Source of the DNA: a virus
Direction: 5' to 3' (one strand)
DNA length: 64,000 bases
IMG/VR virus record: IMGVR_UViG_3300022752_000038
Location: 31,042-95,041 of that record
This document shows positions 1 to 64,000 of this stretch, one piece after another. The position numbers and the translations under genes are program-made. Within the stretch, counting starts at the first letter, position 1. Every line of letters begins with the position of its first letter. Under the pieces are notes generated by a model. That model was not told the DNA's origin. It searched no databases and worked only from the letters and a program-made list of their open reading frames with translations.

Positions 1-1308
1 GAACCAGCAAAAGCCTTTGCTGAAGGTGGATATACCGGCCCCGGCAGTAAATATGAACCTGCAGGTGTAGTACACGCCGGAGAATACGTTGTTAATGCAG
101 AACAAACTAAACAATGGGCGCCGTTATTAGAAATGATTAATAGTGGTGACGCTACTATAGGAGCTATAAGTGCACAAGTAAATTATCCTCCTGTACCTGC
201 ATATGGTAGTGGCGATCGTATGCTCGATATGGAATCCATGGCTAGATTAGTTGACGTGCGTGACGGTAAAGTAGATTTAATGAATTTATCAGCTGACGCT
301 ATAGACTATGCTAATACAAAATTAAATGTAACAAAAGCTTGGGTAGAAACTGCAAAACAATTAGAGGATATGCAGGGACTAAATGAATTAGCTAATTTAA
401 CAGCATACGGACAACGATATAAAACTGCAAATTTAATACAAACTGGAACTACCCGTAAAGTTAATTTTGGATATGCTGATGGCGGGTTAGTAGAATCTAT
501 ACAAGCTGGATCAGAAATGTACGGTAACGTTGATGCAGCTAATACTGTATTATCCGGAGCAAAGGCAAGTACAGAGACTGGAGGATTCTTTAGTAGTATG
601 TTCTCCGGAGTAAAAGGTCTGTTCGGTAAAGCAACATCAGCGCTCAGTGGAGGATTAAATGTTGTACAAAAAATTACAAAACCAGTAACAAAGTTTTTAC
701 AGTCATCTGCCGGTAAGCTTTTAGGTCCAGTATTATCAATTGTATCATCTGTATCTGATGTAATGACAAAAATTAGTAGTGCTAAAGAAGTAGTAGCTTC
801 AGGCGGCACTGTAGACGCAACTACACTCGGATTAGATATATTACAAGCGGGTGCTTATCCAATAGCCAACGGTCTACTTAATTTTATACCTGGCGTAGGA
901 TCAATTATTTCAGCTTCAGATGCATTATTAAACATGTTCGGATTTTCACCTGTAAAATGGCTTACAGATAATTTGATAACTCTATTACCAGACAGTTTAT
1001 TTGATTCTGTAGGAGAGTGGGCATTAGATACTGGCAATAATCAACAAACTACTACGCCCGCAGGTGTTACTGTACAACCGCCTCCGGCTAGTACCGTAAC
1101 GGTTCAAGCTAATGACTTTATGATAGAGCCAAATGCTAATGATAAAATTGGCGGCGTGTTAGATAATAAATCTGTTGATGAAATGGTAAATCTGTTAAGA
1201 CAAATGGTAGGACTATTAGGTCAACGTCAGACTGTATCATTATCAAATCAAACGGCAATGGATATTGTAAAAGTAGCTACTGCTGATAGATCGTTTAGGA
1301 CTTTTTAA
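1..1308 (+). CDS. Tail tape measure protein, C-terminal part (start lies before the window)
   Basis: The reading frame is open from base 1, so the gene begins upstream; 435 residues are visible. Near the window edge is a glycine-rich motif, GGYTGPGSKYEPAGVVHAGE, which is typical of the C-terminal region of phage tape measure proteins (established family knowledge). Further on there are long stretches of small and hydrophobic residues (roughly visible residues 275-330, with GAYPIANGLLNFIPGVGS), as expected for the part of a tape measure that interacts with the membrane during DNA entry. It is followed after 12 bases by a baseplate-type gene, which is the usual tail order. The protein sets tail length and is expelled on infection. 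Confidence is limited only by the missing N-terminus. Confidence 0.75.
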   Translation, partial: EPAKAFAEGGYTGPGSKYEPAGVVHAGEYVVNAEQTKQWAPLLEMINSGDATIGAISAQVNYPPVPAYGSGDRMLDMESMARLVDVRDGKVDLMNLSADAIDYANTKLNVTKAWVETAKQLEDMQGLNELANLTAYGQRYKTANLIQTGTTRKVNFGYADGGLVESIQAGSEMYGNVDAANTVLSGAKASTETGGFFSSMFSGVKGLFGKATSALSGGLNVVQKITKPVTKFLQSSAGKLLGPVLSIVSSVSDVMTKISSAKEVVASGGTVDATTLGLDILQAGAYPIANGLLNFIPGVGSIISASDALLNMFGFSPVKWLTDNLITLLPDSLFDSVGEWALDTGNNQQTTTPAGVTVQPPPASTVTVQANDFMIEPNANDKIGGVLDNKSVDEMVNLLRQMVGLLGQRQTVSLSNQTAMDIVKVATADRSFRTF

Positions 1309-1320
1309 AGGATATAAACC

Positions 1321-4038
1321 ATGGCATTAATTGATTTGAAATCTGATTTAAGTTGGTATGGTAAGACACCGCCACATGGCGTGTATCGCGATGATCGCAA
1401 CAATACAAAATTTACATATAATGACGATTTAACAGTAACCGCTGCAGTCACAGGCAATGCCGGGCAAAATTTAACACCAAAGACATCAGCCGATGAATTT
1501 AATGCGAGTAATGGAGTATCTAAACGTAAAACTCAACTCGGTGTCGGTACGCAGTTACCAATCGGGCCAACAGGCGGTTTGTTCAACTTTGATACTAAGC
1601 GTATCGGATGGCATGCAGACTCTAAATATGGAAGTGTATTTAACAAACTTTTAGATATTGGTTTAGCTAAAACATATGTCAATAACTCGCCGCTTAAAGA
1701 CATGTACAATAGATTTAAAGTACATGACGAAATATACGACGCATTTGGATACGCAAAAACAGTTATACTACGTGGTATACAACAAGATGATAGATCAGAT
1801 CCACAACGCTGGGGACTAAATTCTCCAACAATGGATGTGCCCCGCGATGGCGTAGTATCAACTGCGGAACGTATAGCTAATGATGCTGCACGATTAGGTA
1901 AATTCCTGATACGGCCTACCGGATTGCTATTTTTAGCTAAACAACAGCTGTTGCATTTAATGCAACCTAATCCAGAACAAGTAAGCGGAAATGTCGGTGT
2001 AATTGATCCTATAAAATTATTTAATCCTGTTAACTTTTTAGCATCTGCACTAGGATCGCCGTTAGGATTGCGTTTTAAAAACTGGGGATTGCAACCGTTA
2101 ATAAGTTTGTCTCCGACATATGAATCAACTAAAAAAGCACAAAATATAATATTAAGTTCTGTGCCTCCATTGCCGATTGCAGGTTTGGGTTTTAATAGAT
2201 TGCTAAATTTACATTTTCAACGCATTGGTAATTTTGTAAATCCATTAGGTTTCGTTGAATGGTTAGCTCCTAGCGCAGCTACAGGGCCTGATAGTGTTGC
2301 GGGAATTGGACGTACTAATTTTACTAAAAGACAAGAATACAATACGTTTACATATCCATCAGGTATAGGCGAAATTGAATCTATACCGATCGGTGATGTG
2401 TTGAGTTGGAGTAATACTTACGGCCGGCAAAACGCAATTCTAGACTTACCAGTACCAAGCGATGTGTATAATATAGGCGCACATCTCGTCAAGCCGATAT
2501 ATAACGCTAAACAATTGGAAGGTGCTAGTACAGATTTGGACACAAACTTTTACGTTAAGCAAAAGAAAAATCAAAGAATAGGATTCATGCGCTTCTCGGC
2601 TGACGGTGATAAGCGAGAATTATCTACACGTAAAATGATGATTAATCGTGTAAGTGACGATAACTTTGTATTAATAACAACGCCTGACGAGGGTACGAGT
2701 ACAGACCTATTTCCATTAACCGGATTACGTGCTCAATTTGATTGGCACGATGCAAATGGCGATACCACAGATTGGTACGGTAGAAATATTAAAGCTTCTC
2801 CGACAACATTAAGTTTTCTAGGTCCCGAATCAAGTAAGAATGCAGCTGTAATATATTTAGGAACACGTACGGCCGGTAAAAATACTGGAGAATATATTAC
2901 CGAAGATGCTAATGATGATGGAGATATTAAATCATTTAATCCAGGTAGACGATTTTCAGATGGGGATAAAGCTTTAGCCGAAAAACTTGCAGATACCGTT
3001 AAGGTAGATGATAAGATGAAAGGTAAGTTTTTTGGAGGAGTAAAAGAATTAGTAGAGAAAAAGTTTGACCGAGCCACTGCTCCAGAACCAACCACAATTA
3101 TAGATTATAGGGCAATGTCATATCCGCAGATACGTAAAACTACAAAAGATAGGGTATCAGGTACTAGTAAAGTATTAGATTTTCGTACATTACAGGACGG
3201 CGCTGCGAAAGAATGGGATACTACTAAAAAGCCTACATTAGAAAGTTTTTACGGATATACTTCGTATAATGCAGCAGATCGTAGAACAGCAAAGCCAGAT
3301 CCAGTACAAAATGCAGGATTTGGTACAGGCACGAACAATACGAGTAATATTAAAGATTTAATAAAATTTGAATTTGAAGGATTGGGCGGCCCGCAGCACG
3401 GTAAACGATACATGTTTAGAGCATATATAAATTCATTAGATGATACGTTTTCTCCCAGCTGGAGCGGACAACAAGACCAGGGCCGTGCTGACCAAAAATA
3501 TTTGTATGCTAGTTATGAACGGCAAATAAATGTAGATTTTAAAGTAGTTGTACATTCACATAAAGAAATGGGAACGGTATGGGATAAATTATCCGAACTA
3601 GCACAAAATACATTGCCAGTATATCCTGGTGGTGGATTTCATGGTCAATTTATACGTATAACAATAGGTGACTTATATGTTAGACAATATATGTTTATTA
3701 ATAGTCTAACATATTCATGGGATAATGAAACTCCATGGGAAATAACCGAAGGAATGCAATTACCATTATACACAGACGTTTCATTAGGACTTACACATGT
3801 GGGTGCAAGCAAACCGCAATCCGGGCAAAATCCGTTCCAGTACGACAGAAAAACTAGATTGTACGGTCCATTCGGCGATGAATTTACATATACCGCAGCT
3901 GCCGGCGTGTCCCAACCAGAAACTCGTGATAACATTACCGACAGTGTTCCATATGATTCTACAGAAAATAAAGCTACAGTTTATTCAGAAGAGCAGCCTG
4001 CAGAAGATAAAGCAGCAGCTGAAGCTGGAGCAGAATAA
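1321..4038 (+). CDS. Large baseplate or tail structural protein (905 aa)
   Basis: The gene starts at ATG after an AAAGGA-like site. The N-terminus (MALIDLKSDLSWYG) and a C-terminal block around residues 770-830, with FIRITIGDLYVRQYMFI followed by SWDNETPWEI, resemble a recurrent class of phage tail or baseplate proteins; I recognise the pattern but not a precise T4 gene number. The C-terminus ends in a low-complexity, acidic, alanine-rich tail (EDKAAAEAGAE). It lies between the tape measure and a LysM-like tail protein, which supports a structural role in the distal tail. No enzyme motif is seen. An exact position in the baseplate cannot be given from sequence alone. Confidence 0.6.
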   Translation: MALIDLKSDLSWYGKTPPHGVYRDDRNNTKFTYNDDLTVTAAVTGNAGQNLTPKTSADEFNASNGVSKRKTQLGVGTQLPIGPTGGLFNFDTKRIGWHADSKYGSVFNKLLDIGLAKTYVNNSPLKDMYNRFKVHDEIYDAFGYAKTVILRGIQQDDRSDPQRWGLNSPTMDVPRDGVVSTAERIANDAARLGKFLIRPTGLLFLAKQQLLHLMQPNPEQVSGNVGVIDPIKLFNPVNFLASALGSPLGLRFKNWGLQPLISLSPTYESTKKAQNIILSSVPPLPIAGLGFNRLLNLHFQRIGNFVNPLGFVEWLAPSAATGPDSVAGIGRTNFTKRQEYNTFTYPSGIGEIESIPIGDVLSWSNTYGRQNAILDLPVPSDVYNIGAHLVKPIYNAKQLEGASTDLDTNFYVKQKKNQRIGFMRFSADGDKRELSTRKMMINRVSDDNFVLITTPDEGTSTDLFPLTGLRAQFDWHDANGDTTDWYGRNIKASPTTLSFLGPESSKNAAVIYLGTRTAGKNTGEYITEDANDDGDIKSFNPGRRFSDGDKALAEKLADTVKVDDKMKGKFFGGVKELVEKKFDRATAPEPTTIIDYRAMSYPQIRKTTKDRVSGTSKVLDFRTLQDGAAKEWDTTKKPTLESFYGYTSYNAADRRTAKPDPVQNAGFGTGTNNTSNIKDLIKFEFEGLGGPQHGKRYMFRAYINSLDDTFSPSWSGQQDQGRADQKYLYASYERQINVDFKVVVHSHKEMGTVWDKLSELAQNTLPVYPGGGFHGQFIRITIGDLYVRQYMFINSLTYSWDNETPWEITEGMQLPLYTDVSLGLTHVGASKPQSGQNPFQYDRKTRLYGPFGDEFTYTAAAGVSQPETRDNITDSVPYDSTENKATVYSEEQPAEDKAAAEAGAE

Positions 4039-4056
4039 ATTAATTAAAGATATACA

Positions 4057-4365
4057 ATGGAAGATAGAAATCGATACACAAAACAAACATCTTACAATGG
4101 ATTTAAAGCATATGCTACGTCTAAAATTTTTAAAACTCCGACTAGTCCTGACGATCAATATATAATTTCGCGGGAACGTGATCGTTTAGATTCATTAGCA
4201 TATGAATTTTACGGAGATGCTAGATTTTGGATATTAATAGCTGAGGCTAATAATCTAGGAAAAGGATCTTTTGCAGTACCACCCGGACTTCAACTACGTA
4301 TACCTAGTAGAACTTTTATACTAGAAGTGGACAATACATTGCGACGTACAGAGGAAGAACGTTAA
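4057..4365 (+). CDS. LysM/tail protein X-like baseplate protein (102 aa)
   Basis: A short protein with the pattern of the phage tail X or gp53-like fold: RERDRLDSLAYEFYGDARFWILIAEAN at residues about 45-70, then PPGLQLRIPS near residue 85. In known members this LysM-like domain sits in the hub or wedge of a contractile tail. A position directly before the hub gene fits this. The first 40 residues are polar and basic and probably extended. Start is ATG at 4057, 18 bases after the preceding stop. An overlapping frame (3797-4165) is rejected because this one carries the conserved motif. Confidence 0.65.
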   Translation: MEDRNRYTKQTSYNGFKAYATSKIFKTPTSPDDQYIISRERDRLDSLAYEFYGDARFWILIAEANNLGKGSFAVPPGLQLRIPSRTFILEVDNTLRRTEEER

Positions 4366-4372
4366 TATTTAT
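4365..4372 (+). promoter_or_regulatory. Putative late promoter motif ATATTTAT upstream of the hub gene
   Basis: AATATTTATCTAA overlaps the stop of the previous gene and ends 18 bases before the ATG of the hub gene. The same octamer recurs before other structural and packaged-protein candidates. Its reverse complement resembles the T4 late promoter, so the direction of action is not proven. Confidence 0.45.
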
Positions 4373-4390
4373 CTAAAATAAAGTTATAGT

Positions 4391-6238
4391 ATGGCATCGT
4401 ATTTTAATAGAGGATCAGCACCTGGTGTACCGGGTCATGGTAAAGGATATTTACATAAAGCGGTACCTAACGCTAGCGTTAGTGTTAGCATGAACGGATT
4501 TGGTTTGCCTGCAAATGGAACTGGATTTGATATTTATGGCGGCGGCGGCCGGCCCGGCTATAAATTAAATAGTGTAACAGTAGAAACCGGCGATTCTTTA
4601 GGTATGGTTACACGCGCTGAAGCTAGTTTTACATGTTTTACATTAGGGGCATTTCAGGCAGCAAAATCCACGGCTATGAAATTCGGAAAACCAATGAGTG
4701 TTAGTATCGGATATGTATCTGGGGCAGGTAGTGGTGGACAAGGAATAAGTGTAAGTAATTTAATGATATATAGTTTTAAATGGAACTTAACTAAAGATAA
4801 CTTTTTTGATTGTTCGGTGTCTGGTATTGCTGCATCAACATCAATTCTAAAAGCTGAATTATCATCTACTGGTTGGTCAGGCATAACCTTTAAAGACGGC
4901 ACAAAAGATGCACCCGGATCAGATGTACCAGTTGGATCAATACCAGCATGGATACGACATACAGCGCAGGGCGGTGGTACGACTACAGATGATACTATTT
5001 TAACTGCCGGCGAAGGCGGCAAGTTAGTAGGTGATGTATTAGTAATGAAGAATCCATTATTAAATACAGAAGAAGCTCCGGCAGAACCAGATCCAGCCAC
5101 AACTGCATATGTAGATTCTAAATTAGCATCTTTACCAGGCGGTCCGCCAAAAGATACTCCTTGTTTTTATTACATTACATTAGCAAAACTTGTACAATTA
5201 ATTAATACATATTATTCTGTAACTATTAAACCATCGGATATAAATTCTTGTTGGCGAGGTCAGCCTAATTTTAAACTCGACGAGTCGGCTACAAATGCAG
5301 GAATAATTAGTCCGTCTATATGTAGTGCAGAACCATTTAAAATGTTAATTCCAGGTGTAGCTAATTACGGACTTAGTAGTCAAGGCGAAGGCCCGCCAGC
5401 GACTGCCGGTAAATATTTAGCTGATGATGCTGGTGCAACAACGGCTATTACAGGTACCGGTATAAACTGCGGAAACATTTTAATATCTGCAAACTGGTTA
5501 GCTTCAGATATAATGGGCCCAGGAAATGGGTTTGAAGCTCCAGATACTGCTACTGCTAATAAAGCTGCAGCTGATACGCCAAAAGGTACAAAGTTTTCAT
5601 TTGAATCATTTTTTAAAAAATTATTTGATGGTATTTCTTTTCTAACCGGTGGAGCTATTAAATTACAACTAGTTGCCCCGCATTCAGGAAATTCAGCTGA
5701 TATATTAATAATAGCATTAAATAGCGGTACTATCACTAGTGGTGCATCCGTTTTTGATCCGTTTAGTGGTAACCAAGCCATTAGACAACTAGATTTAGGA
5801 TGTGCTCCGGCATCTGCAGATGGATTTGCTATAGCAGTAAAACATCCATCTAATGCAGGCCCGGCAAAGTGGAATGGAGAAGCTGCTAGCGGTACTAACC
5901 AAGCTGCGGCATTAAAGTTAGTACAAGACATGTCTAATTCAGGATTGACAAACGATAAATACTCAGCTGATTCGTCCAAAACGTTACGTGAAGCATTAGC
6001 TGCTGTTGTATCGGGAGCTTCTGCAGAAGATGCACGAACAGGGAAAGTAGCTGTTACAGATGCACAATTTCCTATGACATTTAGAGCTACAATACAAGGT
6101 CATGGCGGATTTAAATTTGGACAACGAGTTACTGTTGCAGGTATAGGTGGCGGATCGTTTATGGTAACTAAAGTTACACATACAGCCGCGGAAAACGATT
6201 GGCAGTCAGTAGTAGAAGCAGTATGGTTAGGAGGTTAA
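4391..6238 (+). CDS. Baseplate hub protein, gpD-like (615 aa)
   Basis: The C-terminus (residues about 565-615) has FRATIQGHGGFKFGQRVTVAGIGGGSFMVTKVTH (quoted here in pieces: FRATIQGHGGFKFGQ, then GGSFMVTKVTHT), the pattern found at the end of phage late control D and hub proteins, where a beta-barrel domain feeds the spike. The N-terminal part (SVSMNGFGLPA, then SVTVETGDSLGMVTRAEASF) fits the first hub domain. The middle is a long glycine- and alanine-rich region with no recognised domain. It follows the LysM-like protein and precedes another structural gene. It is probably expressed late, from the ATATTTAT site at 4365. The family call is by motif only. Confidence 0.6.
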   Translation: MASYFNRGSAPGVPGHGKGYLHKAVPNASVSVSMNGFGLPANGTGFDIYGGGGRPGYKLNSVTVETGDSLGMVTRAEASFTCFTLGAFQAAKSTAMKFGKPMSVSIGYVSGAGSGGQGISVSNLMIYSFKWNLTKDNFFDCSVSGIAASTSILKAELSSTGWSGITFKDGTKDAPGSDVPVGSIPAWIRHTAQGGGTTTDDTILTAGEGGKLVGDVLVMKNPLLNTEEAPAEPDPATTAYVDSKLASLPGGPPKDTPCFYYITLAKLVQLINTYYSVTIKPSDINSCWRGQPNFKLDESATNAGIISPSICSAEPFKMLIPGVANYGLSSQGEGPPATAGKYLADDAGATTAITGTGINCGNILISANWLASDIMGPGNGFEAPDTATANKAAADTPKGTKFSFESFFKKLFDGISFLTGGAIKLQLVAPHSGNSADILIIALNSGTITSGASVFDPFSGNQAIRQLDLGCAPASADGFAIAVKHPSNAGPAKWNGEAASGTNQAAALKLVQDMSNSGLTNDKYSADSSKTLREALAAVVSGASAEDARTGKVAVTDAQFPMTFRATIQGHGGFKFGQRVTVAGIGGGSFMVTKVTHTAAENDWQSVVEAVWLGG

Positions 6239-6241
6239 TAT

Positions 6242-6808
6242 ATGCGTTTAAAATCTTTTTATCTAAAAAGTGAAATACAAACAGGTTTTTACGCAAATCC
6301 AGGTGAATGGGTATTAGAAGATGGCACTGAATATGTAGGTGTATATTGTTTAGCAGCTGGTATACCAGTAACCGGAGAAACGCCTACTAACAAATCTCAA
6401 GCGTTACGTAAGGGGGGAGCTGCTGGTATTTATCACCTGCGTCCGGAAAATATTGACTATTTTAATCTACGTAAAAAACGACCACAATATCATAATCATA
6501 AGTTGCCGGTTTATTATCAACCAGTGCCTACGCCTGATGATTACATTAAACGTCAATTCACACGATACTTTGTACAAAAGATTAATCAACTAGATTACAT
6601 TGTAGAAATTGATAAAGATCAATATAAAGATGCAAATTCAAACAATAAACCTGGTATTAATTTACTTTTGTTTCGTCGCGGACAAATTACATGGTCTATT
6701 AAAGGACAAGAGTCATTAGAGTATAATGAACGTGCTTTAATAGTTTTAGAAGATACCTTTCCAGGCATTCGTGAATATTTTTCATATTATGGCGAATATG
6801 TAATCTAA
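6242..6808 (+). CDS. Conserved phage structural protein (188 aa)
   Basis: Residues about 12-40 carry the pattern IQTGFYANPGEWVLEDGTEY followed by VGVYCLAAG. Similar 'TNGGEF...DGTEYVGYYH' blocks occur in proteins encoded beside baseplate genes in marine and T4-like myoviruses, so a virion role is likely; this is pattern recognition, not a search. The gene follows the hub after three bases and closes the tail block. It contains a run of six G at 6412-6417 in otherwise AT-rich sequence. No catalytic motif is seen. A role in baseplate or tail-fibre attachment is possible but not shown. Confidence 0.5.
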   Translation: MRLKSFYLKSEIQTGFYANPGEWVLEDGTEYVGVYCLAAGIPVTGETPTNKSQALRKGGAAGIYHLRPENIDYFNLRKKRPQYHNHKLPVYYQPVPTPDDYIKRQFTRYFVQKINQLDYIVEIDKDQYKDANSNNKPGINLLLFRRGQITWSIKGQESLEYNERALIVLEDTFPGIREYFSYYGEYVI

Positions 6809-6811
6809 ATA

Positions 6812-6845
6812 TTTGGATTCGTACGATAAACATCTTATAATTAAG
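6812..6845 (+). promoter_or_regulatory. Promoter, TTTGGATTCGT / CTTATAATTAAG type
   Basis: The upstream element TTTGGATTCGT (6812-6822) and the downstream element CTTATAATTAAG (6834-6845) are offset by 19 bases from GG to CTTATA, as at other sites in the window. The TATAAT box ends six bases before the ATG at 6848, so the predicted transcript is leaderless. Confidence 0.7.
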
Positions 6846-6847
6846 AA

Positions 6848-8188
6848 ATGTTTATTGATTCCGAAATAGAGTTACAAGTTGTATATGACTGTTTACGAGC
6901 CGGAGATAGTTTCTGGATTCCAATATTTTCTGATAACTATAAACATTACACGCAAAACCGTTTAAGTGCGTTATACATATATAGTATAGCTCACGATAGA
7001 GACTTTGTCGTATCATTTCATAATCCAGATTGTAAAAACTTTAATATAGAACTTTTACAGAAGTTTACAAGTTCATATAATATCTTTGTACTTTCAAAAA
7101 AACGATTCGTTTATACGTATGCAAATAGTTGTTATGATGCTGATTTGTTTGCATGGTGGCACACTAACAAAATGTTGCCATTGGACAATACGGATACTAC
7201 GGCACATGATATGTGGAATAAATGGTGGTTTACAGAATCTAATAGTAATGATTGGTTTCCGATGACTAAGCATTTAGAAAGGTGTCGTAGCATGCGCGGG
7301 GTATTTATGAACATATATAACTCATATCAGATAACAGATGAATTTAAAGAATATGAAAAATATATTATCGATAATTTATTTGGTATTGAAGTAAATGGTA
7401 TACATGTAAATACGGCACTATTACAAGAACATTTTAATCAAACGACACGTTCTGGATTTATGCATAGCGAATACAATACATATACCAGTACTGGACGTCC
7501 TAGTAATAAGTTTGGTGGTATTAATTATGCTGCTTTAAATAAAGATAATGGCTCGCGTAGTATGATATGTAGTAGATTTAACCGCGGTATGTTATTAGAA
7601 TTTGATTACGATGCATTCCATGTACGGTTAATCGCCGATCTCATTGATTATAAATTACCAGATGAATCTGTACATACATATTTTGGTAGACAATATTTCA
7701 ATAAAACGGAATTGACTACAGAAGAATATGAACAAAGCAAACAAATGACATTTCATTTGTTGTATGGTGGTATTGATAAAGAGTTTGAAAAGATTCCGTT
7801 CTTCGGTAAAACTAAACAATACATTGCTGATCTATGGAAACAGTTTAAACGTGATGGATATATAGTAACTCCTAAGTTTAAACGTGCCATTAAATGGGAT
7901 AGCATTACGGATGCGAATGCCGGTAAATTATTTAATTATCTATTACAAGCCACAGAGACTGAACATAACATGCTAGTAATAAACGAATTGCATGACATGT
8001 TATCCGAGTATTCTAGTAAGTTGATATTGTATACTTATGATTCGCTATTGTTTGATTTTGATCTAAATGATAACAAAGATCTTATCCTAAAGCTAAAGAA
8101 AATAATATCTGCAAACGGATTTCCTGTAAAAATAAAAGCTGGCGTTAACTATCATGCCATGCAGGATATGACAAACAAAGTTTGTTGA
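6848..8188 (+). CDS. Compact family A DNA polymerase-like protein (446 aa)
   Basis: The C-terminal half carries family A polymerase landmarks in order: TSTGRPSN (about residue 217), motif A LLEFDYDAFHVRLIADL (about 252) with the catalytic Asp, motif B KQMTFHLLYGG (about 298) with K-x7-YG, and motif C YTYDSLLFDFD (about 397) in place of the usual HDE. The arginine four residues before the motif B lysine is a tyrosine here. The N-terminal part may be a degenerate exonuclease-like region; no clear DxE motif is seen. It is a second polymerase beside the family B replicase at 23548. It has its own leaderless early-type promoter, between tail and ferritin genes. It may act in repair, or it may be inactive. 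Confidence 0.7.
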   Translation: MFIDSEIELQVVYDCLRAGDSFWIPIFSDNYKHYTQNRLSALYIYSIAHDRDFVVSFHNPDCKNFNIELLQKFTSSYNIFVLSKKRFVYTYANSCYDADLFAWWHTNKMLPLDNTDTTAHDMWNKWWFTESNSNDWFPMTKHLERCRSMRGVFMNIYNSYQITDEFKEYEKYIIDNLFGIEVNGIHVNTALLQEHFNQTTRSGFMHSEYNTYTSTGRPSNKFGGINYAALNKDNGSRSMICSRFNRGMLLEFDYDAFHVRLIADLIDYKLPDESVHTYFGRQYFNKTELTTEEYEQSKQMTFHLLYGGIDKEFEKIPFFGKTKQYIADLWKQFKRDGYIVTPKFKRAIKWDSITDANAGKLFNYLLQATETEHNMLVINELHDMLSEYSSKLILYTYDSLLFDFDLNDNKDLILKLKKIISANGFPVKIKAGVNYHAMQDMTNKVC

Positions 8189-8196
8189 ATATTTAT
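8189..8196 (+). promoter_or_regulatory. ATATTTAT motif (first of two) before the ferritin gene
   Basis: GAATATTTATTAATAA overlaps the stop of the polymerase gene. It is the first of two copies of the octamer placed 22 bases apart upstream of the ferritin ATG. Confidence 0.35.
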
Positions 8197-8210
8197 TAAT
8201 AAAGTTACGA

Positions 8211-8218
8211 ATATTTAT
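8211..8218 (+). promoter_or_regulatory. ATATTTAT motif (second) before the ferritin gene
   Basis: GAATATTTATAATAA ends 11 bases before ATG 8230. It is the better placed of the two copies to act as the late promoter for ferritin and the genes after it. Confidence 0.45.
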
Positions 8219-8229
8219 AATAAACTCAT

Positions 8230-8778
8230 ATGATGACATTACCAAATTCAATCGTACAAAACGTAGTATCGACGCAAGAAAGTGTAATAAAACCAAAAAC
8301 ACTTACTCCAGAAATTGTTGATACGTTAAATTCAGCAATAGCTGAAGAATATGCTGCACATTATTTTTATCGCGGGGCAGCTAATTGGTGCCAAGGAGTT
8401 GGCTATACTAAAGCGGCCGCATTTTACTCAGGCGAAGCAGCTGCCGAACTAGAACATGCTGAAAAATTGCAAAAGTATCTTGTAGATTGGAACGCCACTC
8501 CGTTGTTACCTGCTATTAAATTTAACGGTGAATTTGCGCATTTAATTGATGTAGTTAACAAGTCATACGCTATTGAGTATCAGTTAGGTGATAAGTATAT
8601 GACATGGGCAAGTCAAATGTTTAATACACATTTAATGACATTTAATTTCTTGCAAGAGTTTGTAGATATTCAAAATGAATCAATTGCTGAGTCATCTGAT
8701 TTATTAAATGCCGCTCAACTAGTTGATGTTTCCAATAAACTTGATCTATTACATTATGAAGAAAGATACTTTGGTTAA
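8230..8778 (+). CDS. Ferritin, bacterial FtnA-like (182 aa)
   Basis: The protein aligns by eye with the four-helix ferritin fold: EEYAAHYFYRG and the NWC motif in helix A, AAAELEHAEKL in helix B (Glu-x-x-His), SYAIEYQLGDKY in helix C and FNFLQEFVDIQNES in helix D. The Glu, Glu-x-x-His, Glu and Gln residues of the diiron ferroxidase centre are present; the third-site Glu of E. coli FtnA appears to be Ser. A first 25-residue extension precedes the fold. It would oxidise and store iron as a 24-mer. Two ATATTTAT motifs upstream suggest late expression. The end overlaps the next gene by 23 bases, so the two are probably translationally coupled. ATG 8233 is an equally possible start. Confidence 0.85.
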   Translation: MMTLPNSIVQNVVSTQESVIKPKTLTPEIVDTLNSAIAEEYAAHYFYRGAANWCQGVGYTKAAAFYSGEAAAELEHAEKLQKYLVDWNATPLLPAIKFNGEFAHLIDVVNKSYAIEYQLGDKYMTWASQMFNTHLMTFNFLQEFVDIQNESIAESSDLLNAAQLVDVSNKLDLLHYEERYFG

Positions 8779-10570
8779 TATAATTGACTTAGATAATTTA
8801 CTGAATCCTAACCAAGAGTCGGTAACTAATATAGTTGTCGAGTCAATCCAACCTGAATCTAAACATGACATGTCTACAATGCCGATCGACATTGATTGGG
8901 ACGATATAATCTCAGAATGGTTTTATCGTTTACCAAAAGGCTATGCAGAACATCCGTATAGCGACGAAGAATTAGTCGTGTTAAATCAAGTTATATTTGA
9001 ACATGGTTATGATGTTACTAATAATATAATTGTAGAAGCTTCATTTACGCCATCTGAATTAAACCGTGACAAATATTTTCAAGCATTTATTGATCGTATA
9101 AGTGCCGGCGAGCCATTCACATTAGAGCCAGATAAAACAAAACAAGTGATTGACAAGTCATTCCTTGATACCATGACTCAAATTGCCAATGTAACAGATT
9201 TTGATGAGCGATTGGCATTGATTAAAAATACATTTAAGAAGCCAGTTATTCCATTGGCAAACAATACTATAGTTAAATTATCAGATATAAGTAAAGATAC
9301 ATTTACTGCTAAACAAACTACTAGTGGTTTAACGGGTACAGAAACTCCTGACTTCAAAGAAGGCTTGGTAGTATTCTTTTATACATGCCCTGAAAAGCTA
9401 TTAAATGTTGTTTATAACTTTCTTGTTGGTTCTGATGATTCGCCACCTGATTTTGGCAAACTAATTAATAATATGAATGTAGACCATTACGGTAGCAAGT
9501 CTCACGGCTTTGTGAAAACAGGTGTTGAGCTACTAGCATCAGGATCAGAATTAGATCAAAAAACAAAGAAACTATTTTTAAATGCTGTATCAGCTGCGTA
9601 TACAATTAAACAAAAATGGGGCGAAGGTTATGTTATTGACCGCGGCCCATTCTTTGAATCTATACGAAATGCAGCAAATGCAATTACTGGAATTCCTAAA
9701 GACAAATGGTGTCCAGGCGATGTATATCTTTATAAACAAAATGATAAAACAGAAATTGAACGTGTAGTAAAAGAGTCAGAAAAAACTAACTCAATAATTA
9801 ATATTGTTGATAAACGTAATAAAGTATTACAAGTTGGATTGAATTCATTATTTGATACTGAAAGTCCGTTGGTTATTGCTGTTTCATTGAAAGAAGAAAA
9901 TGCATTGAGTGGTAGAGCAAAAGATTTCTTATCTGTAAAAAAATTATCAAATACAGAAATGGGATCTGAGAAAGATGACTTTACTAAAGAAGAATTTGCA
10001 TTGATTTCTGGTAAGGTTAAAATTACAACTGAACTAGCGCAAAAATATCAAACACAGTATAATAGTAGTAAAAAAGCATATGCGGCACTTATTAAAAAGT
10101 TTGGATATACTCATAACTTTGCAGCAAGTAGATTCAAAGATCCAGAGCCGGCAGTTGCTATACGTAATACTATAATCAAGTCAGCAGCATATCGTCTAAT
10201 GTCTAAATACTTTAATTCATTTGATACATTGAAAGGTATTAATGATGTAATGAAAAACTACAAAGACCCATTCCTAGCATTGACAGCATATGGAGTTTCT
10301 TTGTCAGGATTCAATCCTACTTTTTACAAAGTGGTTGCAAGTGCATCCGGTGATTACGGGCATGTTACTGTGTTTGAAGGACGTGATAATTTAAAAGCTG
10401 ATTCAGATTCAGTTACAACTATTGATACGCCAACTAAAGCTGGTATTTATTTATCCTTTATAACAAAGATGGGCGAAACAAAATATCAAACCAAACTGGA
10501 TATACGTGAATCAAAAAGCGGAGCTAGTATAACAATTGCTATTATTGTTGATGAGTTCCATGAATCATGA
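8756..10570 (+). CDS. Large conserved protein of unknown function (604 aa)
   Basis: I chose ATG at 8756, inside the end of the ferritin gene; an upstream TTG at 8723 would add 11 hydrophobic residues. Near residue 55 there is a striking motif, IISEWFYRLPKGYAEHPYS, followed by an acidic and helical region and then a long alpha/beta region without recognised catalytic motifs. The coupling to ferritin and the ATATTTAT sites upstream suggest late expression, perhaps as a virion protein. The function is unknown. The overlap with the next gene is four bases (ATGA). Length and placement rule out a spurious frame. Confidence 0.6.
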   Translation: MKKDTLVNIIDLDNLLNPNQESVTNIVVESIQPESKHDMSTMPIDIDWDDIISEWFYRLPKGYAEHPYSDEELVVLNQVIFEHGYDVTNNIIVEASFTPSELNRDKYFQAFIDRISAGEPFTLEPDKTKQVIDKSFLDTMTQIANVTDFDERLALIKNTFKKPVIPLANNTIVKLSDISKDTFTAKQTTSGLTGTETPDFKEGLVVFFYTCPEKLLNVVYNFLVGSDDSPPDFGKLINNMNVDHYGSKSHGFVKTGVELLASGSELDQKTKKLFLNAVSAAYTIKQKWGEGYVIDRGPFFESIRNAANAITGIPKDKWCPGDVYLYKQNDKTEIERVVKESEKTNSIINIVDKRNKVLQVGLNSLFDTESPLVIAVSLKEENALSGRAKDFLSVKKLSNTEMGSEKDDFTKEEFALISGKVKITTELAQKYQTQYNSSKKAYAALIKKFGYTHNFAASRFKDPEPAVAIRNTIIKSAAYRLMSKYFNSFDTLKGINDVMKNYKDPFLALTAYGVSLSGFNPTFYKVVASASGDYGHVTVFEGRDNLKADSDSVTTIDTPTKAGIYLSFITKMGETKYQTKLDIRESKSGASITIAIIVDEFHES

Positions 10571-10971
10571 GAGAAAAGGATAATGTGAAGCCACAATTAT
10601 TATGTACATTTGCACACCGTAAGGATTTAAATATAATCGCTGATTACATTATATCAGCATACACAATTCCAGAACGACGGTTGTTTGTATTTTCCGATGC
10701 AGATGTACATAGTGATTCTTATATTACTTACAATGTCGAAACTGCTGATACTAAACGTATATCAAATACCATACTAATACATCGTAAAAAAGAAACCAAT
10801 ACTATGTATACCGTTAATGCATTGAATATGGTTATACGTGAAATGAATAACGGAGTATTAGATAAGACCTTTGTAATTAATTGGGCTGTATACAGTAATT
10901 CATTGTTATTAACAAACGGTGAATCATTACGGCATATAAAGTTACAATTATACAAAAGAATTGATTTATAA
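10567..10971 (+). CDS. Unknown protein (134 aa)
   Basis: It starts at the ATGA overlap with the previous stop. It has a mixed alpha/beta composition with no recognised motif (LCTFAHRKDLNIIADYI at the start, then RRLFVFSDADVHSDS). The short stretch FVFSDADVH could be a nucleotide- or sugar-binding turn, but this is not enough for a call. It probably belongs to the same transcription unit as the ferritin and the 604-residue protein. An antisense frame over 10728-10955 is dismissed. Confidence 0.5.
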   Translation: MREKDNVKPQLLCTFAHRKDLNIIADYIISAYTIPERRLFVFSDADVHSDSYITYNVETADTKRISNTILIHRKKETNTMYTVNALNMVIREMNNGVLDKTFVINWAVYSNSLLLTNGESLRHIKLQLYKRIDL

Positions 10972-10975
10972 TAAT

Positions 10976-10983
10976 ATATTTAT
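10976..10983 (+). promoter_or_regulatory. ATATTTAT motif before the 10991 gene
   Basis: AATATATTTATATAAG ends seven bases before ATG 10991. It belongs to the putative late promoter set. Confidence 0.4.
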
Positions 10984-10990
10984 ATAAGAT

Positions 10991-11599
10991 ATGGCATATA
11001 GAATAGTAGCAAAATCACCCAAACATTTAAATGATATCATAGAAGATGTCATGACATGGTTTGAAACTGCACGCGATTATCGCACAGAGTTTACAGAAGA
11101 ACCACGTAAGTTTGTAGATCCAGCTACGAAACAAATTGTCAGTAAAAATATCGAAGTGTTGCATATCACTGATCCAGCTACAGGTAAAAAGACTGTAGTC
11201 AAATTGATTCCTATGCTTAAACCGGATGAACTAAAAATTGAAATGGGCGGCGAGAATGAGCATGTAATGAAAGGTAAACTCAAAAATATGATGAAAGGCC
11301 GCGGGGTATTTAAAACATACAACAAAGATACTCTAGTAAAAAAGGAAAGTGTAATGAAAAAAACAGAACTACAGCAAATCATTCGTGAAGAAGTTCGTAA
11401 AATGTTAACGGAAGGGTTATGGCTAAAAGAGACAGAACAAGATGCTGATTTACGCGCAGCTAAAAAAGATATCTTAACATGGATGCAAACAAATGGTATT
11501 GACAAACAGCAAATGAATCTATTAGATGATTATATTTTAGCAGTTTGTCAGGCATATGCTGTATGGTATCAGGATCAGGCTGATATGGAACGTATGTAA
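10991..11599 (+). CDS. Unknown protein with an internal capsid-targeting-like segment (202 aa)
   Basis: The first 118 residues have no recognised domain (PATKQIVSKNIEVLHITDPA, then VKLIPMLKP). At residue 122 there is an internal methionine that begins MKKTELQQIIREEVRKMLTE, a pattern like T4 capsid-targeting peptides with LTE-G as a candidate prohead protease site. The DNA before it, AAGGAAAGTGTAATG (ATG at 11354), would make a good ribosome binding site, so the last 81 residues may also be made separately. The junction KKESVMK recurs in the 54200 gene. The C-terminus is helical and ends MERM. Function unknown. Confidence 0.55.
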   Translation: MAYRIVAKSPKHLNDIIEDVMTWFETARDYRTEFTEEPRKFVDPATKQIVSKNIEVLHITDPATGKKTVVKLIPMLKPDELKIEMGGENEHVMKGKLKNMMKGRGVFKTYNKDTLVKKESVMKKTELQQIIREEVRKMLTEGLWLKETEQDADLRAAKKDILTWMQTNGIDKQQMNLLDDYILAVCQAYAVWYQDQADMERM

Positions 11600-11658
11600 T
11601 TTCGTTCCGTGCTAATTAAACAAATAACAATTGACAAATAACTTTTTCAACATTTCTC

Positions 11659-11691
11659 TAGGATTTGTTGATCATTTCTCTTATAATTAAG
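11659..11691 (+). promoter_or_regulatory. Promoter before gene 32
   Basis: TAGGATTTGTTG and CTTATAATTAAG (11680-11691) show the standard 19-base offset. The upstream stretch AACTTTTTCAACATTTCTC resembles the one before the tRNA-region promoter near 61360, so these may be the two strongest promoters. The untranslated leader is about 35 bases and includes AAAAAGG before the ATG. Confidence 0.7.
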
Positions 11692-11728
11692 TAATTAATA
11701 ACAATTAACAATTTAAAAAGGTAAAATT

Positions 11729-12487
11729 ATGGATTTAGAAGCAATTAAAAGAAAGCTTAACGAGTTACAGTCACAGACTAAGCGCCAGGATGTACTTTGG
11801 AAGCCTGAGCCTGGTAAGCAACAAGTACGAATCGTGCCATATCAGCACAACAAAGACAACCCATTCCAAGAATTGTATTTTCATTATGATATAGGTAAGA
11901 AAAGTTTCTTATCGCCTATAACATATGGACGCCCTGATCCGGTTGTCGAATTTACAGAAAAACTTAAAACATCTGGCAATTCCGATGAATGGAAACTAGG
12001 TAAAAAGCTTGAACCAAAAATGCGTTGCTATGTTCCTATTATCATTCGTGGTAAAGAAAGTGAAGGTGTAAAGTTTTGGGGTTTTGGTAAAACAGTATAT
12101 ACTGAATTGCTGGGATTTATTGCTGATCCGGATTATGGCGACTTGACTGATCCGAGCAATGGACGTGATATTGTAGTCGAATTTACTCCGTCTGAAGGCA
12201 GCCAGTCTTATCCTAAGACTACAATACGTGTTAAACCTAATACATCGCCAATAACAACCGAAAAGGCGATTGCAGAAAAAATTGCAATGCAACAACCAAA
12301 TCTTTCAGAGATTTTTAAAGAACCTAGTTATGATGAATTAAAACAAGCGTTAGAAAATTGGTTGAATCCAACAGATGACGGCACTACTAGTGAAGGCTCA
12401 TCTGCATCAGCATCTAAGCCAATTGCAACCGGAGTTAACTCCGTTGACGATGTCGGCGATGCATTTGATGAATTGTTTGGTAAATAA
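11729..12487 (+). CDS. 32: Single-stranded DNA-binding protein, gp32-type (252 aa)
   Basis: The order and features match T4 gp32: a basic N-terminus (AIKRKLNELQSQTKRQ), a core with WKPEPGKQQVRIVPY and FHYDIGKKSFLSP, then FWGFGKTVYTELLGF, and a serine-rich linker ending in an acidic tail, DDVGDAFDELFGK. The acidic tail is the part that recruits replication proteins in T4. Only one cysteine (MRCYVP) is visible, so the zinc site of T4 gp32 seems to be absent. It is the first gene of a replication and recombination operon with uvsX. It coats ssDNA during replication and repair. Confidence 0.85.
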   Translation: MDLEAIKRKLNELQSQTKRQDVLWKPEPGKQQVRIVPYQHNKDNPFQELYFHYDIGKKSFLSPITYGRPDPVVEFTEKLKTSGNSDEWKLGKKLEPKMRCYVPIIIRGKESEGVKFWGFGKTVYTELLGFIADPDYGDLTDPSNGRDIVVEFTPSEGSQSYPKTTIRVKPNTSPITTEKAIAEKIAMQQPNLSEIFKEPSYDELKQALENWLNPTDDGTTSEGSSASASKPIATGVNSVDDVGDAFDELFGK

Positions 12488-12502
12488 TAAAAGGAGTTAT
12501 AA

Positions 12503-13645
12503 ATGGCATCAGTATCAAAGAGCGAACTCTCCGACGAATTAGCGGGTGAGTTAGCAACTAACTTAAATAAAAAGTTTAAAGGCTCCGGATACAAGACGGC
12601 ATATTTTTTGGAGGGGGACGAAGATTCCCCCTCTAATGTGTCGGGCTGGGTAGGTACGGGCTCATCAATGTTAGATTTGGCTATATCGAATAGGCCTTTT
12701 GGAGGTTTTCCAATCGGTCGTATTACTGAAATAACCGGACTAGAAGCATCTGGTAAATCATTATTGGCTACACATGCATTAGCTGATACGCAACGACAAG
12801 GCGGCTTGGGAGTCTATATTGACACGGAAAGTGCTGTAAGTAGCGAGTTTTTAGAAGCTATTGGAGTAGATTTAACTAAAATGTTGTATGTTCCGTTGGA
12901 AACAATGGAAGATATATTTGAAGCAATTGAGTCTATTGTAGAATCAGTACGCAAATCTAACAAGGATCGATTGGTAACAATTGTAGTCGATTCAGTAATG
13001 GGAGCATCTACAAAAATAGAAATGGCTGCTGAATTTGATAAGGATGGTTGGGCTACAAGCAAAGCTATTATCTTATCTAAAGGAATGCGTAAAATTACTA
13101 ACATGATTGCACGTGAAAAGATTTGTTTGATTTTTACCAATCAATTGCGTTCTAGACTAGGTGTTAGTTTTGGAGATCCATGGACAACATCTGGCGGTAA
13201 AGCTATTCCATTCCACGCTAGTGTGCGTTTACGTTTAAAATCTATTGGTCAAATCAAAGCAAAAGATGCAAAAGGTATTGAGCAGATTATTGGTATTAAG
13301 ACTAGAGCGCAAGTGATAAAGAATCGAATGGGCCCACCATTAAAGTCAATTGATTATGATATCTACTTTGAATCGGGTATCGATAATTACGGAGGCTGGT
13401 TGGAAGTAATGAAAGAATATAAATTAGTAACTCAAGCCGGAGCTTGGTATACTTATACTAAGTTAGATGGCAATTCAGTTAAGTTTCTTTCAAAAGATTT
13501 CCAAGGTACATTAGAAAATGATACGTCACTTAAAGATGAAATTTATAAAGCCATATGTGATGCTTATATTTTTAAATACCAAACCGGATCTATTGGAATT
13601 GATGATATTGAAGTAAATGAAGATTTCATTAACGAAGAAGCATGA
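12503..13645 (+). CDS. uvsX: UvsX/RecA-type recombinase (380 aa)
   Basis: The RecA core is plain: Walker A GLEASGKS at about residue 78, GVYIDTES at about 111, Walker B-like LVTIVVDSV near 160, and IFTNQLRSRLG near 208. It catalyses strand exchange and replication restart in T4-like phages. A strong AAGGAG-type ribosome site precedes ATG 12503. Codons about 37-44 form a G/C-rich hairpin (12611-12633) using rare GGG and CCC codons. The gene overlaps the next by four bases. It stands between gp32 and a 5' nuclease, as expected for a recombination-dependent replication module. Confidence 0.93.
   Translation: MASVSKSELSDELAGELATNLNKKFKGSGYKTAYFLEGDEDSPSNVSGWVGTGSSMLDLAISNRPFGGFPIGRITEITGLEASGKSLLATHALADTQRQGGLGVYIDTESAVSSEFLEAIGVDLTKMLYVPLETMEDIFEAIESIVESVRKSNKDRLVTIVVDSVMGASTKIEMAAEFDKDGWATSKAIILSKGMRKITNMIAREKICLIFTNQLRSRLGVSFGDPWTTSGGKAIPFHASVRLRLKSIGQIKAKDAKGIEQIIGIKTRAQVIKNRMGPPLKSIDYDIYFESGIDNYGGWLEVMKEYKLVTQAGAWYTYTKLDGNSVKFLSKDFQGTLENDTSLKDEIYKAICDAYIFKYQTGSIGIDDIEVNEDFINEEA
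12611..12633 (+). other. G/C-rich hairpin inside uvsX
   Basis: GAGGGGGA (12611-12618) and TCCCCCTC (12626-12633) are perfect 8-bp complements around a seven-base loop. The stem interrupts very AT-rich coding sequence and uses codons that are rare in this window, which points to selection on the RNA or DNA structure. Confidence 0.6.
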
Positions 13646-14688
13646 AAAACAGATATTTAGAATTATTTAAACAAGTTACGGAAGAACATGCTGAAAGTCA
13701 GGGACGTAGTAAAGATAGTCATATATTAGTTATTGACGGTCTTAATACTTTTATTAGAGTATTCTCTGCGGTACCTGCATTAAATGATGATGGAGATCAT
13801 ATCGGAGGAGTGACAGGCTTTTTACGGTCTGTTGCCTCCGTTATCCGTCAACTAAAGCCTACCCGTTGTGTTATTGTATTTGATGGTAAGGGTGGCTCTA
13901 AACGTCGCAAAGACATATATTCTAATTACAAAGCTAACAGAGCAGTAAAAACTCAATTTAATAGATATCAGGAGTTTGCTACATTAGAAGATGAATCTGC
14001 TAGTATGAAACGTCAATTTGGTCGTGTTGTAGAATATCTTAATTGTCTACCAATTACAACTATCGCAATCGATAATGTTGAAGCTGATGATGTGATTGCA
14101 TATATTGCTAACGAAATGTATACAGATCCTGAACATAAAGTTACGATTGTATCTACCGATCGCGACTTTTTGCAACTAGTAAATCATCGAATCAATGTAT
14201 GGAGTCCTATTAAAAAGATTCTATATACGCCCGAAGTGTTACAAGAAGAAATAGGATTACCTGTTGAAAATTATTTGTTATATCGGGCTATAACCGGCGA
14301 TAAATCAGATAATATTCCTGGCCTCAAAGGCATAGGATTGAAAACTTTAATTAAACATTTTCCTATATTACAGGAATCTAGGCAGTTAGAAATTGACGAA
14401 CTTGTTACATATTCAAACAACCTAACTAAAAAGCATAATGTTCATGAATCGATAATTGTTAATGAACAACAATTACGATTAAACATGGATTTAATGCAAT
14501 TAAAAGAAATTGACATTTCCGGTAATGCAAAATTATTAACGGTTAATCTAGTCCGTGACGGCGTCAATAAAACAAACGTATATGAATTTAAGAAAATGTT
14601 CATGGCAGATAAAATGTATACAACTATAAAAGATGTTGATACATGGTTAGTAACATTTAATTCACTAAATGCTTACGCTGCTATTTGA
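13642..14688 (+). CDS. rnh: 5'-3' exonuclease / RNase H, FEN family (348 aa)
   Basis: FEN-type metal-binding acidic clusters are present in order: VIDGLNTFIR (about residue 32), VFDGKGGSKRR (about 79), NVEADDVIAYIA (about 147), STDRDFLQLV (about 171), and the helix-hairpin-helix entrance GDKSDNIPGLKGIG (about 220). These match T4 RNase H and the 5' nuclease domain of Pol I. The enzyme removes RNA primers and flaps. It overlaps uvsX by four bases (ATGA). Confidence 0.88.
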   Translation: MKNRYLELFKQVTEEHAESQGRSKDSHILVIDGLNTFIRVFSAVPALNDDGDHIGGVTGFLRSVASVIRQLKPTRCVIVFDGKGGSKRRKDIYSNYKANRAVKTQFNRYQEFATLEDESASMKRQFGRVVEYLNCLPITTIAIDNVEADDVIAYIANEMYTDPEHKVTIVSTDRDFLQLVNHRINVWSPIKKILYTPEVLQEEIGLPVENYLLYRAITGDKSDNIPGLKGIGLKTLIKHFPILQESRQLEIDELVTYSNNLTKKHNVHESIIVNEQQLRLNMDLMQLKEIDISGNAKLLTVNLVRDGVNKTNVYEFKKMFMADKMYTTIKDVDTWLVTFNSLNAYAAI

Positions 14689-14716
14689 TTTTTACAAATT
14701 TATTCTTATAATTAAG
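14685..14716 (+). promoter_or_regulatory. Promoter before the helicase gene
   Basis: TTGATTTTTAC and CTTATAATTAAG (14705-14716) align with the other sites. TATAAT ends five bases before ATG 14718, which predicts a leaderless transcript. Confidence 0.65.
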
Positions 14717-14717
14717 T

Positions 14718-16073
14718 ATGACAGATCGCTTAAGTAGTTATGGATATAGTTTCCAAATAAAAGTTATTACATCGTTATTAACTGACAAAGGATTTTTGCA
14801 GCAAATATCAGATATATTAATTCCTGAGTATTTTGAAAGTGATGCTAATGAATGGATAGTACAAACCATTTTAGATTATCACAAGGAGTATAAAACAACG
14901 GCTACATTAGAAGTAATGAAAGTTAAACTTCAAAACGTAGACAACGATGTATTAACTACACAAATCAAAGAACATCTTAAAGACGCATGGAAATATTCAG
15001 AGTCAGATGATTTAACATTCATTAAACAACAAGCTTTAGATTTTTGTAAAAATCAAGAAATTAAAAAAGCTATTCTATCATCTGTTGAATTACTTAAAAT
15101 TGGACGATACGATGACATTAAAGTTGCAATTGATAAAGCTTTAAAGTCCGGCGGAGATAAAGAGATTGGCCATGACTATATGTCTAGTATCGATGAACGA
15201 TATACTGAGTCTGTACGTTTTACAAAGGAAACGCCGTGGGAAATAATTAATGAATTGACCTCCGGTGGTTTAGGTAAAGGCGAGTTAGGAGTATTTGTAG
15301 CTCCTGCTGGAATTGGTAAATCTTGGGGTCTTATTAATATTGGAGCTCATGCGGTTAGAAAAGGTATGAGCGTAATTCATTATACTTTAGAATTAAATGA
15401 GGCATATGTTGGTTTGCGATATGACTCTGTTGTAACGGGTATAGCTAATCAAAATCTTAAACATTACCAAGATCAAGTTAAATCTGAATTGTCACGATTA
15501 CCTGGAAAGCTTGTCATAAAATATTATCCAACAAAGACATGTTCAGTAATGGGATTGCGTGCACATATTGAAAAATGTATCATGCAAGGTATGAAACCTG
15601 ATGTTATTATAGTAGACTATGCCGACTTGTTAAGAGGACATGGAACAGAAAAACGGCATGAATTGGAAGGCATTTATGAAGACCTGCGAGGATTAGCAGG
15701 CGAATATGAAGTTCCGGTCTGGACGGCATCGCAGGCAAATCGATCGGCATTAGAAGAAGATGTCATTGGAGCTGAAAAGATTGCCGAATCATATGGTAAG
15801 GTAATGGTAGCCGACTTTGTAATATCATTATCAAGAAAGGTACAGGATAAATTAGCGGGTACAGGTAGATGGCACGTAATTAAGAATCGATTCGGTCCTG
15901 ATGGAATTACGTTACCTAGTAAAATGAATACCAGTAACGGTCAAATCAATATCTATGCAGATACGTCTATACAAGGTAAGGATGCTAAAAAGCAAATGGA
16001 AAATGGAAATGAATTAGCTAGACGTATGCTGTCGCAAAAATATTCTGAAATCAATACGTCCGGCTTTGAATAA
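14718..16073 (+). CDS. 41: Replicative DNA helicase, DnaB/gp41 type (451 aa)
   Basis: The N-terminal 150 residues are helical, as in DnaB-family collars. The RecA-like motor follows: Walker A APAGIGKSWG (about residue 196), HYTLELNE (about 222), Walker B VIIVDYADLL (about 297), WTASQANR (about 336) and the arginine-finger region FVISLSRK (about 366). It is the hexameric 5'-3' helicase of the replisome. No primase (gp61) is visible in this window, so it must lie elsewhere or be missing. The gene has its own predicted leaderless promoter. Confidence 0.9.
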   Translation: MTDRLSSYGYSFQIKVITSLLTDKGFLQQISDILIPEYFESDANEWIVQTILDYHKEYKTTATLEVMKVKLQNVDNDVLTTQIKEHLKDAWKYSESDDLTFIKQQALDFCKNQEIKKAILSSVELLKIGRYDDIKVAIDKALKSGGDKEIGHDYMSSIDERYTESVRFTKETPWEIINELTSGGLGKGELGVFVAPAGIGKSWGLINIGAHAVRKGMSVIHYTLELNEAYVGLRYDSVVTGIANQNLKHYQDQVKSELSRLPGKLVIKYYPTKTCSVMGLRAHIEKCIMQGMKPDVIIVDYADLLRGHGTEKRHELEGIYEDLRGLAGEYEVPVWTASQANRSALEEDVIGAEKIAESYGKVMVADFVISLSRKVQDKLAGTGRWHVIKNRFGPDGITLPSKMNTSNGQINIYADTSIQGKDAKKQMENGNELARRMLSQKYSEINTSGFE

Positions 16074-16122
16074 AAAATAATTATTTTTGTTCTAAAAGCT
16101 ACATTGACTAGCCAACAGCAGT

Positions 16123-16130
16123 ATATTTAT
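16123..16130 (+). promoter_or_regulatory. ATATTTAT motif before the ribonucleotide reductase gene
   Basis: AGTATATTTATGCATAA lies in the 102-base gap after the helicase gene, 45 bases before ATG 16176. The leader then contains AAAAGGA. A perfect 16-base AT palindrome (16073-16088) precedes it. Confidence 0.35.
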
Positions 16131-16175
16131 GCATAAAAATACTAAAAATAAATTACATTATTAAAAGGATTACTA

Positions 16176-18038
16176 ATGAACGTATCAAACGAGATTCTAA
16201 GTTCGATTACTATCTATATGAAGTACGCGAAATACTTACCAGAACTACAACGTAGGGAAACATGGGAAGAACTAGTTACAAGAAATAAGGAAATGCATAA
16301 GCGTAAGTATCCTAAATTAGCACAGGAAATTGAATCTGTTTATGAAATGGTATACGATAAAAAAGTATTGCCATCGATGCGTAGTTTGCAATTCGGTGGT
16401 AAGCCGATTGAAATTTCTCCTAATCGTATTTACAATTGTGCCTATTTGCCGATCGATGATTGGCGCGCATTTGGCGAAGTAATGTTTTTATTGTTGGGTG
16501 GTACTGGAGTTGGTTATAGTGTACAACGACATCATGTAGATCAATTACCAGAAATTCATAAACCAAAAGCAGATCGTGAACGTAGATATTTGATTGCAGA
16601 TAGTATTGAAGGATGGGCAGATGCAGTTAAACTTCTAATTAAAAACTATTTTATCGGAGGATCAAAGATCAAATTTGATTTTTCAGATATTCGGCCAAAA
16701 GGCGCTCGTCTAGTAACGTCGGGTGGAAAGGCACCTGGACCGCAACCGCTAAAAGAATGTTTGATTAAAGTTCAAGGTATATTAGATGGCAAACAAGATG
16801 GCGATAAACTTTCGCCTATCGAAGTCCATGATATTGTATGTCATATTGCTGATGCGGTATTGGCCGGCGGTATTCGTCGTGCTGCACTAATCTCATTGTT
16901 TTCGGCAGACGATGATGAAATGATTGCCTGTAAATCAGGAGCTTGGTGGGAATTGAATCCGCAGCGTGGCCGTGCAAATAACTCGGCAGTATTGATGCGC
17001 CATAAACTTACTAAAGAATATTTTACAGATTTATGGAAACGAGTAGAAGCATCAGGAGCTGGCGAACCTGGTATTTATCTTAGCAATGATAAAGATTGGG
17101 GTACTAATCCATGTTGTGAAATTGCACTTCGTCCGTTTCAATTCTGCAACTTGTGTGAAGTTAATGTTAGTGATATTGTATCTCAAGAAGACTATAATGC
17201 ACGAGTTAAGGCAGCTGCATTTATTGGAACGTTGCAAGCCGGATATACCGACTTTCATTATCTTCGTCCAATCTGGAAACGTACAACAGAAAAAGATGCA
17301 TTGATCGGCGTATCTATGACAGGCATCGGATCGGGCGTTGTATTAGGATATGACATGAAACAGGCAGCTCGTATTGTTAAAGAAGAAAATTTACGTGTTG
17401 CAGAACTTATCAGTATTAACAAATCAGCACGTACAACAACCGTAAAGCCAGCTGGTACTACTTCGTTAACTTTAGGAACTAGTTCTGGTATTCATGCATG
17501 GCATAATGACTATTATATCAGACGTATTAGAGTAGGTAAAAATGAAGCCATTTACAGTTATTTGGCAATTTATCATCCTGAATTAATTGAGGATGAATAT
17601 TTCCGTCCACATGATACTGCAGTAATTAGTATACCACAAAAAGCACCGGATGGAGCAATTTTACGAAGTGAATCCCCAATTCAATTATTAGAACGTATTA
17701 AGCGAGTTCATATGGAATGGGTTAAGCCAGGACATCGTACGGGTAGTAATACTCATAATGTATCAGCAACCGTTTCATTACGTGACCACGAATGGGATGC
17801 TGTAGGTCAATGGATGTGGGAAAATCGCGATCATTATAATGGATTGTCAGTATTGCCCTTTGATGGTGGTAGTTATATTCAAGCGCCATTTGAAGATTGT
17901 ACAGAGGAACGTTTCAATGAAATGATGCAGTCGCTCAAAAATATTGATTTATCTCGTATTGTAGAATTGGATGATGCTACTAATTTGCGCGGGGAGGCAG
18001 CGTGTGCCGGCGGAGCATGTGAAATTGTGACCGCGTAA
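16176..18038 (+). CDS. nrdJ: Ribonucleotide reductase, class II (adenosylcobalamin-dependent), monomeric type (620 aa)
   Basis: The sequence follows the Lactobacillus-type monomeric class II enzyme: NCAYLPIDDWRAFGEVMFLL at about residue 87, LLGGTGVGYSVQ after it, the active site NPCCEIALRPFQFCNL at about 310 (Asn, radical Cys, Glu, and the second redox Cys), PAGTTSLTLGTSSG near 427, and a C-terminal redox pair CAGGAC. It reduces ribonucleotides using a B12 cofactor, so no radical-generating subunit gene is needed and oxygen is not required. An AAAAGGA ribosome site precedes the ATG. It supplies dNTPs for replication in a host that makes or takes up B12. Confidence 0.88.
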   Translation: MNVSNEILSSITIYMKYAKYLPELQRRETWEELVTRNKEMHKRKYPKLAQEIESVYEMVYDKKVLPSMRSLQFGGKPIEISPNRIYNCAYLPIDDWRAFGEVMFLLLGGTGVGYSVQRHHVDQLPEIHKPKADRERRYLIADSIEGWADAVKLLIKNYFIGGSKIKFDFSDIRPKGARLVTSGGKAPGPQPLKECLIKVQGILDGKQDGDKLSPIEVHDIVCHIADAVLAGGIRRAALISLFSADDDEMIACKSGAWWELNPQRGRANNSAVLMRHKLTKEYFTDLWKRVEASGAGEPGIYLSNDKDWGTNPCCEIALRPFQFCNLCEVNVSDIVSQEDYNARVKAAAFIGTLQAGYTDFHYLRPIWKRTTEKDALIGVSMTGIGSGVVLGYDMKQAARIVKEENLRVAELISINKSARTTTVKPAGTTSLTLGTSSGIHAWHNDYYIRRIRVGKNEAIYSYLAIYHPELIEDEYFRPHDTAVISIPQKAPDGAILRSESPIQLLERIKRVHMEWVKPGHRTGSNTHNVSATVSLRDHEWDAVGQWMWENRDHYNGLSVLPFDGGSYIQAPFEDCTEERFNEMMQSLKNIDLSRIVELDDATNLRGEAACAGGACEIVTA

Positions 18039-18046
18039 ATATTTAT
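18039..18046 (+). promoter_or_regulatory. ATATTTAT motif before the ParB-like packaged-protein candidate
   Basis: TAAATATTTATTTAAA overlaps the end of nrdJ and ends 18 bases before ATG 18065. AATAGGAAC forms the ribosome site. Confidence 0.45.
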
Positions 18047-18064
18047 TTAAAAAATAGGAACAAC

Positions 18065-18955
18065 ATGCACATAAAACTCAAATCATTAATTGAAGGCATA
18101 GTACGTGAAGATGCAACTGATGATGCATTAACGGATTTAACTAAAAAATTCGATGCTGGTAGTATTGAAGATTACGTAGCTGCATTACAAAAATATTCAG
18201 CTGATCCAAAAGTTGCTGCCGTAATTAAAGCAGGACAAACAGACGGCGACCCGGCTGATGAAAAACTTAACGTTGGTGGTGGATCTATTGCAGTAAAAGA
18301 ACTTAAGCCAACACAAAATGAAATCGGGGCACAGGAAAGCTTAAAAAATATTTTAACGGATGAATATGGCTCGTTAGATGGATTTCTAAAAGGAAATGCT
18401 AGTTTTCCAGACCCTATAATCACATATAACGGACAGTTTGTTATCGATGGCCATCATCGTTGGTCACAAGTATATGCAGCTAATCCAGATGCTAAAGTGC
18501 CAGTACTTGACATTAAAGGTAATTTAGAACCGGAACAAATACTTAAAGCTGTGCATGCAGCAATTGTAACTATAGCAGGGAAGAGTGATACAAAGGATGC
18601 TAATTTAAAGGCTGGTAATTTATTAGCGTTTAGTGAGCAAAATGTACGTGATATGGTTTCAAAGTTTCTAACTGATAACGCACGAGAGGTATGGGCTGCA
18701 AACGGTTATGATTCAGATGAACAGATTGCAGATCATATTGTAGCAAACGTAAATACAATGTTAGCAAATTCTAAACCAGAAAATTGGGCGCCTGCTAGAT
18801 CTTCAATGCCTCAACCGAATGATTCAGGTGCACCGAATTTTGCCGATGCTTTAAAGTCTGGTGCTGCAAATTTCTTAGCTCCGTCAGCTGGTGATGTTAA
18901 GACTGAATCGATTAGCAAAGACCGTTGGGCAAAACTTGCAAATATTAAAAAATAA
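18065..18955 (+). CDS. ParB/sulfiredoxin-fold protein with capsid-targeting-like N-terminus (296 aa)
   Basis: The N-terminus MHIKLKSLIEGIVRED fits the capsid-targeting pattern seen in five other proteins here, with LIE-G as a possible processing site. The middle carries ITYNGQFVIDGHHRWSQVYA at about residue 120, the DGHHR box of the ParB/Srx superfamily, which in known members binds nucleotide or acts on DNA. The C-terminal third is helical and low in complexity, ending KDRWAKLANIKK. The ATATTTAT motif upstream supports late expression. If packaged, it would enter the host with the DNA. The activity is not determined. Confidence 0.6.
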   Translation: MHIKLKSLIEGIVREDATDDALTDLTKKFDAGSIEDYVAALQKYSADPKVAAVIKAGQTDGDPADEKLNVGGGSIAVKELKPTQNEIGAQESLKNILTDEYGSLDGFLKGNASFPDPIITYNGQFVIDGHHRWSQVYAANPDAKVPVLDIKGNLEPEQILKAVHAAIVTIAGKSDTKDANLKAGNLLAFSEQNVRDMVSKFLTDNAREVWAANGYDSDEQIADHIVANVNTMLANSKPENWAPARSSMPQPNDSGAPNFADALKSGAANFLAPSAGDVKTESISKDRWAKLANIKK

Positions 18956-19128
18956 TGCGTAGTGATGATTGGATTTCTAAACTAGCTTTAGAAGAACAAT
19001 ATAAAGATTATTATATAGATGAGAATGGGCGGCGAGTATTTACCGCCCACTTTCATCTTAAACGTGGATATTGTTGCGGTAATGGATGTCGACATTGTCC
19101 ATATGAACACGAAAATGTAAAGCGTTAA
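18955..19128 (+). CDS. Small cysteine-rich protein, DUF5522-like (57 aa)
   Basis: It starts at TAATG overlapping the previous stop. It translates to a polar N-terminus, then FTAHFHLKRGYCCGNGCRHC and PYEH. This HLKRGYCCGNGCRHCPY pattern is that of the DUF5522 family of tiny proteins, which I associate mainly with Bacteroidota. The four cysteines and histidines probably bind a metal. The function of the family is not known to me. It is below the usual length cut-off but the motif makes it convincing. Confidence 0.7.
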   Translation: MRSDDWISKLALEEQYKDYYIDENGRRVFTAHFHLKRGYCCGNGCRHCPYEHENVKR

Positions 19129-19129
19129 A

Positions 19130-19774
19130 ATGCCAGCATTAAATGCTAATCTGCCATACATAGAATGTTTTGTTAGAGAAAAGTATATTAAACCTGACGG
19201 TACTGGAATTATGCCAGGTTATATTTTCGGCGTTAAAGCGATGATTAATCGTCCGATGCATTTTCATTTCCTTTCTAATATTGGAGCTATCTTTTGGCAG
19301 TTACCTATAAGTGCATTTTGTCATAAAGAAGATTACGATACATTGTCAGATATCGAACAAACTCGTTTACAATTGTTACAGACATGGGATTGTCAGTCTA
19401 ATAGTATTGCTGTAACTACATTTTCTTTTTTACAAAATAAACGAGTTGATGTACATTGTCGTGATAACCGTTGGCGTACCGGTAGATATATTTGTACTAT
19501 AGATGATTATGATGGCGATCCTAACGAACTCAATGTCGGTTATGCCAATGACCAGGATAGCAAATGTTATCAGTTTATACAATTAGATGACGGTAATTAT
19601 TGCGTACAACCAAACAATTTGTTACGTTGGCACAACGCTGATTACATTGTTCCATATGATATTAACAATGTTCCTAAACTTAAACTCAATAAAGATCGTA
19701 TGTACAGTGAAGATATTGATCGTACATATGGAAACTCAGCATATTATTTTTATCAACAAAAAGATCAAAAATAA
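19130..19774 (+). CDS. Unknown conserved phage protein (214 aa)
   Basis: It begins one base after the previous stop. It has several histidine, cysteine and aromatic residues (HFHFLSNIGAIFWQL; KRVDVHCRDNRWRTGRYI; YCVQPNNLLRW) but no recognised catalytic pattern. The composition suggests a small beta-rich domain. It closes the transcription unit that starts with nrdJ or the ParB-like gene; an early-type promoter follows directly. Confidence 0.5.
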   Translation: MPALNANLPYIECFVREKYIKPDGTGIMPGYIFGVKAMINRPMHFHFLSNIGAIFWQLPISAFCHKEDYDTLSDIEQTRLQLLQTWDCQSNSIAVTTFSFLQNKRVDVHCRDNRWRTGRYICTIDDYDGDPNELNVGYANDQDSKCYQFIQLDDGNYCVQPNNLLRWHNADYIVPYDINNVPKLKLNKDRMYSEDIDRTYGNSAYYFYQQKDQK

Positions 19775-19808
19775 TTTGGATTCGTTGAAAGAAGTACTTA
19801 TATTAAAG
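19775..19808 (+). promoter_or_regulatory. Promoter, TTTGGATTCGT / CTTATATTAAAG type
   Basis: TTTGGATTCGT (19775-19785) and CTTATATTAAAG (19797-19808) with the 19-base offset. The predicted start is about 13 bases before ATG 19824. It would drive the small gene and possibly the deazaguanine genes. Confidence 0.65.
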
Positions 19809-19823
19809 TAATAATAAAAATAT

Positions 19824-19952
19824 ATGAGTAAGACCAAAGAGTTATTTATGCAGATCCGAGAACAAGAATTCTACGGATGGGACGCTATCGATGAAAGCTA
19901 TTTTTACGAACAGTACAAAAAAAGTTTAGAAAATTTGAGCGTTTGCAAATAA
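19824..19952 (+). CDS. Small unknown protein (42 aa)
   Basis: A short frame, MSKTKELFMQIREQEFYG to LENLSVCK, sits directly behind a good promoter and ends just before an ATATTTAT site. It is charged and helical. Promoter context is the main support; no family is recognised. Confidence 0.45.
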   Translation: MSKTKELFMQIREQEFYGWDAIDESYFYEQYKKSLENLSVCK

Positions 19953-19958
19953 GTTTAT

Positions 19959-19966
19959 ATATTTAT
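19959..19966 (+). promoter_or_regulatory. ATATTTAT motif before the 19987 gene
   Basis: TTTATATATTTATCTATA ends 20 bases before ATG 19987. Confidence 0.35.
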
Positions 19967-19986
19967 CTATACAAAAATTAATAATT

Positions 19987-20283
19987 ATGTTTAAATTTAA
20001 AGACGTTGAAGTAACATTTGACTTTAAGACATTGCCGCAGTGTGATCAGGAATACCTCCGTACTATGGCATATGAAACGGTACAAAACAGATCTGTTAAG
20101 CATACCGGCTGGACATTTAATGATATGTATTCTGATGCCAGCAATTATACAATGTTTAACGACAAAGATTCTATGTGTACTTACATGGACGAATTTAGTG
20201 ACAATTATGATCATACAGCATCACATTTGTTGCACGGTAAGAAATACTATTTTGCTTGGACATATTCAACAAAGAACAGATAA
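19987..20283 (+). CDS. Unknown protein (98 aa)
   Basis: The frame joins queD by a TAATG overlap, which supports it over an alternative frame at 20018-20290. The protein is polar and aromatic-rich (EVTFDFKTLPQCDQEYL; KYYFAWTYSTKNR) with no known motif. It may be part of the deazaguanine unit only by position. Confidence 0.5.
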   Translation: MFKFKDVEVTFDFKTLPQCDQEYLRTMAYETVQNRSVKHTGWTFNDMYSDASNYTMFNDKDSMCTYMDEFSDNYDHTASHLLHGKKYYFAWTYSTKNR

Positions 20284-20759
20284 TGGCTAGATATATTTCG
20301 ACAAAACTATTCGATAACTATTCGGTAGCAATACGCCAATGGAAAGCTCAGCATTCGCATTGCCAGTTGTTACATGGATATGCTTTGAAATTTAAAGTAT
20401 GGTTTGCTAGTAATGAACCGGACATTGACAATCAATTAGATGATATGAATTGGATTGTAGACTATGGCGGCTTTAAGACACCGCCTCAAGGTAACGGATT
20501 AAAAGATTGGATGGACCATATGTGGGACCATACAACTTTAATTCAAAAGGATGATCCATATGCAGACATCTTTGAACAATTGGGTCAGATGGGTCTGGCT
20601 AAGGTACACTTCCTAGAAAAGATGGGTGCTGAAAGTTGTGCTCGTTTAGTATACGAACATTTTAATAAAGTGTTATCTAATACCGATGCGGGTCGTTGCA
20701 AATGTATTAAAGTAGAGTGTTTTGAAAATGATAAAAATAGTAGTATATACGAAGAATAA
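20283..20759 (+). CDS. queD: 6-carboxy-5,6,7,8-tetrahydropterin synthase QueD (158 aa)
   Basis: Start is the ATG overlapping the previous TAA. The T-fold enzyme signature is seen: KAQHSHCQLLHGYALKFKVW at about residues 20-40 (two zinc-site histidines and the HGH-like turn as LHGY), WIVDYGGFK near 57, and the MDHMWDHTTLI block near 79. It turns dihydroneopterin triphosphate, made by FolE, into carboxytetrahydropterin. QueE follows 330 bases later and FolE 1.4 kb later, so three steps of the 7-deazaguanine pathway are together. Confidence 0.85.
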   Translation: MARYISTKLFDNYSVAIRQWKAQHSHCQLLHGYALKFKVWFASNEPDIDNQLDDMNWIVDYGGFKTPPQGNGLKDWMDHMWDHTTLIQKDDPYADIFEQLGQMGLAKVHFLEKMGAESCARLVYEHFNKVLSNTDAGRCKCIKVECFENDKNSSIYEE

Positions 20760-20761
20760 TT

Positions 20762-21088
20762 ATGGAAACAGTTGATAAAGTTGTTAGTAGTTTTGTATCA
20801 AATGGCATGTATTATACAGTAACTTGCCGGCCTATAGTACCCGAAGATTTTATATCATTACGTACTTACTTAGGATATAAACCTTCTCGTGAAATAGCAG
20901 AACAAGTTGCACAAGTAGCACGACGATCTAAACAGCCGTTTATTACTGAACATGTAACTACTCCAAATTACACAGGCCTTATATTAAAATATTCGCATTC
21001 ATTTTTACAAGAGTTTTTTACTAGTAAACAACAGCAAGTAACGCAAGTTAATTCTAATACTATTGAAGATGACGATTTACCTTTTTAA
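20762..21088 (+). CDS. Small protein ending in an SSB-tail-like motif (108 aa)
   Basis: The last residues are TIEDDDLPF, almost identical to the C-terminal tip of bacterial SSB proteins (DDDIPF), which docks many repair and replication enzymes. The rest (PEDFISLRTYLGYKPSREIA, then VAQVARRSKQPFITEH) does not show an OB-fold pattern that I can recognise. It lies between queD and queE. It may mimic SSB to recruit or titrate host proteins. The overall fold is unknown. Confidence 0.55.
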   Translation: METVDKVVSSFVSNGMYYTVTCRPIVPEDFISLRTYLGYKPSREIAEQVAQVARRSKQPFITEHVTTPNYTGLILKYSHSFLQEFFTSKQQQVTQVNSNTIEDDDLPF

Positions 21089-21093
21089 CACCT

Positions 21094-21864
21094 ATGGAAA
21101 AAATAACAGATTATAATAAAGTATTGCCCATCAATGAATTGTATAGATGTGTGCAAAGTGAAGGTAGTAGAGCAGGACGTCCTACTATAGCAATCCGTGT
21201 AACCGGATGTACCCACCGTTGTTGGTTCGGAGAAGGTGGTTGGTGTGATAGCTGGTATAGTTCAATACATCCAGAAAAAGGTAAGTTTACTTTTAATGAT
21301 ATTGTGAAAATCTATGATGAAAATCCGCATATCAAAGAAATGATGATCACTGGAGGATCACCTACGATGCAACCAGCATTATTAAATAAATTAACTGAAT
21401 TTGCTTTTAATCGTGGTATTATTACTACTATTGAAACAGAAGGTAGTCATTTTGTACAAACAGATTTTCCTATTGATTTAATATCATTGTCACCTAAATT
21501 TAGTAACAGTGTTCCTAAATTAGGAATTCAAACTCCTAAAGGTAGTGTAGTAGATCAGCGGTTTATTGATCAACATAATAAATTTCGTCTCAATGAAGAA
21601 GCTATACGTAAAATGATTGCATATCATTCTGATTATCATTATAAGCCGGTATGGGATGGCTCTATAGAAAATTTACGTGAGATTGAAGAATTTCGAGTAA
21701 AATTTGGAATTCCGAAACATAAAACATATATTATGCCTGCAGGCGATACTAGGGAAGCATTGATTAAAATGTATCCGTTAGTATTTGATCTATGTGCAGA
21801 ATATGGATATAATATGACCGGACGTGATCATATTATTGCATTTGATACTCAACGAAATGTTTAA
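21094..21864 (+). CDS. queE: 7-carboxy-7-deazaguanine synthase QueE, radical SAM (256 aa)
   Basis: The N-terminus NELYRCVQSEGSRAGRPTI and the cluster region GCTHRCWFGEGGWCDSWYS are QueE-like, followed by MMITGGSPTMQ near residue 85 and TIETEGS near 114. The cluster cysteines are C39, C43 and C51, so the spacing is C-x3-C-x7-C rather than the usual C-x3-C-x2-C; QueE is known to tolerate inserts in this loop. The enzyme makes the 7-carboxy-7-deazaguanine base. No QueC-like gene (which makes preQ0) is seen in the window. Confidence 0.85.
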   Translation: MEKITDYNKVLPINELYRCVQSEGSRAGRPTIAIRVTGCTHRCWFGEGGWCDSWYSSIHPEKGKFTFNDIVKIYDENPHIKEMMITGGSPTMQPALLNKLTEFAFNRGIITTIETEGSHFVQTDFPIDLISLSPKFSNSVPKLGIQTPKGSVVDQRFIDQHNKFRLNEEAIRKMIAYHSDYHYKPVWDGSIENLREIEEFRVKFGIPKHKTYIMPAGDTREALIKMYPLVFDLCAEYGYNMTGRDHIIAFDTQRNV

Positions 21865-21881
21865 TTTAAAAAGGATAAGTT

Positions 21882-22181
21882 ATGAAAATGAAACCAGTAG
21901 GCGACATTGTAGTCGTTCTCGAAAGAGAAAAGCAAGACAAGACTAAAACAGGAATTTTGCTTATGGAAGGTACAGATAACTATGTACATGCAGATGTAAT
22001 TGCAGTCGGCGATGGATTGTTTACGCAAACCGGAGATCGTATTCCGATGACAGTTAAAATTGGAGATCATGTGTTAATTCATAAAAATGAAGTTTCAAAA
22101 CATAAGCGTTTATCTATTAATGATAAAGATTATTTAGTGATCCGCGAATCAGAAATTTCAATAATTAATATCGAACAATAA
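21882..22181 (+). CDS. groS: Co-chaperonin GroES-like (99 aa)
   Basis: The fold pattern is that of GroES: KPVGDIVVVLEREKQDKTKTG with the mobile-loop hydrophobic triplet ILL, ADVIAVGDGLF, VKIGDHVLIHKNE and a last strand DYLVIRESEISII. Length fits. It would cap the chaperonin at 31051 or the host GroEL, as T4 gp31 does for capsid folding. An AAAAAGGATAAG site precedes the ATG. The stop overlaps the folE start by one base. Confidence 0.85.
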   Translation: MKMKPVGDIVVVLEREKQDKTKTGILLMEGTDNYVHADVIAVGDGLFTQTGDRIPMTVKIGDHVLIHKNEVSKHKRLSINDKDYLVIRESEISIINIEQ

Positions 22182-22882
22182 TGGCTAAAATAATTAATTC
22201 AATTGAAACTGTAATGACTGGTTTTGCTAATGGCATATCAACTCAACTAGCAGAAAAACAATTGACAGATGGTCCTGATGCATCGCTTTCTAATTATGAA
22301 AAGGCAGAGATTATTAACAAAGCTGCTCATCATTTCGGAGAGTTCCTTACAGCATTAGGAGTTGATTGGGTTAACGATCCCAATTCCAGTGATACGCCCA
22401 GACGTGTAGCTAAAGCATATGTAACTGATCTATGGGCCGGTAGATTCAATCCGGCCCCATCGATCACTGCATTTCCTAGTGACGGCTATGATGGTATGGT
22501 ATTTGAAGGTGGTATTCCATTAACAAGTATGTGTAGTCATCATCATCAAACCATAATGGGTTTGGTACATGTAGCATATATTCCTGGAGACCAAAGCAAG
22601 GTGATTGGTTTAAGTAAACTTAATCGTATTGTAGAGCATTTTGGTCGTCGCGGTGCAATACAAGAACAATTGACAGTTGCTATTCATAATGCAGTTGATA
22701 CTATCATTGAAGATAACAAAGGTGTTGCTGTAATGATTGAAGCTACTCACAATTGTGTTCAATGCCGAGGTGTTAAACACGGAGGTGCCAGTATGAAGAC
22801 ATCTAAATTGACTGGGGCATTTAAAGATGATCCGTCTACTCGTAACGAGTTTTACGAATTCGTAAAAGGTTATAATGACTAA
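22181..22882 (+). CDS. folE: GTP cyclohydrolase I FolE (233 aa)
   Basis: The zinc and active-site blocks are present: PLTSMCSHHHQTIMG (about residue 110), KVIGLSKLNRIVEHFGRR (about 142) and EATHNCVQCRGVKHGGASM (about 185). The enzyme makes dihydroneopterin triphosphate from GTP, the first step for folate and for 7-deazaguanines. With QueD and QueE nearby it most probably feeds DNA modification. The gene overlaps groS by one base and hpt by eight. Confidence 0.92.
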   Translation: MAKIINSIETVMTGFANGISTQLAEKQLTDGPDASLSNYEKAEIINKAAHHFGEFLTALGVDWVNDPNSSDTPRRVAKAYVTDLWAGRFNPAPSITAFPSDGYDGMVFEGGIPLTSMCSHHHQTIMGLVHVAYIPGDQSKVIGLSKLNRIVEHFGRRGAIQEQLTVAIHNAVDTIIEDNKGVAVMIEATHNCVQCRGVKHGGASMKTSKLTGAFKDDPSTRNEFYEFVKGYND

Positions 22883-23390
22883 TAACATGGAAATACTTAT
22901 ACCGGAGTATAAAATTGAACGACGAGTACGTGCCATGGCACATCGACTTTCGGAGGAACATAAGTCTAGTGGTAATTCATTACCACCAGTTATGATATGT
23001 GTGTTGAACGGCTCCTTTATGTTTTTTTCTGATCTAGTAAAAGATATGGGAATTGATATCGAAGTAGACTTTATACGTCCTAAATCATATCATGGCAAGG
23101 ATAATTCTTCTGGTGTAACTTTTACTAAGGAATTAGAGATTGACCTTAAAGGTAAAAGGGTTTATATTATCGAAGATATTGTCGATACTGGTCAGACTAT
23201 GTTAGAAATTTTACAACGTGTTGATTCACGTATGCCGTCTGAAGTTAAAGTAGTAACTCTAGTGCATCGAAAAGACAATCCAGTAACTGTAGATCATTTT
23301 TGTTTTGAAATAGCAGATGAATGGGTAATTGGGTATGGCTTTGACGATAACGGACTAAAACGCAATTATAGAAACATTTATAAAATATAG
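22875..23390 (+). CDS. hpt: Hypoxanthine/guanine phosphoribosyltransferase (171 aa)
   Basis: The PRPP loop VYIIEDIVDTGQTM (about residue 97) is clear, with VLNGSFMFFSDL near 38, VDFIRPKSYHG near 57 and the C-terminal WVIGYGFDDNGLKRNYRNIY. It salvages guanine and hypoxanthine to nucleotides. In this context it could also recycle guanine released by the transglycosylase at 27569 when guanine in DNA is exchanged; that link is inference. ATG 22875 overlaps folE by eight bases; ATG 22887 is an alternative. Confidence 0.88.
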   Translation: MTNNMEILIPEYKIERRVRAMAHRLSEEHKSSGNSLPPVMICVLNGSFMFFSDLVKDMGIDIEVDFIRPKSYHGKDNSSGVTFTKELEIDLKGKRVYIIEDIVDTGQTMLEILQRVDSRMPSEVKVVTLVHRKDNPVTVDHFCFEIADEWVIGYGFDDNGLKRNYRNIYKI

Positions 23391-23392
23391 TT

Positions 23393-23548
23393 ATGAAACA
23401 TCCAGATCCTAAACAACATCAACGTATAAGTTTTCTTAAATCGGCTTTAAGACTTATAGGTTATTTATTATTACTAACAGAGCCGATCGCTGCCGTTACT
23501 ATTTTAGTAGCGAGCGAAGGGTTAGGAATTTACGAGGAATTAGTATAA
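23393..23548 (+). CDS. Small membrane protein (51 aa)
   Basis: The frame begins MKHPDPKQHQRISFLKSALR and continues with one long hydrophobic stretch, LIGYLLLLTEPIAAVTILVA, then SEGLGIYEELV. It fills the gap exactly: it starts two bases after hpt and its stop overlaps the polymerase ATG (TAATG). A single-span inner-membrane protein is likely. The role is unknown. Confidence 0.6.
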   Translation: MKHPDPKQHQRISFLKSALRLIGYLLLLTEPIAAVTILVASEGLGIYEELV

Positions 23549-26019
23549 TGTATCAAGCAGTAGCATATCATCAGAAATCTAATACTGTACATATTTGGGA
23601 TGATGTTAAAGGTCATCTACAAATTAAATACAAGCCTTATGCATACCGCAAAGCGGCATACGGAAAGTTTGTAGCATTAGATGGGACATTACTTAATAAA
23701 GTTACAGATCACGAAAAAGACGAGCAAGGCTTGTATGAATCAGATATCAATCCAGAGACACGTACATTAATAGATATGTATACTGATTCAGATGATTTAT
23801 CTACAGGACACCGTACTATTTTTATTGATATTGAGGTTGATATTGCTAACGGATTTTCTACGGCTGAAGATGCATATAATGAGATTACATCAATTGCTAT
23901 CTATGATCAAGCAAATGATACGCGCCATGTTTGGATATTAGATAAGGCACGTGAAGTGCAGTCAACAGACATGATTCAGTCTTGTAGTGATGAATACGAA
24001 CTATTGCAAAAGTTTTTATATAGGTATCAAATAATTCAACCGACTATTATAACTGGATGGAATATTGATTTCTTCGATATACCGTATTTGTATAATCGTA
24101 TGGTACGAGTGTTAGGAGAAAATAAAGCTCGACAATTGTCGCCTATCAAAGACGTTATTTGGCTTAAGCATCGTAACCGATATCGTATATCAGGAGTTGC
24201 TTGTTTAGATTATATGGCATTGTATAAAAACTTTACATATTCAGAAGAGTCTAGTTATTCATTAGAAGCTATTTCGCAGAAAGAATTAGGTAAAGGTAAA
24301 ATTAAATACGACGGCAATCTAAACGATTTGATGCATGCTGATATACAAAAGTATATTGACTATAACATGAATGACGTAGATCTGGTAGTTGATATTGATC
24401 GTAAAATGAAATTGATTGATTTAGCCCGTGGTATTTGTCATAAAGGTCATGTGCCATATGAAGATGTTTATTTTTCTACTAGATATCTAGACGGAGCTTC
24501 ATTGACCTATTTAAAACGTTTAGGTTTAGTGGCTCCTAGTAAAAAAATACGTGAATCAGATGCTCCATTAGAATTGCTAGGAGCGTATGTAAAAGACCCG
24601 GATCCGGGTCGTTATAAATGGATATACGACCTTGACTTAACATCTTTGTATCCTAGTATCATTATGACACTTGGCATTTCGCCCGAAACAAAAATGTTTA
24701 AACTAGACAAATTTGACGGCATTGAATATGTTAAAGATAAAGGCACGCATTATTCTTGTAAAGGAAATGGATGGGCAACTGCTCAAGAACTACGTAATTA
24801 TCTTACAGAAAATCAATATTCAATTGCAGCTAACGGAGTTGTGTATGATACTAAAACAAAAGGATTTATTCCGTCTATTCTAGAAAAATGGTTTGCAGAG
24901 CGTGTAGAGTATAAGAATCTCAAAAAGAAATATGAAAAGGAAGGCGATGCTGCAAAGGCAGAATATTTTGATAGGTTGCAGTTAGTTACTAAAATTCTTT
25001 TGAATTCATTCTACGGCGTACTAGGAAATCCAGGATTTAGATTTTTTGATCCGGATAATGCCGTAGCTATTACTAGTACTGGACAGCAACTAATTAAGTT
25101 TACTGCTGATATCGGTAATCAATACTACAAGAAAGAATTAGGAGCTGAAAAAGATTATTGTATTTATACGGATACAGACTCGACATTCTTTTCTTCTTTA
25201 CCTATTATAGAAAAACGATTTCCTCAATTTGATATTACAGATGAAAAATGGATGGCCGAACGTACTATTGAAATTGCTAATGAAGTACAGGCGTTTATCA
25301 ACAAATCGTATAATGTCTATGCTGATAAGTTTCATAATGTGCAGAGCCATCGCTTTGATATTAAACAAGAATTTGTAGCTAAGGCTGGTATATGGATTGC
25401 CAAAAAGCGTTATGCACAATGGCTTATTAATCAGGAAGGGCATACAATATCACGATTGGATGTAAAAGGACTAGACGTTGTTCGATCTAGCTTCCCCCCC
25501 GCATTTCGTAAGTTTATGGCCGAAGTACTCAAAGATATTTTAAATGATATTGATAAAGAAACACTAGACAATAAGATTCTTAAATTTAAAGATCATATGA
25601 AAACATTGCCGGTATTAGATGTAATGGCACCTACTAGTGTAAAAGAATTATCTAAATTTACAACTAAGAAAGCAGCTCCATTTGCTCCTAGACCTAAAGG
25701 TACGCCAGTGCATGTTAAGGCAGCGTTAAACTATAATGACTTGTTAAAATATTACAAGATTAAATCTATTCGTGAAATTATTGACGGGGAAAAGATTAAA
25801 TGGACTTATCTACGTACTAATCCGTTAAACTTGGAGCAGTGTGCATTTAAAGGCTATGACGATCCAGCACAAATTGTAGAGTTAGTAACAACTTATATAG
25901 ATTATGATAAAATCTTTATATCGTCATTGTATAATAAGTTGTCTGACTTTTATGAGGCAATGAATTGGGGACGAGTGCCTGAGAATAACAATATTGGAAA
26001 ATTCTTTTCATTTTCTTAG
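23548..26019 (+). CDS. 43: Replicative DNA polymerase, family B, gp43 type (823 aa)
   Basis: Proofreading exonuclease motifs: FIDIEVDIANGF (about residue 92), TGWNIDFFDIPYLYNR (about 170) and YNMNDVDLVVDI (about 272). Polymerase motifs: DLTSLYPSIIMTLG (about 366), KILLNSFYGVLGNPG (about 485) and YTDTDSTFF (about 540). All catalytic acids are present, so it should be active. It is the main replicase, with clamp and clamp loader encoded downstream. It contains a run of seven C (25494-25500). An early-type promoter follows it. Confidence 0.95.
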   Translation: MYQAVAYHQKSNTVHIWDDVKGHLQIKYKPYAYRKAAYGKFVALDGTLLNKVTDHEKDEQGLYESDINPETRTLIDMYTDSDDLSTGHRTIFIDIEVDIANGFSTAEDAYNEITSIAIYDQANDTRHVWILDKAREVQSTDMIQSCSDEYELLQKFLYRYQIIQPTIITGWNIDFFDIPYLYNRMVRVLGENKARQLSPIKDVIWLKHRNRYRISGVACLDYMALYKNFTYSEESSYSLEAISQKELGKGKIKYDGNLNDLMHADIQKYIDYNMNDVDLVVDIDRKMKLIDLARGICHKGHVPYEDVYFSTRYLDGASLTYLKRLGLVAPSKKIRESDAPLELLGAYVKDPDPGRYKWIYDLDLTSLYPSIIMTLGISPETKMFKLDKFDGIEYVKDKGTHYSCKGNGWATAQELRNYLTENQYSIAANGVVYDTKTKGFIPSILEKWFAERVEYKNLKKKYEKEGDAAKAEYFDRLQLVTKILLNSFYGVLGNPGFRFFDPDNAVAITSTGQQLIKFTADIGNQYYKKELGAEKDYCIYTDTDSTFFSSLPIIEKRFPQFDITDEKWMAERTIEIANEVQAFINKSYNVYADKFHNVQSHRFDIKQEFVAKAGIWIAKKRYAQWLINQEGHTISRLDVKGLDVVRSSFPPAFRKFMAEVLKDILNDIDKETLDNKILKFKDHMKTLPVLDVMAPTSVKELSKFTTKKAAPFAPRPKGTPVHVKAALNYNDLLKYYKIKSIREIIDGEKIKWTYLRTNPLNLEQCAFKGYDDPAQIVELVTTYIDYDKIFISSLYNKLSDFYEAMNWGRVPENNNIGKFFSFS

Positions 26020-26049
26020 GTTTTAAGTATAGTTGTACTTATATTAACA
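26017..26049 (+). promoter_or_regulatory. Promoter before the modification block
   Basis: TTAGGTTTTAAG and CTTATATTAACA (26038-26049) keep the 19-base offset. The predicted leader is about 12 bases, ending at ATG 26064. Confidence 0.55.
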
Positions 26050-26063
26050 TTAAATAATAAGTT

Positions 26064-26513
26064 ATGATAGGACATAGAAAACATTGGTACGGCAAAGAAG
26101 TCGAAGGTCGATATACAGACTTAGAGACATTGTTTATAGCAGATTTAACAGATATTGCGACTGACGGTATAACATCGTTAGGTAAAATTCCGGCGCACAT
26201 TTATTTATGCGCTCCAGCTGTTCGACAGTTGATCAACGGCATTGATGGCTTTAGTTGGGAAACAATTTTATCTTTGAAAGATGATAATACGTTTTTTACA
26301 TTAGAAGTAAATGAAGATATGTTAGGGCTTACGCCGCCCATTGTTAGAATACATTGTCATATGCTGTTAATGTTTAATTGTTATGATGCTCGTTTGTTAA
26401 AGAAAACGGATAGTATTAAAATAGTTTATGATGATTATTCATTATATACATCTACCGTGCATAATATGCAGCACGTAACTCCCGATGATTATAAATTCGA
26501 TCGATATGAATAA
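26064..26513 (+). CDS. Unknown protein before the glycosyltransferase (149 aa)
   Basis: The N-terminus MIGHRKHWYGKEVEGRYTDL is distinctive but I do not recognise the family. The rest is mixed alpha/beta with several cysteines and histidines (VRIHCHMLLMFNCYDARLL). It is the first gene of a unit with the glycosyltransferase (8-base overlap) and the DpdA-like enzyme, so a part in DNA modification is possible but not shown. Confidence 0.5.
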   Translation: MIGHRKHWYGKEVEGRYTDLETLFIADLTDIATDGITSLGKIPAHIYLCAPAVRQLINGIDGFSWETILSLKDDNTFFTLEVNEDMLGLTPPIVRIHCHMLLMFNCYDARLLKKTDSIKIVYDDYSLYTSTVHNMQHVTPDDYKFDRYE

Positions 26514-27582
26514 AGTTTGGATTGTAGATTTAGAAGCTGTTGATACTAGGTATACTGGTCAATGGAAAACCTGGATACCTGAGGTTGTTGCAAAGCATAT
26601 AACTAGCAACAATTTAAAGTATGAAGTTTCGATCATCGAAGGAGATACTGATATTCCAGAAGCCACTACTCCCGGTGCATTTTTGAACTTTGGTGGTACT
26701 AATGTATATAAAAGTTCTCAAATGGCTAAGATAGCTAGAGCATTTACAAACGGAGAAGTTCGTTCAGGTGATATCTTTTTATATACAGATGCTTGGAATC
26801 CTACCATTATACAATTAAAGTATATGAGTCAGTTACTAGGCATCCCAGTAAAGATACATGCTCTTTGGCATGCTGGTAATTATGATAAAAATGATTTTTT
26901 AGGTAGACTTATTAAAGATAGTTGGGTGAAAAACTTTGAACTGTCATTGGCTCAGGCTATCGATTATAATTGGTTTGCTTCGGATTACCATATTAAATTG
27001 TTTAGAGACACATACGGTTACGAAGATATCAAATGTTATCGTACAGGATGGCCAATGGAGTATCTAGAAACATATATCAAACCTAAACAAAAAGAAAACA
27101 TTGTATTGTTTCCACATAGGATAGCTCCAGAGAAACAGTTGGATATATTTAGAGAGATAGCAAAAGAAATGCCGGAATATGAATTTGTGATATGTCAGGA
27201 TCGTAAACTTACTAAAGATGCATATCACGAAATGCTAGGTAAAGCTAAAGTAGTATTTTCGGCTAACTTACAAGAAACGTTGGGTATATCGTGCTATGAA
27301 GCTGTATTAGCAAATGCAGTACCGATGGTACCTAATCGTTTAAGTTACGATGAAATGTATTCGGCGACATTTAAATATCCAAGTGAATGGACTGAATCTT
27401 TAGAGTCGTCTCGTAACTATCGTAGCTTCTTGAAAGCTACAATACGGTTTCATATGGAATGCTATGATAATAATAGTAATTATTCATATCATTCTGTAAT
27501 GAACGAACTTAAAACAAAATTGACACAAGAATATTTTAGTTGTAATAATTTATTAAAGGTAATGTTCAATGACAAATACTAA
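26506..27582 (+). CDS. GT-B glycosyltransferase coupled to the DpdA-like enzyme (358 aa)
   Basis: ATG 26506 is chosen because it sits in an ATGAATAA overlap with the previous stop. The C-terminal half has GT-B features: ENIVLFPHRIAPEKQLDIFR (about 198), EYEFVICQDRK, and SANLQETLGISCYEAVLANA (about 255), where the E-x-x-G-x-x-x-x-E donor-binding pattern is seen. The N-terminal half is an acceptor domain (FLYTDAWNP; IHALWHAGNYDKND). The end overlaps the transglycosylase gene by 14 bases. Position suggests that it glucosylates DNA, perhaps the deazaguanine base itself; that is inference. Confidence 0.65.
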   Translation: MNKVWIVDLEAVDTRYTGQWKTWIPEVVAKHITSNNLKYEVSIIEGDTDIPEATTPGAFLNFGGTNVYKSSQMAKIARAFTNGEVRSGDIFLYTDAWNPTIIQLKYMSQLLGIPVKIHALWHAGNYDKNDFLGRLIKDSWVKNFELSLAQAIDYNWFASDYHIKLFRDTYGYEDIKCYRTGWPMEYLETYIKPKQKENIVLFPHRIAPEKQLDIFREIAKEMPEYEFVICQDRKLTKDAYHEMLGKAKVVFSANLQETLGISCYEAVLANAVPMVPNRLSYDEMYSATFKYPSEWTESLESSRNYRSFLKATIRFHMECYDNNSNYSYHSVMNELKTKLTQEYFSCNNLLKVMFNDKY

Positions 27583-28762
27583 ACCAAAAAGATTTATATA
27601 CTTCCCGTCATTATCAGCGGGCGGCTCGGCAGACGCATTTAAAAAGAATAAAGATGTTCAGCCTGGATTGACATGTAGATTTTATGCAGAAGATTTTCCA
27701 GAAGAATGGAGACATCCGTATTTTCTAGTGACCGCGGGTCATTATTATAAAAAGCCAGAGACTAGAAAAGACTTTGGACTGGAAGATTCATTTGTATTCG
27801 GCGACTCGGGCGGATATCAGTTAGCCCGCGGAGCTCTAAAGTGGAGTCCGGAGATTCGTGAAACTATTTTTCATTGGTTAGAAAACAATGCAGATATTGC
27901 TGCAAATTTAGATATTCCGCCTAGAACTACATATGCTAATCGATTTGAAGATTCTTTAAAGATTAGTTTAGAAAACTTTCAGTGGTTTGAAAAACATCAA
28001 TCCGGCAAGTGTACATTTCTTAATGTACTGCAAGGATCCAATACGCATCAATATTCATATTGGTATGATCAAGTCAAGGATTTTGAATTTGGAGGCTGGT
28101 GTGTTGGTGGTCCTCAAAAGCTTGTAGACTTTTTCTATGCATTGGCAGTAATGTTAAAGAATCGAGAGTTTGAAAAAAAGCGTAATGGATATATTCACTT
28201 GTTAGGCATTTCTAAAATAAGTGATTTTTATTTGTTAAGTACACTACAAAACAACTTTAATAAGCATTTTGATAGTAGAATACAAGTATCAACAGATAGT
28301 TCATCGCCAGGACAATATCCAGTATATGGAACATATCTTCATTCACCTCAATTGAGTAAAATGACGTTTAGCCATTTATATTTTCCAAAAGGAGATAATC
28401 TCCCATATAGGGCAGATGATAAAGTACCAAATCCGTTCGGTCATCCGATTGATATGACATTTGGAGAAGTAGCTAAATATGACGGTAATTGTACTTTAAA
28501 AATGGTATTGAATAATGTGTTTGCATTTAACAAAACTATTGATATGGTTAATGAATTATGTGATGCGCATTTAGAACTATTAGAAACAATTGTGCCGACC
28601 GATTTCTATCAGATACTTAAAAGTATGAATGAAATGTTTGAAGACCCGGATCAGGCATTAGTTATTTATGAAAAGTATCGTCATTACTATATGAACTATG
28701 GCGGTACTCATGTAACATCAACAAACGAAAATACATTTAACAAATTTTTTGAACTAGTATAA
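27569..28762 (+). CDS. dpdA: DpdA-like 7-deazaguanine transglycosylase, TGT superfamily (397 aa)
   Basis: TGT-like landmarks: FVFGDSGGYQLARG at about residue 73 (the first catalytic Asp in DSGGYQ), ADIAANLDIPPRT at about 107, FLNVLQGSNTHQYSYW at about 150, FEFGGWCVGGPQK at about 170, and STDSSSPGQYPVYG at about 245, a candidate for the nucleophile Asp. The Cys-rich zinc site of tRNA enzymes is not seen, as in known phage DpdA proteins, which act on DNA. It would swap guanine in DNA for a 7-deazaguanine. It is linked to QueD, QueE and FolE upstream. Confidence 0.75.
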   Translation: MTNTKPKRFIYFPSLSAGGSADAFKKNKDVQPGLTCRFYAEDFPEEWRHPYFLVTAGHYYKKPETRKDFGLEDSFVFGDSGGYQLARGALKWSPEIRETIFHWLENNADIAANLDIPPRTTYANRFEDSLKISLENFQWFEKHQSGKCTFLNVLQGSNTHQYSYWYDQVKDFEFGGWCVGGPQKLVDFFYALAVMLKNREFEKKRNGYIHLLGISKISDFYLLSTLQNNFNKHFDSRIQVSTDSSSPGQYPVYGTYLHSPQLSKMTFSHLYFPKGDNLPYRADDKVPNPFGHPIDMTFGEVAKYDGNCTLKMVLNNVFAFNKTIDMVNELCDAHLELLETIVPTDFYQILKSMNEMFEDPDQALVIYEKYRHYYMNYGGTHVTSTNENTFNKFFELV

Positions 28763-28764
28763 TT

Positions 28765-29481
28765 ATGAAAAAGACAGACCTTTTAAATTTTATTAGTCGT
28801 TATCATCTAGCAGGAGCGACTACATCAGTTAAGTGGAACGGAAGCAATGGTTCCACAGAAACTAAGTTTATCACCGATGACCAAAATGTCATTGGAAGTG
28901 TAACTTCTAAAAACATTGACTTAGGTAATTGTGAGCTAGGAGTTTATGCTACGCCTCAATTGACTAAAATGTTATCGGCAGTAAACGATGACCTAGACGT
29001 TTCCGTGAATAATTCAAATGGAACGGCTGTAAGTATTGACATTTCAGATAAGGAAGTTGATATGACATTTATGTTAGCTGACCTATCCGTTATTCGGCAA
29101 GTGCCTGAGTTGAAGCAACTTCCAAATTGGAATGCAGAGATTACAGTTGATAAAGATTTTGTTAATCGCTTTATCAAAGCTAAAAATGCATTACCTGAAT
29201 CAGAAAACTTTGGAGTAACTGTTAAGTCAGGTAAGATAGAATTTATTGTAAATTATTCATCGATCAATACTAACCGAATTAAATTTGAAGTAGCTAATAG
29301 TTCAGCTAAAGATATGGATGTTATTTGCTTTTCTAGTAACTTGTTTAAAGAAATTTTGCAAGCTAATAAAGATGCTGATACTGGTAAGCTTGAAGTTTCG
29401 TCTGCAGGACTAGCGCGAGTATCATTTACATCTCAAACATATACATCGACTTATTATCTAGTACAATTACAAACAACCTAA
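28765..29481 (+). CDS. 45: Sliding clamp, gp45 type (238 aa)
   Basis: Length and pattern fit the T4 clamp: MKKTDLLNFISRYHLAGATT at the start, DLGNCELGVYATPQLTKMLS near residue 50, and LAEL-like strands (VDMTFMLADLSVIRQVPELK). The C-terminal sheet FTSQTYTSTYYLVQLQ closes the second domain. It forms the trimeric ring that holds the polymerase and activates late transcription in T4. It lies directly before dut and the clamp loader. Confidence 0.8.
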   Translation: MKKTDLLNFISRYHLAGATTSVKWNGSNGSTETKFITDDQNVIGSVTSKNIDLGNCELGVYATPQLTKMLSAVNDDLDVSVNNSNGTAVSIDISDKEVDMTFMLADLSVIRQVPELKQLPNWNAEITVDKDFVNRFIKAKNALPESENFGVTVKSGKIEFIVNYSSINTNRIKFEVANSSAKDMDVICFSSNLFKEILQANKDADTGKLEVSSAGLARVSFTSQTYTSTYYLVQLQTT

Positions 29482-29918
29482 TGAAAGTACGATTTAAAAA
29501 ATTAACAGACCAAGCTACAATGCCAAGCTATGCAAAGCCTGGCGATGCTGGTTTAGATATGACAGCGTTTTCATATGTAACAGACCCAAATAATCAAACT
29601 ATTAATTATCATACGGGTATTGCAGTAGAAATACCTGAAGGATATGTGGGTCTGTTATTTCCTAGAAGCTCTGTATATAAAACAGATTTGATCTTATCTA
29701 ACTGCGTAGGAGTAGTAGATTCAGGATATCGCGGCGAAATTGTCTTTAAATATAAGATGCCAACCAAAGCATATTTTGCATCACTGCGTAGATTTGAAGT
29801 AGGAGATCGAGTAGGTCAATTAATAATTTTACCGTATCCGCAAATCGAATTAGAAGAAGTACTCGAATTATCCGAGACGGAACGTGGCGTTGCAGGATTT
29901 GGTAGCACAGGAAAATAA
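29481..29918 (+). CDS. dut: dUTPase (145 aa)
   Basis: The five trimeric dUTPase motifs are present: GDAGLDMTA (I), LFPRSSVYKT (II), GVVDSGYRGEI (III), GDRVGQLIILP (IV) and RGVAGFGSTGK (V). It keeps uracil out of phage DNA by hydrolysing dUTP. It starts at the last base of the clamp gene stop (TAATG). Confidence 0.95.
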   Translation: MKVRFKKLTDQATMPSYAKPGDAGLDMTAFSYVTDPNNQTINYHTGIAVEIPEGYVGLLFPRSSVYKTDLILSNCVGVVDSGYRGEIVFKYKMPTKAYFASLRRFEVGDRVGQLIILPYPQIELEEVLELSETERGVAGFGSTGK

Positions 29919-29919
29919 T

Positions 29920-30129
29920 ATGCCAAGAAAAAAAGTAGTAGCACCAGTTACAGAAAATGTAGAAAATCCGTGGAAGCAGTTGTTATCTACGGCCGAAAGT
30001 TTATATATTAGCGTAGATGAACAATACAAGATAGCTCCTAAAAACGAATTATCTAGTATGTTAATTTCGTTATCATCAGTAATTAATTCTTTTAAGAAAC
30101 AAAACGATGTTTGGGAATCAAGAAAATAG
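29920..30129 (+). CDS. Small unknown protein before the clamp loader (69 aa)
   Basis: The start MPRKKVVAPVTENVENPW is one base after the dut stop; an upstream in-frame ATG (29884) lies inside dut and is unlikely. The rest is helical (KNELSSMLISLSSVINSFKKQ). The end overlaps gene 44 by 23 bases. No known function. Confidence 0.5.
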   Translation: MPRKKVVAPVTENVENPWKQLLSTAESLYISVDEQYKIAPKNELSSMLISLSSVINSFKKQNDVWESRK

Positions 30130-31042
30130 TTTATGGGTCGAAAAGTTTCGGCCGTCGACATTAGAAGGATATGTCGGTAATGAACATATTATAGAAAAAG
30201 TAAAACTATATATTCAAAGTGGAGATGTTCCGCATTTGTTGTTTTACGGATTAGCAGGTACAGGTAAAACTACTTTAGCTAAAATTATCGCTAATAACGT
30301 TGATGCTGATGTATTATATATTAATGCCTCAGACGAAAACAATATTGAAACGGTACGTACAAAGATAAAAAACTTTGCTAGTACTGTAGGATTTCGTACA
30401 TGGAAGATTTGTATATTAGATGAGGCTGATTACATGACGCCTAATGGTCAAGCTGCGTTACGTAATCTTATGGAAACGTTTAGTAAGACAACAAGATTTA
30501 TTTTGACATGTAACTATGTAGAAAAGATTATTGACCCGATACAAAGTCGATGTCAGACATTTTCTATTGAACCGCCTAGTAAAGTCGATGTAGCAAAACG
30601 CATATCAGCAATCTTTACAGAACTAAATGTAGAGTATGACAAAAAAGATCTAGTTACTATAGTTAACTCTGGATATCCAGATATACGTAGAATATTGAAT
30701 TCTTGTCAGCGTCAGGTAATTGACAATCGGTTAAAAATAGATAGTACAAGCTTAATTCAAGCTAATTACATGACTAAGATTCTAGATATATTTGTACAAC
30801 AAGAATCTAGAAAAGATGCATTCACTCAAATACGTCAGGTTATTGCCGATAGCAAAGTAAAAGATTTTACGGCATTATATCGATTTTTATTTGATGAAGT
30901 AGATAATTATGCAAAAGGTCATATTGCTAACGTAATTCTAATTCTAGCAGAATCTCAATATCAAGATTCTTTTGCTATTGATAAAGAGTTACATGTTATG
31001 TCAATGATGATTAAGTTAATAAACGAGTTAAAAACAAAATAA
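30107..31042 (+). CDS. 44: Clamp loader ATPase, gp44 type (311 aa)
   Basis: AAA+ motifs are clear: Walker [15 protein letters not shown] (about 46), Walker [12 protein letters not shown] (about 104), sensor 1 RFILTCNY (about 136), and the arginine-finger IQSRCQTF (about 150). [18 protein letters not shown] at the start is typical of clamp loaders. It loads the gp45-like clamp with the small subunit at 32929. Confidence 0.93.
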
Positions 31043-31050
31043 AAAAGGTT

Positions 31051-32670
31051 ATGGCAAAACAAATTTTCTTTGATTCTCACAGTCGAGATGGCTTAAAGCG
31101 TGGAATTGATACGCTAGCAAATGCAGTAAAAGTAACATTAGGACCTAAGGGCCGTAATGTAGTTATTGACAAACCAGGCATGCCGCCCATTGTAACAAAA
31201 GACGGAGTATCTGTAGCTAAAGAAATTGATCTTAAAGATCCTTTAGAAAACATTGGCGCCCGACTAGTTAAGGAAGTAGCTAGCAAAACTGCCGATATTG
31301 CAGGAGATGGAACTACAACCGCCACGGTATTGGCACAGTCAATTATTACATCTGGTATTAAACATGTAGCAGCTGGAGCTAATCCTATAGAAGTAAAGCG
31401 AGGAATAGATAAAGCTGTAGCGGCCGTCGTTAACGAATTAGATAATATTGCAACTAAGATTGATAATGAACATGAAAAGATCAAACAAGTAGCTTCAGTA
31501 TCTGCTAATAACGATGATGCTATTGGTACATTGATTGCTGATGCAATGTCAGAAGTTGGATTAGAAGGAGTTATTACTGTTGAAGAAGCAAAAGGAATTG
31601 AAACGGAACTTAAGACCGTAGAAGGAATGCAATTTGATAGAGGCTATATTTCGCCCTATTTTATCACGGATAATGCTAAGATGGAAGCCGTGTACGAGAC
31701 TCCGTATATTCTAATCTTTGATAAGAAAATCAGCCATGTTAAACAATTCTTGCCGATACTAGAAAAGGTAGTACAGACCGGAAAACCATTGGTTATTATT
31801 GCCGAAGACGTTGATGGAGATGTGTTAGGTACATTGGTATTGAATCGTGTACGTGCTGGACTTAAAGTTGTAGCAGTTAAGGCACCAGGATTCGGTGATC
31901 GTAGAAAAGAAATGTTGATGGATATTGCAACACTTACCGGTGCTAATCTTGTATCTGAAGAATTAGGACGTACGTTGGAAGATACTACAATTGAAGATTT
32001 GGGTATCGCTGAAAAGATAATTGTAGCCAAAGACACTACTACAATTGTCAATGGTTACGGGGCAGCTGAAGATATCAACCAACGTATTGAAATTATTAAG
32101 AATCAAATCGATGGCAGTACTTCAGATTATGACCGTGAAAAGCTACAAGAACGCTTAGCTAAAATGGTAGGCGGAGTAGCTGTATTATCTATCGGCGCTG
32201 CAACAGAAGTTGAAATGAAAGAGAAGAAAGACCGAGTCGATGATGCAGTTAGTGCAACCCGCGCTGCGGTAGAAGAAGGAATTGTTCCTGGAGGAGGTGT
32301 TGCCTTTATACGAGCACAAAAAGCACTTGATACTATTAATGTAGACAACGATGATCAGTCGTTTGGTGTTAATATTATTTATAAAGCTATCGAATCACCA
32401 CTTCGACAAATTTGTGAGAATGCAGGAGTTGATGCATCGGTTATTATACGTGATATTAAAAATAGTAACGAGGTTGGTTACGGATATAATGCTCGTACAG
32501 AACAATTCGAAAACCTATTGACATCAGGCGTTATTGATCCAAAGAAAGTTACACGTGTAGCGCTTCAACATGCAGCGTCAATTGCATCAATGGTATTAAC
32601 AACCGAGTGTGCTGTTATTAATATTCCAGAAGAGAATACTAAGCAACAAGCACCTCAATATGATTTGTAA
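31051..32670 (+). CDS. groL: Chaperonin GroEL, full length (539 aa)
   Basis: The full GroEL sequence is recognisable: [36 protein letters not shown] (ATP site, catalytic Asp), [14 protein letters not shown] and [16 protein letters not shown] in the middle domains, and [13 protein letters not shown] near 400. It ends with [13 protein letters not shown], without the GGM-repeat tail of cellular GroEL. The length is close to the usual 545. Full-length phage GroEL is unusual; T4 itself uses only a GroES substitute. It is preceded by AAAAAGG. It may fold phage-specific proteins after host decay. Confidence 0.95.
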
Positions 32671-32692
32671 TTTATAAAAAAGGAATTATATT

Positions 32693-32932
32693 ATGGCTAA
32701 CAAGGATATGACTAAAGTAGGTCTTGATACTGGCGCGCAACCTAAGTTGCGTGCTCAAGATCTCGAAAACATCGTTTGTGAAAACTGCGGTGGTAGATTT
32801 TTTAGACAGGTACATGGATTTAAGCGTGTGCCAAAATTATTATCGCAGTCTGGTAAGGAAGAAATTATTCCGATTCCAACATTTCGTTGTGATGACTGTG
32901 GACATATTAATGATGAATTTATGTTAGCGTGA
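32693..32932 (+). CDS. Zinc-ribbon protein (79 aa)
   Basis: Two CxxC pairs, VCENCGGRFF and FRCDDCGHIND, form a zinc ribbon that spans the protein (ENIVC to CGH). A basic loop (VHGFKRVPKLLSQ) joins them. This arrangement occurs in small phage proteins next to clamp-loader genes. A role in replication or in transcription is possible. The stop overlaps the next gene by four bases. Confidence 0.65.
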   Translation: MANKDMTKVGLDTGAQPKLRAQDLENIVCENCGGRFFRQVHGFKRVPKLLSQSGKEEIIPIPTFRCDDCGHINDEFMLA

Positions 32933-33372
32933 GTACAAAAGCAGCAACCATATTCGATCACTTATCCCATATAACGGAGAAAAAAACTCCGTGGGATAAG
33001 TTATCGGAATTAGATCAAAAATCTTTTAGTCCATATCTAATTAATAGATGGCTATCGATGCATCCTGATTATATTGAGCTAGTTGATATGTTCCAACAAT
33101 ATACAATCGGCGGAATGGATCGTAAACATGTGTATCAATTATATTCGGATATACTACCTAAACGAAAAGTATTTGCTAAATATATAAAAGGCAAAGACTC
33201 TGATAAGTATAACAAAGAATTGATTGAGTTCATGGCTATGCACTATAGTGTATCTCAACGAGAAGCTTTAGAGTATGTTAGCATACTGATGGAATTAGAT
33301 GCGGATTCTATTGTAGAGTTATTACGTAAATACGGTAAGACTGATAAAGAAATAAAAGTATTAATGAAATGA
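32929..33372 (+). CDS. 62: Clamp loader small subunit, gp62-like (147 aa)
   Basis: The start is GTG in a GTGA overlap. The pattern SPYLINRWLSMHPDYIELVD (about 33), YQLYSDILPKRKVFAKYIKG (about 66), and a helical end KYNKELIEFMAMHY to LLRKYGKTDKEIKVLM is that of the short gp62-type subunits, by recall. It lies two genes after gp44, which supports the call. It bridges the gp44 ring and the clamp. Confidence 0.65.
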   Translation: MSTKAATIFDHLSHITEKKTPWDKLSELDQKSFSPYLINRWLSMHPDYIELVDMFQQYTIGGMDRKHVYQLYSDILPKRKVFAKYIKGKDSDKYNKELIEFMAMHYSVSQREALEYVSILMELDADSIVELLRKYGKTDKEIKVLMK

Positions 33373-33623
33373 AAGACTTAATTACAGATGCGGTAATCGA
33401 GGATTTGCGTTCACGTAGTCAACGTGGGATTGCAAAATATAACACTACATTAGATCAGAATAACAAAGATGATTTCATGAATCATTTATACGAAGAGTTA
33501 TTGGATGCTGCTCAGTATGTTAAAAAAGAAATGTCTGTTATACCAGAACTTCAAAATCTTATACGTCAATATCCTAACGATATAGATTTAGGGCGTATTA
33601 TACGTGCAAAATATTATAAATAA
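33369..33623 (+). CDS. Small helical protein resembling phage nucleotide pyrophosphohydrolases (84 aa)
   Basis: The motif SRSQRGIAKYNTTLDQNN followed by FMNHLYEELLDAAQYVKKEM is shared with small phage proteins of the all-alpha (MazG/dUTPase-like) class, where the E-E-x-x-D cluster binds metal. It is shorter than most. The start is an ATGA overlap. It could clean up modified or damaged nucleotides, but the substrate is not shown. Confidence 0.55.
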   Translation: MKDLITDAVIEDLRSRSQRGIAKYNTTLDQNNKDDFMNHLYEELLDAAQYVKKEMSVIPELQNLIRQYPNDIDLGRIIRAKYYK

Positions 33624-33625
33624 AA

Positions 33626-33659
33626 TTTGGTTTTTTGAAGTGTAGTACTTATAATTAAG
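33626..33659 (+). promoter_or_regulatory. Promoter before the PD-(D/E)XK nuclease gene
   Basis: TTTGGTTTTTTG and CTTATAATTAAG (33648-33659) with a 19-base offset. TATAAT ends five bases before ATG 33661; predicted leaderless. Confidence 0.7.
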
Positions 33660-33660
33660 T

Positions 33661-34599
33661 ATGGATAAGTTTATTAAGTATAGTATACGTGAACCTAAAG
33701 AAGGCGAACGTAAGATATCGTATTCACAATATTCAATGTATTCTACATGTCCCAAGCAATGGGAGTTAGCATATGTTAAAGGACTACGTACATTTTCGCA
33801 AAGTATACATACATTGTTCGGTACAGCGTTGCACGAAACATTGCAATTGTATTTAACTACAATGTACAATGATTCCGTTAAACAAGCTGATAATTTAGAT
33901 TTACATGGCATATTACGTGAAAAATTGTTTACTGGATATAAACAAGCCTATGAACAAATGGGCGAGAGACATTTTTCCTCTAAACAAGAGTTGTCTGAAT
34001 TTTATTTAGACGGCGTTGCTATACTTGACTATTTCCGTAAACATCGTAGTAAGTACTTTTCAACAAAGACAGAAGAGTTAGTTGGTATTGAAGTACCTAT
34101 ATATCATCCGGTATCAGATAAGCATTCTAATATATTTATGGTATCATATTTAGACGTTGTAATGCGTAATAAAAATACTAATCGATACAAAATTATTGAT
34201 ATCAAGACTAGTACTAATGGATGGAATAAGTATCAAAAAGCTAACAAGGTAAAGGCATCACAGTTAGTTTTATATAAGCATTATTATGCACAACAATTTG
34301 GAGTTGATGTAGACCATATAGATATTTTATATATGATTGTTAAGCGTAAGCTTATTGATGGAGCATTGTTTCCGCAAAAACGTATACAAGAGTTCAATCC
34401 AGCTAGCGGCAAACCTACACGTAACAAGCTTATTAATGAAATAACTAATTGGGTAGAATCTAGTTTTGATGCATTAGGTGAGTACAATACACAACGAGAA
34501 TATCCTGCCATAGCAGGTAAAAATTATAAAAATTGCAAATATTGTGAGTTTGCAGAAGATGATGAATTATGTCCGTTAAAAAACAGAATCAAGCTATAA
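33661..34599 (+). CDS. PD-(D/E)XK nuclease, Cas4/RecB-like with Fe-S cysteines (312 aa)
   Basis: The nuclease core shows FGTALHETLQLYL (about 60), IIDIKTSTNGW (about 178, the D-x-K motif) and SQLVLYKHYYA (about 200, the Q-x3-Y motif). Cysteines at STCPKQWE near the start and KYCEFAEDDELCPL at the end (with a further C before K) make a C, C-x2-C-x8-C set like the iron-sulfur clusters of Cas4 and AddB. It may be an exonuclease in recombination or in host DNA breakdown. It has its own leaderless promoter. Confidence 0.78.
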   Translation: MDKFIKYSIREPKEGERKISYSQYSMYSTCPKQWELAYVKGLRTFSQSIHTLFGTALHETLQLYLTTMYNDSVKQADNLDLHGILREKLFTGYKQAYEQMGERHFSSKQELSEFYLDGVAILDYFRKHRSKYFSTKTEELVGIEVPIYHPVSDKHSNIFMVSYLDVVMRNKNTNRYKIIDIKTSTNGWNKYQKANKVKASQLVLYKHYYAQQFGVDVDHIDILYMIVKRKLIDGALFPQKRIQEFNPASGKPTRNKLINEITNWVESSFDALGEYNTQREYPAIAGKNYKNCKYCEFAEDDELCPLKNRIKL

Positions 34600-34601
34600 A
34601 A

Positions 34602-35003
34602 ATGAAATGTGCGATTATCGGCAGTCGTGAATATGAAAACGTTAGTAAAGTCAAAGACATACTAACAGATCTTAAGAAACGATACGGTCCAGAATTAGTT
34701 ATTATTTCGGGAGGATGTCCAGATGGCGCAGATAAGTATGCTAAAAAGTATGCACTAGAGTTTGGTATTAACTATAAAGAATTTAATCCTGCACATACAC
34801 CTAGAAATTTGCATAGTGCCATGTCAGATAATTATTACGGCAAACCATATCATGTATCTCAGTTTCATCATCGTAACATGCTTATTGCAAAAGACTGTGA
34901 TGTTATGATAGCACTAATACCTAAAGGTATATCCTCAAAAGGTAGTGCTAGTGCAATAAATGCCGCAAAACGTTTCAATAAAAAAGTAGTTATACTAACG
35001 TAG
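34602..35003 (+). CDS. SLOG-fold nucleotide-binding protein, DUF2493-like (133 aa)
   Basis: The start (MKCAIIGSREYENVSKV) and the pattern VIISGGCPDGADKYAKKYAL at about residue 36 are those of the DUF2493/YspA branch of the Rossmann-like SLOG family, with a conserved end DVMIALIPKGISSKGSASAI. SLOG domains bind nucleotides or ADP-ribose-type ligands. It stands two bases after the nuclease gene. Whether it is an enzyme or a sensor is not known. Confidence 0.68.
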   Translation: MKCAIIGSREYENVSKVKDILTDLKKRYGPELVIISGGCPDGADKYAKKYALEFGINYKEFNPAHTPRNLHSAMSDNYYGKPYHVSQFHHRNMLIAKDCDVMIALIPKGISSKGSASAINAAKRFNKKVVILT

Positions 35004-35007
35004 TAGC

Positions 35008-35015
35008 ATATTTAT
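35008..35015 (+). promoter_or_regulatory. ATATTTAT motif before the glycan island
   Basis: GCATATTTATATTAAA lies 31 bases before ATG 35047, followed by TATAGGAGT as ribosome site. It would start the 17.5 kb glycan unit as late genes. Confidence 0.45.
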
Positions 35016-35046
35016 ATTAAATAAAAAGAACGGTTATAGGAGTTTA

Positions 35047-36501
35047 ATGCAACAGTTACAATTACCAAAGCTTAGGAAGATCGATCCTAACAAACCAAAG
35101 AAAAAGAAAATTTTATTGTTGTCAGATGACCTGCGTATGCATTCAGGTATCGCAACAATGTCACGTGAAATTGTCCTTAATACATGTAGCGAGTACGATT
35201 GGGTTCAATTAGGCGCAGCAATCAAACATCCGGATTACGGAAAGGTATTTGATATAAGTGCTGATGTAGCTAAAGAATCTGGAGTAGCTGACGCTAGCTG
35301 TAAAATTTATCCGTACAACGGATATGGCGATCCACAAATTCTACGTCAACTAATAGATATAGAGAAGCCCGATGCTATTCTGCATTTTACAGATCCTAGA
35401 TTTTGGGGATGGCTATATCAAATAGAACATGAGATCCGTCAACAGATTCCATTGATGTACTATAACATATGGGACGATCTTCCATATCCGTTTTGGAATG
35501 AGCCATTTTATGAGTCATGTGATTTGTTAATGAATATATCACGTCAAACGCAAAACATTGTAAAAAATGTAATACGTAAACATCCAAAGCAAGATTGGGC
35601 AGTACAATGGGTGCCACATGGTATCAATGAGCGATATTTCTTTCCTATAACGGAAGATATGCCAGTATGGAATGATTATGATAAATTTGTTACTGAGTTT
35701 AAAAAGGCGCATAATGCTGAATTTGTAATCTTTTGGAATAACAGAAACATACGTCGTAAACAGCCTGGCGATGTTATTTTAGCTTATAAGCGTTTTTGCG
35801 ACTCATTGCCAGCAGATCAATCTAGTAAATGTGTATTATTTATGCATACACAGATTGTAGACGAACATGGTACAGACCTAATGGCAGTTAAAAACACGGT
35901 ATGTCCTATGTATAAGATTGTATTTAGTGATAAACCAGTGCCAGCAAATATTATTAACTATTATTACAATATGGCTGATGTAACTGTAAACATCGCTAGT
36001 AATGAAGGATTTGGATTGTCTAGTGCAGAATCTATTATGGCAGGAACGCCTGTAGTAAATAATGTAACTGGTGGATTGCAAGATCATTGTAGATTTCAAA
36101 CCGAGGATGGTGAATGGATAGAATTTACGTCAGAGTTTCCTAGTAACCATAACGGCGATTATACGCAATGTGGCCAGTGGGCATATCCAGTATTTCCGAG
36201 TAATAGATCATTGCAAGGTTCACCATTAACTCCTTATATATTTGATGATCGCTGTAAATTTGAAGATGTAGCTGATGGCATTAAATATTGGTATGATATG
36301 AGCCGCGAACAACGTAAGAATGCAGGACGAATTGGACACGCATGGTTACGTAGTACAGAGTCAAATATGTCGGCTCGTAGAATGGGTAAACGATTTATCG
36401 AGTGTATGAATACGTGTTTCGAAAATTGGACACCTAGAAAAAAATATTCTTTTTATAAAGTTACAAAAACAACATATCCAGAACAAGTAGGAATTATATG
36501 A
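35047..36501 (+). CDS. GT-B glycosyltransferase (484 aa)
   Basis: The body is a GT4-like glycosyltransferase: KKILLLSDDLRMHSGIATMS near the start, WVPHGINERYF near 193, FWNNRNIRRKQPGD near 232 and NIASNEGFGLSSAESIMAG near 317 (the E-x-x-x-x-x-x-E donor pattern). The first residues MQQLQLPKLRKIDPNKPKKK carry the LPKL(K/R)K motif that recurs twice at the end of the next gene product. It is the first gene of the glycan island, under the ATATTTAT site. Confidence 0.75.
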   Translation: MQQLQLPKLRKIDPNKPKKKKILLLSDDLRMHSGIATMSREIVLNTCSEYDWVQLGAAIKHPDYGKVFDISADVAKESGVADASCKIYPYNGYGDPQILRQLIDIEKPDAILHFTDPRFWGWLYQIEHEIRQQIPLMYYNIWDDLPYPFWNEPFYESCDLLMNISRQTQNIVKNVIRKHPKQDWAVQWVPHGINERYFFPITEDMPVWNDYDKFVTEFKKAHNAEFVIFWNNRNIRRKQPGDVILAYKRFCDSLPADQSSKCVLFMHTQIVDEHGTDLMAVKNTVCPMYKIVFSDKPVPANIINYYYNMADVTVNIASNEGFGLSSAESIMAGTPVVNNVTGGLQDHCRFQTEDGEWIEFTSEFPSNHNGDYTQCGQWAYPVFPSNRSLQGSPLTPYIFDDRCKFEDVADGIKYWYDMSREQRKNAGRIGHAWLRSTESNMSARRMGKRFIECMNTCFENWTPRKKYSFYKVTKTTYPEQVGII

Positions 36502-37826
36502 AACCATTTATTGTAATACAAGGACCAGTAGCTACCAGATCTGGCTACGGTGAACATGCAAGAGATCTAGCATATAGCTTAATTCAATCAAACAAATACG
36601 ATGTAAAGATTGTATCATTGCCATGGGGAGCAACGCCTATGAATGCATTGGATTTAAATAATCCTAAACATAAAGCAATTTCAGATTGTATTGCTAGACA
36701 AAACATAACAGTACGTCCAGATGTATTTATTCAAATATCAATTCCTAACGAGTTTCAGCCAATGGGTAAATACAATATTGGAGTTACTGCAGGAATAGAA
36801 ACTGATACAGTATCGCCGCAGTTTTTGGAAGGCTGTAATCGTATGGATTTAATTATTACAACGTCAGATCATTCCAAACAAAGTTTTGAAATGACTAGTT
36901 ATGAAATGCGCGATAAAAATACTAATCAGGTTACAGGTACACTTAAACTAGAAAAGCCTGTTAAAGTATTGTTTGAAGGATTAGATCTAGATGTCTATAA
37001 AAAACACAAATATGATTACAATACAATATTGCCTGAGTTAAATGATATTAAAGAATCATTTTGCTATTTATTTGTAGGGCATTGGTTAAAAGGAGACTTT
37101 GGAGCCGATCGTAAAGATATCGGATCTTTAATTAAAACCTTCTGTGAAGCATTTAAAAACAAAGCCAAACAGAATCGTCCGGCACTTGTACTTAAAACAA
37201 GTCATGCAACATTTAGTATCATGGATAGAGATCATATCATGCAAAAGGTGGAACAATTGTTAGCTCCATATGGCATTGATGCTCCTAGTGTGTATTTGAT
37301 ACATGGGGATCTGAATGAAAATGAAATGAATGCTTTGTACAATCATCCCAAAATCAAAGCGTTAGTATCATTTACTCACGGAGAAGGATATGGCCGACCA
37401 TTACTAGAATTTACAGTAACTGAAAAGCCAGTTATAGCTCCAAATTGGTCTGGACAAGTTGATTTCCTTAAGCATGCAGTATTGTTACCAGGAGAAGTTA
37501 CTCAGGTACATCCGTCAGCAGCAGATGATTGGATCTTGCGAGAATCTAGGTGGTTTACTGTTAATTATGGTCATGCTGCAGCTGTCTTGCGTGACATGAT
37601 GGAAAATTATAAGAACTATACAGATAATGCCAAGCGGCAGTCATATTTAAGCAAGACACAATTTTCTATAAATCAAATGTCAGCAATGTTTTGTAATATA
37701 GTAGAGGAGTCGTTAAATACAATGCCTAAACAAGTACAATTGCAATTACCAAAACTAAAGAAAGTCGGAGAAACAACGGACGCTCCTAAAATTACATTAC
37801 CAAAATTAAAAAAGGTTGAAGCATGA
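36498..37826 (+). CDS. GT-B glycosyltransferase with LPKLKK tail repeats (442 aa)
   Basis: It overlaps the previous stop (ATGA). GT4-like features: GPVATRSGYGEHARDLAYSL near the start and SFTHGEGYGRPLLEFTVTEK near 295. The tail carries two LPKLKKV copies, QLQLPKLKKVGE and ITLPKLKKVEA, which match the start of the upstream enzyme. The pair is likely to form a complex or to dock on the same partner. Acceptor unknown. Confidence 0.75.
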   Translation: MKPFIVIQGPVATRSGYGEHARDLAYSLIQSNKYDVKIVSLPWGATPMNALDLNNPKHKAISDCIARQNITVRPDVFIQISIPNEFQPMGKYNIGVTAGIETDTVSPQFLEGCNRMDLIITTSDHSKQSFEMTSYEMRDKNTNQVTGTLKLEKPVKVLFEGLDLDVYKKHKYDYNTILPELNDIKESFCYLFVGHWLKGDFGADRKDIGSLIKTFCEAFKNKAKQNRPALVLKTSHATFSIMDRDHIMQKVEQLLAPYGIDAPSVYLIHGDLNENEMNALYNHPKIKALVSFTHGEGYGRPLLEFTVTEKPVIAPNWSGQVDFLKHAVLLPGEVTQVHPSAADDWILRESRWFTVNYGHAAAVLRDMMENYKNYTDNAKRQSYLSKTQFSINQMSAMFCNIVEESLNTMPKQVQLQLPKLKKVGETTDAPKITLPKLKKVEA

Positions 37827-38326
37827 AATTAGAATACGATAGCATATCGCCGATCACAAAAAACTTATGTGTATTGTCTGAGCCAGATGACACTACGGGC
37901 GTTATGAGTTACATGTGTATGGAATCTGGATATGTCACAACAGACCAATTGATTGAAGGTTCTCAACAAATCGAAGAGTTCGAAAAGGGCATTACAACAT
38001 TGATGCGACAAATTAAATTTACAGATCCTGAAACTAAATTAGTTTGGTATCCTGCTTTTTTAAGATCTCCATATGCCATGTTGTTTTGTACCGGCACCAA
38101 TGAGCATGACATGTTATGGCAAGTAGCTAAAGTAGTAGATCTGCCCAAAGAATTGCGTGCACAAGTACCTGGTAAAGAAGGGGAATATTATACATCGATG
38201 ATTGATACGGCAAATGCTACGTCATATGATAAGGCTTTGTTCGAAAATGCGCTCGATTTATTTTATGAGATTATTTTTAAAGAGACACAAACAGACCCAA
38301 TTGAATTGAATCAAGATGAAAATTAG
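37823..38326 (+). CDS. Unknown conserved protein in the glycan island (167 aa)
   Basis: It starts by ATGA overlap. Visible blocks are PDDTTGVMSYMCMESGYVTT and VWYPAFLRSPYAMLFCTG; I do not recognise the family. The C-terminus is acidic. It lies between glycosyltransferases and may be unrelated to glycan synthesis. The last 11 bases overlap the next gene. Confidence 0.5.
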   Translation: MKLEYDSISPITKNLCVLSEPDDTTGVMSYMCMESGYVTTDQLIEGSQQIEEFEKGITTLMRQIKFTDPETKLVWYPAFLRSPYAMLFCTGTNEHDMLWQVAKVVDLPKELRAQVPGKEGEYYTSMIDTANATSYDKALFENALDLFYEIIFKETQTDPIELNQDEN

Positions 38327-38939
38327 TTACGCAGTTACAGTTTGTAATGAATTGGAAGAAATCAAACGTCTAATTAGTTTTCTCCATCAACACAAACGCC
38401 CTGAAGATGAAATTTGTGTTTTATTAGATAAACCAAAAGCCCCCCCAGAGTTATTATACCAATTAAGTGTATATTCTTCTGAAGGTTTTATTGTCTTAAC
38501 AGAAAGTGAATTTAAAGGACATTTTGCTGATTGGAAAAATCAATTAATGGATATGTGTTCTGGTGATTACATCTTCCAAATTGACGCTGATGAAATTCCT
38601 CATATTAATCTAATTGAAAACTTACCTGCGTTACTACGAGACAACCAAGCAGCTGACATGATCAGAGTACCTAGAGTAAATACTGTAGAAGGTTTAACTC
38701 AAGCACATATAGCAAAGTGGGGATGGAATGTAAATGAAAAAGGATGGGTAAATTGGGCTGATTGGCAAACGAGGATCTATAAGAATAACGGAATTGTTAA
38801 ATGGAAGAATAAAGTTCATGAAGTACTAGAAGGATTTAATATCCACGGCATGCTTCCAATGGAAGAAGAATGGGCTTTATATCATCCAAAAACAATAGAA
38901 CGCCAGGAACGTCAAAATAATTATTACAATACTTTATGA
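38316..38939 (+). CDS. GT2-family glycosyltransferase (207 aa)
   Basis: GT-A features: ISYAVTVCNELEEIKRLISF, DEICVLLDKPKAPP, HFADWKNQLMDMCSGDYIFQ and the D-x-D-like IDADEIPH near residue 91. This short enzyme class is often linked to polysaccharide or protein glycosylation. A run of seven C at 38440-38446 sits inside the coding sequence, a possible slippage site. Confidence 0.75.
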   Translation: MKISYAVTVCNELEEIKRLISFLHQHKRPEDEICVLLDKPKAPPELLYQLSVYSSEGFIVLTESEFKGHFADWKNQLMDMCSGDYIFQIDADEIPHINLIENLPALLRDNQAADMIRVPRVNTVEGLTQAHIAKWGWNVNEKGWVNWADWQTRIYKNNGIVKWKNKVHEVLEGFNIHGMLPMEEEWALYHPKTIERQERQNNYYNTL

Positions 38940-39664
38940 AAAATGTAGTTATATTTCAAGACTGGGTTCAAGGGAAAACATATGGGCATGAATGGCAGCA
39001 AGATGAATTATTTTCATATTTTAGAGCACAGATTGATAATAGTTTAAGATTGGGCTGGAATCCTAAAGATATTGTTATATGTACTAACTTAGATTTTAAA
39101 TATAAAGATGTTACGATTATACAATTAAATGACATATGCCAGTACAATAAATATTTTAATAAACAATACGGTATCGCCGAAATATTACGACGTGAGTTAA
39201 TCACAGAACCGTTCTGGTTTCATGACTTTGACGATTGGCAGTTAAACGCATTCGAGTTTCCAGGCTTCACTGGCGATATTGGCGTATGTAGATATATAGA
39301 TGATTCGCAATGGAATACAGGATCTGTATTTGTCAAACCTTCAAGTATTGATATATGGGAACTAATTGTTGACTTCATGAAAATAAATGACGGGCATCCG
39401 GATTTATTGCAATCAGGAGATGAAAATATTTTTAATTTTATATATCAACAATATCCTTCAATACAACATAGATTTTGTTTATTAAATAATCAATATAATG
39501 TTGGATGTACACAATTCGACTATAGATATAAATCATCTAACTTGCCAGTGTATGTAGGAGCGTTTAAACCTAATGATATAAGTAATTATAAGAAGTTTTA
39601 TAGTCAAAATTTAATTGACAGTGAACTACATAATATATTTAAAGAACATGGATTATTATCTTAA
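38936..39664 (+). CDS. Probable GT-A glycosyltransferase-like protein (242 aa)
   Basis: The D-D-rich FWFHDFDDWQLNAFE near residue 93 resembles a nucleotide-sugar binding D-x-D, and WNTGSVFVKPSS near 122 resembles the acceptor side of GT-A folds. Family not certain. It overlaps the previous gene by four bases (ATGA). Confidence 0.5.
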   Translation: MKNVVIFQDWVQGKTYGHEWQQDELFSYFRAQIDNSLRLGWNPKDIVICTNLDFKYKDVTIIQLNDICQYNKYFNKQYGIAEILRRELITEPFWFHDFDDWQLNAFEFPGFTGDIGVCRYIDDSQWNTGSVFVKPSSIDIWELIVDFMKINDGHPDLLQSGDENIFNFIYQQYPSIQHRFCLLNNQYNVGCTQFDYRYKSSNLPVYVGAFKPNDISNYKKFYSQNLIDSELHNIFKEHGLLS

Positions 39665-39701
39665 ATTTATTAAGATAAATTGAAAATAGTTTATATATTG
39701 C

Positions 39702-39709
39702 TATAAATA
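39702..39709 (+). promoter_or_regulatory. TATAAATA motif, T4-late-like, + strand
   Basis: CTATAAATAAAA lies nine bases before ATG 39719 and is an exact T4 late promoter octamer on the coding strand. A TATATT box lies upstream as well (39694-39699). It is the only clear + strand copy noticed. Confidence 0.35.
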
Positions 39710-39718
39710 AAAAATACT

Positions 39719-40147
39719 ATGAGAATAACTAATATTGACACTTTAAGTGCATACTTAGACAGACTTATTACAGAAAATATTAAATTATATTTTTTTAAGA
39801 AAGATGGTTTAGCTGATAAAGTAGAGCATCAATTAATAATAGTTTCTGAAATTAAGAAAAAAATATCTGAATTAATGTATGAAGTTGTTACTAACAGCTC
39901 ATATGAGTATGTGGAAGAATATCGTACTTTTAATGAAGATTCAATTATTGAAGAATTAGAAGAATTAATACAAAATGATATTAATATTGGAGAAGCTGAT
40001 AGAGCTAGACTAGAAGAAACAACAAAAGATATTCCTAATGTGGATCGTATGATTGTAAATGAAAAGCGATTACGTAAGGCTAATGAAGGTCGGGCTAGAA
40101 ATAAAAACAAAATCGATGATTTATTTAAAACGGCATTTAAAAAATGA
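39719..40147 (+). CDS. Unknown helical protein (142 aa)
   Basis: Mostly helical and charged (MRITNIDTLSAYLDRLI, then EEYRTFNEDSIIEELEEL and IGEADRARLEE). Similar small proteins occur among glycosyltransferase genes of T4-like phages, as I recall, but no function is known. The four-base overlap with the following epimerase ties it to the island. Confidence 0.5.
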   Translation: MRITNIDTLSAYLDRLITENIKLYFFKKDGLADKVEHQLIIVSEIKKKISELMYEVVTNSSYEYVEEYRTFNEDSIIEELEELIQNDINIGEADRARLEETTKDIPNVDRMIVNEKRLRKANEGRARNKNKIDDLFKTAFKK

Positions 40148-41157
40148 GTCTGAATAAAACAATATTGATTACAGGTGTAGCTGGCCTGTTAGGAAGTAGA
40201 TTAGCTGATTGGCTTATAGAGAATAAGCCCGAGTATCGAATTGTCGGTATAGATGATTTAAGCGGCGGATATATAGACAACGTACATGTAAATGTAGCAT
40301 TTAATCATATTAATATAGCAACAAACGTATCATTACTTAGCGAGTTGTTCCAACGTGAAAAGCCTGAATATGTATATCATATGGCAGCCTATGCCGCCGA
40401 AGGATTATCTCCGTTTATTAGAAACTATAATTATCAAAATAATTTGTTAGCTACCGCGAACATTGTTAATGAATGTATCAAACACGATGTTAAGCGATTA
40501 GTATTTACATCTACAATGGCAGTATACGGCCATGGCGAAGGTGGAGTATTTGATGAACTACAGATGCCTAAACCAATTGACCCATATGGAGTTGCTAAGT
40601 ATGGTTGTGAAATGGATATACAAATTGCCGGAGAACAACATGGATTAGATTGGTGTATCATACGTCCGCATAATGTATATGGAGCTAAACAAAACATATG
40701 GGATAAATATAGAAATGTATTGGGTATATGGATGTATTATCATATACATGGGCAGCCTATAACAATATACGGCGATGGTACTCAAAAGCGTGCATTTTCA
40801 TATATCGATGATTCATTAGAGCCATTATTTAATGCATGTATTGAAGCAAAGGCATCTAAACAAATTATTAACCTCGGAGGCATTAAAGAATATAGTATTA
40901 ACGAGGCAGCTAATATATTATCAGATATATTAGGTGGCGCTAATAAAGTTTATTTAGAAAAACGTCATGAAGTACATACAGCCGTACCTACATTTCAAAA
41001 GTCGATTGATATATTAGGATTCGAACATCATACAGATCTTAAACAAGGATTATCTAAAATGTGGGAATGGGCACGACAACAGCCGAAACGTGATCGATTC
41101 ATATGGCCTGAATATGAAATAGAAAAAGGAATTTATAATTTTTGGAGTAAAAAATGA
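40144..41157 (+). CDS. NAD-dependent sugar epimerase/dehydratase, GalE-like (337 aa)
   Basis: The extended SDR signature is complete: TGVAGLLGSRLADWLI (NAD-binding G-x-x-G-x-x-G), MAAYAAEG, TSTMAVYG, and the catalytic Y-x3-K in YGVAKYGCE near residue 150. It probably interconverts UDP-sugars for the glycosyltransferases. It overlaps neighbours on both sides by four bases. Confidence 0.85.
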   Translation: MSLNKTILITGVAGLLGSRLADWLIENKPEYRIVGIDDLSGGYIDNVHVNVAFNHINIATNVSLLSELFQREKPEYVYHMAAYAAEGLSPFIRNYNYQNNLLATANIVNECIKHDVKRLVFTSTMAVYGHGEGGVFDELQMPKPIDPYGVAKYGCEMDIQIAGEQHGLDWCIIRPHNVYGAKQNIWDKYRNVLGIWMYYHIHGQPITIYGDGTQKRAFSYIDDSLEPLFNACIEAKASKQIINLGGIKEYSINEAANILSDILGGANKVYLEKRHEVHTAVPTFQKSIDILGFEHHTDLKQGLSKMWEWARQQPKRDRFIWPEYEIEKGIYNFWSKK

Positions 41158-41741
41158 ATATAGAAGAAGTAGTAGATAGAGCCTTTAGTTTATATATGCC
41201 ACAGGAACGTGATGAGATTGTGCAATTAGCTAAGTTTGTTTATGAGTTACAACCTAAGGTTATAGTTGAAATAGGAACAAAGTTTGGTGGCACGTTTATG
41301 ATATGGAATGAAATAGCTCCCGGAATTAAAATAAGCGTTGATTTAGTTGAAGGTATACATGGCGGAGTATCTAGATCAGATACAGATGCGCGTAATGCTA
41401 GATTCAAAGAGTTGTATAATGATTCGTGTATTTTTATTGAAGGCGACTCGCATGATAAATCTACATATGATTTACTAGTTAAGACTTTAGGCGGTAAGAC
41501 AATTGATTTTCTATTTATCGATGGCGATCATACATATGAAGGTGTGAAAGAAGATTACGAAACATATTCTACATTGGTTAGACAATCTGGATATATTGGA
41601 TTTCATGATATTAATGATACGCAACGCCATAGAGATCGTAATGTGTATGTAGGTAAGTTATGGAATGAGTTAGTCGGGGAAAAAACTGAATTTAATGTTA
41701 ATGCTGATTGGGCAGGTATAGGAGTAATTAAAAAAGGTTAA
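41154..41741 (+). CDS. SAM-dependent methyltransferase, class I (195 aa)
   Basis: The Rossmann methyltransferase signature VIVEIGTKFGGTFMIW near residue 37 and FLFIDGDHTYEGVKEDY near 118 fit the Methyltransf_24 group, enzymes often found in sugar modification gene sets. It may O-methylate a glycan. The start overlaps the epimerase by four bases. Confidence 0.72.
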   Translation: MNIEEVVDRAFSLYMPQERDEIVQLAKFVYELQPKVIVEIGTKFGGTFMIWNEIAPGIKISVDLVEGIHGGVSRSDTDARNARFKELYNDSCIFIEGDSHDKSTYDLLVKTLGGKTIDFLFIDGDHTYEGVKEDYETYSTLVRQSGYIGFHDINDTQRHRDRNVYVGKLWNELVGEKTEFNVNADWAGIGVIKKG

Positions 41742-41742
41742 T

Positions 41743-42636
41743 ATGTCTAAACGTATTGTAATTATACCAAATTTCGGAGAATCACATTTAATTAAATGCC
41801 AGATACCAAATTTAGTATCGACATTGAATCCGGATATTGTAATCTATAACGAAGGCGTATTTCCGACAGGGCCGGAAAGTCGTACATTAATCGATTCGGA
41901 GTTTAGAAAAAAATATTGTTATAAAGATACTAATTTAGCATGGGATACATTAGAAACACAACAATTAATACGACAGGCTCAATTAGATTATACGAATATA
42001 CAATGGATACATAACGAAATGACATTTCCTATAGGCATGAAAGCTTCAGATGCCTATACATATGCAGTTTCCAATTGGGATGAATTAGGTATTAATGTAG
42101 AGTATGGGGATTATATTTTTCCATATGAGCCTGATATTTTTCATATGGAAACTATGGGCGACGGAATTTCTTCGTTATTAGAACAGTTACAACCAAACGA
42201 AGGGTTTACTAGTATATGGTTAGATTTTTTAGAAACTCAGTATTATATAGAAGCTTGTAATAATCCATTAAATGGACATGTAAAACGTAGGAAAATTGCA
42301 TTACGATTCGGCGATATAGATTTTTATCGACATGTTGTAAGCCAATTCGAATCGCAACGATATAACATGTTACATGAAAGTGATTTAGTTACATATCATT
42401 ACAATTGGTTTAGATTTGACAAAAATAAAGAGTTGCGTTACGATCAAATAGTGAGAAGCTCTGAATATTGGGACGCGTTCGAACAAGGATTATCTAAAAT
42501 AAAATATAATTCAGTGCATAATATACAGGAAGATGTGTTATTACGACCTTCACGTGATAATATAACTAGAATGGCATCATATATTAATATCGATCACCCA
42601 GCGGCTATAAAATCGCATACAAATTTTATTAAATAA
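41743..42636 (+). CDS. Unknown protein in the glycan island, possible glycosyltransferase (297 aa)
   Basis: It begins KRIVIIPNFGESHLIKCQIP and later has YGDYIFPYEPDIFHMETM; the length and context suggest a GT-A-like fold, but no D-x-D motif is convincing. No clear family is recognised. Confidence 0.45.
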   Translation: MSKRIVIIPNFGESHLIKCQIPNLVSTLNPDIVIYNEGVFPTGPESRTLIDSEFRKKYCYKDTNLAWDTLETQQLIRQAQLDYTNIQWIHNEMTFPIGMKASDAYTYAVSNWDELGINVEYGDYIFPYEPDIFHMETMGDGISSLLEQLQPNEGFTSIWLDFLETQYYIEACNNPLNGHVKRRKIALRFGDIDFYRHVVSQFESQRYNMLHESDLVTYHYNWFRFDKNKELRYDQIVRSSEYWDAFEQGLSKIKYNSVHNIQEDVLLRPSRDNITRMASYINIDHPAAIKSHTNFIK

Positions 42637-42644
42637 AGAAATAC

Positions 42645-43226
42645 ATGAAATACATATTTTTATTTTTTGGGGCACATGACGGCCGCGTTGTTAGTCAGTT
42701 AGATAAACTTACTATTGACAAAGTTTACGGAGAAGCTACCCATTGGGATGAAATACATTTATTTGAACCGCAGACAGAGCACGAATCAACATTAAAAACT
42801 TTAGCATTAAATGATAAAAGAATTAACTACCATAAATGTGCAGTTAGTACAGAAAATAAGGCCGGTACTCTATATGTAAAAGGCGATTTTGGTTATTGTA
42901 GTAGTACAATCGATCAATATAAGCATGCCGGCCATCTTCATTTTACAGAAACTGTACAAATTATTGATATTGTAGACTGGATTACAAAAAATACCTCTGC
43001 ACAAGACTATGTATGTATTGATATGGATATAGAATGTGAAGAATATAACATTTTACCTTATATTATTGATTCAGATATTATGGATAGAATTAAATTTATT
43101 AGTGTAGAATTTCATGAAGGTAAATCTCATTATTGGTCACAAGAAGGATACGATAGACAGGTACGATTATTTACTTACCAACGATTAGGAAATAAATTTA
43201 TAGATCATGATACGTATTACGCGTAA
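42645..43226 (+). CDS. FkbM-type methyltransferase (193 aa)
   Basis: LFFGAHDGRVVSQ is the SAM-binding loop, HLFEPQTEHE, and DYVCIDMDIECEEYNIL near 125 match the FkbM group. Such enzymes methylate sugars. It is preceded by eight bases after the upstream stop. Confidence 0.72.
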   Translation: MKYIFLFFGAHDGRVVSQLDKLTIDKVYGEATHWDEIHLFEPQTEHESTLKTLALNDKRINYHKCAVSTENKAGTLYVKGDFGYCSSTIDQYKHAGHLHFTETVQIIDIVDWITKNTSAQDYVCIDMDIECEEYNILPYIIDSDIMDRIKFISVEFHEGKSHYWSQEGYDRQVRLFTYQRLGNKFIDHDTYYA

Positions 43227-43252
43227 ATTTTAATTATGTGGAAAATTTAGAT

Positions 43253-44026
43253 ATGGAAAATAACAAGCCGATAAAAGTTTTATTTTTAGTCATGTACTCT
43301 GGAGAAGGAGATTATGATAAATGTATCGAATCTGCTAAAAATCAGATTGGTATAGAACCGTATTTTTACGAGGTGAGACACCAGCCGTTAATGAATGCTC
43401 ATTATGAAATATATTCTTATTGGAATGAACATAGAGATGAGTATGATATGTTCGTAAAATTAGATGCCGATTTTGTTTTATACAATGATACAAAGATTAT
43501 TGACGTATATAACGCTATGAGTAAAACAAATTTAGCAATACTATGTGTATGGGCTGATGATTTTTTACGTAAACGTCTAATTCCCGGAATGGTTTTTGGT
43601 AATAAGCATTGTACATTTAACGTTAATAATGTAATTAACGGCGAAAAGGCAGTCTATGACACAGGCATGTATGTCATTGAAGACGGATATCGTTTTGACG
43701 ATACTTCTATAGCCCAAAGTTTAGCTCCATCGGCATTGCACGGTCATTATTCATATCCTATACAATTATTTGCGCAAGGTGTTAAACGTAGATTACGTAG
43801 AGGGGGTCAGTGGGATATATATCAAATAGTGCAGCATGAATTTAATAATAATCCGGATAAATTAAGATTTATGTTTTTAATCGGCTGGGCTTTAGCTGAA
43901 AATGTATTATCTAACGACTATAACTACACGGATAAGAAATTTAATGAATATTTTACCAAAGTTAATGAGTTAGTTAATACAACAGACCATGGGTATAAAG
44001 TTTCCAATATACTTAATAATCTATAG
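43253..44026 (+). CDS. GT-A type glycosyltransferase-like protein (257 aa)
   Basis: ATG 43253 is chosen over GTG 43238, which would add five residues. The N-terminus IKVLFLVMYSGEGDYDKCIE and the MFVKLDADFVLYNDT block with its D-x-D near 73 match GT-A folds. The C-terminal part is less clear. It ends before a leaderless promoter-like site. Confidence 0.6.
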   Translation: MENNKPIKVLFLVMYSGEGDYDKCIESAKNQIGIEPYFYEVRHQPLMNAHYEIYSYWNEHRDEYDMFVKLDADFVLYNDTKIIDVYNAMSKTNLAILCVWADDFLRKRLIPGMVFGNKHCTFNVNNVINGEKAVYDTGMYVIEDGYRFDDTSIAQSLAPSALHGHYSYPIQLFAQGVKRRLRRGGQWDIYQIVQHEFNNNPDKLRFMFLIGWALAENVLSNDYNYTDKKFNEYFTKVNELVNTTDHGYKVSNILNNL

Positions 44027-44033
44027 TTAACGG

Positions 44034-44062
44034 TTGTTTTTTAATAGAAAAGTTATTATATT
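44034..44062 (+). promoter_or_regulatory. Promoter inside the glycan island
   Basis: TTGTTTTTTAA followed by TATATT (44057-44062), ending six bases before ATG 44069, the same geometry as the leaderless sites. The upstream element is weak. Confidence 0.45.
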
Positions 44063-44068
44063 AACCAT

Positions 44069-44812
44069 ATGAAAAAGAATGTAGTATTTTTTACTGTGAT
44101 GGATCAGGCTCCGGATAATATGGAGTATAAACAATGGTGTTTCGAAAGTTGGAATTATTGGGCTAAAAAGCATAATGTAGAAATATTTGTACTAGATACA
44201 CCATTATACGATAAAGCTTTAATGAAGCCTACTTGGCAGCGTTGGCACGTTTTAGAGATTCTAGAAGCTAACGATATTAATTATGATCAAGTAGCATTAG
44301 TCGATGCTGATACATTAATTCATCCAGACGCTCCTAATTTCTTTGAGTCGACTGATCACGAATTCTCGGCAGTTCAGGATGATATAATGGTAGAATGGGT
44401 ACATAATAGTATTGAAGGATATAAAGATTTCTTTACCGATACTAATATTGATTGGACTACATATTTCAATTGTGGATTTGTAGTTATTAACGAAAAACAT
44501 AAAGCTCTATGTAAACAAATTACTGAATTTTATTATGCTAACTTAGAAGAACTTCGTAATAGGCAGCATAATACAGTAAAGAAAGGTTCAGATCAGACTC
44601 CTGTTAATTATATGGCAAATGCATTTGGTAAAGTTAATTTGTTAAATAAGAAATGGAATTTTACTCATCTTCATTTAAGAGGAGTGCTTAATCAAATGCT
44701 ACCTAAAGTCGGATATATATATCACTTTAATGGATTTGATAAAACTCAAAGAGATTCGATAATGAATCAATGTTGGACTTTATTAAAACAATATTCTAAT
44801 GTACAAAACTAA
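44069..44812 (+). CDS. GT-A glycosyltransferase (247 aa)
   Basis: VVFFTVMDQAPDNMEYKQW at the start, QVALVDADTLIHPDAPNFF with a clear D-x-D near 77, and FNCGFVVINEKHKAL near 133 match nucleotide-sugar transferases of the GT-A fold. It overlaps the next gene by 14 bases. It starts at a predicted leaderless transcript. Confidence 0.72.
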   Translation: MKKNVVFFTVMDQAPDNMEYKQWCFESWNYWAKKHNVEIFVLDTPLYDKALMKPTWQRWHVLEILEANDINYDQVALVDADTLIHPDAPNFFESTDHEFSAVQDDIMVEWVHNSIEGYKDFFTDTNIDWTTYFNCGFVVINEKHKALCKQITEFYYANLEELRNRQHNTVKKGSDQTPVNYMANAFGKVNLLNKKWNFTHLHLRGVLNQMLPKVGYIYHFNGFDKTQRDSIMNQCWTLLKQYSNVQN

Positions 44813-45761
44813 ATTCGCAATAGGATGCTTGGTTCAGTGGTATGAGCTCGATATTATACCATTGTATATACAAAGTTTACATGAAGCTATACAATCATAT
44901 AAAGGTGAAGTTATAGTCGACGTAATTGTTTCTATGAATCAAAATTTAGAAAAAACAAATTTAACTGAAGATGAATTTTGGCTAATAGAAGAAAAAATTT
45001 ATGATGCGTTTAAAAATTCGTTAGGCATAAATAATTACCAAATTAAAAGCACTGAATCGTTATATACGATTGCTGATTATAGAAGAGAGTTTAATGAAAA
45101 ATATTGCGAACATGTCGATGTATTAATTTGGGGTGAGTCTGACATGTTAGTACCTAAACAAATGTTTATTGTATTAGATAGTTTACACCAATCACAATCA
45201 ACTGCGACTCCTAAATATTTAGCGACATTCGGAATTTGTAAAATGTGGGACGAATCTTGGAAAGTGTTAGAACATCCCGAGTTTACTAATATGAGTCATT
45301 CAGACTCTAAAAATGATTGGTGGGGTGTAAATTATGATATGAATATTGACGAAATGAATTCATTTAATGATAAAATTTCTGAATTAGACGTTAAGATAAT
45401 CGAGACACATAAATTTAATGGATGTGGGTTGGTAATATCATCAGAAATAATTAAATCGGGTGTCAATATTCCTAGGTCAGCATTTTTTGTTCATGAAGAC
45501 ACTGCATTTATGCTTATGACTCAAAAAGTATTAGGCCATATACCCCAATATCACTTTAAAAATATTTTATTAGTTCATAACAGAAAGCATAGAGACAAAA
45601 GATCGTATATCGCAGGAGAGTCTGGAGAGACTGTCGGTCAGCGGCGAAATAGTAATAAATGGTATACGGTTGCAAATCGGATGTGTGAGCAAAATGTATA
45701 TAACATATTCAATCCAAAATATAAATCATTTACATGGGAGGATGTATGGAACTCAATTTAA
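44799..45761 (+). CDS. Probable glycosyltransferase (320 aa)
   Basis: IDVLIWGESDMLVP-like block (VDVLIWGESDMLVPKQM, near residue 107) and FFVHEDTAFMLMTQKVLG near 228 resemble GT-A transferases. The start lies inside the upstream gene. Family uncertain. An AGGA site before the next start lies within its last codons. Confidence 0.5.
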   Translation: MYKTKFAIGCLVQWYELDIIPLYIQSLHEAIQSYKGEVIVDVIVSMNQNLEKTNLTEDEFWLIEEKIYDAFKNSLGINNYQIKSTESLYTIADYRREFNEKYCEHVDVLIWGESDMLVPKQMFIVLDSLHQSQSTATPKYLATFGICKMWDESWKVLEHPEFTNMSHSDSKNDWWGVNYDMNIDEMNSFNDKISELDVKIIETHKFNGCGLVISSEIIKSGVNIPRSAFFVHEDTAFMLMTQKVLGHIPQYHFKNILLVHNRKHRDKRSYIAGESGETVGQRRNSNKWYTVANRMCEQNVYNIFNPKYKSFTWEDVWNSI

Positions 45762-46414
45762 CTGTAGCGATTGATGATATACATCCAGAGAAAGATTGGG
45801 GTCTACCTGGCGATGAATGTATGGAATACTTAGATTCTTTACATAAAGAGTTTGGTACTAAATTTACATTATTCATACCTAGTAACTATCATAGGCAATA
45901 TCCTTTAAGTGAACATAAGGATTGGATTGATTGGCTCAAGTCATTAGGTTATTTTGAACTAGCAGCCCATGGACATTATCATGCATGTAGACGTACTGAT
46001 ATAGGCGAATGTGAATTTTTTGAATTAGATAATGACATTAATGTCACGGAACGTATACAAATGATACTTAACGAATGGCAAAAAGTCAATCATATACCAG
46101 TCGGCTGGAGAAATCCTGGATGGTTAGCTCACCCGACAGCCGTTAAACATTTAGGTAGGCATTTTAAATATGCAGCTGTACATTATGAGCATAACCATAA
46201 TTTAGTATGGGATTGTAAGATGATATTTGGAGCAGACGGTATACATGAATCAGATATTGGTATACATGACGGAGCTTTAATGTTTCAAAGCCATATAGCT
46301 GGCGATTGGAATAAAAACTCATGGAATCGTGCTAATTACGAACAATTTAGACATTCTTTGTTACATATACATAGCCAGCATAAAATAACAAACAAATTTA
46401 TCATGGAACTATAA
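45746..46414 (+). CDS. Polysaccharide deacetylase-like protein, NodB fold (222 aa)
   Basis: ATG 45746 has an AGGA site eight bases upstream and is preferred to ATG 45734. TVAIDDIHPEKDWG carries the D-D motif near the start and FELAAHGHYHACRR supplies the metal-binding H-x3-H near residue 73. GWRNPGWLAHPT and DGALMFQSHIAGDW follow. It probably removes acetyl groups from a sugar polymer. Confidence 0.68.
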   Translation: MELNLTVAIDDIHPEKDWGLPGDECMEYLDSLHKEFGTKFTLFIPSNYHRQYPLSEHKDWIDWLKSLGYFELAAHGHYHACRRTDIGECEFFELDNDINVTERIQMILNEWQKVNHIPVGWRNPGWLAHPTAVKHLGRHFKYAAVHYEHNHNLVWDCKMIFGADGIHESDIGIHDGALMFQSHIAGDWNKNSWNRANYEQFRHSLLHIHSQHKITNKFIMEL

Positions 46415-47226
46415 TGAATACTAGAATATTGGTTATCGGTAACGGTTACATAGCAGACAACTTTATTTGTTCTGTTAAGGATAAATATGATGTAACGGTA
46501 TATGCTCGTTTAAAAAATATAGAGTATAGTAATGTAACATACATTTATGATTTAGTAGAACATATTAATATGTTAACGAATGATTTTGATCATATCTATA
46601 TTTTATTCGGGCATTCTAGACCAAACACTACGTCAACACTCAACGAAGTTATATATTCGAATGTATATCTCATATCAAAAATACTAGATTTTGCTAGTAC
46701 TAACATGTCTAAGATATTCTATCCAGCTACGTCCTTAGCTCTGACTGAATCGACACGTAAGTTAAATTATTATTCGTATTCGCATACGATAGCAATTGAT
46801 ATGATACGTCAGTCTAAGCTTATATATACTATTTGCTATTTGCATAACATATACGGCAGTCTAACAGGAGCGCCAAAAAAGAATAAAATGGTAATTGATA
46901 ATTTTATAGATTGTTATCACGATGGCCGGCATGTACAACTAATTAATGACGGCATTCAACGACGTATATTTACGCATATATCAGATGTTATAGATTACAT
47001 GATATTAAATTTAGACTGTACTACTAATAAAGAGGTTAATTTAGTTAAAGATAATGTAGTGTATTCTGTTAAAGAAATTGCAGAACTGTTAGAACTACAA
47101 ACTGTAAGTGTAAATAATACGTTATATTCATTAGATGACCCATATACATTAGCAATTGACGACTTAGGTATATGGAAAGAACAAATTGATATTAAAGATT
47201 GGATTACAAATAAAGTAAAAATATGA
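46414..47226 (+). CDS. SDR-fold protein with degenerate active site (270 aa)
   Basis: The NAD motif is ILVIGNGYIADNFI. The usual catalytic Y-x3-K is replaced by YSYSH in NYYSYSHTIAIDMI near residue 122. RRIFTHISDVIDYM near 180 fits the substrate domain of the epimerase family. It may be an inactive or altered epimerase. Start overlaps the preceding stop. Confidence 0.62.
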   Translation: MNTRILVIGNGYIADNFICSVKDKYDVTVYARLKNIEYSNVTYIYDLVEHINMLTNDFDHIYILFGHSRPNTTSTLNEVIYSNVYLISKILDFASTNMSKIFYPATSLALTESTRKLNYYSYSHTIAIDMIRQSKLIYTICYLHNIYGSLTGAPKKNKMVIDNFIDCYHDGRHVQLINDGIQRRIFTHISDVIDYMILNLDCTTNKEVNLVKDNVVYSVKEIAELLELQTVSVNNTLYSLDDPYTLAIDDLGIWKEQIDIKDWITNKVKI

Positions 47227-47957
47227 AAACAATAGCTTATTTCTTTTGGACTGGAAAAATTAATGATATGTTTACGAATTGTATAGATTCGTATAAAAAG
47301 TTAAACTTTTTCGATGAATGGTATATATTAACAGACAATGATTCTATTTTAGAGTATTATCCTGATTTTAAAATTATTAGAGTGCCTGATGACTGGACAA
47401 CTAAGCGTTTTTATCTTAAAATGAGCGAATTACGTAAGATACGAGCTAATACAGGAGATCGTATAATGGTATTGGATGGCGATACCATGTGTTTAAAACC
47501 AATCGATGGATTCTTTGTCGATGGATATGATATTATTTTAACAACTCGTCATAGAGTCGATACATTTAAAATTAATGCAGGCGTATGGGGTTACATTAAA
47601 AATAATGTAACAGATGCATTTTTAAATCATGCTGCTGTTACAATAACAAATCCAATTAGTTGGTATCCATATTATAACTTAAAAATTAATCATCCATGGG
47701 ATCGTGCTAGATCATTAACTAATATTGATTGGCCCGTCGATCAAGATTATTTAGAGATAGTATATAATCATCGGGATGATTTGTTAACTAATATCAATAT
47801 TGATGCTAAAGTATATGTACACGAAAAAGGTATATACAATTGCATTGTAAGTCATTTAGAACATCCTGCAGTAGCAGAAGTTGATCCTTATATTGTACAT
47901 TTTAAAAATATGTCAAGCGTAAAATGGAAAACTGAAAATAACATGTTATATAATTAA
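47223..47957 (+). CDS. Glycosyltransferase, GT32-like (244 aa)
   Basis: KTIAYFFWTGKINDMFTNCI at the start, WYILTDNDSI, and MVLDGDTMCLKPIDGF with the D-x-D near residue 82 match the GT-A glycosyltransferase group with sugar-chain acceptors. Overlap with the previous gene is four bases. Confidence 0.68.
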   Translation: MKTIAYFFWTGKINDMFTNCIDSYKKLNFFDEWYILTDNDSILEYYPDFKIIRVPDDWTTKRFYLKMSELRKIRANTGDRIMVLDGDTMCLKPIDGFFVDGYDIILTTRHRVDTFKINAGVWGYIKNNVTDAFLNHAAVTITNPISWYPYYNLKINHPWDRARSLTNIDWPVDQDYLEIVYNHRDDLLTNINIDAKVYVHEKGIYNCIVSHLEHPAVAEVDPYIVHFKNMSSVKWKTENNMLYN

Positions 47958-47960
47958 ACT

Positions 47961-48761
47961 ATGGAATTAAAAGATAAACTTTCGGTTATGGTTATGACAC
48001 ATATTATTAATGTGGCCACAGACCCATATTTAGATAATGAAATGATTATAACTACTATTCGTACGTCACACGATCGTATGAAGTTGCTAGGTGTCACATA
48101 CTACATTTATATAGATTCATTTTTTAAAGAAAACTATCCAGAATATTATGATATCTATAAACAAAATTTGTTAAAGAGATTCGACAAAGAATTATCAGAT
48201 ATCAATATAGTAATTGTACCTGATGCTACATCTACACAAAAGGGCAATTGGATCCATATGATAAATAACTGTAATACTCCGTATTTCATGTTTCTAGAAC
48301 ACGATTGGGAGTTTATAAAAGATATACCGACGGATACTATATTATCAGAAATGGATCGTTATGAAAATTTTTCGTATATACGATTTTCTAGGTGGCCCGC
48401 AGGACATGGGCAAGAACTAAGATGGGATAGGGCTCATGGGGCTATTTATGAAAAAGAAATGGTGATAGGGGCTGACGTAGATCTTCCATTAACAAGAGTA
48501 GGATTATACTCAGGCAATCCACATATTGTTAAAACAAAAAAATGTAAAGATTTTTATTTGCCTGTGATCTTAAAGCATTTTCCTTATATTGGCGATAGAA
48601 ATACATATTTAGAAAAAGAATTTTTAGGTATTATAGTACGTGATATACAAGTCCATGGACAACTTAAATCGCACGAAATATGGGGTACATTTTTATATGG
48701 ATCACTTCCAGCATTTGAACCAGTAATTACACATTTAGGCGATTGGTGTAGAAAATCTTAA
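47961..48761 (+). CDS. Glycosyltransferase-like protein (266 aa)
   Basis: LSVMVMTHIINVATDPYLD and YFMFLEHDWEFIKDIPTD near residue 110 suggest a GT-A fold, with an E-x-D in place of D-x-D. The C-terminal part (GAIYEKEMVIGADVDLP) is not recognised. It is three bases downstream of the previous gene. Confidence 0.52.
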   Translation: MELKDKLSVMVMTHIINVATDPYLDNEMIITTIRTSHDRMKLLGVTYYIYIDSFFKENYPEYYDIYKQNLLKRFDKELSDINIVIVPDATSTQKGNWIHMINNCNTPYFMFLEHDWEFIKDIPTDTILSEMDRYENFSYIRFSRWPAGHGQELRWDRAHGAIYEKEMVIGADVDLPLTRVGLYSGNPHIVKTKKCKDFYLPVILKHFPYIGDRNTYLEKEFLGIIVRDIQVHGQLKSHEIWGTFLYGSLPAFEPVITHLGDWCRKS

Positions 48762-48774
48762 TAAAAAGGATAAT

Positions 48775-49632
48775 ATGATTAAAATCGAAAAAGGTAAAAA
48801 GTATTTAGTAACAGGCGGCTCTGGATTTTTAGGCGTACCGTTAGTTAAATATATTATTGATAATGGCGGGGACGTACGTGTTATTTCACGTGATGAAGGA
48901 AAGTTAATAACTCTACGCGAATTATTTCCGTCTATAGAAATATATCCCGGGGACATTGCCGATGCATACGAAGTTAAACAAGCTATGCAAGGCATTAATG
49001 GCGTATTTCATTTAGCTGCATCTAAGCATGTTGGATTAGCAGAAACATTTGTCAGAGAGAATGTGAAAACTAATACTTTAGGGTCATTATATATTCTTGA
49101 AGAATCGTTACATATGGATTTAGACTTTGTATTAGGAATATCAACAGATAAGGCTGCACAAGTCTCTGGTGTATACGGAGCTACAAAATTATTAATGGAA
49201 CGTTTATTTACGCAGTATGAAAAATTAAATACAACCTGCAAATATAGAATTGTGAGATATGGCAATGTTTTATACTCAACAGGTTCAGTTCTATGTAAAT
49301 GGAAAGAATTGATCCGGCATGGCAAAGAAGTTATAGTCACTGAACCTAAAGCTACTAGGTTCTTTTGGAACGTAGATCAGGCTATAGAACTTATCGTAGA
49401 TTGCATGGAGAATGCGACTGATTCAACCCCGTACTGCCCGATAATGAAATCAATGAGTGTAGAAAATTTACTATATGCTATGATTGAGAAATACAGTAAC
49501 GGACAAAATATACCTATCAAGATCATTGGTTTACAGCCTGGCGAAAACATGCATGAAAAGGTTCTAGAACAAGGTCCATATTCTAACGAAGTCGATCAAT
49601 TTACTATCGAAGAAATTAAGCATTTGATATGA
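48775..49632 (+). CDS. UDP-sugar dehydratase/epimerase, PseB/CapD-like (285 aa)
   Basis: Extended SDR: YLVTGGSGFLGVPLVKYI, VFHLAASKHVGLAE, LGISTDKAAQVSGVYGATKL (T-D-K and Y-x3-K), and RYGNVLYSTGSVL match the 4,6-dehydratase group that makes keto-sugar precursors. AAAAGGATAAT precedes the ATG. It could start an unusual amino-sugar such as a pseudaminic-type precursor; the product is not determined. Confidence 0.8.
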   Translation: MIKIEKGKKYLVTGGSGFLGVPLVKYIIDNGGDVRVISRDEGKLITLRELFPSIEIYPGDIADAYEVKQAMQGINGVFHLAASKHVGLAETFVRENVKTNTLGSLYILEESLHMDLDFVLGISTDKAAQVSGVYGATKLLMERLFTQYEKLNTTCKYRIVRYGNVLYSTGSVLCKWKELIRHGKEVIVTEPKATRFFWNVDQAIELIVDCMENATDSTPYCPIMKSMSVENLLYAMIEKYSNGQNIPIKIIGLQPGENMHEKVLEQGPYSNEVDQFTIEEIKHLI

Positions 49633-50537
49633 AAATAGCTTTCTTTACAGAGATGGAGTTCAATGGTAAGATATCTAGAACTCATGATAATATGAGAGTT
49701 GAATTCGCATGGATGTGTGCGTTAAATGCGGATCATTATAATATCAGACAAATTCCTATTGACAAATATGATTTAGGTATAGTTATCATTCCTAAAAAGA
49801 ATCCTAATTTTAATATCGATGATCTAAAGTTAAGCTGTTTGAAGGTCGCGGTGATGCAAGAAGGGCCGAATTGGTACTGGCAAGATTATGATTTATCTAA
49901 ACAAATTTGGTATTTTAATACACTGACATCTGCAGATATTATTTTTACTCATAACAAGTCTGATCAGAAATATTATCAAGGACTAACAGCCCATCCGGAT
50001 GTGCGAGTAATGCCTTCATTAATGATTGAAGAGTCAATCGGTAAATTAACACAAGAAAATCGAAAGGGAGTTATTATTGGAGGTAATTTTGTATCTTGGT
50101 ATGGGGGATTTGATTCATTTATTATTGCACAAGAATTTGATAACGGTATAGTACATGCCCCTTCAATGGGAAGAAGGCAGCCTAGTGAAGAGCAATTGAT
50201 TAAACATTTACCTTATTTAAATTGGAAAGGATGGATGCACGAACTTAATAAATTTAAGTATGGCGTTCATTTAATGCGAACTCATGCAGCCGGTACATTT
50301 GCTCTTAATTGTGCATATCTAGGAATTCCTTGTATTGGATATAAAGGATTAGATACACAGGAAATATGTCACCCAGATTTAACTGTTAATGCGGGGGATT
50401 TATCGACGGCTAGAAAAATTGCTACAGACCTTAGGAATGATGAACAATTTTATTTATATTGTGCAGAGAAATGTCGACATCAATATCAATCATTTTACAC
50501 GGAACAAACGTTTTTAGAAAAATTTAACAATGAATAA
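49629..50537 (+). CDS. GT-B-like glycosyltransferase (302 aa)
   Basis: The C-terminal half has GYKGLDTQEICHPD after the hydrophobic CAYLGIPCI, and the N-terminal half is KIAFFTEMEFNGKISRTHDN. This matches a GT-B fold with a nucleotide-sugar site, though no close family is certain. ATGA overlap on the left. Confidence 0.52.
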   Translation: MKIAFFTEMEFNGKISRTHDNMRVEFAWMCALNADHYNIRQIPIDKYDLGIVIIPKKNPNFNIDDLKLSCLKVAVMQEGPNWYWQDYDLSKQIWYFNTLTSADIIFTHNKSDQKYYQGLTAHPDVRVMPSLMIEESIGKLTQENRKGVIIGGNFVSWYGGFDSFIIAQEFDNGIVHAPSMGRRQPSEEQLIKHLPYLNWKGWMHELNKFKYGVHLMRTHAAGTFALNCAYLGIPCIGYKGLDTQEICHPDLTVNAGDLSTARKIATDLRNDEQFYLYCAEKCRHQYQSFYTEQTFLEKFNNE

Positions 50538-51702
50538 AATTACATTTGTAATACCTAGTCGTAATAATCTAGAATTTTTGCGTTTAGCATATCAATCAAT
50601 ACGTAATTTGCGTACTAAGCATGAGATTATTATTTTAGATGATGCCAGTACAGATGGAACACTAGAATGGATAATTACGTTGCATGATGAGGATTTAATT
50701 CATTATCATAATCCAGGACCAACGCGTGTTGGTATAGTTGGTATGTTTGATAGAGGTATTGCAATGTCACGTACGGATATTATATTTGCTTTCCATGCAG
50801 ATATGATTGCGGGCCCGAATTTAGATACTAATATTTTAAAATATCTACAAAGAGGTATGGTCGTGTCTGCAACTCGTATAGAGCCTCCGTTACATCCGCC
50901 TGGCCCCGAAAAGATAACTCAAGCTTGGGGTAATGAGCCGCATGAGATTGATTTTCCAATACTTATGAATTCTATCAATCACTTTGAACGTGAGAATGCA
51001 AATAAAACTACGGAAGGTATTTTTGCTCCATGGTGCATGTATAAATCTGATTATTTAGCTATCGGCGGGCATGATGAGCTCTTCGCACCGCAAAGTAAAG
51101 AAGATTCTGATTTATTCAATCGTTTTGTACTGAACGGATATAACGTTATTCAGTCATGGGATGCATTAGTATATCATTTCACTAGTCGTGGTAGTAGATT
51201 TAATACATATGCAGGCGGCGCAGCGGGTAAAGATAGTGCAGAATGGCAATATACTACTAATAAAAATGCTCGTAACTTTATTCGTAAATGGGGACATTTT
51301 GTTAAGCACGATCAATTTATGAAGCCTATTATACCGCCTAAGTATGATATTGGATTCATAATTCATAACTGTACTGATCAATTGTTAAATGTTCTAGAAC
51401 CATGGTGTACTGATGTATATATTGATATGATACCAGATGAGTATATTGCTAAAGAGCAGATTAACACAAAATTTAAATTATCGGACCGTATACATAGCAC
51501 TCGATTAGGACCTAAACTCAATGATATTCTGGTTACAATTGACGGATCTAGATTTACTAATGAAGATTTTTATGTTATACAAGAACTAGCTACAATCATT
51601 AAACAAACAAATGATATAGGTGAATTTGCTATAGGCAATCTTAACATACGTATTAATAAGTTAACAACATACGAACATAATCTAATTAAAGCAAAAATAT
51701 GA
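50530..51702 (+). CDS. GT2 glycosyltransferase with an extra C-terminal domain (390 aa)
   Basis: The N-terminal half is classic GT2: ITFVIPSRNNLEFLRLAYQS, EIIILDDASTDGTLEW and FAFHADMIAGPNLD. About 130 residues at the end (IGFIIHNCTDQLLNVLEPWC and on) form a second domain of unknown role. Eight-base overlap with the previous gene. Confidence 0.78.
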   Translation: MNKITFVIPSRNNLEFLRLAYQSIRNLRTKHEIIILDDASTDGTLEWIITLHDEDLIHYHNPGPTRVGIVGMFDRGIAMSRTDIIFAFHADMIAGPNLDTNILKYLQRGMVVSATRIEPPLHPPGPEKITQAWGNEPHEIDFPILMNSINHFERENANKTTEGIFAPWCMYKSDYLAIGGHDELFAPQSKEDSDLFNRFVLNGYNVIQSWDALVYHFTSRGSRFNTYAGGAAGKDSAEWQYTTNKNARNFIRKWGHFVKHDQFMKPIIPPKYDIGFIIHNCTDQLLNVLEPWCTDVYIDMIPDEYIAKEQINTKFKLSDRIHSTRLGPKLNDILVTIDGSRFTNEDFYVIQELATIIKQTNDIGEFAIGNLNIRINKLTTYEHNLIKAKI

Positions 51703-52547
51703 ATATATTAGTTACGGGAGGAGCTGGATTTGTTGGTACCAATCTAATAAAAGAATTATTGAAACAAGGTCATACAGTCGTGTCAATTGACAATTACTCA
51801 ACTGGACTTAAATCTAATCATCAACAAGGATGTGTATATTATGAATATGATATACGTACAATAAATGATTATCGTGCATTTGGAAAATTTGACGTTGTAT
51901 ATCATTTAGCCGCTATTGCTCGTATACAGCCTTCATTTGATAATCCTGAAGAATATTTTACTACAAATGCAGCTGCTACAATGAAATTGGCTAAGTGGTG
52001 TAGTGCTGATAATATTCCGATTGTATATGCTGGCAGTAGTTCGCATCATTCCGGCAAGTTTAAAAACCCATATACGTTTAGCAAAGATATTGGCGAGGAG
52101 ATTATACGTTTATTTCAGATACATTACGGGTTGCAAGCTAGTATTGCTAGATTTTACAATGTATATGGCCCATATCAATTGACTGAAGGTAACTATTGTA
52201 CATTGATAGGAATATGGGAACGTTGTATACAAGATGGTCGACCATTAACTATATATGGCGATGGTACTAAACGCAGAGACTTTACACATGTAGAGGATAT
52301 TGTTAATGGTTTAATTAGTATTAATACAAAAAAAGCTTGGGGACATATATTTGAATTAGGCAGAGGAAAAAATCACTCGGTATTGGAAATAGCGCATATG
52401 TTTCAAAATGCGACTATAGCGTTTGGTCCGGATAGACCTGGCGAAGCACGAGAAACATTATGTGTAGATACAACAGCTCGAGATGTTTTAGATTGGCATC
52501 CAATTCGGGATATTCAAGACTATATTCATAATATTTATAACAAATGA
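51699..52547 (+). CDS. NAD-dependent sugar epimerase (282 aa)
   Basis: NILVTGGAGFVGTNLIKELL, VYHLAAIARIQPS and PYTFSKDIGEEII (Y-x3-K at about 126) are the SDR marks. RRDFTHVEDIVNGL near 190 is usual in UDP-sugar epimerases. It ends the glycan island, four bases into the following small gene. Confidence 0.85.
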   Translation: MNILVTGGAGFVGTNLIKELLKQGHTVVSIDNYSTGLKSNHQQGCVYYEYDIRTINDYRAFGKFDVVYHLAAIARIQPSFDNPEEYFTTNAAATMKLAKWCSADNIPIVYAGSSSHHSGKFKNPYTFSKDIGEEIIRLFQIHYGLQASIARFYNVYGPYQLTEGNYCTLIGIWERCIQDGRPLTIYGDGTKRRDFTHVEDIVNGLISINTKKAWGHIFELGRGKNHSVLEIAHMFQNATIAFGPDRPGEARETLCVDTTARDVLDWHPIRDIQDYIHNIYNK

Positions 52548-52789
52548 GATATTACATATTATATCCAGATTCAACAACAGATGATCTGATTCGGGATGAT
52601 CATCAGTTAGGCGAAGATAATGGTTTCGGAGTCTTTTGGCCAGCCACAGGGTTTCAAATCTTACAACGCGCCGTTAACAATAATCCTGATATTCTCAACC
52701 ACTTCGACATAGTAAATGACCGCGGGAAGCATATGTCAGTCGAAGAATTTCTAGATGCGATCGCAAAGTTAAAAGTTAGACAAAATTAA
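52544..52789 (+). CDS. Small conserved protein (81 aa)
   Basis: YYILYPDSTTDDLIRDDHQLG and NGFGVFWPATGFQILQRAVN are conserved-looking; I do not know the function. It overlaps the epimerase by four bases and is followed by a 46-residue gene. It could be the last gene of the glycan unit or the first of the next. Confidence 0.5.
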   Translation: MRYYILYPDSTTDDLIRDDHQLGEDNGFGVFWPATGFQILQRAVNNNPDILNHFDIVNDRGKHMSVEEFLDAIAKLKVRQN

Positions 52790-52792
52790 TGT

Positions 52793-52933
52793 ATGGGAAG
52801 AATTGATATTCGTCAGATCGAACAATACGATGACGAATCTGTCTGGTTTCAAAAGATCAAAAAGAAGAAACCAGCTTCAGAACAACAAGACAATCAACAG
52901 CCTAAAGTAAAGCCAGATAAACGTAAAAAGTAA
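52793..52933 (+). CDS. Small lysine-rich protein (46 aa)
   Basis: MGRIDIRQIEQYDDESVWFQ is followed by a lysine- and glutamine-rich end (KKKKPASEQQ, KVKPDKRKK). It starts four bases after the previous stop and ends two bases before the ATATTTAT motif of the next unit. It fills the gap exactly. Function unknown; it may bind nucleic acid. Confidence 0.5.
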   Translation: MGRIDIRQIEQYDDESVWFQKIKKKKPASEQQDNQQPKVKPDKRKK

Positions 52934-52934
52934 C

Positions 52935-52942
52935 ATATTTAT
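52935..52942 (+). promoter_or_regulatory. ATATTTAT motif before the packaged-protein cluster
   Basis: ACATATTTATAGATAA ends 12 bases before ATG 52955. It would control the first of the capsid-targeting candidates. Confidence 0.5.
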
Positions 52943-52954
52943 AGATAAAAGAGT

Positions 52955-53509
52955 ATGATACGTTTAAAAGATCTTATCACAGAAGCTCAAATCACAGAGC
53001 ATTTACGATACCATATTAGCAAGGGTATATCTATACACGATAACGTATTCCGTTACGGGTCAGAAGCATATTGTAATTTAATGCTAGAAGCCAAACGTTT
53101 GTTGCGTGAAGGTAAATTGGAAACTGATGTGTATGACCGAGAGGTATTGTCTACCGATATCGGCGAATTTGGTTTATACGAGGGAGTGCGTGTACCATTA
53201 GACCTGCCAATGACAGAAGCAGAATATCAAGGTAAAGACGTGGACCTCAATAAACCAAAACGCGGCGGAGCTCGTAAATACTATGTGTATGTACGTAATC
53301 CAAAGACGGGCAATATCAAAAAAATATCATTCGGCGATACTACCGGATTGAGTGCCAAAATACGTAATCCAGAAGCACGTAAATCTTTTGCTGCACGCCA
53401 TCAATGTGATAAAAAGAAAGATCGTACCAAAGCTGGATATTGGGCATGTAATTTGCCTAGATATGCAAAGGGATTGGGTATGGGTTCTAACATGAATACT
53501 TATTGGTAA
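52955..53509 (+). CDS. Protein with capsid-targeting-like N-terminus and conserved phage C-terminal domain (184 aa)
   Basis: The N-terminus MIRLKDLITEAQ fits the T4 capsid-targeting pattern, with ITE-A a candidate prohead protease site. The C-terminal 85 residues, KYYVYVRNPKTGNIKKISFG then EARKSFAARHQCDKKKDRTK and GYWACNLPRYAKGLG, form a block I recognise from many phage proteins of unknown role; it is basic and may bind nucleic acid. The ATATTTAT site upstream supports late expression. Confidence 0.62.
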   Translation: MIRLKDLITEAQITEHLRYHISKGISIHDNVFRYGSEAYCNLMLEAKRLLREGKLETDVYDREVLSTDIGEFGLYEGVRVPLDLPMTEAEYQGKDVDLNKPKRGGARKYYVYVRNPKTGNIKKISFGDTTGLSAKIRNPEARKSFAARHQCDKKKDRTKAGYWACNLPRYAKGLGMGSNMNTYW

Positions 53510-53787
53510 TGCATCCATATACAGAACGTGTTAAAGGTTTAGTTTCTTATCGTACATTTGCAGCTGATACTGATGAAATGGATTTGATCTGGCATCGGGA
53601 CGCTGAAGATCGTTACGTAGAAGCACTACATGAGACGGATTGGCAATTTCAAATGGATAACGAATTGCCGGTACCGTTTAATGGTATAATCTATATTCCA
53701 AAAGAAACTATACATCGTGTAATAAAAGGAACCGGCGAATTACGTATAGCTATACATCGATGGGATGCTAGTTTTCAATACGATTAA
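53509..53787 (+). CDS. Cupin-like metal-binding protein (92 aa)
   Basis: ATG 53509 overlaps the preceding stop by one base (TAATG). LIWHRDAEDRYVEALHETDW, LPVPFNGIIYIPKETIHRVIKG (in pieces) and ELRIAIHRWD fit the short cupin family found in T4-like phages, with His residues for a metal. The substrate is not known. An alternative TTG start lies six bases upstream. Confidence 0.6.
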   Translation: MHPYTERVKGLVSYRTFAADTDEMDLIWHRDAEDRYVEALHETDWQFQMDNELPVPFNGIIYIPKETIHRVIKGTGELRIAIHRWDASFQYD

Positions 53788-53794
53788 CTTTTAT

Positions 53795-53827
53795 TTGTTA
53801 ATTTAAATGAAAGTTCATATATTAATG
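53795..53827 (+). promoter_or_regulatory. Promoter before the membrane protein gene
   Basis: TTTGTTAATTT and CATATATTAATG (53816-53827). TATATT ends five bases before ATG 53829; predicted leaderless, with a weaker upstream element. Confidence 0.5.
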
Positions 53828-53828
53828 T

Positions 53829-54167
53829 ATGAACTATATCATTGCAATACTATACGGCATATTAGCCCAGATAATTACTTTTTTACAATTACAAGGGCCG
53901 TATCGATTTGAATCTTTACGCAATCATCCCAACTTGTTACTGCTTGTAGCAGTACCGATAGCTTGGCTGTTTACCAAATCAACACATTACTTTTATATAG
54001 CCTCTGGAGGCGAGCTTTGGCCCGGTAGGCTTATCGGATTTGGTATTGGTATGATTGTGTTTAGTTTAATGACAAACTTGTTATTTAAAGAGGTATTAAC
54101 GGCTAAGACATTGGTAACTATTGGTCTATCAATCATTATAGTCTGTATACAAATCTATTGGAAATAA
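53829..54167 (+). CDS. Small integral membrane protein, four helices (112 aa)
   Basis: Four hydrophobic spans are visible: IIAILYGILAQIITFL, LLLLVAVPIAWLFT, RLIGFGIGMIVFSLM and VTIGLSIIIVCIQIYW. The last two, with GRLIGFGIG and KEVLTAKT, recall small multidrug-resistance folds, but similarity is weak. It stands within the late cluster with a leaderless promoter of its own. Function unknown. Confidence 0.55.
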   Translation: MNYIIAILYGILAQIITFLQLQGPYRFESLRNHPNLLLLVAVPIAWLFTKSTHYFYIASGGELWPGRLIGFGIGMIVFSLMTNLLFKEVLTAKTLVTIGLSIIIVCIQIYWK

Positions 54168-54176
54168 TGTACATGT

Positions 54177-54184
54177 ATATTTAT
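54177..54184 (+). promoter_or_regulatory. ATATTTAT motif before the acidic protein gene
   Basis: ATGTATATTTATAAGAAAGG ends 15 bases before ATG 54200. AAAGGATAAC forms a good ribosome site. Confidence 0.5.
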
Positions 54185-54199
54185 AAGAAAGGATAACAC

Positions 54200-55084
54200 A
54201 TGCCGAATACATCAAATTATTTTGATAATGTTACTATAGGACAATTTGTGTTAACAGGTGTACCTGTAAAAGTTTATGTCGATGGCACATATCTAACAAT
54301 TACAGATCCTGATGATATTGAAGATTCTATTTACGGGTTTGGAATTGATGATGACGGCGCTGTGCATAATTTCGATTATCGTATGATCGATCATCTGCTA
54401 GTGGCCAATCAGCATTTAGATTTTGAAACATATAAAAAGGCGATGGAGCCAAAAGCTCCTGCCGCTCCTGCATCAGCTGCAGAAAAAAAGCCTGAAGAAG
54501 AAAAGACGGGAACACCGGAAGAACCTAAAAAAGAAGAGAGTGTAATGAAACTTAAATCCTTGATCAAAAACAATGTACTTGAAGATGTCGCTGCAGATAA
54601 AAAGAAACTAGTGGATCTTAAAAAACAAAAGACAAAATTAGCTAAAGATATAGCAACACTCACTTTAAGTGTTGCCGATGAGGAAGCTAAAGCAGCTGAA
54701 GCTGGCGTCACTGAAAATAGCATAACTAGTTTATCTGAACCGTATACTATTAACGTAGGCGATATGATTCAAAACACTAATACAAGTTGTCAACATTACG
54801 GATCGACAGGCATTGTACAAAGCGTAACAGCGCTGCCAGATGATATGGGCGTAGTAGCTAAATACGTCGTAACTAATTCGGGCGACACATATGCTCCAGG
54901 TGATATTTTAACAAAGACCATAGACCAATTAGAACCTATGGATTACGAAGAAGAAGATTATGATGATATGAGTGATGAGATGGATGACTGGGACGTGACC
55001 ATGGCAGACGGACTAGATGATGATGATGACTATGTCGACTACGAAGAAGAAGATGAAGATTACGAAGAAGAGGATGAAGATTAA
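54200..55084 (+). CDS. Acidic protein with internal capsid-targeting-like segment (294 aa)
   Basis: A first domain (VPVKVYVDGTYLTI, YGFGIDDDGAVHNFDY) is followed by an alanine-rich linker, then at residue 116 an internal methionine MKLKSLIKNNVLEDV that resembles the capsid-targeting peptides. A coiled coil (KKKLVDLKKQKTKLAKDIAT) comes next, then MIQNTNTSCQHYGSTGIVQS, a small domain I have seen in marine phage proteins. The last 45 residues are nearly all Asp and Glu with Tyr. The tail may mimic DNA. GAGAGTGTAATG before 54545 could start a shorter form. Confidence 0.58.
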   Translation: MPNTSNYFDNVTIGQFVLTGVPVKVYVDGTYLTITDPDDIEDSIYGFGIDDDGAVHNFDYRMIDHLLVANQHLDFETYKKAMEPKAPAAPASAAEKKPEEEKTGTPEEPKKEESVMKLKSLIKNNVLEDVAADKKKLVDLKKQKTKLAKDIATLTLSVADEEAKAAEAGVTENSITSLSEPYTINVGDMIQNTNTSCQHYGSTGIVQSVTALPDDMGVVAKYVVTNSGDTYAPGDILTKTIDQLEPMDYEEEDYDDMSDEMDDWDVTMADGLDDDDDYVDYEEEDEDYEEEDED

Positions 55085-55764
55085 TGATTCGTTTACGTGA
55101 CATAATAACCGAATCGGCACAGCCGCAGTTTGAGCCAATAAAACTAGGATTCAAGTTTGATGACTATGAGCCACATTTTGATGCCGAGACTATGCGTACG
55201 CATTACAATAAACATTACAAAGGCTACATAGAAAAACTAAACAAGGCCGTAAAGGACGAACGTATACCGATAGTAGTTAATCATGATGAACTCGATATAC
55301 GGCCAATGTTATCATCAGTTAGTCAATATAGTGCTACGGTTCGTAACAACGGCGGCGGATATTACAATCATACGTTATTTTTTAATAACCTCAATCCAGA
55401 ACATAAAGGTAAGATACAAGACGGACAACTTAAAACGTTAATTGAAAAGCAATGGAAATCTGTTGATAAGTTTCAAGAGGCGTTTACGCAAGCGGCACTA
55501 GACTTGTTTGGTTCTGGTTGGGTATGGCTAATGTATAACAACGGTATGTTAAATATCGCTACTACTGCTAATCAAGATAATCCATATATGGATATAGTAC
55601 GTATATCAGGCGATATATTATTAGGTTTAGATGTTTGGGAACATTCCTATTATCTCAAATACAAAAACGACCGCGAACGATATGTTAACGCATTTTTTAA
55701 ATTAATATGCTATCAAGCAGCTGAAGAACGTTTAGAACGTAGTATTAACAAATCTACATATTAA
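55084..55764 (+). CDS. sod: Fe/Mn superoxide dismutase with capsid-targeting-like N-terminus (226 aa)
   Basis: The N-terminus MIRLRDIITESAQ fits the capsid-targeting pattern. The rest is a full Fe/Mn superoxide dismutase: YEPHFDAETMRTHYNKHYKG (first His ligand), GGGYYNHTLFFNNLNP (second His), FGSGWVWLMYNNG, and LLGLDVWEHSYYLKYKNDRE (Asp and His ligands). All four metal ligands are present, so activity is likely. The start overlaps the acidic gene stop by one base. If packaged, it would enter the cell with the DNA and remove superoxide. Metal preference cannot be told. Confidence 0.88.
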   Translation: MIRLRDIITESAQPQFEPIKLGFKFDDYEPHFDAETMRTHYNKHYKGYIEKLNKAVKDERIPIVVNHDELDIRPMLSSVSQYSATVRNNGGGYYNHTLFFNNLNPEHKGKIQDGQLKTLIEKQWKSVDKFQEAFTQAALDLFGSGWVWLMYNNGMLNIATTANQDNPYMDIVRISGDILLGLDVWEHSYYLKYKNDRERYVNAFFKLICYQAAEERLERSINKSTY

Positions 55765-55770
55765 TGGACA

Positions 55771-56004
55771 GTGATAGTAAAACGCAGCAATACAAAACGA
55801 AAATGGTGGACAACAACGGCATTAATGCTCGCGATGTTTTTCAATCCATTCGGTTTCGACGCATTATTTGCGCTCATCATGGACTGGACGGGTTCATATT
55901 GGATTACGGACGCCGTGTTCTATGGCCTCTCGGCATTATGCTTTGGATGTTATTTACTGCTCTCACGTAACACAGACTATGAAACTACACGAAGCACGCG
56001 GTAA
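55771..56004 (+). CDS. Small membrane protein (77 aa)
   Basis: The GTG at 55771 gives VKRSNTKRKWWTTTALMLAM, then FFNPFGFDALFALIMDWTGS and YGLSALCFGCYLLLS: two membrane spans with a basic N-terminus. I prefer this frame over a competing one at 55764-55970, which lacks such structure. The end overlaps the HAD gene by 26 bases. Function unknown. Confidence 0.6.
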   Translation: MIVKRSNTKRKWWTTTALMLAMFFNPFGFDALFALIMDWTGSYWITDAVFYGLSALCFGCYLLLSRNTDYETTRSTR

Positions 56005-56494
56005 GAGACTTTTCGTCTTTGATTTTGATGATACATTAGTACATTCAGAAGCATTTGTCTATGTTAACAAGCAAGACGGAAGTAGAATACAAATGACACC
56101 CGCAGACTATGCAGTGTATCGTCCAGAGTCTGGAGATCAATTTGATTATTCTGATTTTAATCGTATGTTACGTAATCCGAAAATTATCAAAGACAATGTA
56201 CGACTAATGAAATTGGCTATGCGAAATCCTACAAACAAAGTTACTATATTAACGGCCCGGGCGTTAGCATTTCCTATACGTCATTATTTTAAAATGGAAC
56301 ATGGTATACAGCCGTATGTAGTTGCGTTAGGTACTGGAAATCCTCAAGCAAAGTCTGGATGGATTGCCGATCACTTAGACAAAGGATATACAGACGTATT
56401 TTTTATAGACGATTCGCCTGCTAATGTAGCGGCAGTACGATCACTATCAAAACAATATCCAGACGCTAGAATTAGATCAATAATTGCTAAATAA
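55979..56494 (+). CDS. HAD-family phosphatase (171 aa)
   Basis: ATG 55979 begins MKLHEARGKRLFVFDFDDTL. Motif I is FDFDDTLVH, motif II VTILTARAL, a Lys follows in NPQAKSG, and motif IV is VFFIDDSPAN. It should be an active phosphatase, perhaps on a nucleotide or DNA end. The first residues (LHE-A) even resemble a short protease site. An upstream start (55868) would lie in another gene and is rejected. Confidence 0.8.
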   Translation: MKLHEARGKRLFVFDFDDTLVHSEAFVYVNKQDGSRIQMTPADYAVYRPESGDQFDYSDFNRMLRNPKIIKDNVRLMKLAMRNPTNKVTILTARALAFPIRHYFKMEHGIQPYVVALGTGNPQAKSGWIADHLDKGYTDVFFIDDSPANVAAVRSLSKQYPDARIRSIIAK

Positions 56495-56508
56495 AAATAA
56501 AGTGCTAT

Positions 56509-57648
56509 ATGAAACTAAAAACAATTGTTAAGGAGATACTTTCAGAAATTACTTTAATGTCTGGTGATGCGAGCACTGATACATCATGGAGTGCACTGAG
56601 ACAGTTATCACGTGAATGGCCAGGATTTAATAAAACTATGGAGATAGCATATAGCCGAGATTGGACCAATATGGGCACGGGCTGGGATGATGATGTGGAT
56701 CGTTCGTATGATCCTACACATGCCAAAGTACGAGCTTTCATAAAAGATGCAGCAGTTGATAGTCAAGGATCGTTGTATATTTGTAGGTATAAATATGATG
56801 ATCGTATAAATCATGTATTATTTAATTTAGCGGCTCCTAATCTACGTACGATGTATGTCGGGAAGATTGAAACAAATGCTAGTACTGGCGAATACAGTAT
56901 GAAGACATTGTTTGGTATAGATTCGCAAGTAGTGCACTGGAGTATGGTCACTGATGAATATAAAGGTAAAAAGTACGGTGCATTTTTATATGATACACTG
57001 TTGTACATGTACGGAGTGTTAGAAAGTGATACTATTTTATACTCAGGAAGCCTCAAGATGTGGATGCATCATTTGTTTAATAAGGGACGATTAGGTGCGG
57101 CCACAATTAATTATTCCGTTAGTAGCGGAACGCAATCAGGCGATAAAGTATTAGTATTACCAATATCGGCACGTGAAGTACAAGACAAATCAATATTAAA
57201 AGATATAGGATCTATAGTAGTATTTCATTCGAACATACCACCACAATTATCCAAATTAATTAAACTTACCAAAGGACTTAGCGTCTTTAATGATTCATTG
57301 AGTATCATGTATGCCAATATCAATATAGATGAATTAGGATTTGTAGTTTCAATTGAACGTACCCGAACCAATGCTCCATTGTATTCTGATCAGGCAGATG
57401 CAAATCCAGAAGAAAACTATTCATTGTTAGACTATCTGGAAGTTTGTAGTTTTTCAGAATTATTGTCGGTACATAACGGCATACGACTTAGTAAAGATAG
57501 TACGGTTACTGAAGAACTAATAGCTCCCGATGTAGAATATTGGAACGAGCCTAAACAAAACAAAACAAAAAAATTGATTGTTTATGCAAATAATGGCATC
57601 TTGGTAGTAGAACCTAACGGTGATAATGTTAAATATACGTTGATATAA
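56509..57648 (+). CDS. GNAT-like protein with capsid-targeting-like N-terminus (379 aa)
   Basis: MKLKTIVKEILSEIT fits the capsid-targeting pattern (V-K-E and L-S-E sites). Residues about 140-185, QVVHWSMVTDEYKGKKYGAF then LYDTLLYMYGVLESDTILYS, resemble the acetyl-CoA loop region of GNAT enzymes. The rest is without known motifs. It is in the late cluster with the superoxide dismutase. If packaged it could acetylate host targets, but the fold call is weak. Confidence 0.5.
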   Translation: MKLKTIVKEILSEITLMSGDASTDTSWSALRQLSREWPGFNKTMEIAYSRDWTNMGTGWDDDVDRSYDPTHAKVRAFIKDAAVDSQGSLYICRYKYDDRINHVLFNLAAPNLRTMYVGKIETNASTGEYSMKTLFGIDSQVVHWSMVTDEYKGKKYGAFLYDTLLYMYGVLESDTILYSGSLKMWMHHLFNKGRLGAATINYSVSSGTQSGDKVLVLPISAREVQDKSILKDIGSIVVFHSNIPPQLSKLIKLTKGLSVFNDSLSIMYANINIDELGFVVSIERTRTNAPLYSDQADANPEENYSLLDYLEVCSFSELLSVHNGIRLSKDSTVTEELIAPDVEYWNEPKQNKTKKLIVYANNGILVVEPNGDNVKYTLI

Positions 57649-57692
57649 TGCTATAAATTTGGTAGGCCTAACATGAAAACAAAAAGTAATGT

Positions 57693-58262
57693 ATGATAAA
57701 GCTAATTAAAATAATACAAGAGTCATCTAGGTCTGGCGCAATGACTGGTACACAGGAAAAAGGTCTGAATACCGGACTACGTGTAATACACACGAAGTAT
57801 GCAGATGAATACAGAGATCCTATAACACCACAAACACCTCACAGTGAAATTAACTACGGCGGATGTGGGATATTTGCAAAACTACTTTATTACAATCTAC
57901 GCAAATATCTATCTGTCACTCCGGACATCGTATGCTTTGATTTTCCTTCATCACGTCCGTTACCACGTGGAGGAATAAACGAGTACAAAAGTTTAGGTGA
58001 GTTTAACCAGTATGGGTTTACATGCGTTCATATAGCATTAAAAATTAAAGATTATTATATTGATTCCTCTGGGGTACATAAACTTCAGTGGTTTAAAAAG
58101 CAATACAATATGAATTTAGTAGAACATACAGGAATGTCTATACAAACATTAAGCAGATGGGTTGCTACTGGAGATGATTGGAATAATACTTTTGATAGAT
58201 ACACAATTGGTGATATTAATACGGATTTAGTAACTCTATTCAAAAAAATAACCAACAAGTAA
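57693..58262 (+). CDS. Papain-like cysteine enzyme with capsid-targeting-like N-terminus (189 aa)
   Basis: MIKLIKIIQESSRSG fits the targeting pattern (I-Q-E-S). The middle has NYGGCGIFAKLLYYNLRKYL, a helix-capping Cys as in papain-fold enzymes, and FTCVHIALKIKDYYIDSSGV, which supplies His and Asp. So a Cys-His-Asp triad of a NlpC/papain or transglutaminase-like enzyme is plausible. As a packaged enzyme it could cut or deamidate a host protein on entry. The target is unknown. Confidence 0.6.
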   Translation: MIKLIKIIQESSRSGAMTGTQEKGLNTGLRVIHTKYADEYRDPITPQTPHSEINYGGCGIFAKLLYYNLRKYLSVTPDIVCFDFPSSRPLPRGGINEYKSLGEFNQYGFTCVHIALKIKDYYIDSSGVHKLQWFKKQYNMNLVEHTGMSIQTLSRWVATGDDWNNTFDRYTIGDINTDLVTLFKKITNK

Positions 58263-58263
58263 C

Positions 58264-59796
58264 ATGCCGTATACATATAAAAAACAAGGCAATAAATACT
58301 GCGTCTATAAAAAGGATGGTGGAAAGCAAGTAGGATGTACTACAGGCACTAAAGCCGCGTTGAAACGTTACTTATCAGCACTTCATATGGCAGAGACTAG
58401 CGAATCATTGCAACAGACATTAATAGAAACAGAAATGATTCTAGAAGATCTCCGCGCCTGGTTTGGTAAAGGTGGTAAAGGTGGAGTAGGCGGAGGCGGA
58501 TGGGATCGTTACAATAGCAAAGGTGATCGAGTTGGTAAATGTGGTGATGCTGATGAAGGCGATGCATATGCAGCTTGTCTAAGCAAAGAAAAGGCGCGTA
58601 AGTTAGGAAAAGCTGGTCGAGCCGCATTTGTTAAACGTAAAAGAGCTGCACAACGCAAAGGTGGTGATGCCGTAAAGGGTGGAGAACAATCAAAAGGTCA
58701 AAAACCAATAAAAGTGAAAACAGGTATAAATGAAATCGGCGAAGCATCAGCGAGGCCATACAAATATAAAGTAGATTTTGAGGAAACTGATCCTGAATTT
58801 TCAGAGATACAGTACAAGTTTAAAACTGACTCAAATCTAGAATATCAAATAGCAATAGCTCAGGTCAAACCGCTACGCAATAGTAAAAACGTTCGATTAG
58901 TAGTAGCTTTTAGGACTACTCAAGGTACTTATAACACTGATACAAATAGGAACGAACAATTCAGAATAATGGCTACTGTGGTAGCAGCAACTAAAGAGTA
59001 TTTGTCCAAAACACCAAATGTTACAGAAATAAGTTTTACACCATCAAAAGCAGATATGGGTGATATGCGCCGGGCAAACTTATATAAAGCATATATTGCA
59101 AAACAGATACCGGGCGCAAAAATAAATATATTTAGTGATGGTAGATATGTAGTAACTTTACCAAAAGTAAAAAAAGAGAATTTAGATCCCAAAACATTTA
59201 AAGATACAGGAAAATCATCTCCATATGGATCCGGCTATCAAGCCATAAGAGAATATACTCCTAGTAATCCAGGTAATATCGATAAAGCTATACGAGAAAT
59301 AGAAGCATTAGGTATACGCAATCCAATCAACCCTAAAGAAATAGTAATAGATAATTCGGTTATAATCGAAGTTTCGAATTGGGACAAACGTTTATGGTTT
59401 TCTAGTTTGTATTCAATTGAGCGCGGACAAGGTAATGCAACTCGAATAATGCAGAAAATTGTAGATATCGCTGACAAATATAAAGTTACTATTGCATTAG
59501 ATCCACATCCGTTCGGTACAGGTACGGGAAGATTATCTAGGTCACAGCTAGTTAAATTTTACAAGAAATTTGGATTTGAATTCGAAGATGGTCAAGAAGA
59601 TTTTGGTGACATGGAACGTATAGCTGAACGCATCAATTTATTTGTTGAACGTAATATTCCCACTAACCCAGAGAAATGGTCTTACTATAAATCACAAGCC
59701 AAAAAGAAATTTGACGTATATCCATCGGCATATGCTAATGCATGGGCCGCTAAAATGTATAAAAAGGCAGGCGGCGGCTGGAGAAAAGGAAAATAA
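58264..59796 (+). CDS. Multidomain protein: basic phage motif, DUF5872-like, GNAT, and C-terminal motif (510 aa)
   Basis: The first 40 residues (KKQGNKYCVYKKDGGKQVGC) are a small lysine-rich repeat-like module. Then WDRYNSKGDRVGKCGDADEG and CLSKEKARKLGKAGRAAFVK form a DUF5872-like block. The GNAT-type middle has ERGQGNATRIMQKIVDIADK (acetyl-CoA loop) and LVKFYKKFGFEFEDG. The end WSYYKSQAKKKFDVYPSAYA and NAWAAKMYKKAGGGW recur in many phage proteins. Fused parts of this kind suggest a virion-linked or packaged protein. It probably acetylates something. Confidence 0.6.
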   Translation: MPYTYKKQGNKYCVYKKDGGKQVGCTTGTKAALKRYLSALHMAETSESLQQTLIETEMILEDLRAWFGKGGKGGVGGGGWDRYNSKGDRVGKCGDADEGDAYAACLSKEKARKLGKAGRAAFVKRKRAAQRKGGDAVKGGEQSKGQKPIKVKTGINEIGEASARPYKYKVDFEETDPEFSEIQYKFKTDSNLEYQIAIAQVKPLRNSKNVRLVVAFRTTQGTYNTDTNRNEQFRIMATVVAATKEYLSKTPNVTEISFTPSKADMGDMRRANLYKAYIAKQIPGAKINIFSDGRYVVTLPKVKKENLDPKTFKDTGKSSPYGSGYQAIREYTPSNPGNIDKAIREIEALGIRNPINPKEIVIDNSVIIEVSNWDKRLWFSSLYSIERGQGNATRIMQKIVDIADKYKVTIALDPHPFGTGTGRLSRSQLVKFYKKFGFEFEDGQEDFGDMERIAERINLFVERNIPTNPEKWSYYKSQAKKKFDVYPSAYANAWAAKMYKKAGGGWRKGK

Positions 59797-59797
59797 A

Positions 59798-59831
59798 TTT
59801 GGATTCGTATTCCAAATTACTTATATTTAAG
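59798..59831 (+). promoter_or_regulatory. Promoter, TTTGGATTCGT / CTTATATTTAAG type
   Basis: TTTGGATTCGT (59798-59808) and CTTATATTTAAG (59820-59831), 19-base offset. TATATT ends six bases before GTG 59834. Confidence 0.7.
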
Positions 59832-59833
59832 AA

Positions 59834-60049
59834 GTGAATATGGACAATTATATAGATCTAACTATAGAAGAAATTTACGAGATTATCACCTCAGGAAAAC
59901 AGTACTGGCCGAAGCATATGTCAACTACAGATAAGCTTGAATTGCTAGATACCATTACAAGTTATTTTGCAGACCGCGATGACTTTGAAAAATGTATACA
60001 TTTACAAAAGATAGCCGATGAAATACGAGATACGAGCAAAGCAAGTTGA
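59834..60049 (+). CDS. Small helical protein (71 aa)
   Basis: I choose GTG 59834, which stands exactly where leaderless starts occur after the -10 box; ATG 59840 is two codons on. The sequence (DLTIEEIYEIITSGKQYWPK, then MSTTDKLELLDTITSYFADRDD) is helical. No known family. It overlaps the next gene by 32 bases. Confidence 0.5.
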   Translation: MNMDNYIDLTIEEIYEIITSGKQYWPKHMSTTDKLELLDTITSYFADRDDFEKCIHLQKIADEIRDTSKAS

Positions 60050-60200
60050 TGTTTTAGAATATGAAAATGATGATCCGTACGCCGTTTATGAATTATCAGT
60101 ACTCGAATATAGTACTGGTAAAACCGTACGGCAATTAAAGGTTATAGGAGATGCTGAACTCGATAATGCATTAGAAGTATTAGTTAATAGTTATGTCTAA
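60018..60200 (+). CDS. Small unknown protein (60 aa)
   Basis: KYEIRAKQVDVLEYENDDPY then AVYELSVLEYSTGKTVRQLK suggests a small beta-rich domain. Start lies within the previous gene and the stop within the next, so the three are coupled. No family recognised. Confidence 0.45.
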   Translation: MKYEIRAKQVDVLEYENDDPYAVYELSVLEYSTGKTVRQLKVIGDAELDNALEVLVNSYV

Positions 60201-60435
60201 ATCTAGAACACGTAAGATAAAAATATTTTTACATGATGATTCGGTCAATTCATTTACCAATGTCATCACTATCTTGACACATGTACTGCCACATTGCAAT
60301 CCATTACGTGCAGAATCTATTGCAATGATTACACATACTGCTGGTAAGTGTCAAATATTTTACGGTCGATTCGATGAATCTATTTATCTGTATTCGCAAC
60401 TAGTTAAACATGGATTACATGTCTCGGTACAATAA
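60193..60435 (+). CDS. ClpS-like protease adaptor (80 aa)
   Basis: RKIKIFLHDDSVNSFTNVIT then LTHVLPHCNPLRAESIAMIT, HTAGKCQIFYGRFDESIYLY and KHGLHVSVQ follow the ClpS fold: the HDD site stands where ClpS has NDD, the helix then the H-x-x-G turn (HTAG), and the final strand. ClpS delivers N-degron proteins to ClpAP. The replaced Asn may alter or relax recognition. It could redirect host proteolysis. It lies in an early-type unit. Confidence 0.68.
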   Translation: MSKSRTRKIKIFLHDDSVNSFTNVITILTHVLPHCNPLRAESIAMITHTAGKCQIFYGRFDESIYLYSQLVKHGLHVSVQ

Positions 60436-60436
60436 T

Positions 60437-60469
60437 TTTGAAGTTACATATAAAGTTTATATATTAAAG
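60437..60469 (+). promoter_or_regulatory. Promoter before the 60471 gene
   Basis: TTTGAAGTTAC and TATATATTAAAG; TATATT (60460-60465) ends five bases before ATG 60471. The upstream element is weaker than at the other sites. Confidence 0.45.
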
Positions 60470-60470
60470 T

Positions 60471-60821
60471 ATGATTACAAATATTATAGTAAATTTACAA
60501 GTAGAAGGAATGCATAACTGGCCAAATGCCAAACGCGTGTTCCCGGATGTAGGATTTTTATCTGATCTTCATAGACATATATTTCATTTTCAATTAAAGA
60601 AACGTGTTAATCATGATGATCGTGATGTAGAATTCATTAGGTTCAAACGAGACGTGCAAGACTATTTGCATCTTAAGTATTTCACAGAAGAACATCGATG
60701 TCATTATTTTGGACCTATGTCATGTGAAATGTTAGCTAAGGAATTAGTAGAATATTTTGATTGTGTATATGTCGCTGTATACGAAGATAATGAAAACGGC
60801 GCAGAAGTTATCGTAGATTAA
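60471..60821 (+). CDS. Conserved phage protein, possibly T-fold (116 aa)
   Basis: VEGMHNWPNAKRVFPDVGFL, HRHIFHFQLKKRV, CHYFGPMSCEMLAKEL and YVAVYEDNENGAEV form a conserved pattern found in T4-like phages. The order of His residues and the E-D-x-E-N-G-A-E end recall QueD-like T-folds, but this is weak. It is on its own leaderless promoter. Confidence 0.5.
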   Translation: MITNIIVNLQVEGMHNWPNAKRVFPDVGFLSDLHRHIFHFQLKKRVNHDDRDVEFIRFKRDVQDYLHLKYFTEEHRCHYFGPMSCEMLAKELVEYFDCVYVAVYEDNENGAEVIVD

Positions 60822-60822
60822 T

Positions 60823-61344
60823 ATGCCATTCGGTAAAGGAAACGGACGTAAATCATTTAATTTATCAGAGTCTGAAATTAGATATGCTATGATGAATACC
60901 AAATCTAATCAGGCTGCTGCTCGATTCATGAATGTTTCATACGAAACTTATCGTAAATATGCAAAACAATACCGAGATTCGGCTACTGGGAGAACGTTAT
61001 TTGAACTCCATAAGAATGTTTCCGGTAAAGGTATTATCAAAACACCTAAGGTCAATACACGTGTTATATCAACATTAAACGATATATTTGACGGCCTTAA
61101 ACCAAATTATTCTATATACAGACTCAAACATAGATTAATTCATCATGGCTTTATGGAAGAGAAATGTAATCTATGCGGATTCCAAGAACGACGTGTATAT
61201 GATTATAGCGTACCTTTATTATTAGATTTTATTGATGGAAATAAATCTAATTTTAATTTAAGTAATTTACAATTATTATGTTATAATTGTACTTATTTAA
61301 CATCGCATAATATTAAAGGGCGCCCTAAAAAGTTAACATGTTGA
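60823..61344 (+). CDS. HTH protein with an inactivated HNH zinc domain (173 aa)
   Basis: The N-terminus has a helix-turn-helix-like SNQAAARFMNVSYETYRKYA. The C-terminus carries an HNH zinc frame: CNLCGFQERRVYD, LLLDFIDGNKSNFNLSNLQL and LLCYNCTYLT. In active HNH enzymes the second block reads D-H and the last C-x-x-C-H; here the His is Phe (DFI) and the end is Thr. So it is probably a DNA-binding protein, not a nuclease. It may be a regulator of the tRNA-region promoter that follows. Confidence 0.65.
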   Translation: MPFGKGNGRKSFNLSESEIRYAMMNTKSNQAAARFMNVSYETYRKYAKQYRDSATGRTLFELHKNVSGKGIIKTPKVNTRVISTLNDIFDGLKPNYSIYRLKHRLIHHGFMEEKCNLCGFQERRVYDYSVPLLLDFIDGNKSNFNLSNLQLLCYNCTYLTSHNIKGRPKKLTC

Positions 61345-61378
61345 AAATCAATGAGTTACAACTTTTTTAACTTTTTTC

Positions 61379-61411
61379 TAGGATTTATGCAAAAACGTAC
61401 TTATACTTAAG
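61379..61411 (+). promoter_or_regulatory. Promoter of the ncRNA-tRNA unit
   Basis: TAGGATTTATG and CTTATACTTAAG (61400-61411), 19-base offset, with the same ACTTTTTTAACTTTTTTC-like upstream tract as gene 32. The predicted start is at 61413. Confidence 0.7.
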
Positions 61412-61412
61412 T

Positions 61413-61553
61413 ATATAGTAAGTATAAACCAAAGGTTTGGAACGTATGCCGAATCTAGGAACGGTTGGGGCTCGAATACCGTTTTGGACCGAGAGCTGAC
61501 TAATTAGGAGTCGCGACCTATTAACGACAAAATAATGGTTACTTACTGTATAT
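61413..61553 (+). ncRNA. Putative structured RNA closed by a long 5'-3' stem
   Basis: The predicted transcript start (61413) begins a stem ATATA + GTAAGTA + ACC (61413-61430, TAA bulge) that pairs with GGT + TACTTAC + TATAT (61537-61553, TG bulge), 15 bp in all. The 3' end abuts tRNA-Leu at 61554, where RNase P would cut. Inside are hairpins AACGGT/ACCGTT (61460-61483) and GACT/AGTC (61498-61512). No open frame of note is present. It is not a tRNA or tmRNA by eye. Class unknown. Confidence 0.6.
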
Positions 61554-61639
61554 GCCCAGGTGGCGAAATAGGTAGACGCAAGGGACTTAAAATCCCTCGG
61601 ACAGAAATGGCTGTGCCGGTTCGAGTCCGGCCCTGGGTA
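61554..61639 (+). tRNA. tRNA-Leu (UAA)
   Basis: The 86-base sequence folds as a class II tRNA: acceptor GCCCAGG with CCTGGGT (one G-U pair), anticodon stem AGGGA/TCCCT around loop CTTAAAA (anticodon TAA), a long variable arm, and T arm GCCGG-TTCGAGT-CCGGC. The CCA end is not encoded. UUA is a heavily used codon in this AT-rich window. Confidence 0.93.
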
Positions 61640-61651
61640 CTTTTTTTATAT

Positions 61652-61726
61652 GGCGGGGTGGACTGGAGGTGGTTCCAGCTTGGTCTCATAAGCCAAATGA
61701 CGTAGGTTCGACTCCTACCCCCGCAA
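61652..61726 (+). tRNA. tRNA with CAT anticodon (Met or Ile2), unusual D arm
   Basis: The anticodon stem TTGGT/GCCAA holds loop CTCATAA (CAT). The T arm GTAGG-TTCGACT-CCTAC is normal. The acceptor pairs GCGGGG with CCCCGC but position 1-72 is G and A, a mismatch that recalls initiator tRNA. The D stem CTGG/CCAG leaves four, not two, bases after the acceptor. The three GC pairs of initiators are absent. CCA is not encoded. Confidence 0.85.
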
Positions 61727-61733
61727 CTAATAT

Positions 61734-61749
61734 GTAGGCGTTCTTTGAC
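61734..61749 (+). repeat. Left arm of a 16-base inverted repeat
   Basis: GTAGGCGTTCTTTGAC, complementary to GTCAAAGAATGCCTAC at 62199-62214 with one mismatch in DNA that becomes a G-U pair in RNA. It flanks the 61770 gene. Confidence 0.8.
61739..61748 (+). promoter_or_regulatory. boxA-like antitermination element
   Basis: CGTTCTTTGA fits the rrn-type boxA consensus (YGYTCTTTRA) that binds NusB and S10. It lies directly after the tRNAs and before the coiled-coil gene. A complement lies at 62199-62214. Confidence 0.5.
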
Positions 61750-61769
61750 ATTTCAAAAAGGATAAAATT

Positions 61770-62186
61770 ATGGAAACAATGTATTTTGTTTTAGGTATGC
61801 TCTCGATCATCGCTGCAGCGATTGTAAGCGTATTGGTTTGGGGTATAGTTAAGATTAACAAACAACAACAAAGTCTTAATGACATAAATCGTCAATTGGA
61901 AACACAATCTCGTGAACTTAACGAAAGATTCATTGAAATGCATCGTGATATGGATCAACGAAGTAGCTGGATTCATCAACGAATAGATGAATACCATGCT
62001 AAACTACACGATCGCATAGACCGAGAAAGTGCAGAGGTTAATAGACGAATAGAGGAAGATGATGCTAACGCATCTCGTGAGTATGAACGAATTTATAATG
62101 AGATAGCCGAGGCTCGTTCGTATACGGATTCACGTATAGATAAAGTATTAAGCACAACCGGTGCTAAACAAGTAATTAAAGGATAA
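61770..62186 (+). CDS. Membrane-anchored coiled-coil protein (138 aa)
   Basis: One N-terminal membrane span (GMLSIIAAAIVSVLVWGIV) is followed by a charged coiled coil through to the end (RQLETQSRELNERF, IHQRIDEYHAKLHDRIDRES). It looks like a membrane-tethered helical rod of the kind often found near lysis or superinfection genes. Function unknown. AAAAAGGATAAA precedes the ATG. Confidence 0.6.
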   Translation: METMYFVLGMLSIIAAAIVSVLVWGIVKINKQQQSLNDINRQLETQSRELNERFIEMHRDMDQRSSWIHQRIDEYHAKLHDRIDRESAEVNRRIEEDDANASREYERIYNEIAEARSYTDSRIDKVLSTTGAKQVIKG

Positions 62187-62198
62187 TAAACATTAACC

Positions 62199-62214
62199 GT
62201 CAAAGAATGCCTAC
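62199..62214 (+). repeat. Right arm of the 16-base inverted repeat, over the lysis gene start
   Basis: GTCAAAGAATGCCTAC pairs with 61734-61749. It includes the ATG at 62207, the first start candidate of the transglycosylase gene. Confidence 0.8.
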
Positions 62215-62725
62215 TTCTTTTAAAAATAAACATATGAAAACACTTTTAACAATTTTTAGTGCAGTACTGGCTTATATAGTCATCACTGCGTTCTATGTAG
62301 AAACGGAGCCGAAGAAATGTATTCCATCTGAACGAATGTTTGAATCTATTATACAATATGCTGATACATTCGATATTCCATTATGGCTAGCATTTAATGT
62401 CGCAGCTTTAGAAAGTGATTATCGTGGTCCGTTAGATTCTGCATATAAGCATAATGTAGTCTCGCGAGCAGGCGCAGTAGGACCGATGCAGATCATGCCA
62501 CAATATGCTACATGGTTTGCCGGATTTGAAGTCGGCCGACAAGAACTTAAAGATAGTATTGAGCTTAATGTATGGCTAAGTATGAAGATATTGAGATACC
62601 TGTACGATAAATATCATGACTGGACTAAAGTATTGGGCGCTTATAATACAGGTAAACCTATCAAAAACAAATACGCTGTTCGTGGAAGCGACCCAATGTG
62701 GCATCGTCGTAGATGGATAGTTTAA
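62207..62725 (+). CDS. Lytic transglycosylase (SLT-like) with N-terminal membrane segment (172 aa)
   Basis: A hydrophobic N-terminus (LLTIFSAVLAYIVITAFYV) acts as a signal or anchor. The catalytic domain carries FNVAALESDYRGPL (catalytic Glu), RAGAVGPMQIMPQYA and KVLGAYNTGKP, the SLT pattern that cleaves peptidoglycan. It is a likely endolysin or spanin-associated lysis protein. The start is not sure: ATG 62207 lies in an inverted repeat; ATG 62234 would give a shorter form. No holin is recognised next to it. Confidence 0.8.
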   Translation: MPTSFKNKHMKTLLTIFSAVLAYIVITAFYVETEPKKCIPSERMFESIIQYADTFDIPLWLAFNVAALESDYRGPLDSAYKHNVVSRAGAVGPMQIMPQYATWFAGFEVGRQELKDSIELNVWLSMKILRYLYDKYHDWTKVLGAYNTGKPIKNKYAVRGSDPMWHRRRWIV

Positions 62726-62742
62726 TAAAATAATATAAATTT

Positions 62743-63270
62743 ATGATACTTTTATTCCGTTACTATTTTTATCCAGTGCGCCAATTCGTATATCGAATTA
62801 AAAATGTATGGCGATGGTTGCCTATTATCTGGAAAGATAAAGATTATGATCATCATTTCATCAGTGAAATTCTAATCAAGAAACTTGAGCATACTCGTGA
62901 TTTCTTTTTGTCTGATGATACACATATTGCCGAAGCCTCGCAAGTTGCTGCTCAGATTCAAGAAGCAATTGATCGTCTCCATATGACTCGAGACAGCTGG
63001 GAATTTTATGAAGACCCGGCTATGGAACAACTTGAACAAAAATGGGGCAAAACAACATTTGAACACATACCCTACCAACATACAAAAGATGGTAAAGTAC
63101 TTAGTTATGAATTAAAATCAAAAACCGAAAAAGTAATTACAGAGGAAGATGAAAAACAGTACAAGGAAGAGTTCCGTAAAACACTCAAAGATGTTAGGAA
63201 AAAATACATTAAAGACAAAATCGCAGCGTATGAGTTTATTGGACGAAACATGGACACTTGGTGGGACTAA
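62743..63270 (+). CDS. Conserved phage protein (175 aa)
   Basis: WRWLPIIWKDKDYDHHFISE and EILIKKLEHTRDFFL recall a family of marine phage proteins of unknown role; it has basic and aromatic N-terminal and charged helical C-terminal parts. The end overlaps the next gene by 41 bases. Confidence 0.5.
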   Translation: MILLFRYYFYPVRQFVYRIKNVWRWLPIIWKDKDYDHHFISEILIKKLEHTRDFFLSDDTHIAEASQVAAQIQEAIDRLHMTRDSWEFYEDPAMEQLEQKWGKTTFEHIPYQHTKDGKVLSYELKSKTEKVITEEDEKQYKEEFRKTLKDVRKKYIKDKIAAYEFIGRNMDTWWD

Positions 63271-63619
63271 GTTTTATTGGTTTCGTAAACGTATCCTAAA
63301 AAAAATAACTTCATGGTGGGAACGTGTTACAGGGTTCAATCCATATAACGTTCAACCTCATGGACTATGTCCTGTACAAGCCGATGGATTTACCAAGGAC
63401 GGTAAATGGTATTATTTTCGATCACGCGGCACGACGGCTAGTATAGTTATATGTGAATCAGAAGAAGCATATACGGAATGGCCCGATGTCGAGTTTGCTT
63501 TTGATAGACAACTAACATACGGATATAGCTTCGAAGCTGGATATTTACCGAGGGCAGACGCTATTCGGTTGGCAACTATTTGGCTTAACGAGTATTATGA
63601 AGAAACAGACCAAATCTAA
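63230..63619 (+). CDS. Unknown conserved protein (129 aa)
   Basis: ATG 63230 (MSLLDETWTLGGTKFYWFRK) is preferred to an upstream start within the previous gene. DGFTKDGKWYYFRSRGTTAS and ICESEEAYTEWPDVEF suggest a compact beta-rich domain. It overlaps neighbours on both sides. Function unknown. Confidence 0.5.
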   Translation: MSLLDETWTLGGTKFYWFRKRILKKITSWWERVTGFNPYNVQPHGLCPVQADGFTKDGKWYYFRSRGTTASIVICESEEAYTEWPDVEFAFDRQLTYGYSFEAGYLPRADAIRLATIWLNEYYEETDQI

Positions 63620-63824
63620 AATAAAAAAAATGAGTAATCTTGTATTAGGATTAGTACTAGCTGGGACGGCAGTACTAATATTTTTATCGTTTTATAATTT
63701 ATATTGTCAAATAAAAAAGATGGACCGTCAAGTACATGAATATACAGGTACAGCAGATGAACCCAATGACAACAAACAAGTAACAAGTGTACCCGAAAAA
63801 CAAATTGAAGATTTAGAAAAATAA
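63597..63824 (+). CDS. Small membrane protein (75 aa)
   Basis: A basic N-terminus (MKKQTKSKIKKMSN) leads to one span, LVLGLVLAGTAVLIFLSFYN, then a polar acidic end. It starts within the previous gene. It may be a holin-like or anchored protein but nothing more can be said. Confidence 0.5.
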   Translation: MKKQTKSKIKKMSNLVLGLVLAGTAVLIFLSFYNLYCQIKKMDRQVHEYTGTADEPNDNKQVTSVPEKQIEDLEK

Positions 63825-63827
63825 ATT

Positions 63828-64000
63828 ATGGAAAAAACATTTACAAAAGTTACTGAAGAGAAATTAAACGCTATGACTTGCAAGCATTATGGTGCTGGTA
63901 AGGAATTACAAATTGATGATGTGATTTGTAGTGGATTCACAATTAATTATGCAAATCTTTATGGTACACCACCATCTGAATATCGTTCGGATGAAATATC
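63828..64000 (+). CDS. Partial unknown protein at the window edge
   Basis: A frame from ATG 63828 (MEKTFTKVTEEKLNAMTCKH) stays open to the window end. It reads TCKHYGAGKELQIDDVICSG. It follows the previous stop by three bases. The product cannot be named from 57 residues. Confidence 0.4.
   Translation, partial: MEKTFTKVTEEKLNAMTCKHYGAGKELQIDDVICSGFTINYANLYGTPPSEYRSDEI

Follow-up and report, generated by a model that had tools for sequence, protein, structure and literature searches.

The window analysed here is a stretch of 64,000 nucleotides. It spans positions 31042-95041 of a virus record of 95 kb (IMG/VR, IMGVR_UViG_3300022752_000038) that is itself a fragment. It carries the following genes, all on the plus strand:

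20283..20759, plus strand: QueD-like 6-carboxytetrahydropterin synthase (PF01242, E 2.5e-11; phrog_2389, E 5e-33)
21094..21864, plus strand: QueE-like radical SAM 7-carboxy-7-deazaguanine synthase (phrog_2076, E 7.5e-46; PF04055, E 1.4e-5)
22181..22882, plus strand: FolE GTP cyclohydrolase I (PF01227, E 4.4e-47)
22875..23390, plus strand: purine phosphoribosyltransferase (PF00156, E 5e-25)
26064..26513, plus strand: small protein, function not assigned (hhalign E 9e-4 to the c6 family)
26506..27582, plus strand: predicted GT-B, GT4-type retaining glycosyltransferase (GT; structural model, PDB fold matches, conserved motif)
27569..28762, plus strand: predicted DpdA2-related enzyme of the TGT fold, 7-deazaguanine transglycosylase-like (TGT; structural model, fold matches, residues)
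60471..60821, plus strand: phrog_17812 protein (family c5), possibly a QueD-like T-fold protein (phrog_17812, E 1.3e-25)

The QueD reading frame is listed from a TTG at 20256, and the ATG at 20283 was taken from the translation. The GT gene starts at the ATG at 26506 (an in-frame ATG at 26485 is also possible) and stops with the TAA at 27580-27582; the TGT gene runs from the ATG at 27569 to a stop at 28762, and the two overlap by 14 bp (27569-27582), with a Shine-Dalgarno-like AAAGG for the TGT start near 27555-27560, inside the GT gene. Both reading frames and their overlap are thus present as the first-pass annotation had described them, a GT-B gene overlapping a DpdA-like gene by 14 bases, and the QueD, QueE and FolE genes that it had noted upstream of the GT are placed there by Pfam and PHROG matches (PF01242, phrog_2076 and PF01227, respectively). 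The small gene at 26064-26513 in turn overlaps the GT gene by 8 bp (ATGAATAA), and the two overlaps chain the three genes into one unit, which is directly preceded by the DNA polymerase gene and followed by the genes for the sliding clamp and a dUTPase. The small protein is weakly similar to the c6 protein, of about 175 residues, which in other phages lies between TGT and GT; profile searches of the PDB with c5 and c6 found nothing. The phage also encodes homologues of GroES (21882-22181) and GroEL (31051-32670), and in close relatives the GroES gene likewise lies within the QueE-FolE stretch.

The window TGT protein has no Pfam match at a cut-off of 0.1, PF01702 is reached in only 2 of 25 relatives (E 0.0058), and the match to phrog_10773 is weak (E 1.3e-5 over 49 residues); profile searches of PDB sequences gave nothing useful. 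As sequence profiles from Pfam and PHROG left this protein without a name, we turned to structure prediction. An AlphaFold model built from an alignment of 20 relatives, without public-record sequences, has a mean pLDDT of 74; its top 10 Foldseek matches in the PDB are all TGTs (E 2.5e-7), and in VIA it superposes on tRNA-guanine transglycosylases with a Z score of 21.5 over 299 residues (rmsd 4.0). The catalytic and base-binding motifs DSGG (D79, S80, G81, G82), LD.P (D115) and LQG (Q155) are present, as is D243. Moreover, D79, D115, Q155, H210 and D243 are shared by all, or almost all, of a set of 20 TGTs from cassette and comparison phages, a conservation that spans the enzymes partnered with GT and those partnered with QueC, with a few exceptions at Q155. 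A search for residues specific to the GT-partnered set and possibly binding a carboxylate found none. The modelled fold and the catalytic residues therefore place the window enzyme in the TGT/DpdA superfamily, and the earlier label "DpdA-like", which no sequence profile alone carries, is supported by the predicted fold. The sequence link to DpdA2 itself is weak: the cassette TGTs of phages ACP17, X1 and ZZ01 match phrog_10773 strongly, the same PHROG as DpdA2 of Vibrio phage nt-1, and the window enzyme falls in a separate clade of the TGT tree.

The TGT fold is also that of tRNA enzymes, and animals have a GT4-type enzyme that adds mannose to tRNA queuosine. The TGT and the GT might accordingly modify tRNA, yielding a glycosylated 7-deazaguanine comparable to mannosyl-queuosine. 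We regard this as highly improbable, as the CxCxxC zinc motif of tRNA TGTs is absent from the window enzyme and from all cassette TGTs, the genes lie beside those for DNA polymerase and the sliding clamp, and the related nt-1 enzyme comes from the founding DpdA2 carrier, a phage with dPreQ0 in its DNA (Hutinet et al. 2019, PMC6884629).

The GT model (pLDDT 86) finds its best PDB matches in BshA and sucrose-phosphate synthase (Z 24.4 over 318 residues, rmsd 3.5). An E-x7-E motif (E257/E265) of the form QETLGISxYE is conserved, together with R205 and K210; against PF00534 the window GT scores 20 bits (cut-off 26.4) and its relative in phage X1 45.5 bits. Judging from the model, this is a GT-B, GT4-type enzyme that is apparently intact, and from motifs and predicted folds both GT and TGT look active. 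No structure of a T4 alpha- or beta-glucosyltransferase or of DpdA is among the fold matches listed, which is no argument against kinship. In three loci (L095-L097) the GT has been replaced in situ by a GT-like gene of only 24% identity, while the neighbouring genes keep 38-74% identity (TGT 57%; QueD lowest, at 38-41%). The replacement gene (L095, 6814-8001; L096, 6802-8001) keeps the coupled, overlapping position but lacks the first glutamate of the E-x7-E motif; these versions and that of phage ZZ01, whose type they resemble, have a QD.V form in its place. It would seem that what persists is a glycosyltransferase slot beside the TGT, filled by different enzymes, perhaps through selection for different sugars. 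In Synechococcus phage BUCT-ZZ01, another GT4-type gene (L102, 4010-5353) precedes the TGT, which is thus flanked by two glycosyltransferases, possibly for a disaccharide or for alternative sugars.

The pairing of the two genes recurs widely. Scanning viral contigs for GT relatives gave at least 599 stretches that encode one, of which 80 loci were kept by GT similarity alone; together with the loci found through the TGT, copies of the window itself and a small number of public records, they make up a set of 94 GT loci. A TGT homologue is present in 82 of these, always on the same strand and in either order (GT-TGT or TGT-GT). Of the other 12 loci, most are cut off upstream, starting no more than about 3 kb before the GT; in Phosso, the TGT is located elsewhere in the genome, away from the GT. 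Among the loci with GT first, the overlap is kept (-14, -11, -8 or -4 bp) in 22 of 23, including the window and its own copy L001, a persistence which argues that it is not due to chance. In close relatives of the window phage the order is QueD-QueE-GroES-FolE-phosphoribosyltransferase-DNA polymerase-small gene-GT-TGT-clamp-dut, with overlaps of 4 to 14 bp. A second, larger lineage, near Pseudomonas phages Paride and PA5oct, has the TGT upstream of the GT, followed by FolE and QueE (in Paride, TGT and GT overlap by 1 bp). The cassette is also found in Sinorhizobium phage Phosso, in Acidovorax phage ACP17, where the TGT overlaps the GT by 4 bp between QueD/FolE and QueE, in Xanthomonas phage X1, with the adjacent GT and TGT followed by QueE, and in Synechococcus phage ZZ01. 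Common ancestry of the neighbourhood would not by itself readily account for adjacency that is conserved in opposite orders. In the large metagenomic phage lineage, an HhH-GPD DNA-glycosylase-like gene (L067, 11247-11663; family c21, 24 members) lies near the cassette.

These linkages bear on the idea that the GT serves the glycosylation of virions, lipids or surface glycans and adjoins the TGT incidentally. The window does contain a large cluster (35047-52547) of many glycosyltransferase-like, NAD-dependent epimerase-like and methyltransferase-like genes; as the genome thus encodes other glycosyltransferases, some of its sugar chemistry is unrelated to the cassette, and this cluster is probably for virion or surface glycans and separate from the cassette GT. 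Xanthomonas phage PhiXhv-12 also has a distant relative of the GT beside genes resembling GlmS and a GlcNAc-malate deacetylase, with no c5 gene. However, an incidental neighbourhood is distinctly improbable when divergent phages repeat the GT-TGT linkage, in either gene order and with reading frames that overlap, and when GT and QueC are fully complementary in the records tested (see below). The PhiXhv-12 genes (L103, 4618-7852) are possibly another phage sugar-modification system in their own right.

Another alternative is that the GT acts before insertion, either on a free 7-deazaguanine that the TGT then inserts whole, or on a pterin from FolE and QueD, in the manner of the cyanobacterial UDP-glucose:tetrahydrobiopterin glucosyltransferase. 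The GT model does match such a glucosyltransferase in the PDB (5zer), FolE adjoins the GT in several lineages, and the eukaryotic TGT accepts queuine, a base with a bulky side chain. Yet 5zer is one of many GT4 matches, at 14% identity and ranked below BshA, and a pterin pathway would have no need of the QueE and TGT that accompany the GT. We consider action before insertion or on a pterin rather unlikely.

In none of the 15 cassette records searched does QueC (PF06508) score above the cut-off, whereas the control genomes are positive; five of these records are complete phage genomes (287, 469, 156, 200 and 156 kb), all of them with QueD. The sub-cut-off matches in five cassette records were rejected as true QueC, being partial and scoring 12-16 bits against a cut-off of 22. 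QueF is likewise not found above the cut-off in the 10 cassette records tested. For comparison, phages with related TGTs but without this GT were taken by TGT similarity (nt-1, pf16, Ps15, 1.081, 2.275 and Peetri), with 9g as a chosen positive control: QueC is present in all six, as well as in 9g (7/7), and the GT profile matches 10 of 10 cassette records and none of these seven phages. Among complete or near-complete genomes alone, the count for QueC is 0 of 5 in cassette phages and 6 of 6 in the related TGT phages that lack the GT. Fisher's test of this split, with 9g counted in, gives 0.0013, a value that is descriptive only, as it ignores relatedness and includes the chosen control. On the TGT tree, at least two to three changes of the partner state (GT or QueC) can be counted across well-supported branches, so few switches that the independent-pair test (p 0.25-0.5) could not have reached significance.

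From the lack of QueC in the window, the first-pass annotation had suggested the 7-carboxy form as the starting base. That lack extends to five complete related genomes and is thus no artefact of a short window; for the window phage itself, known from a fragment record, the absence of QueC is probable. The absence of QueC and QueF supports a pathway that would stop at 7-carboxy-7-deazaguanine (CDG) or be diverted from there. In X1, a PAPS-reductase-like PP-loop gene (L101, 6332-6865) directly follows FolE in the cassette and might act on the carboxyl group in QueC's place. Phosphoribosyltransferases of PF00156 are encoded near the cassette in several phage lineages, and in Ps15 such a gene stands just before QueC and the TGT; the cassette enzyme could recycle the guanine released by base exchange.

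A further partner is the phrog_17812 protein (c5), of about 120 residues with invariant His, Cys, Glu and Asp. In Paride, Phosso, ACP17, X1, ZZ01 and the large metagenomic lineage, its gene is a direct or close neighbour of the GT or TGT; in the window it is about 32 kb from the cassette. The phrog_17812 profile is found in 10 of 10 cassette records and in none of 8 others. It is nevertheless not specific to the GT cassette: five more phages carry it near FolE without a phrog_10773 TGT or a close GT, and four of these five are without QueC. By its distribution, phrog_17812 marks the QueC-poor branch rather than the GT. The profile matches QueD at E 2.2e-4, compared with 0.14-0.69 for unrelated controls, a weak but specific signal by which the protein may be a QueD-like T-fold enzyme. 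It is not simply the QueD of these phages, as a PF01242 QueD is also present in 13 of the 15 cassette records.

The phrog_17812 protein may change CDG before or after insertion. It is therefore possible, though as a minority view and one that overlaps our main reading, that the inserted base is not CDG: phrog_17812 would convert CDG by decarboxylation or reduction, or the host would supply preQ0 or preQ1, and the GT would act on that base or elsewhere. The occurrence of phrog_17812 in every cassette record examined and in the FolE-linked phages, four of them without QueC, speaks for such a conversion, as does its specific match to QueD; this T-fold match is weak, however, the activity is only predicted, and plain 7-deazaguanine would leave the conserved GT no side chain to act on. 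This last point is also the main weakness of the simple reading, for if phrog_17812 were a CDG decarboxylase there would be no 7-substituent left to glycosylate. Also against our main reading, the CDG carboxylate would be an unusual acceptor for a GT4 enzyme, since these mostly act on hydroxyls. Cui and colleagues (2023) reportedly detected dCDG as well as dDG in phages and proposed a decarboxylase acting on CDG (DpdL) from prediction; that work is not known to include a glycosyltransferase step. The cassette phages would resemble those reported dCDG and dDG phages in having a QueC-less branch that ends at CDG or a decarboxylated form.

Taken together, we consider it fairly probable that these genes constitute a phage DNA-hypermodification cassette, in which CDG or a derivative is inserted in DNA and then glycosylated. 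FolE, QueD and QueE would convert GTP to CDG; without QueC or QueF, the pathway would end there or be diverted by the phrog_17812 protein; the DpdA2-like transglycosylase would swap guanine in phage DNA for CDG or its derivative; the co-translated GT4 enzyme would move a sugar from a nucleotide-sugar onto the 7-substituent of the inserted base; and the bulky modified guanine would block host nucleases. The folds, the conserved catalytic motifs and coupling, and the pathway genes without QueC and QueF are computational results. The earlier proposal that the inserted base is glycosylated gains from the fold and residues of the TGT, the GT4-type partner, the recurrent pair and the QueC-less pathway; DNA rather than tRNA as substrate, insertion before glycosylation, the sugar and its acceptor group on the base, and the protective role are what we infer from them.

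Several known systems are partly comparable. As in the DpdA2 system of nt-1, a TGT-fold enzyme is accompanied by FolE, QueD and QueE, and the TGTs of ACP17, X1 and ZZ01 share phrog_10773 with it, a kinship which, given the dPreQ0 in nt-1 DNA, speaks for our main reading; nt-1 and its relatives, however, have QueC and neither the GT nor phrog_17812, and the cassette phages are the reverse. In T4, alpha- and beta-glucosyltransferases act on hydroxymethylcytosine; the step proposed here is akin to this in that a GT-B enzyme would glycosylate a modified DNA base after replication. Unlike in T4, the acceptor would be a 7-deazaguanine, and the GT fold is nearest BshA and GT4. The dCMP-hydroxymethylase/thymidylate synthase family (PF00303), moreover, is absent from the three complete cassette genomes of ACP17, X1 and ZZ01, which argues against a hydroxymethylcytosine or hydroxymethyluracil acceptor made by the T4 route there; Paride and Phosso do have a member of the family, possibly a thymidylate synthase. 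The animal tRNA enzyme QTMAN/GTDC1 is also a GT4-type enzyme adding a sugar to a nucleic-acid 7-deazaguanine; unlike in that case, DNA is the likely target here, and no Pfam link between the two was found.

Whether divergent large phages do carry a sugar on DNA 7-deazaguanine, made by a QueC-less pathway with the previously unassigned partner phrog_17812, is in our estimate evenly balanced; it would be the first glycosylated purine in DNA. To our knowledge, the glycosylated DNA bases described so far are all pyrimidines, and we know of no sugar-bearing guanine in the DNA of any organism. The open-licence literature contains 7-deazaguanine in phage DNA and glycosylated pyrimidines, but no description of the two combined as a glycosylated 7-deazaguanine in DNA, so that this novelty is provisional. 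The proposal is directly testable: Pseudomonas aeruginosa PAO1 supports Paride, a phage studied for its replication on dormant cells (PMC10761892), and related phages. If true, glycosylated 7-deazaguanine would represent a new class of DNA hypermodification, joining two phage anti-restriction strategies, 7-deazaguanine and glycosylation, and the product of the QueC-less 7-deazaguanine genes of phages would be explained.

Follow-up and report, generated by a model that had tools for sequence, protein, structure and literature searches.

To our knowledge, few phage proteins that are injected into the host are known, and most of them come from T4 and the giant phages. T4 Alt is a virion ADP-ribosyltransferase that is cut by gp21. 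The T4 internal proteins IPII and IPIII begin with MKTYQEFIAE|A, as inspection of their sequences shows. In IPIII, ten residues are enough for incorporation into the head; residues 4 and 7 are important for targeting, processing involves residues 8 and 10, and the site after which gp21 cleaves is L/I-x-E (PMC9026906). Black put forward the idea that this capsid-targeting sequence (CTS) lets T4-like phages bring various proteins into the head (PMC9026906). In phiKZ and SPN3US, the propeptides of head proteins are removed after a glutamate by a gp21-related protease (PMC9026906), and in P1 the N-terminal signal of DarB is by itself enough for a reporter to be packaged in the head (PMC9024508).

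The sequence analysed here (the window, 64,000 nucleotides) comprises bases 31042-95041 of a linear virus record of 95,041 bases; the remainder of the record, which lies upstream, was read too. A sequence-only reading of the window had proposed that five proteins (named here by their first base: 18065, 52955, 55084, 56509, and 57693) share an N-terminal peptide of the form M-(H/I/K)-x-LK-x-(L/I)-(I/V)-x-E, and that this peptide delivers them to the capsid; it had likened the peptide to the one that targets T4 internal proteins and suggested a set of injected cargo. The observation of a shared tag holds, on a larger scale than was given at the time, and as far as sequence can test the interpretation, the outcome favours it.

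The N-terminal peptide in the window

All five open reading frames are present at the proposed starts, but the consensus is exact only in 52955: LK is replaced by LR in 55084 and by LI in 57693, the peptide of 56509 is one residue shorter, and that of 18065 has one extra residue after the methionine. In 52955, 55084, and 57693, the peptide is a ten-residue N-terminus of roughly the form M-I-K/R-L-x-x-I/L-I/L-x-E, hereafter the class A tag.

The tag MIRLKDLITE (52955..52984, + strand; profile scores 21.9 and 20.1) is the N-terminus of a 184-aa protein (52955-53509), and its homologue at G003:139377-140009 (44% identity over 211 aa) keeps the tag as MIKLKDILLE. MIRLRDIITE (55084..55113, + strand) heads an Fe/Mn superoxide dismutase (SOD; 55084-55764). 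MIKLIKIIQE (57693..57722, + strand; scores 10.2 and 14.6) belongs to a 189-aa protein (57693-58262), whose sole relative found (in L357) begins with MIRLQNILQE and has the same residues at positions 1, 2, 4, 7, 9, and 10. A short variant, MKLKTIVKE(ILSE) (56509..56547, + strand), scores 15.0 with one missing residue allowed; it stands at the start of a 379-aa protein (56509-57648; N-terminus MKLKTIVKEILSE), for which no relatives were found in IMG/VR. Another variant, MHIKLKSLIEGIVRE (18065..18109, + strand), opens a 296-aa protein (18065-18955). Both 56509 and 18065 are off the ten-residue register, 18065 furthest, yet its relatives are tagged: one (L012:12125, 40% identity over 304 aa) starts with MPIKLKSILKE, and in another (L357:2322) a small domain at the N-terminus and an internal copy, MKLKSLMSE, precede the same body. 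Comparison of N-termini across related phages found the tag kept in relatives of 52955, 57693, and 18065, and in phage SODs.

Two profiles were used for scoring. The first, trained on SOD tags alone (with a single exception, all taken from other phages), was applied to the entire record and ranked 52955 (21.9), 55084 (20.6, a member of the training set), and 57693 (10.2) as the top three N-termini of the record; a score of at least 10 was reached by just 2.5e-4 of 23,669 internal windows. The second, built from tagged families outside this genome, recognised four N-termini (52955, 55084, 56509, and 57693) among 387 open reading frames and none of 525 internal methionines.

The gene that opens the tagged cluster is preceded by a promoter-like motif, ATATTTATA (52935..52943, + strand). 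Although the window is 96% coding, 11 of the 13 plus-strand copies of ATATTTAT are found no more than 60 nt 5' of a gene start. This motif had been thought to precede most of the tagged genes; it does lie just upstream of two of the five, 18065 and 52955, and also of 10991 and 54200, but 55084, 56509, and 57693 have no copy in that position.

Bodies behind the peptide

Within the window, the SOD is the only securely identified tagged body. The assignment made from sequence is borne out by both Pfam domains, PF02777 (E 1.1e-33; 115.7 bits, cut-off 20.9) and PF00081 (E 3.8e-18; 66.2 bits, cut-off 27), and the enzyme body (55114..55764, + strand) has the four metal-ligand positions. Precursor residues H40, H96, D183, and H187, which from knowledge of the family are taken to be these ligands, are invariant in 18 phage SODs. 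The protein aligns to SODs of the PDB from its residue 16, corresponding to residue 3 of the PDB chain, i.e., past the tag. In the predicted model (mean pLDDT 85), tag residues 1-11 have pLDDT below 50 and form a disordered segment or loose helix outside the fold.

Ten phage SODs with a class A tag were aligned. As these were found by SOD homology, the presence of E10 in nine of them was not imposed by a tag search; the remaining one (L046) is shorter by a residue. Phage SODs at a greater distance carry a different leader of 40-60 residues or a fused HEWxH domain, and all those examined, except the leaderless L023, have I/L-x-E right before the enzyme. The SODs of large Pseudomonas and Vibrio phages, too distant for their leaders to be compared, were left out. 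A freshwater contig encoding a SOD (MW462191) was set aside, as it resembles bacterial DNA.

The other bodies of the window are less clear. The ParB-like reading of 18065 corresponds to a match to PF08857, but one below threshold (E 0.0036; 17.9 bits against a cut-off of 23.6). Family searches with 56509 and 57693 gave no meaningful match; the structure model of 57693 has a pLDDT of 35, and the spacing of its C, H, and D residues was read by eye only. The "papain-like" (57693) and "GNAT-like" readings are weak. In other phages, the tag is found on a lysozyme-like protein, an RNase T-type exonuclease, a NUDIX domain, DUF5824, DUF5872, ADP-ribosyltransferase-like proteins, and an OmpA-like domain; the tag of a zeta-toxin-like kinase scores lower. 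Most tagged bodies are without a known family, and some are very small (50-70 aa). The phosphatase-like protein 55868 is untagged here and tagged in L015 (42% identity).

The pattern had also been reported inside 54200 and 10991. The former, a 294-aa acidic protein (54200-55084), does contain a semi-conserved tag-like segment, MKLKSLIKNNVLE (about 54545-54583, + strand), which is partly kept in relatives as MKLGDLLKE (L014) and KLGNILKE (L015). The segment of the latter, a 202-aa protein (10991-11599), belongs instead to a second class of tag: MKKTELQQIIREEVRKMLTE (about 11354-11413, + strand) matches the class B consensus described below. A further internal copy, unlisted by the earlier reading, is IKVKTGINE (58708..58734, + strand), which precedes the PYKYK domain of 58264; in an alignment with a protein from G007 (41% over 157 aa, E 2.8e-31), its counterpart is that protein's N-terminal tag, IKLKDILTE.

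The product of 58264 (58264..59796, + strand) is an apparent cargo polyprotein, composed of a small N-terminal domain, GGWDRY, PYKYK, a possible GNAT-like domain, and a C-terminal DUF5872-like domain, the Pfam matches being weak. The PYKYK and DUF5872-like domains are separately tagged proteins in other phages, and the last domain of 58264 stands alone and tagged in L099. As two of its domains, and the body of 18065, occur behind N-terminal or internal tags elsewhere, 58264 would seem to string several cargo units together. PYKYK cargo is found behind MIKLKDILTE in G007, behind the class B leader MKKTELQQIIREEISKIIGE in L381, and behind the internal I-N-E site of 58264; under all three leaders, the homology begins directly past the glutamate.

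Recurrence across viruses and a second class of tag

A degenerate DNA pattern encoding M-I-K-L-K-[DNSG]-[IL]-[ILM]-x-E was found in IMG/VR in at least 120 stretches, against a single match for the same codons in permuted order, a control that covers the class A pattern. Among the matches listed, 75 of the 83 examined have fewer than 30 open codons upstream, indicating that nearly all class A matches are gene starts. The matches listed, together with the SOD relatives, provide at least 112 tagged proteins with bodies from at least 55 unrelated families, grouped by BLAST once 12 residues had been removed. A search of 16 control viral records gave no class A tag. Bacterial and archaeal DNA (84,980 genomes, 257 Gb) has the pattern in 20 stretches, mostly chance open reading frames of 8-22 codons; the exceptions are three proteins on two contigs (L494 and L496), which resemble real tagged cargo. 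A general bacterial N-terminus was rejected as an explanation, the pattern being almost never a real protein start in these genomes. The literature searched, mostly open papers, contained neither the tag peptides nor a survey of such tags; priority is not established.

Common descent of the five proteins is ruled out, as there is no similarity between their bodies. The earlier preference for a shared signal is well founded: dozens of unrelated bodies are tagged, a homologue of an untagged body is tagged, and homology starts at the end of the tag. A tag that sits on unrelated bodies and ends where homology begins is better explained by a shared signal than by common descent. Synonymous codons vary freely within the tag (e.g., Leu4 is encoded by TTA, CTA, CTC, or CTT), so the constraint acts on the peptide, and a regulatory or translational signal at the DNA level is ruled out.

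The seven adjacent genes of G007, with their near-identical class A tags, would fit spread by recombination or duplication, and the tag might then be a relic: a common 5' gene end carried along with the ribosome-binding region, with no function as a peptide. Such an origin is hard to credit. Codons and upstream sequences differ between tagged genes, the SODs and both members of the 57693 pair retain the amino-acid pattern even where other positions have drifted, and the same bodies are also preceded by internal copies of the tag.

The segment inside 10991 led to a longer signal, class B, MKKSELRQIIREEI.KVLNE (MKKSELRQIIREEIxKVLNE). It heads at least 131 body families in IMG/VR, with up to eight matches within one 14-kb stretch among the matches listed. 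Three cargo families were found with both tags; classes A and B therefore seem interchangeable, as far as sequences can tell.

Proposed head loading and its known counterparts

The record encodes a T4-type head and tail module upstream of the window, with the terminase large subunit, portal, head maturation protease, major head protein, and tail sheath and tube. The objection that the genome might lack a gp21-like protease falls away: an S77 prohead protease is encoded at positions 9991-10596 of the record (G000), upstream of the window, with matches to PF03420 (E 1.1e-25) and to the PHROG family of head maturation proteases (phrog_207, E 5.6e-52). Directly 5' of the major head protein gene lies that of an acidic 288-aa protein (12168-13034 of the record), for which a PHROG search returned no match; its assignment as core or scaffold protein is by position only, since it is without a family match. 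The major head protein shares 60% identity with its counterpart in Microcystis phage Mel-JY01 and 56% with that in Flavobacterium phage immuto. Both isolates carry the tag, immuto at L006:24569 and L004:2261 and Mel-JY01 at L009:10276, 10923, and 12056. In five phages (the source phage and four relatives), a hydrophobic-x-E motif is conserved in the propeptide of the major head protein, with (A/T)N next to it, which would fit cleavage there by the same protease. No virion proteome of immuto, the nearest isolate, was found in open papers. The S77 protease is present in all six records of at least 85 kb that bear a class A tag and in one of nine random records of that size (p = 0.0014); for class B, it is present in eight of nine tag-bearing records of at least 100 kb.

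The sequences themselves show that the tag is shared and independent of the body, that it has the register described, that homology boundaries fall at the glutamate, and that the genome also encodes the protease. By analogy with T4, the peptide is probably (at roughly 80%) a capsid-targeting signal by which enzymes enter the prohead; the protease would cut it off and leave the cargo in the head for injection. During prohead building, the ten-residue tag would anchor a new protein to the scaffold core; the S77 protease would cut after Glu10 (motif I/L-x-E), and the peptide would be lost. The mature enzyme would stay in the head with the DNA and enter the next host cell at infection, where it may act as an effector. 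The putative cargo includes the SOD, the ParB-like protein, the products of 52955 and 57693, and the domains of the 58264 polyprotein. As a guess, the SOD would protect the incoming genome or the infected cell against superoxide after injection.

The tag might target the prohead core and its bearers aid head assembly or DNA condensation, as T4 IPIII and core proteins do, rather than act on the host. IPIII does influence head assembly (PMC9026906), many tagged bodies are small and charged, and 54200 is acidic and resembles a core protein. This is unlikely for the set, which contains enzymes without an evident role in assembly (SOD, exonuclease, NUDIX, and ADP-ribosyltransferase-like proteins) and, unlike assembly genes, differs among related phages. 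It is even less probable that the peptide has nothing to do with the head and is a signal for localisation or assembly elsewhere, e.g., at a membrane or in a replication compartment, with the glutamate as part of an amphipathic helix. The tag alone is indeed predicted, with low confidence, as a short helix at residues 4-11; against such a signal stand the association with the S77 protease, the invariant I/L-x-E end, the homology boundary past the glutamate, and the leaders of the distant SODs, which end alike.

Should the tag indeed serve head loading, a pattern of ten residues would pick out candidate injected proteins directly from the sequences of a large group of uncultured phages, the pool so far comprising at least 55 families for class A and at least 131 for class B. 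SOD, nucleases, NUDIX hydrolases, and ADP-ribosyltransferase-like enzymes would then be among the first proteins met by the infected cell, and a ready-made loading tag would be available for phages beyond T4. A broader view, held with somewhat less assurance than head loading itself, is that a large group of uncultured T4-type phages may share a portable head-loading code. It would have at least two interchangeable classes (MIKLKDILxE and the longer class B form) and serve well over 100 families, partly as protease-separated polyproteins, with each phage injecting a different enzyme set that could be read from its sequence.

The closest counterpart is the CTS of T4 IPI, IPII, and IPIII, likewise a ten-residue N-terminal peptide with Glu10, hydrophobic residues at 4, 7, and 8, an I/L-x-E end, unrelated bodies, and an S77-family protease. 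Among the class A family representatives, Leu4 is found in 51 of 53, Ile or Leu at position 7 in 52 of 53, and Leu, Ile, or Met at position 8 in all 53, with E10 conserved and position 9 free; most of these positions, E10 included, were partly imposed by the search pattern, the SOD tags being independent of it. The residue after E10 is variable and not mostly alanine. The non-key residues differ from those of T4 (MIKLKDILTE here, MKTYQEFIAE there). Run on T4 60-82 kb, the second profile recognised no T4 internal protein, i.e., the register is common and the residues are not.

The ejection proteins of the giant phages phiKZ and SPN3US similarly combine a gp21-related protease with leaders ending in glutamate, but their motif is S/A-x-E, whereas here I/L-x-E ends a fixed ten-residue tag and the head module is of T4 type. 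The S/A-x-E motif was not encountered: position 8 is Leu or Ile in all in-register tagged SODs, and Leu, Ile, or Met in all representatives. The P1 DarB packaging signal is also an N-terminal head-loading signal, the role proposed for the tag; the Dar proteins are without a common consensus, unlike the dozens of families that share one here. As with T4 Alt, an enzyme class would reside in the head, and ADP-ribosyltransferase-like proteins are among the tagged families, but the tagged enzyme of this window is a SOD, with no tagged ADP-ribosyltransferase. Loading of the CTS type is already known from T4; judged from the sequences, the system described here would differ from it in its residues, in having recognisable enzymes as cargo, in the far greater number of families, in genomes with as many as about ten tagged genes, and in tags placed inside polyproteins.

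A promoter-like box ahead of genes

The coding strand of the window holds 13 copies of the motif ATATTTAT(A), and 11 of these have a gene start no more than 60 nt downstream, a placing that stands out against a coding fraction of 96%. Plus-strand motif matches include those at 4365, 8211, 10976, 18039, 35008, 52935, and 54177. ATATTTAT(A) looks like the phage's own promoter box; it is the reverse complement of T4's box. The T4 late motif TATAAATA is rarer than expected in the window (3 observed vs 10.9 expected).

Tagged genes and fusions outside the window

Three genes that look like real tagged cargo, at L496:1602, L496:2239, and L494:7780, sit on contigs that had been assigned to Flavobacteriaceae or to bacterial genomes without a name. 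These contigs are probably misbinned phage DNA, and their tagged cargo may point to the host group. In three other stretches (L409, 626-2237; L422, 205-7279; L432, 4514-6642), five to eight short genes stand in an array, every one of them headed by the class B tag MKKSELRQIIREE. Another class B-like N-terminus, MKTNELRSLIRTQILKE, occurs upstream of the window in the same record (L002:1062-1655, record position 1062).

In L079 (7860-9419), a phage superoxide dismutase (SOD) is joined to a C-terminal domain via VKFKQIISE, a further tag-like segment within a chain. An HEWxH-motif domain resembling metallopeptidases precedes the fused phage SOD in L026, L033, L047, L052, L063, L066, and L069, the motif itself being observed in L026, L033, and L063.

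Neighboring gene content

A block of approximately 17 kb (35047-52547) with apparent sugar-transfer and sugar-epimerase genes directly adjoins the tagged genes on their upstream side. GroES-like (21882-22181) and GroEL-like (31051-32670) chaperonin genes are both apparently present in the window. Flavobacterium phage immuto, the nearest isolate, likewise has both chaperonin genes, as well as a comparable annotated sugar-gene block.
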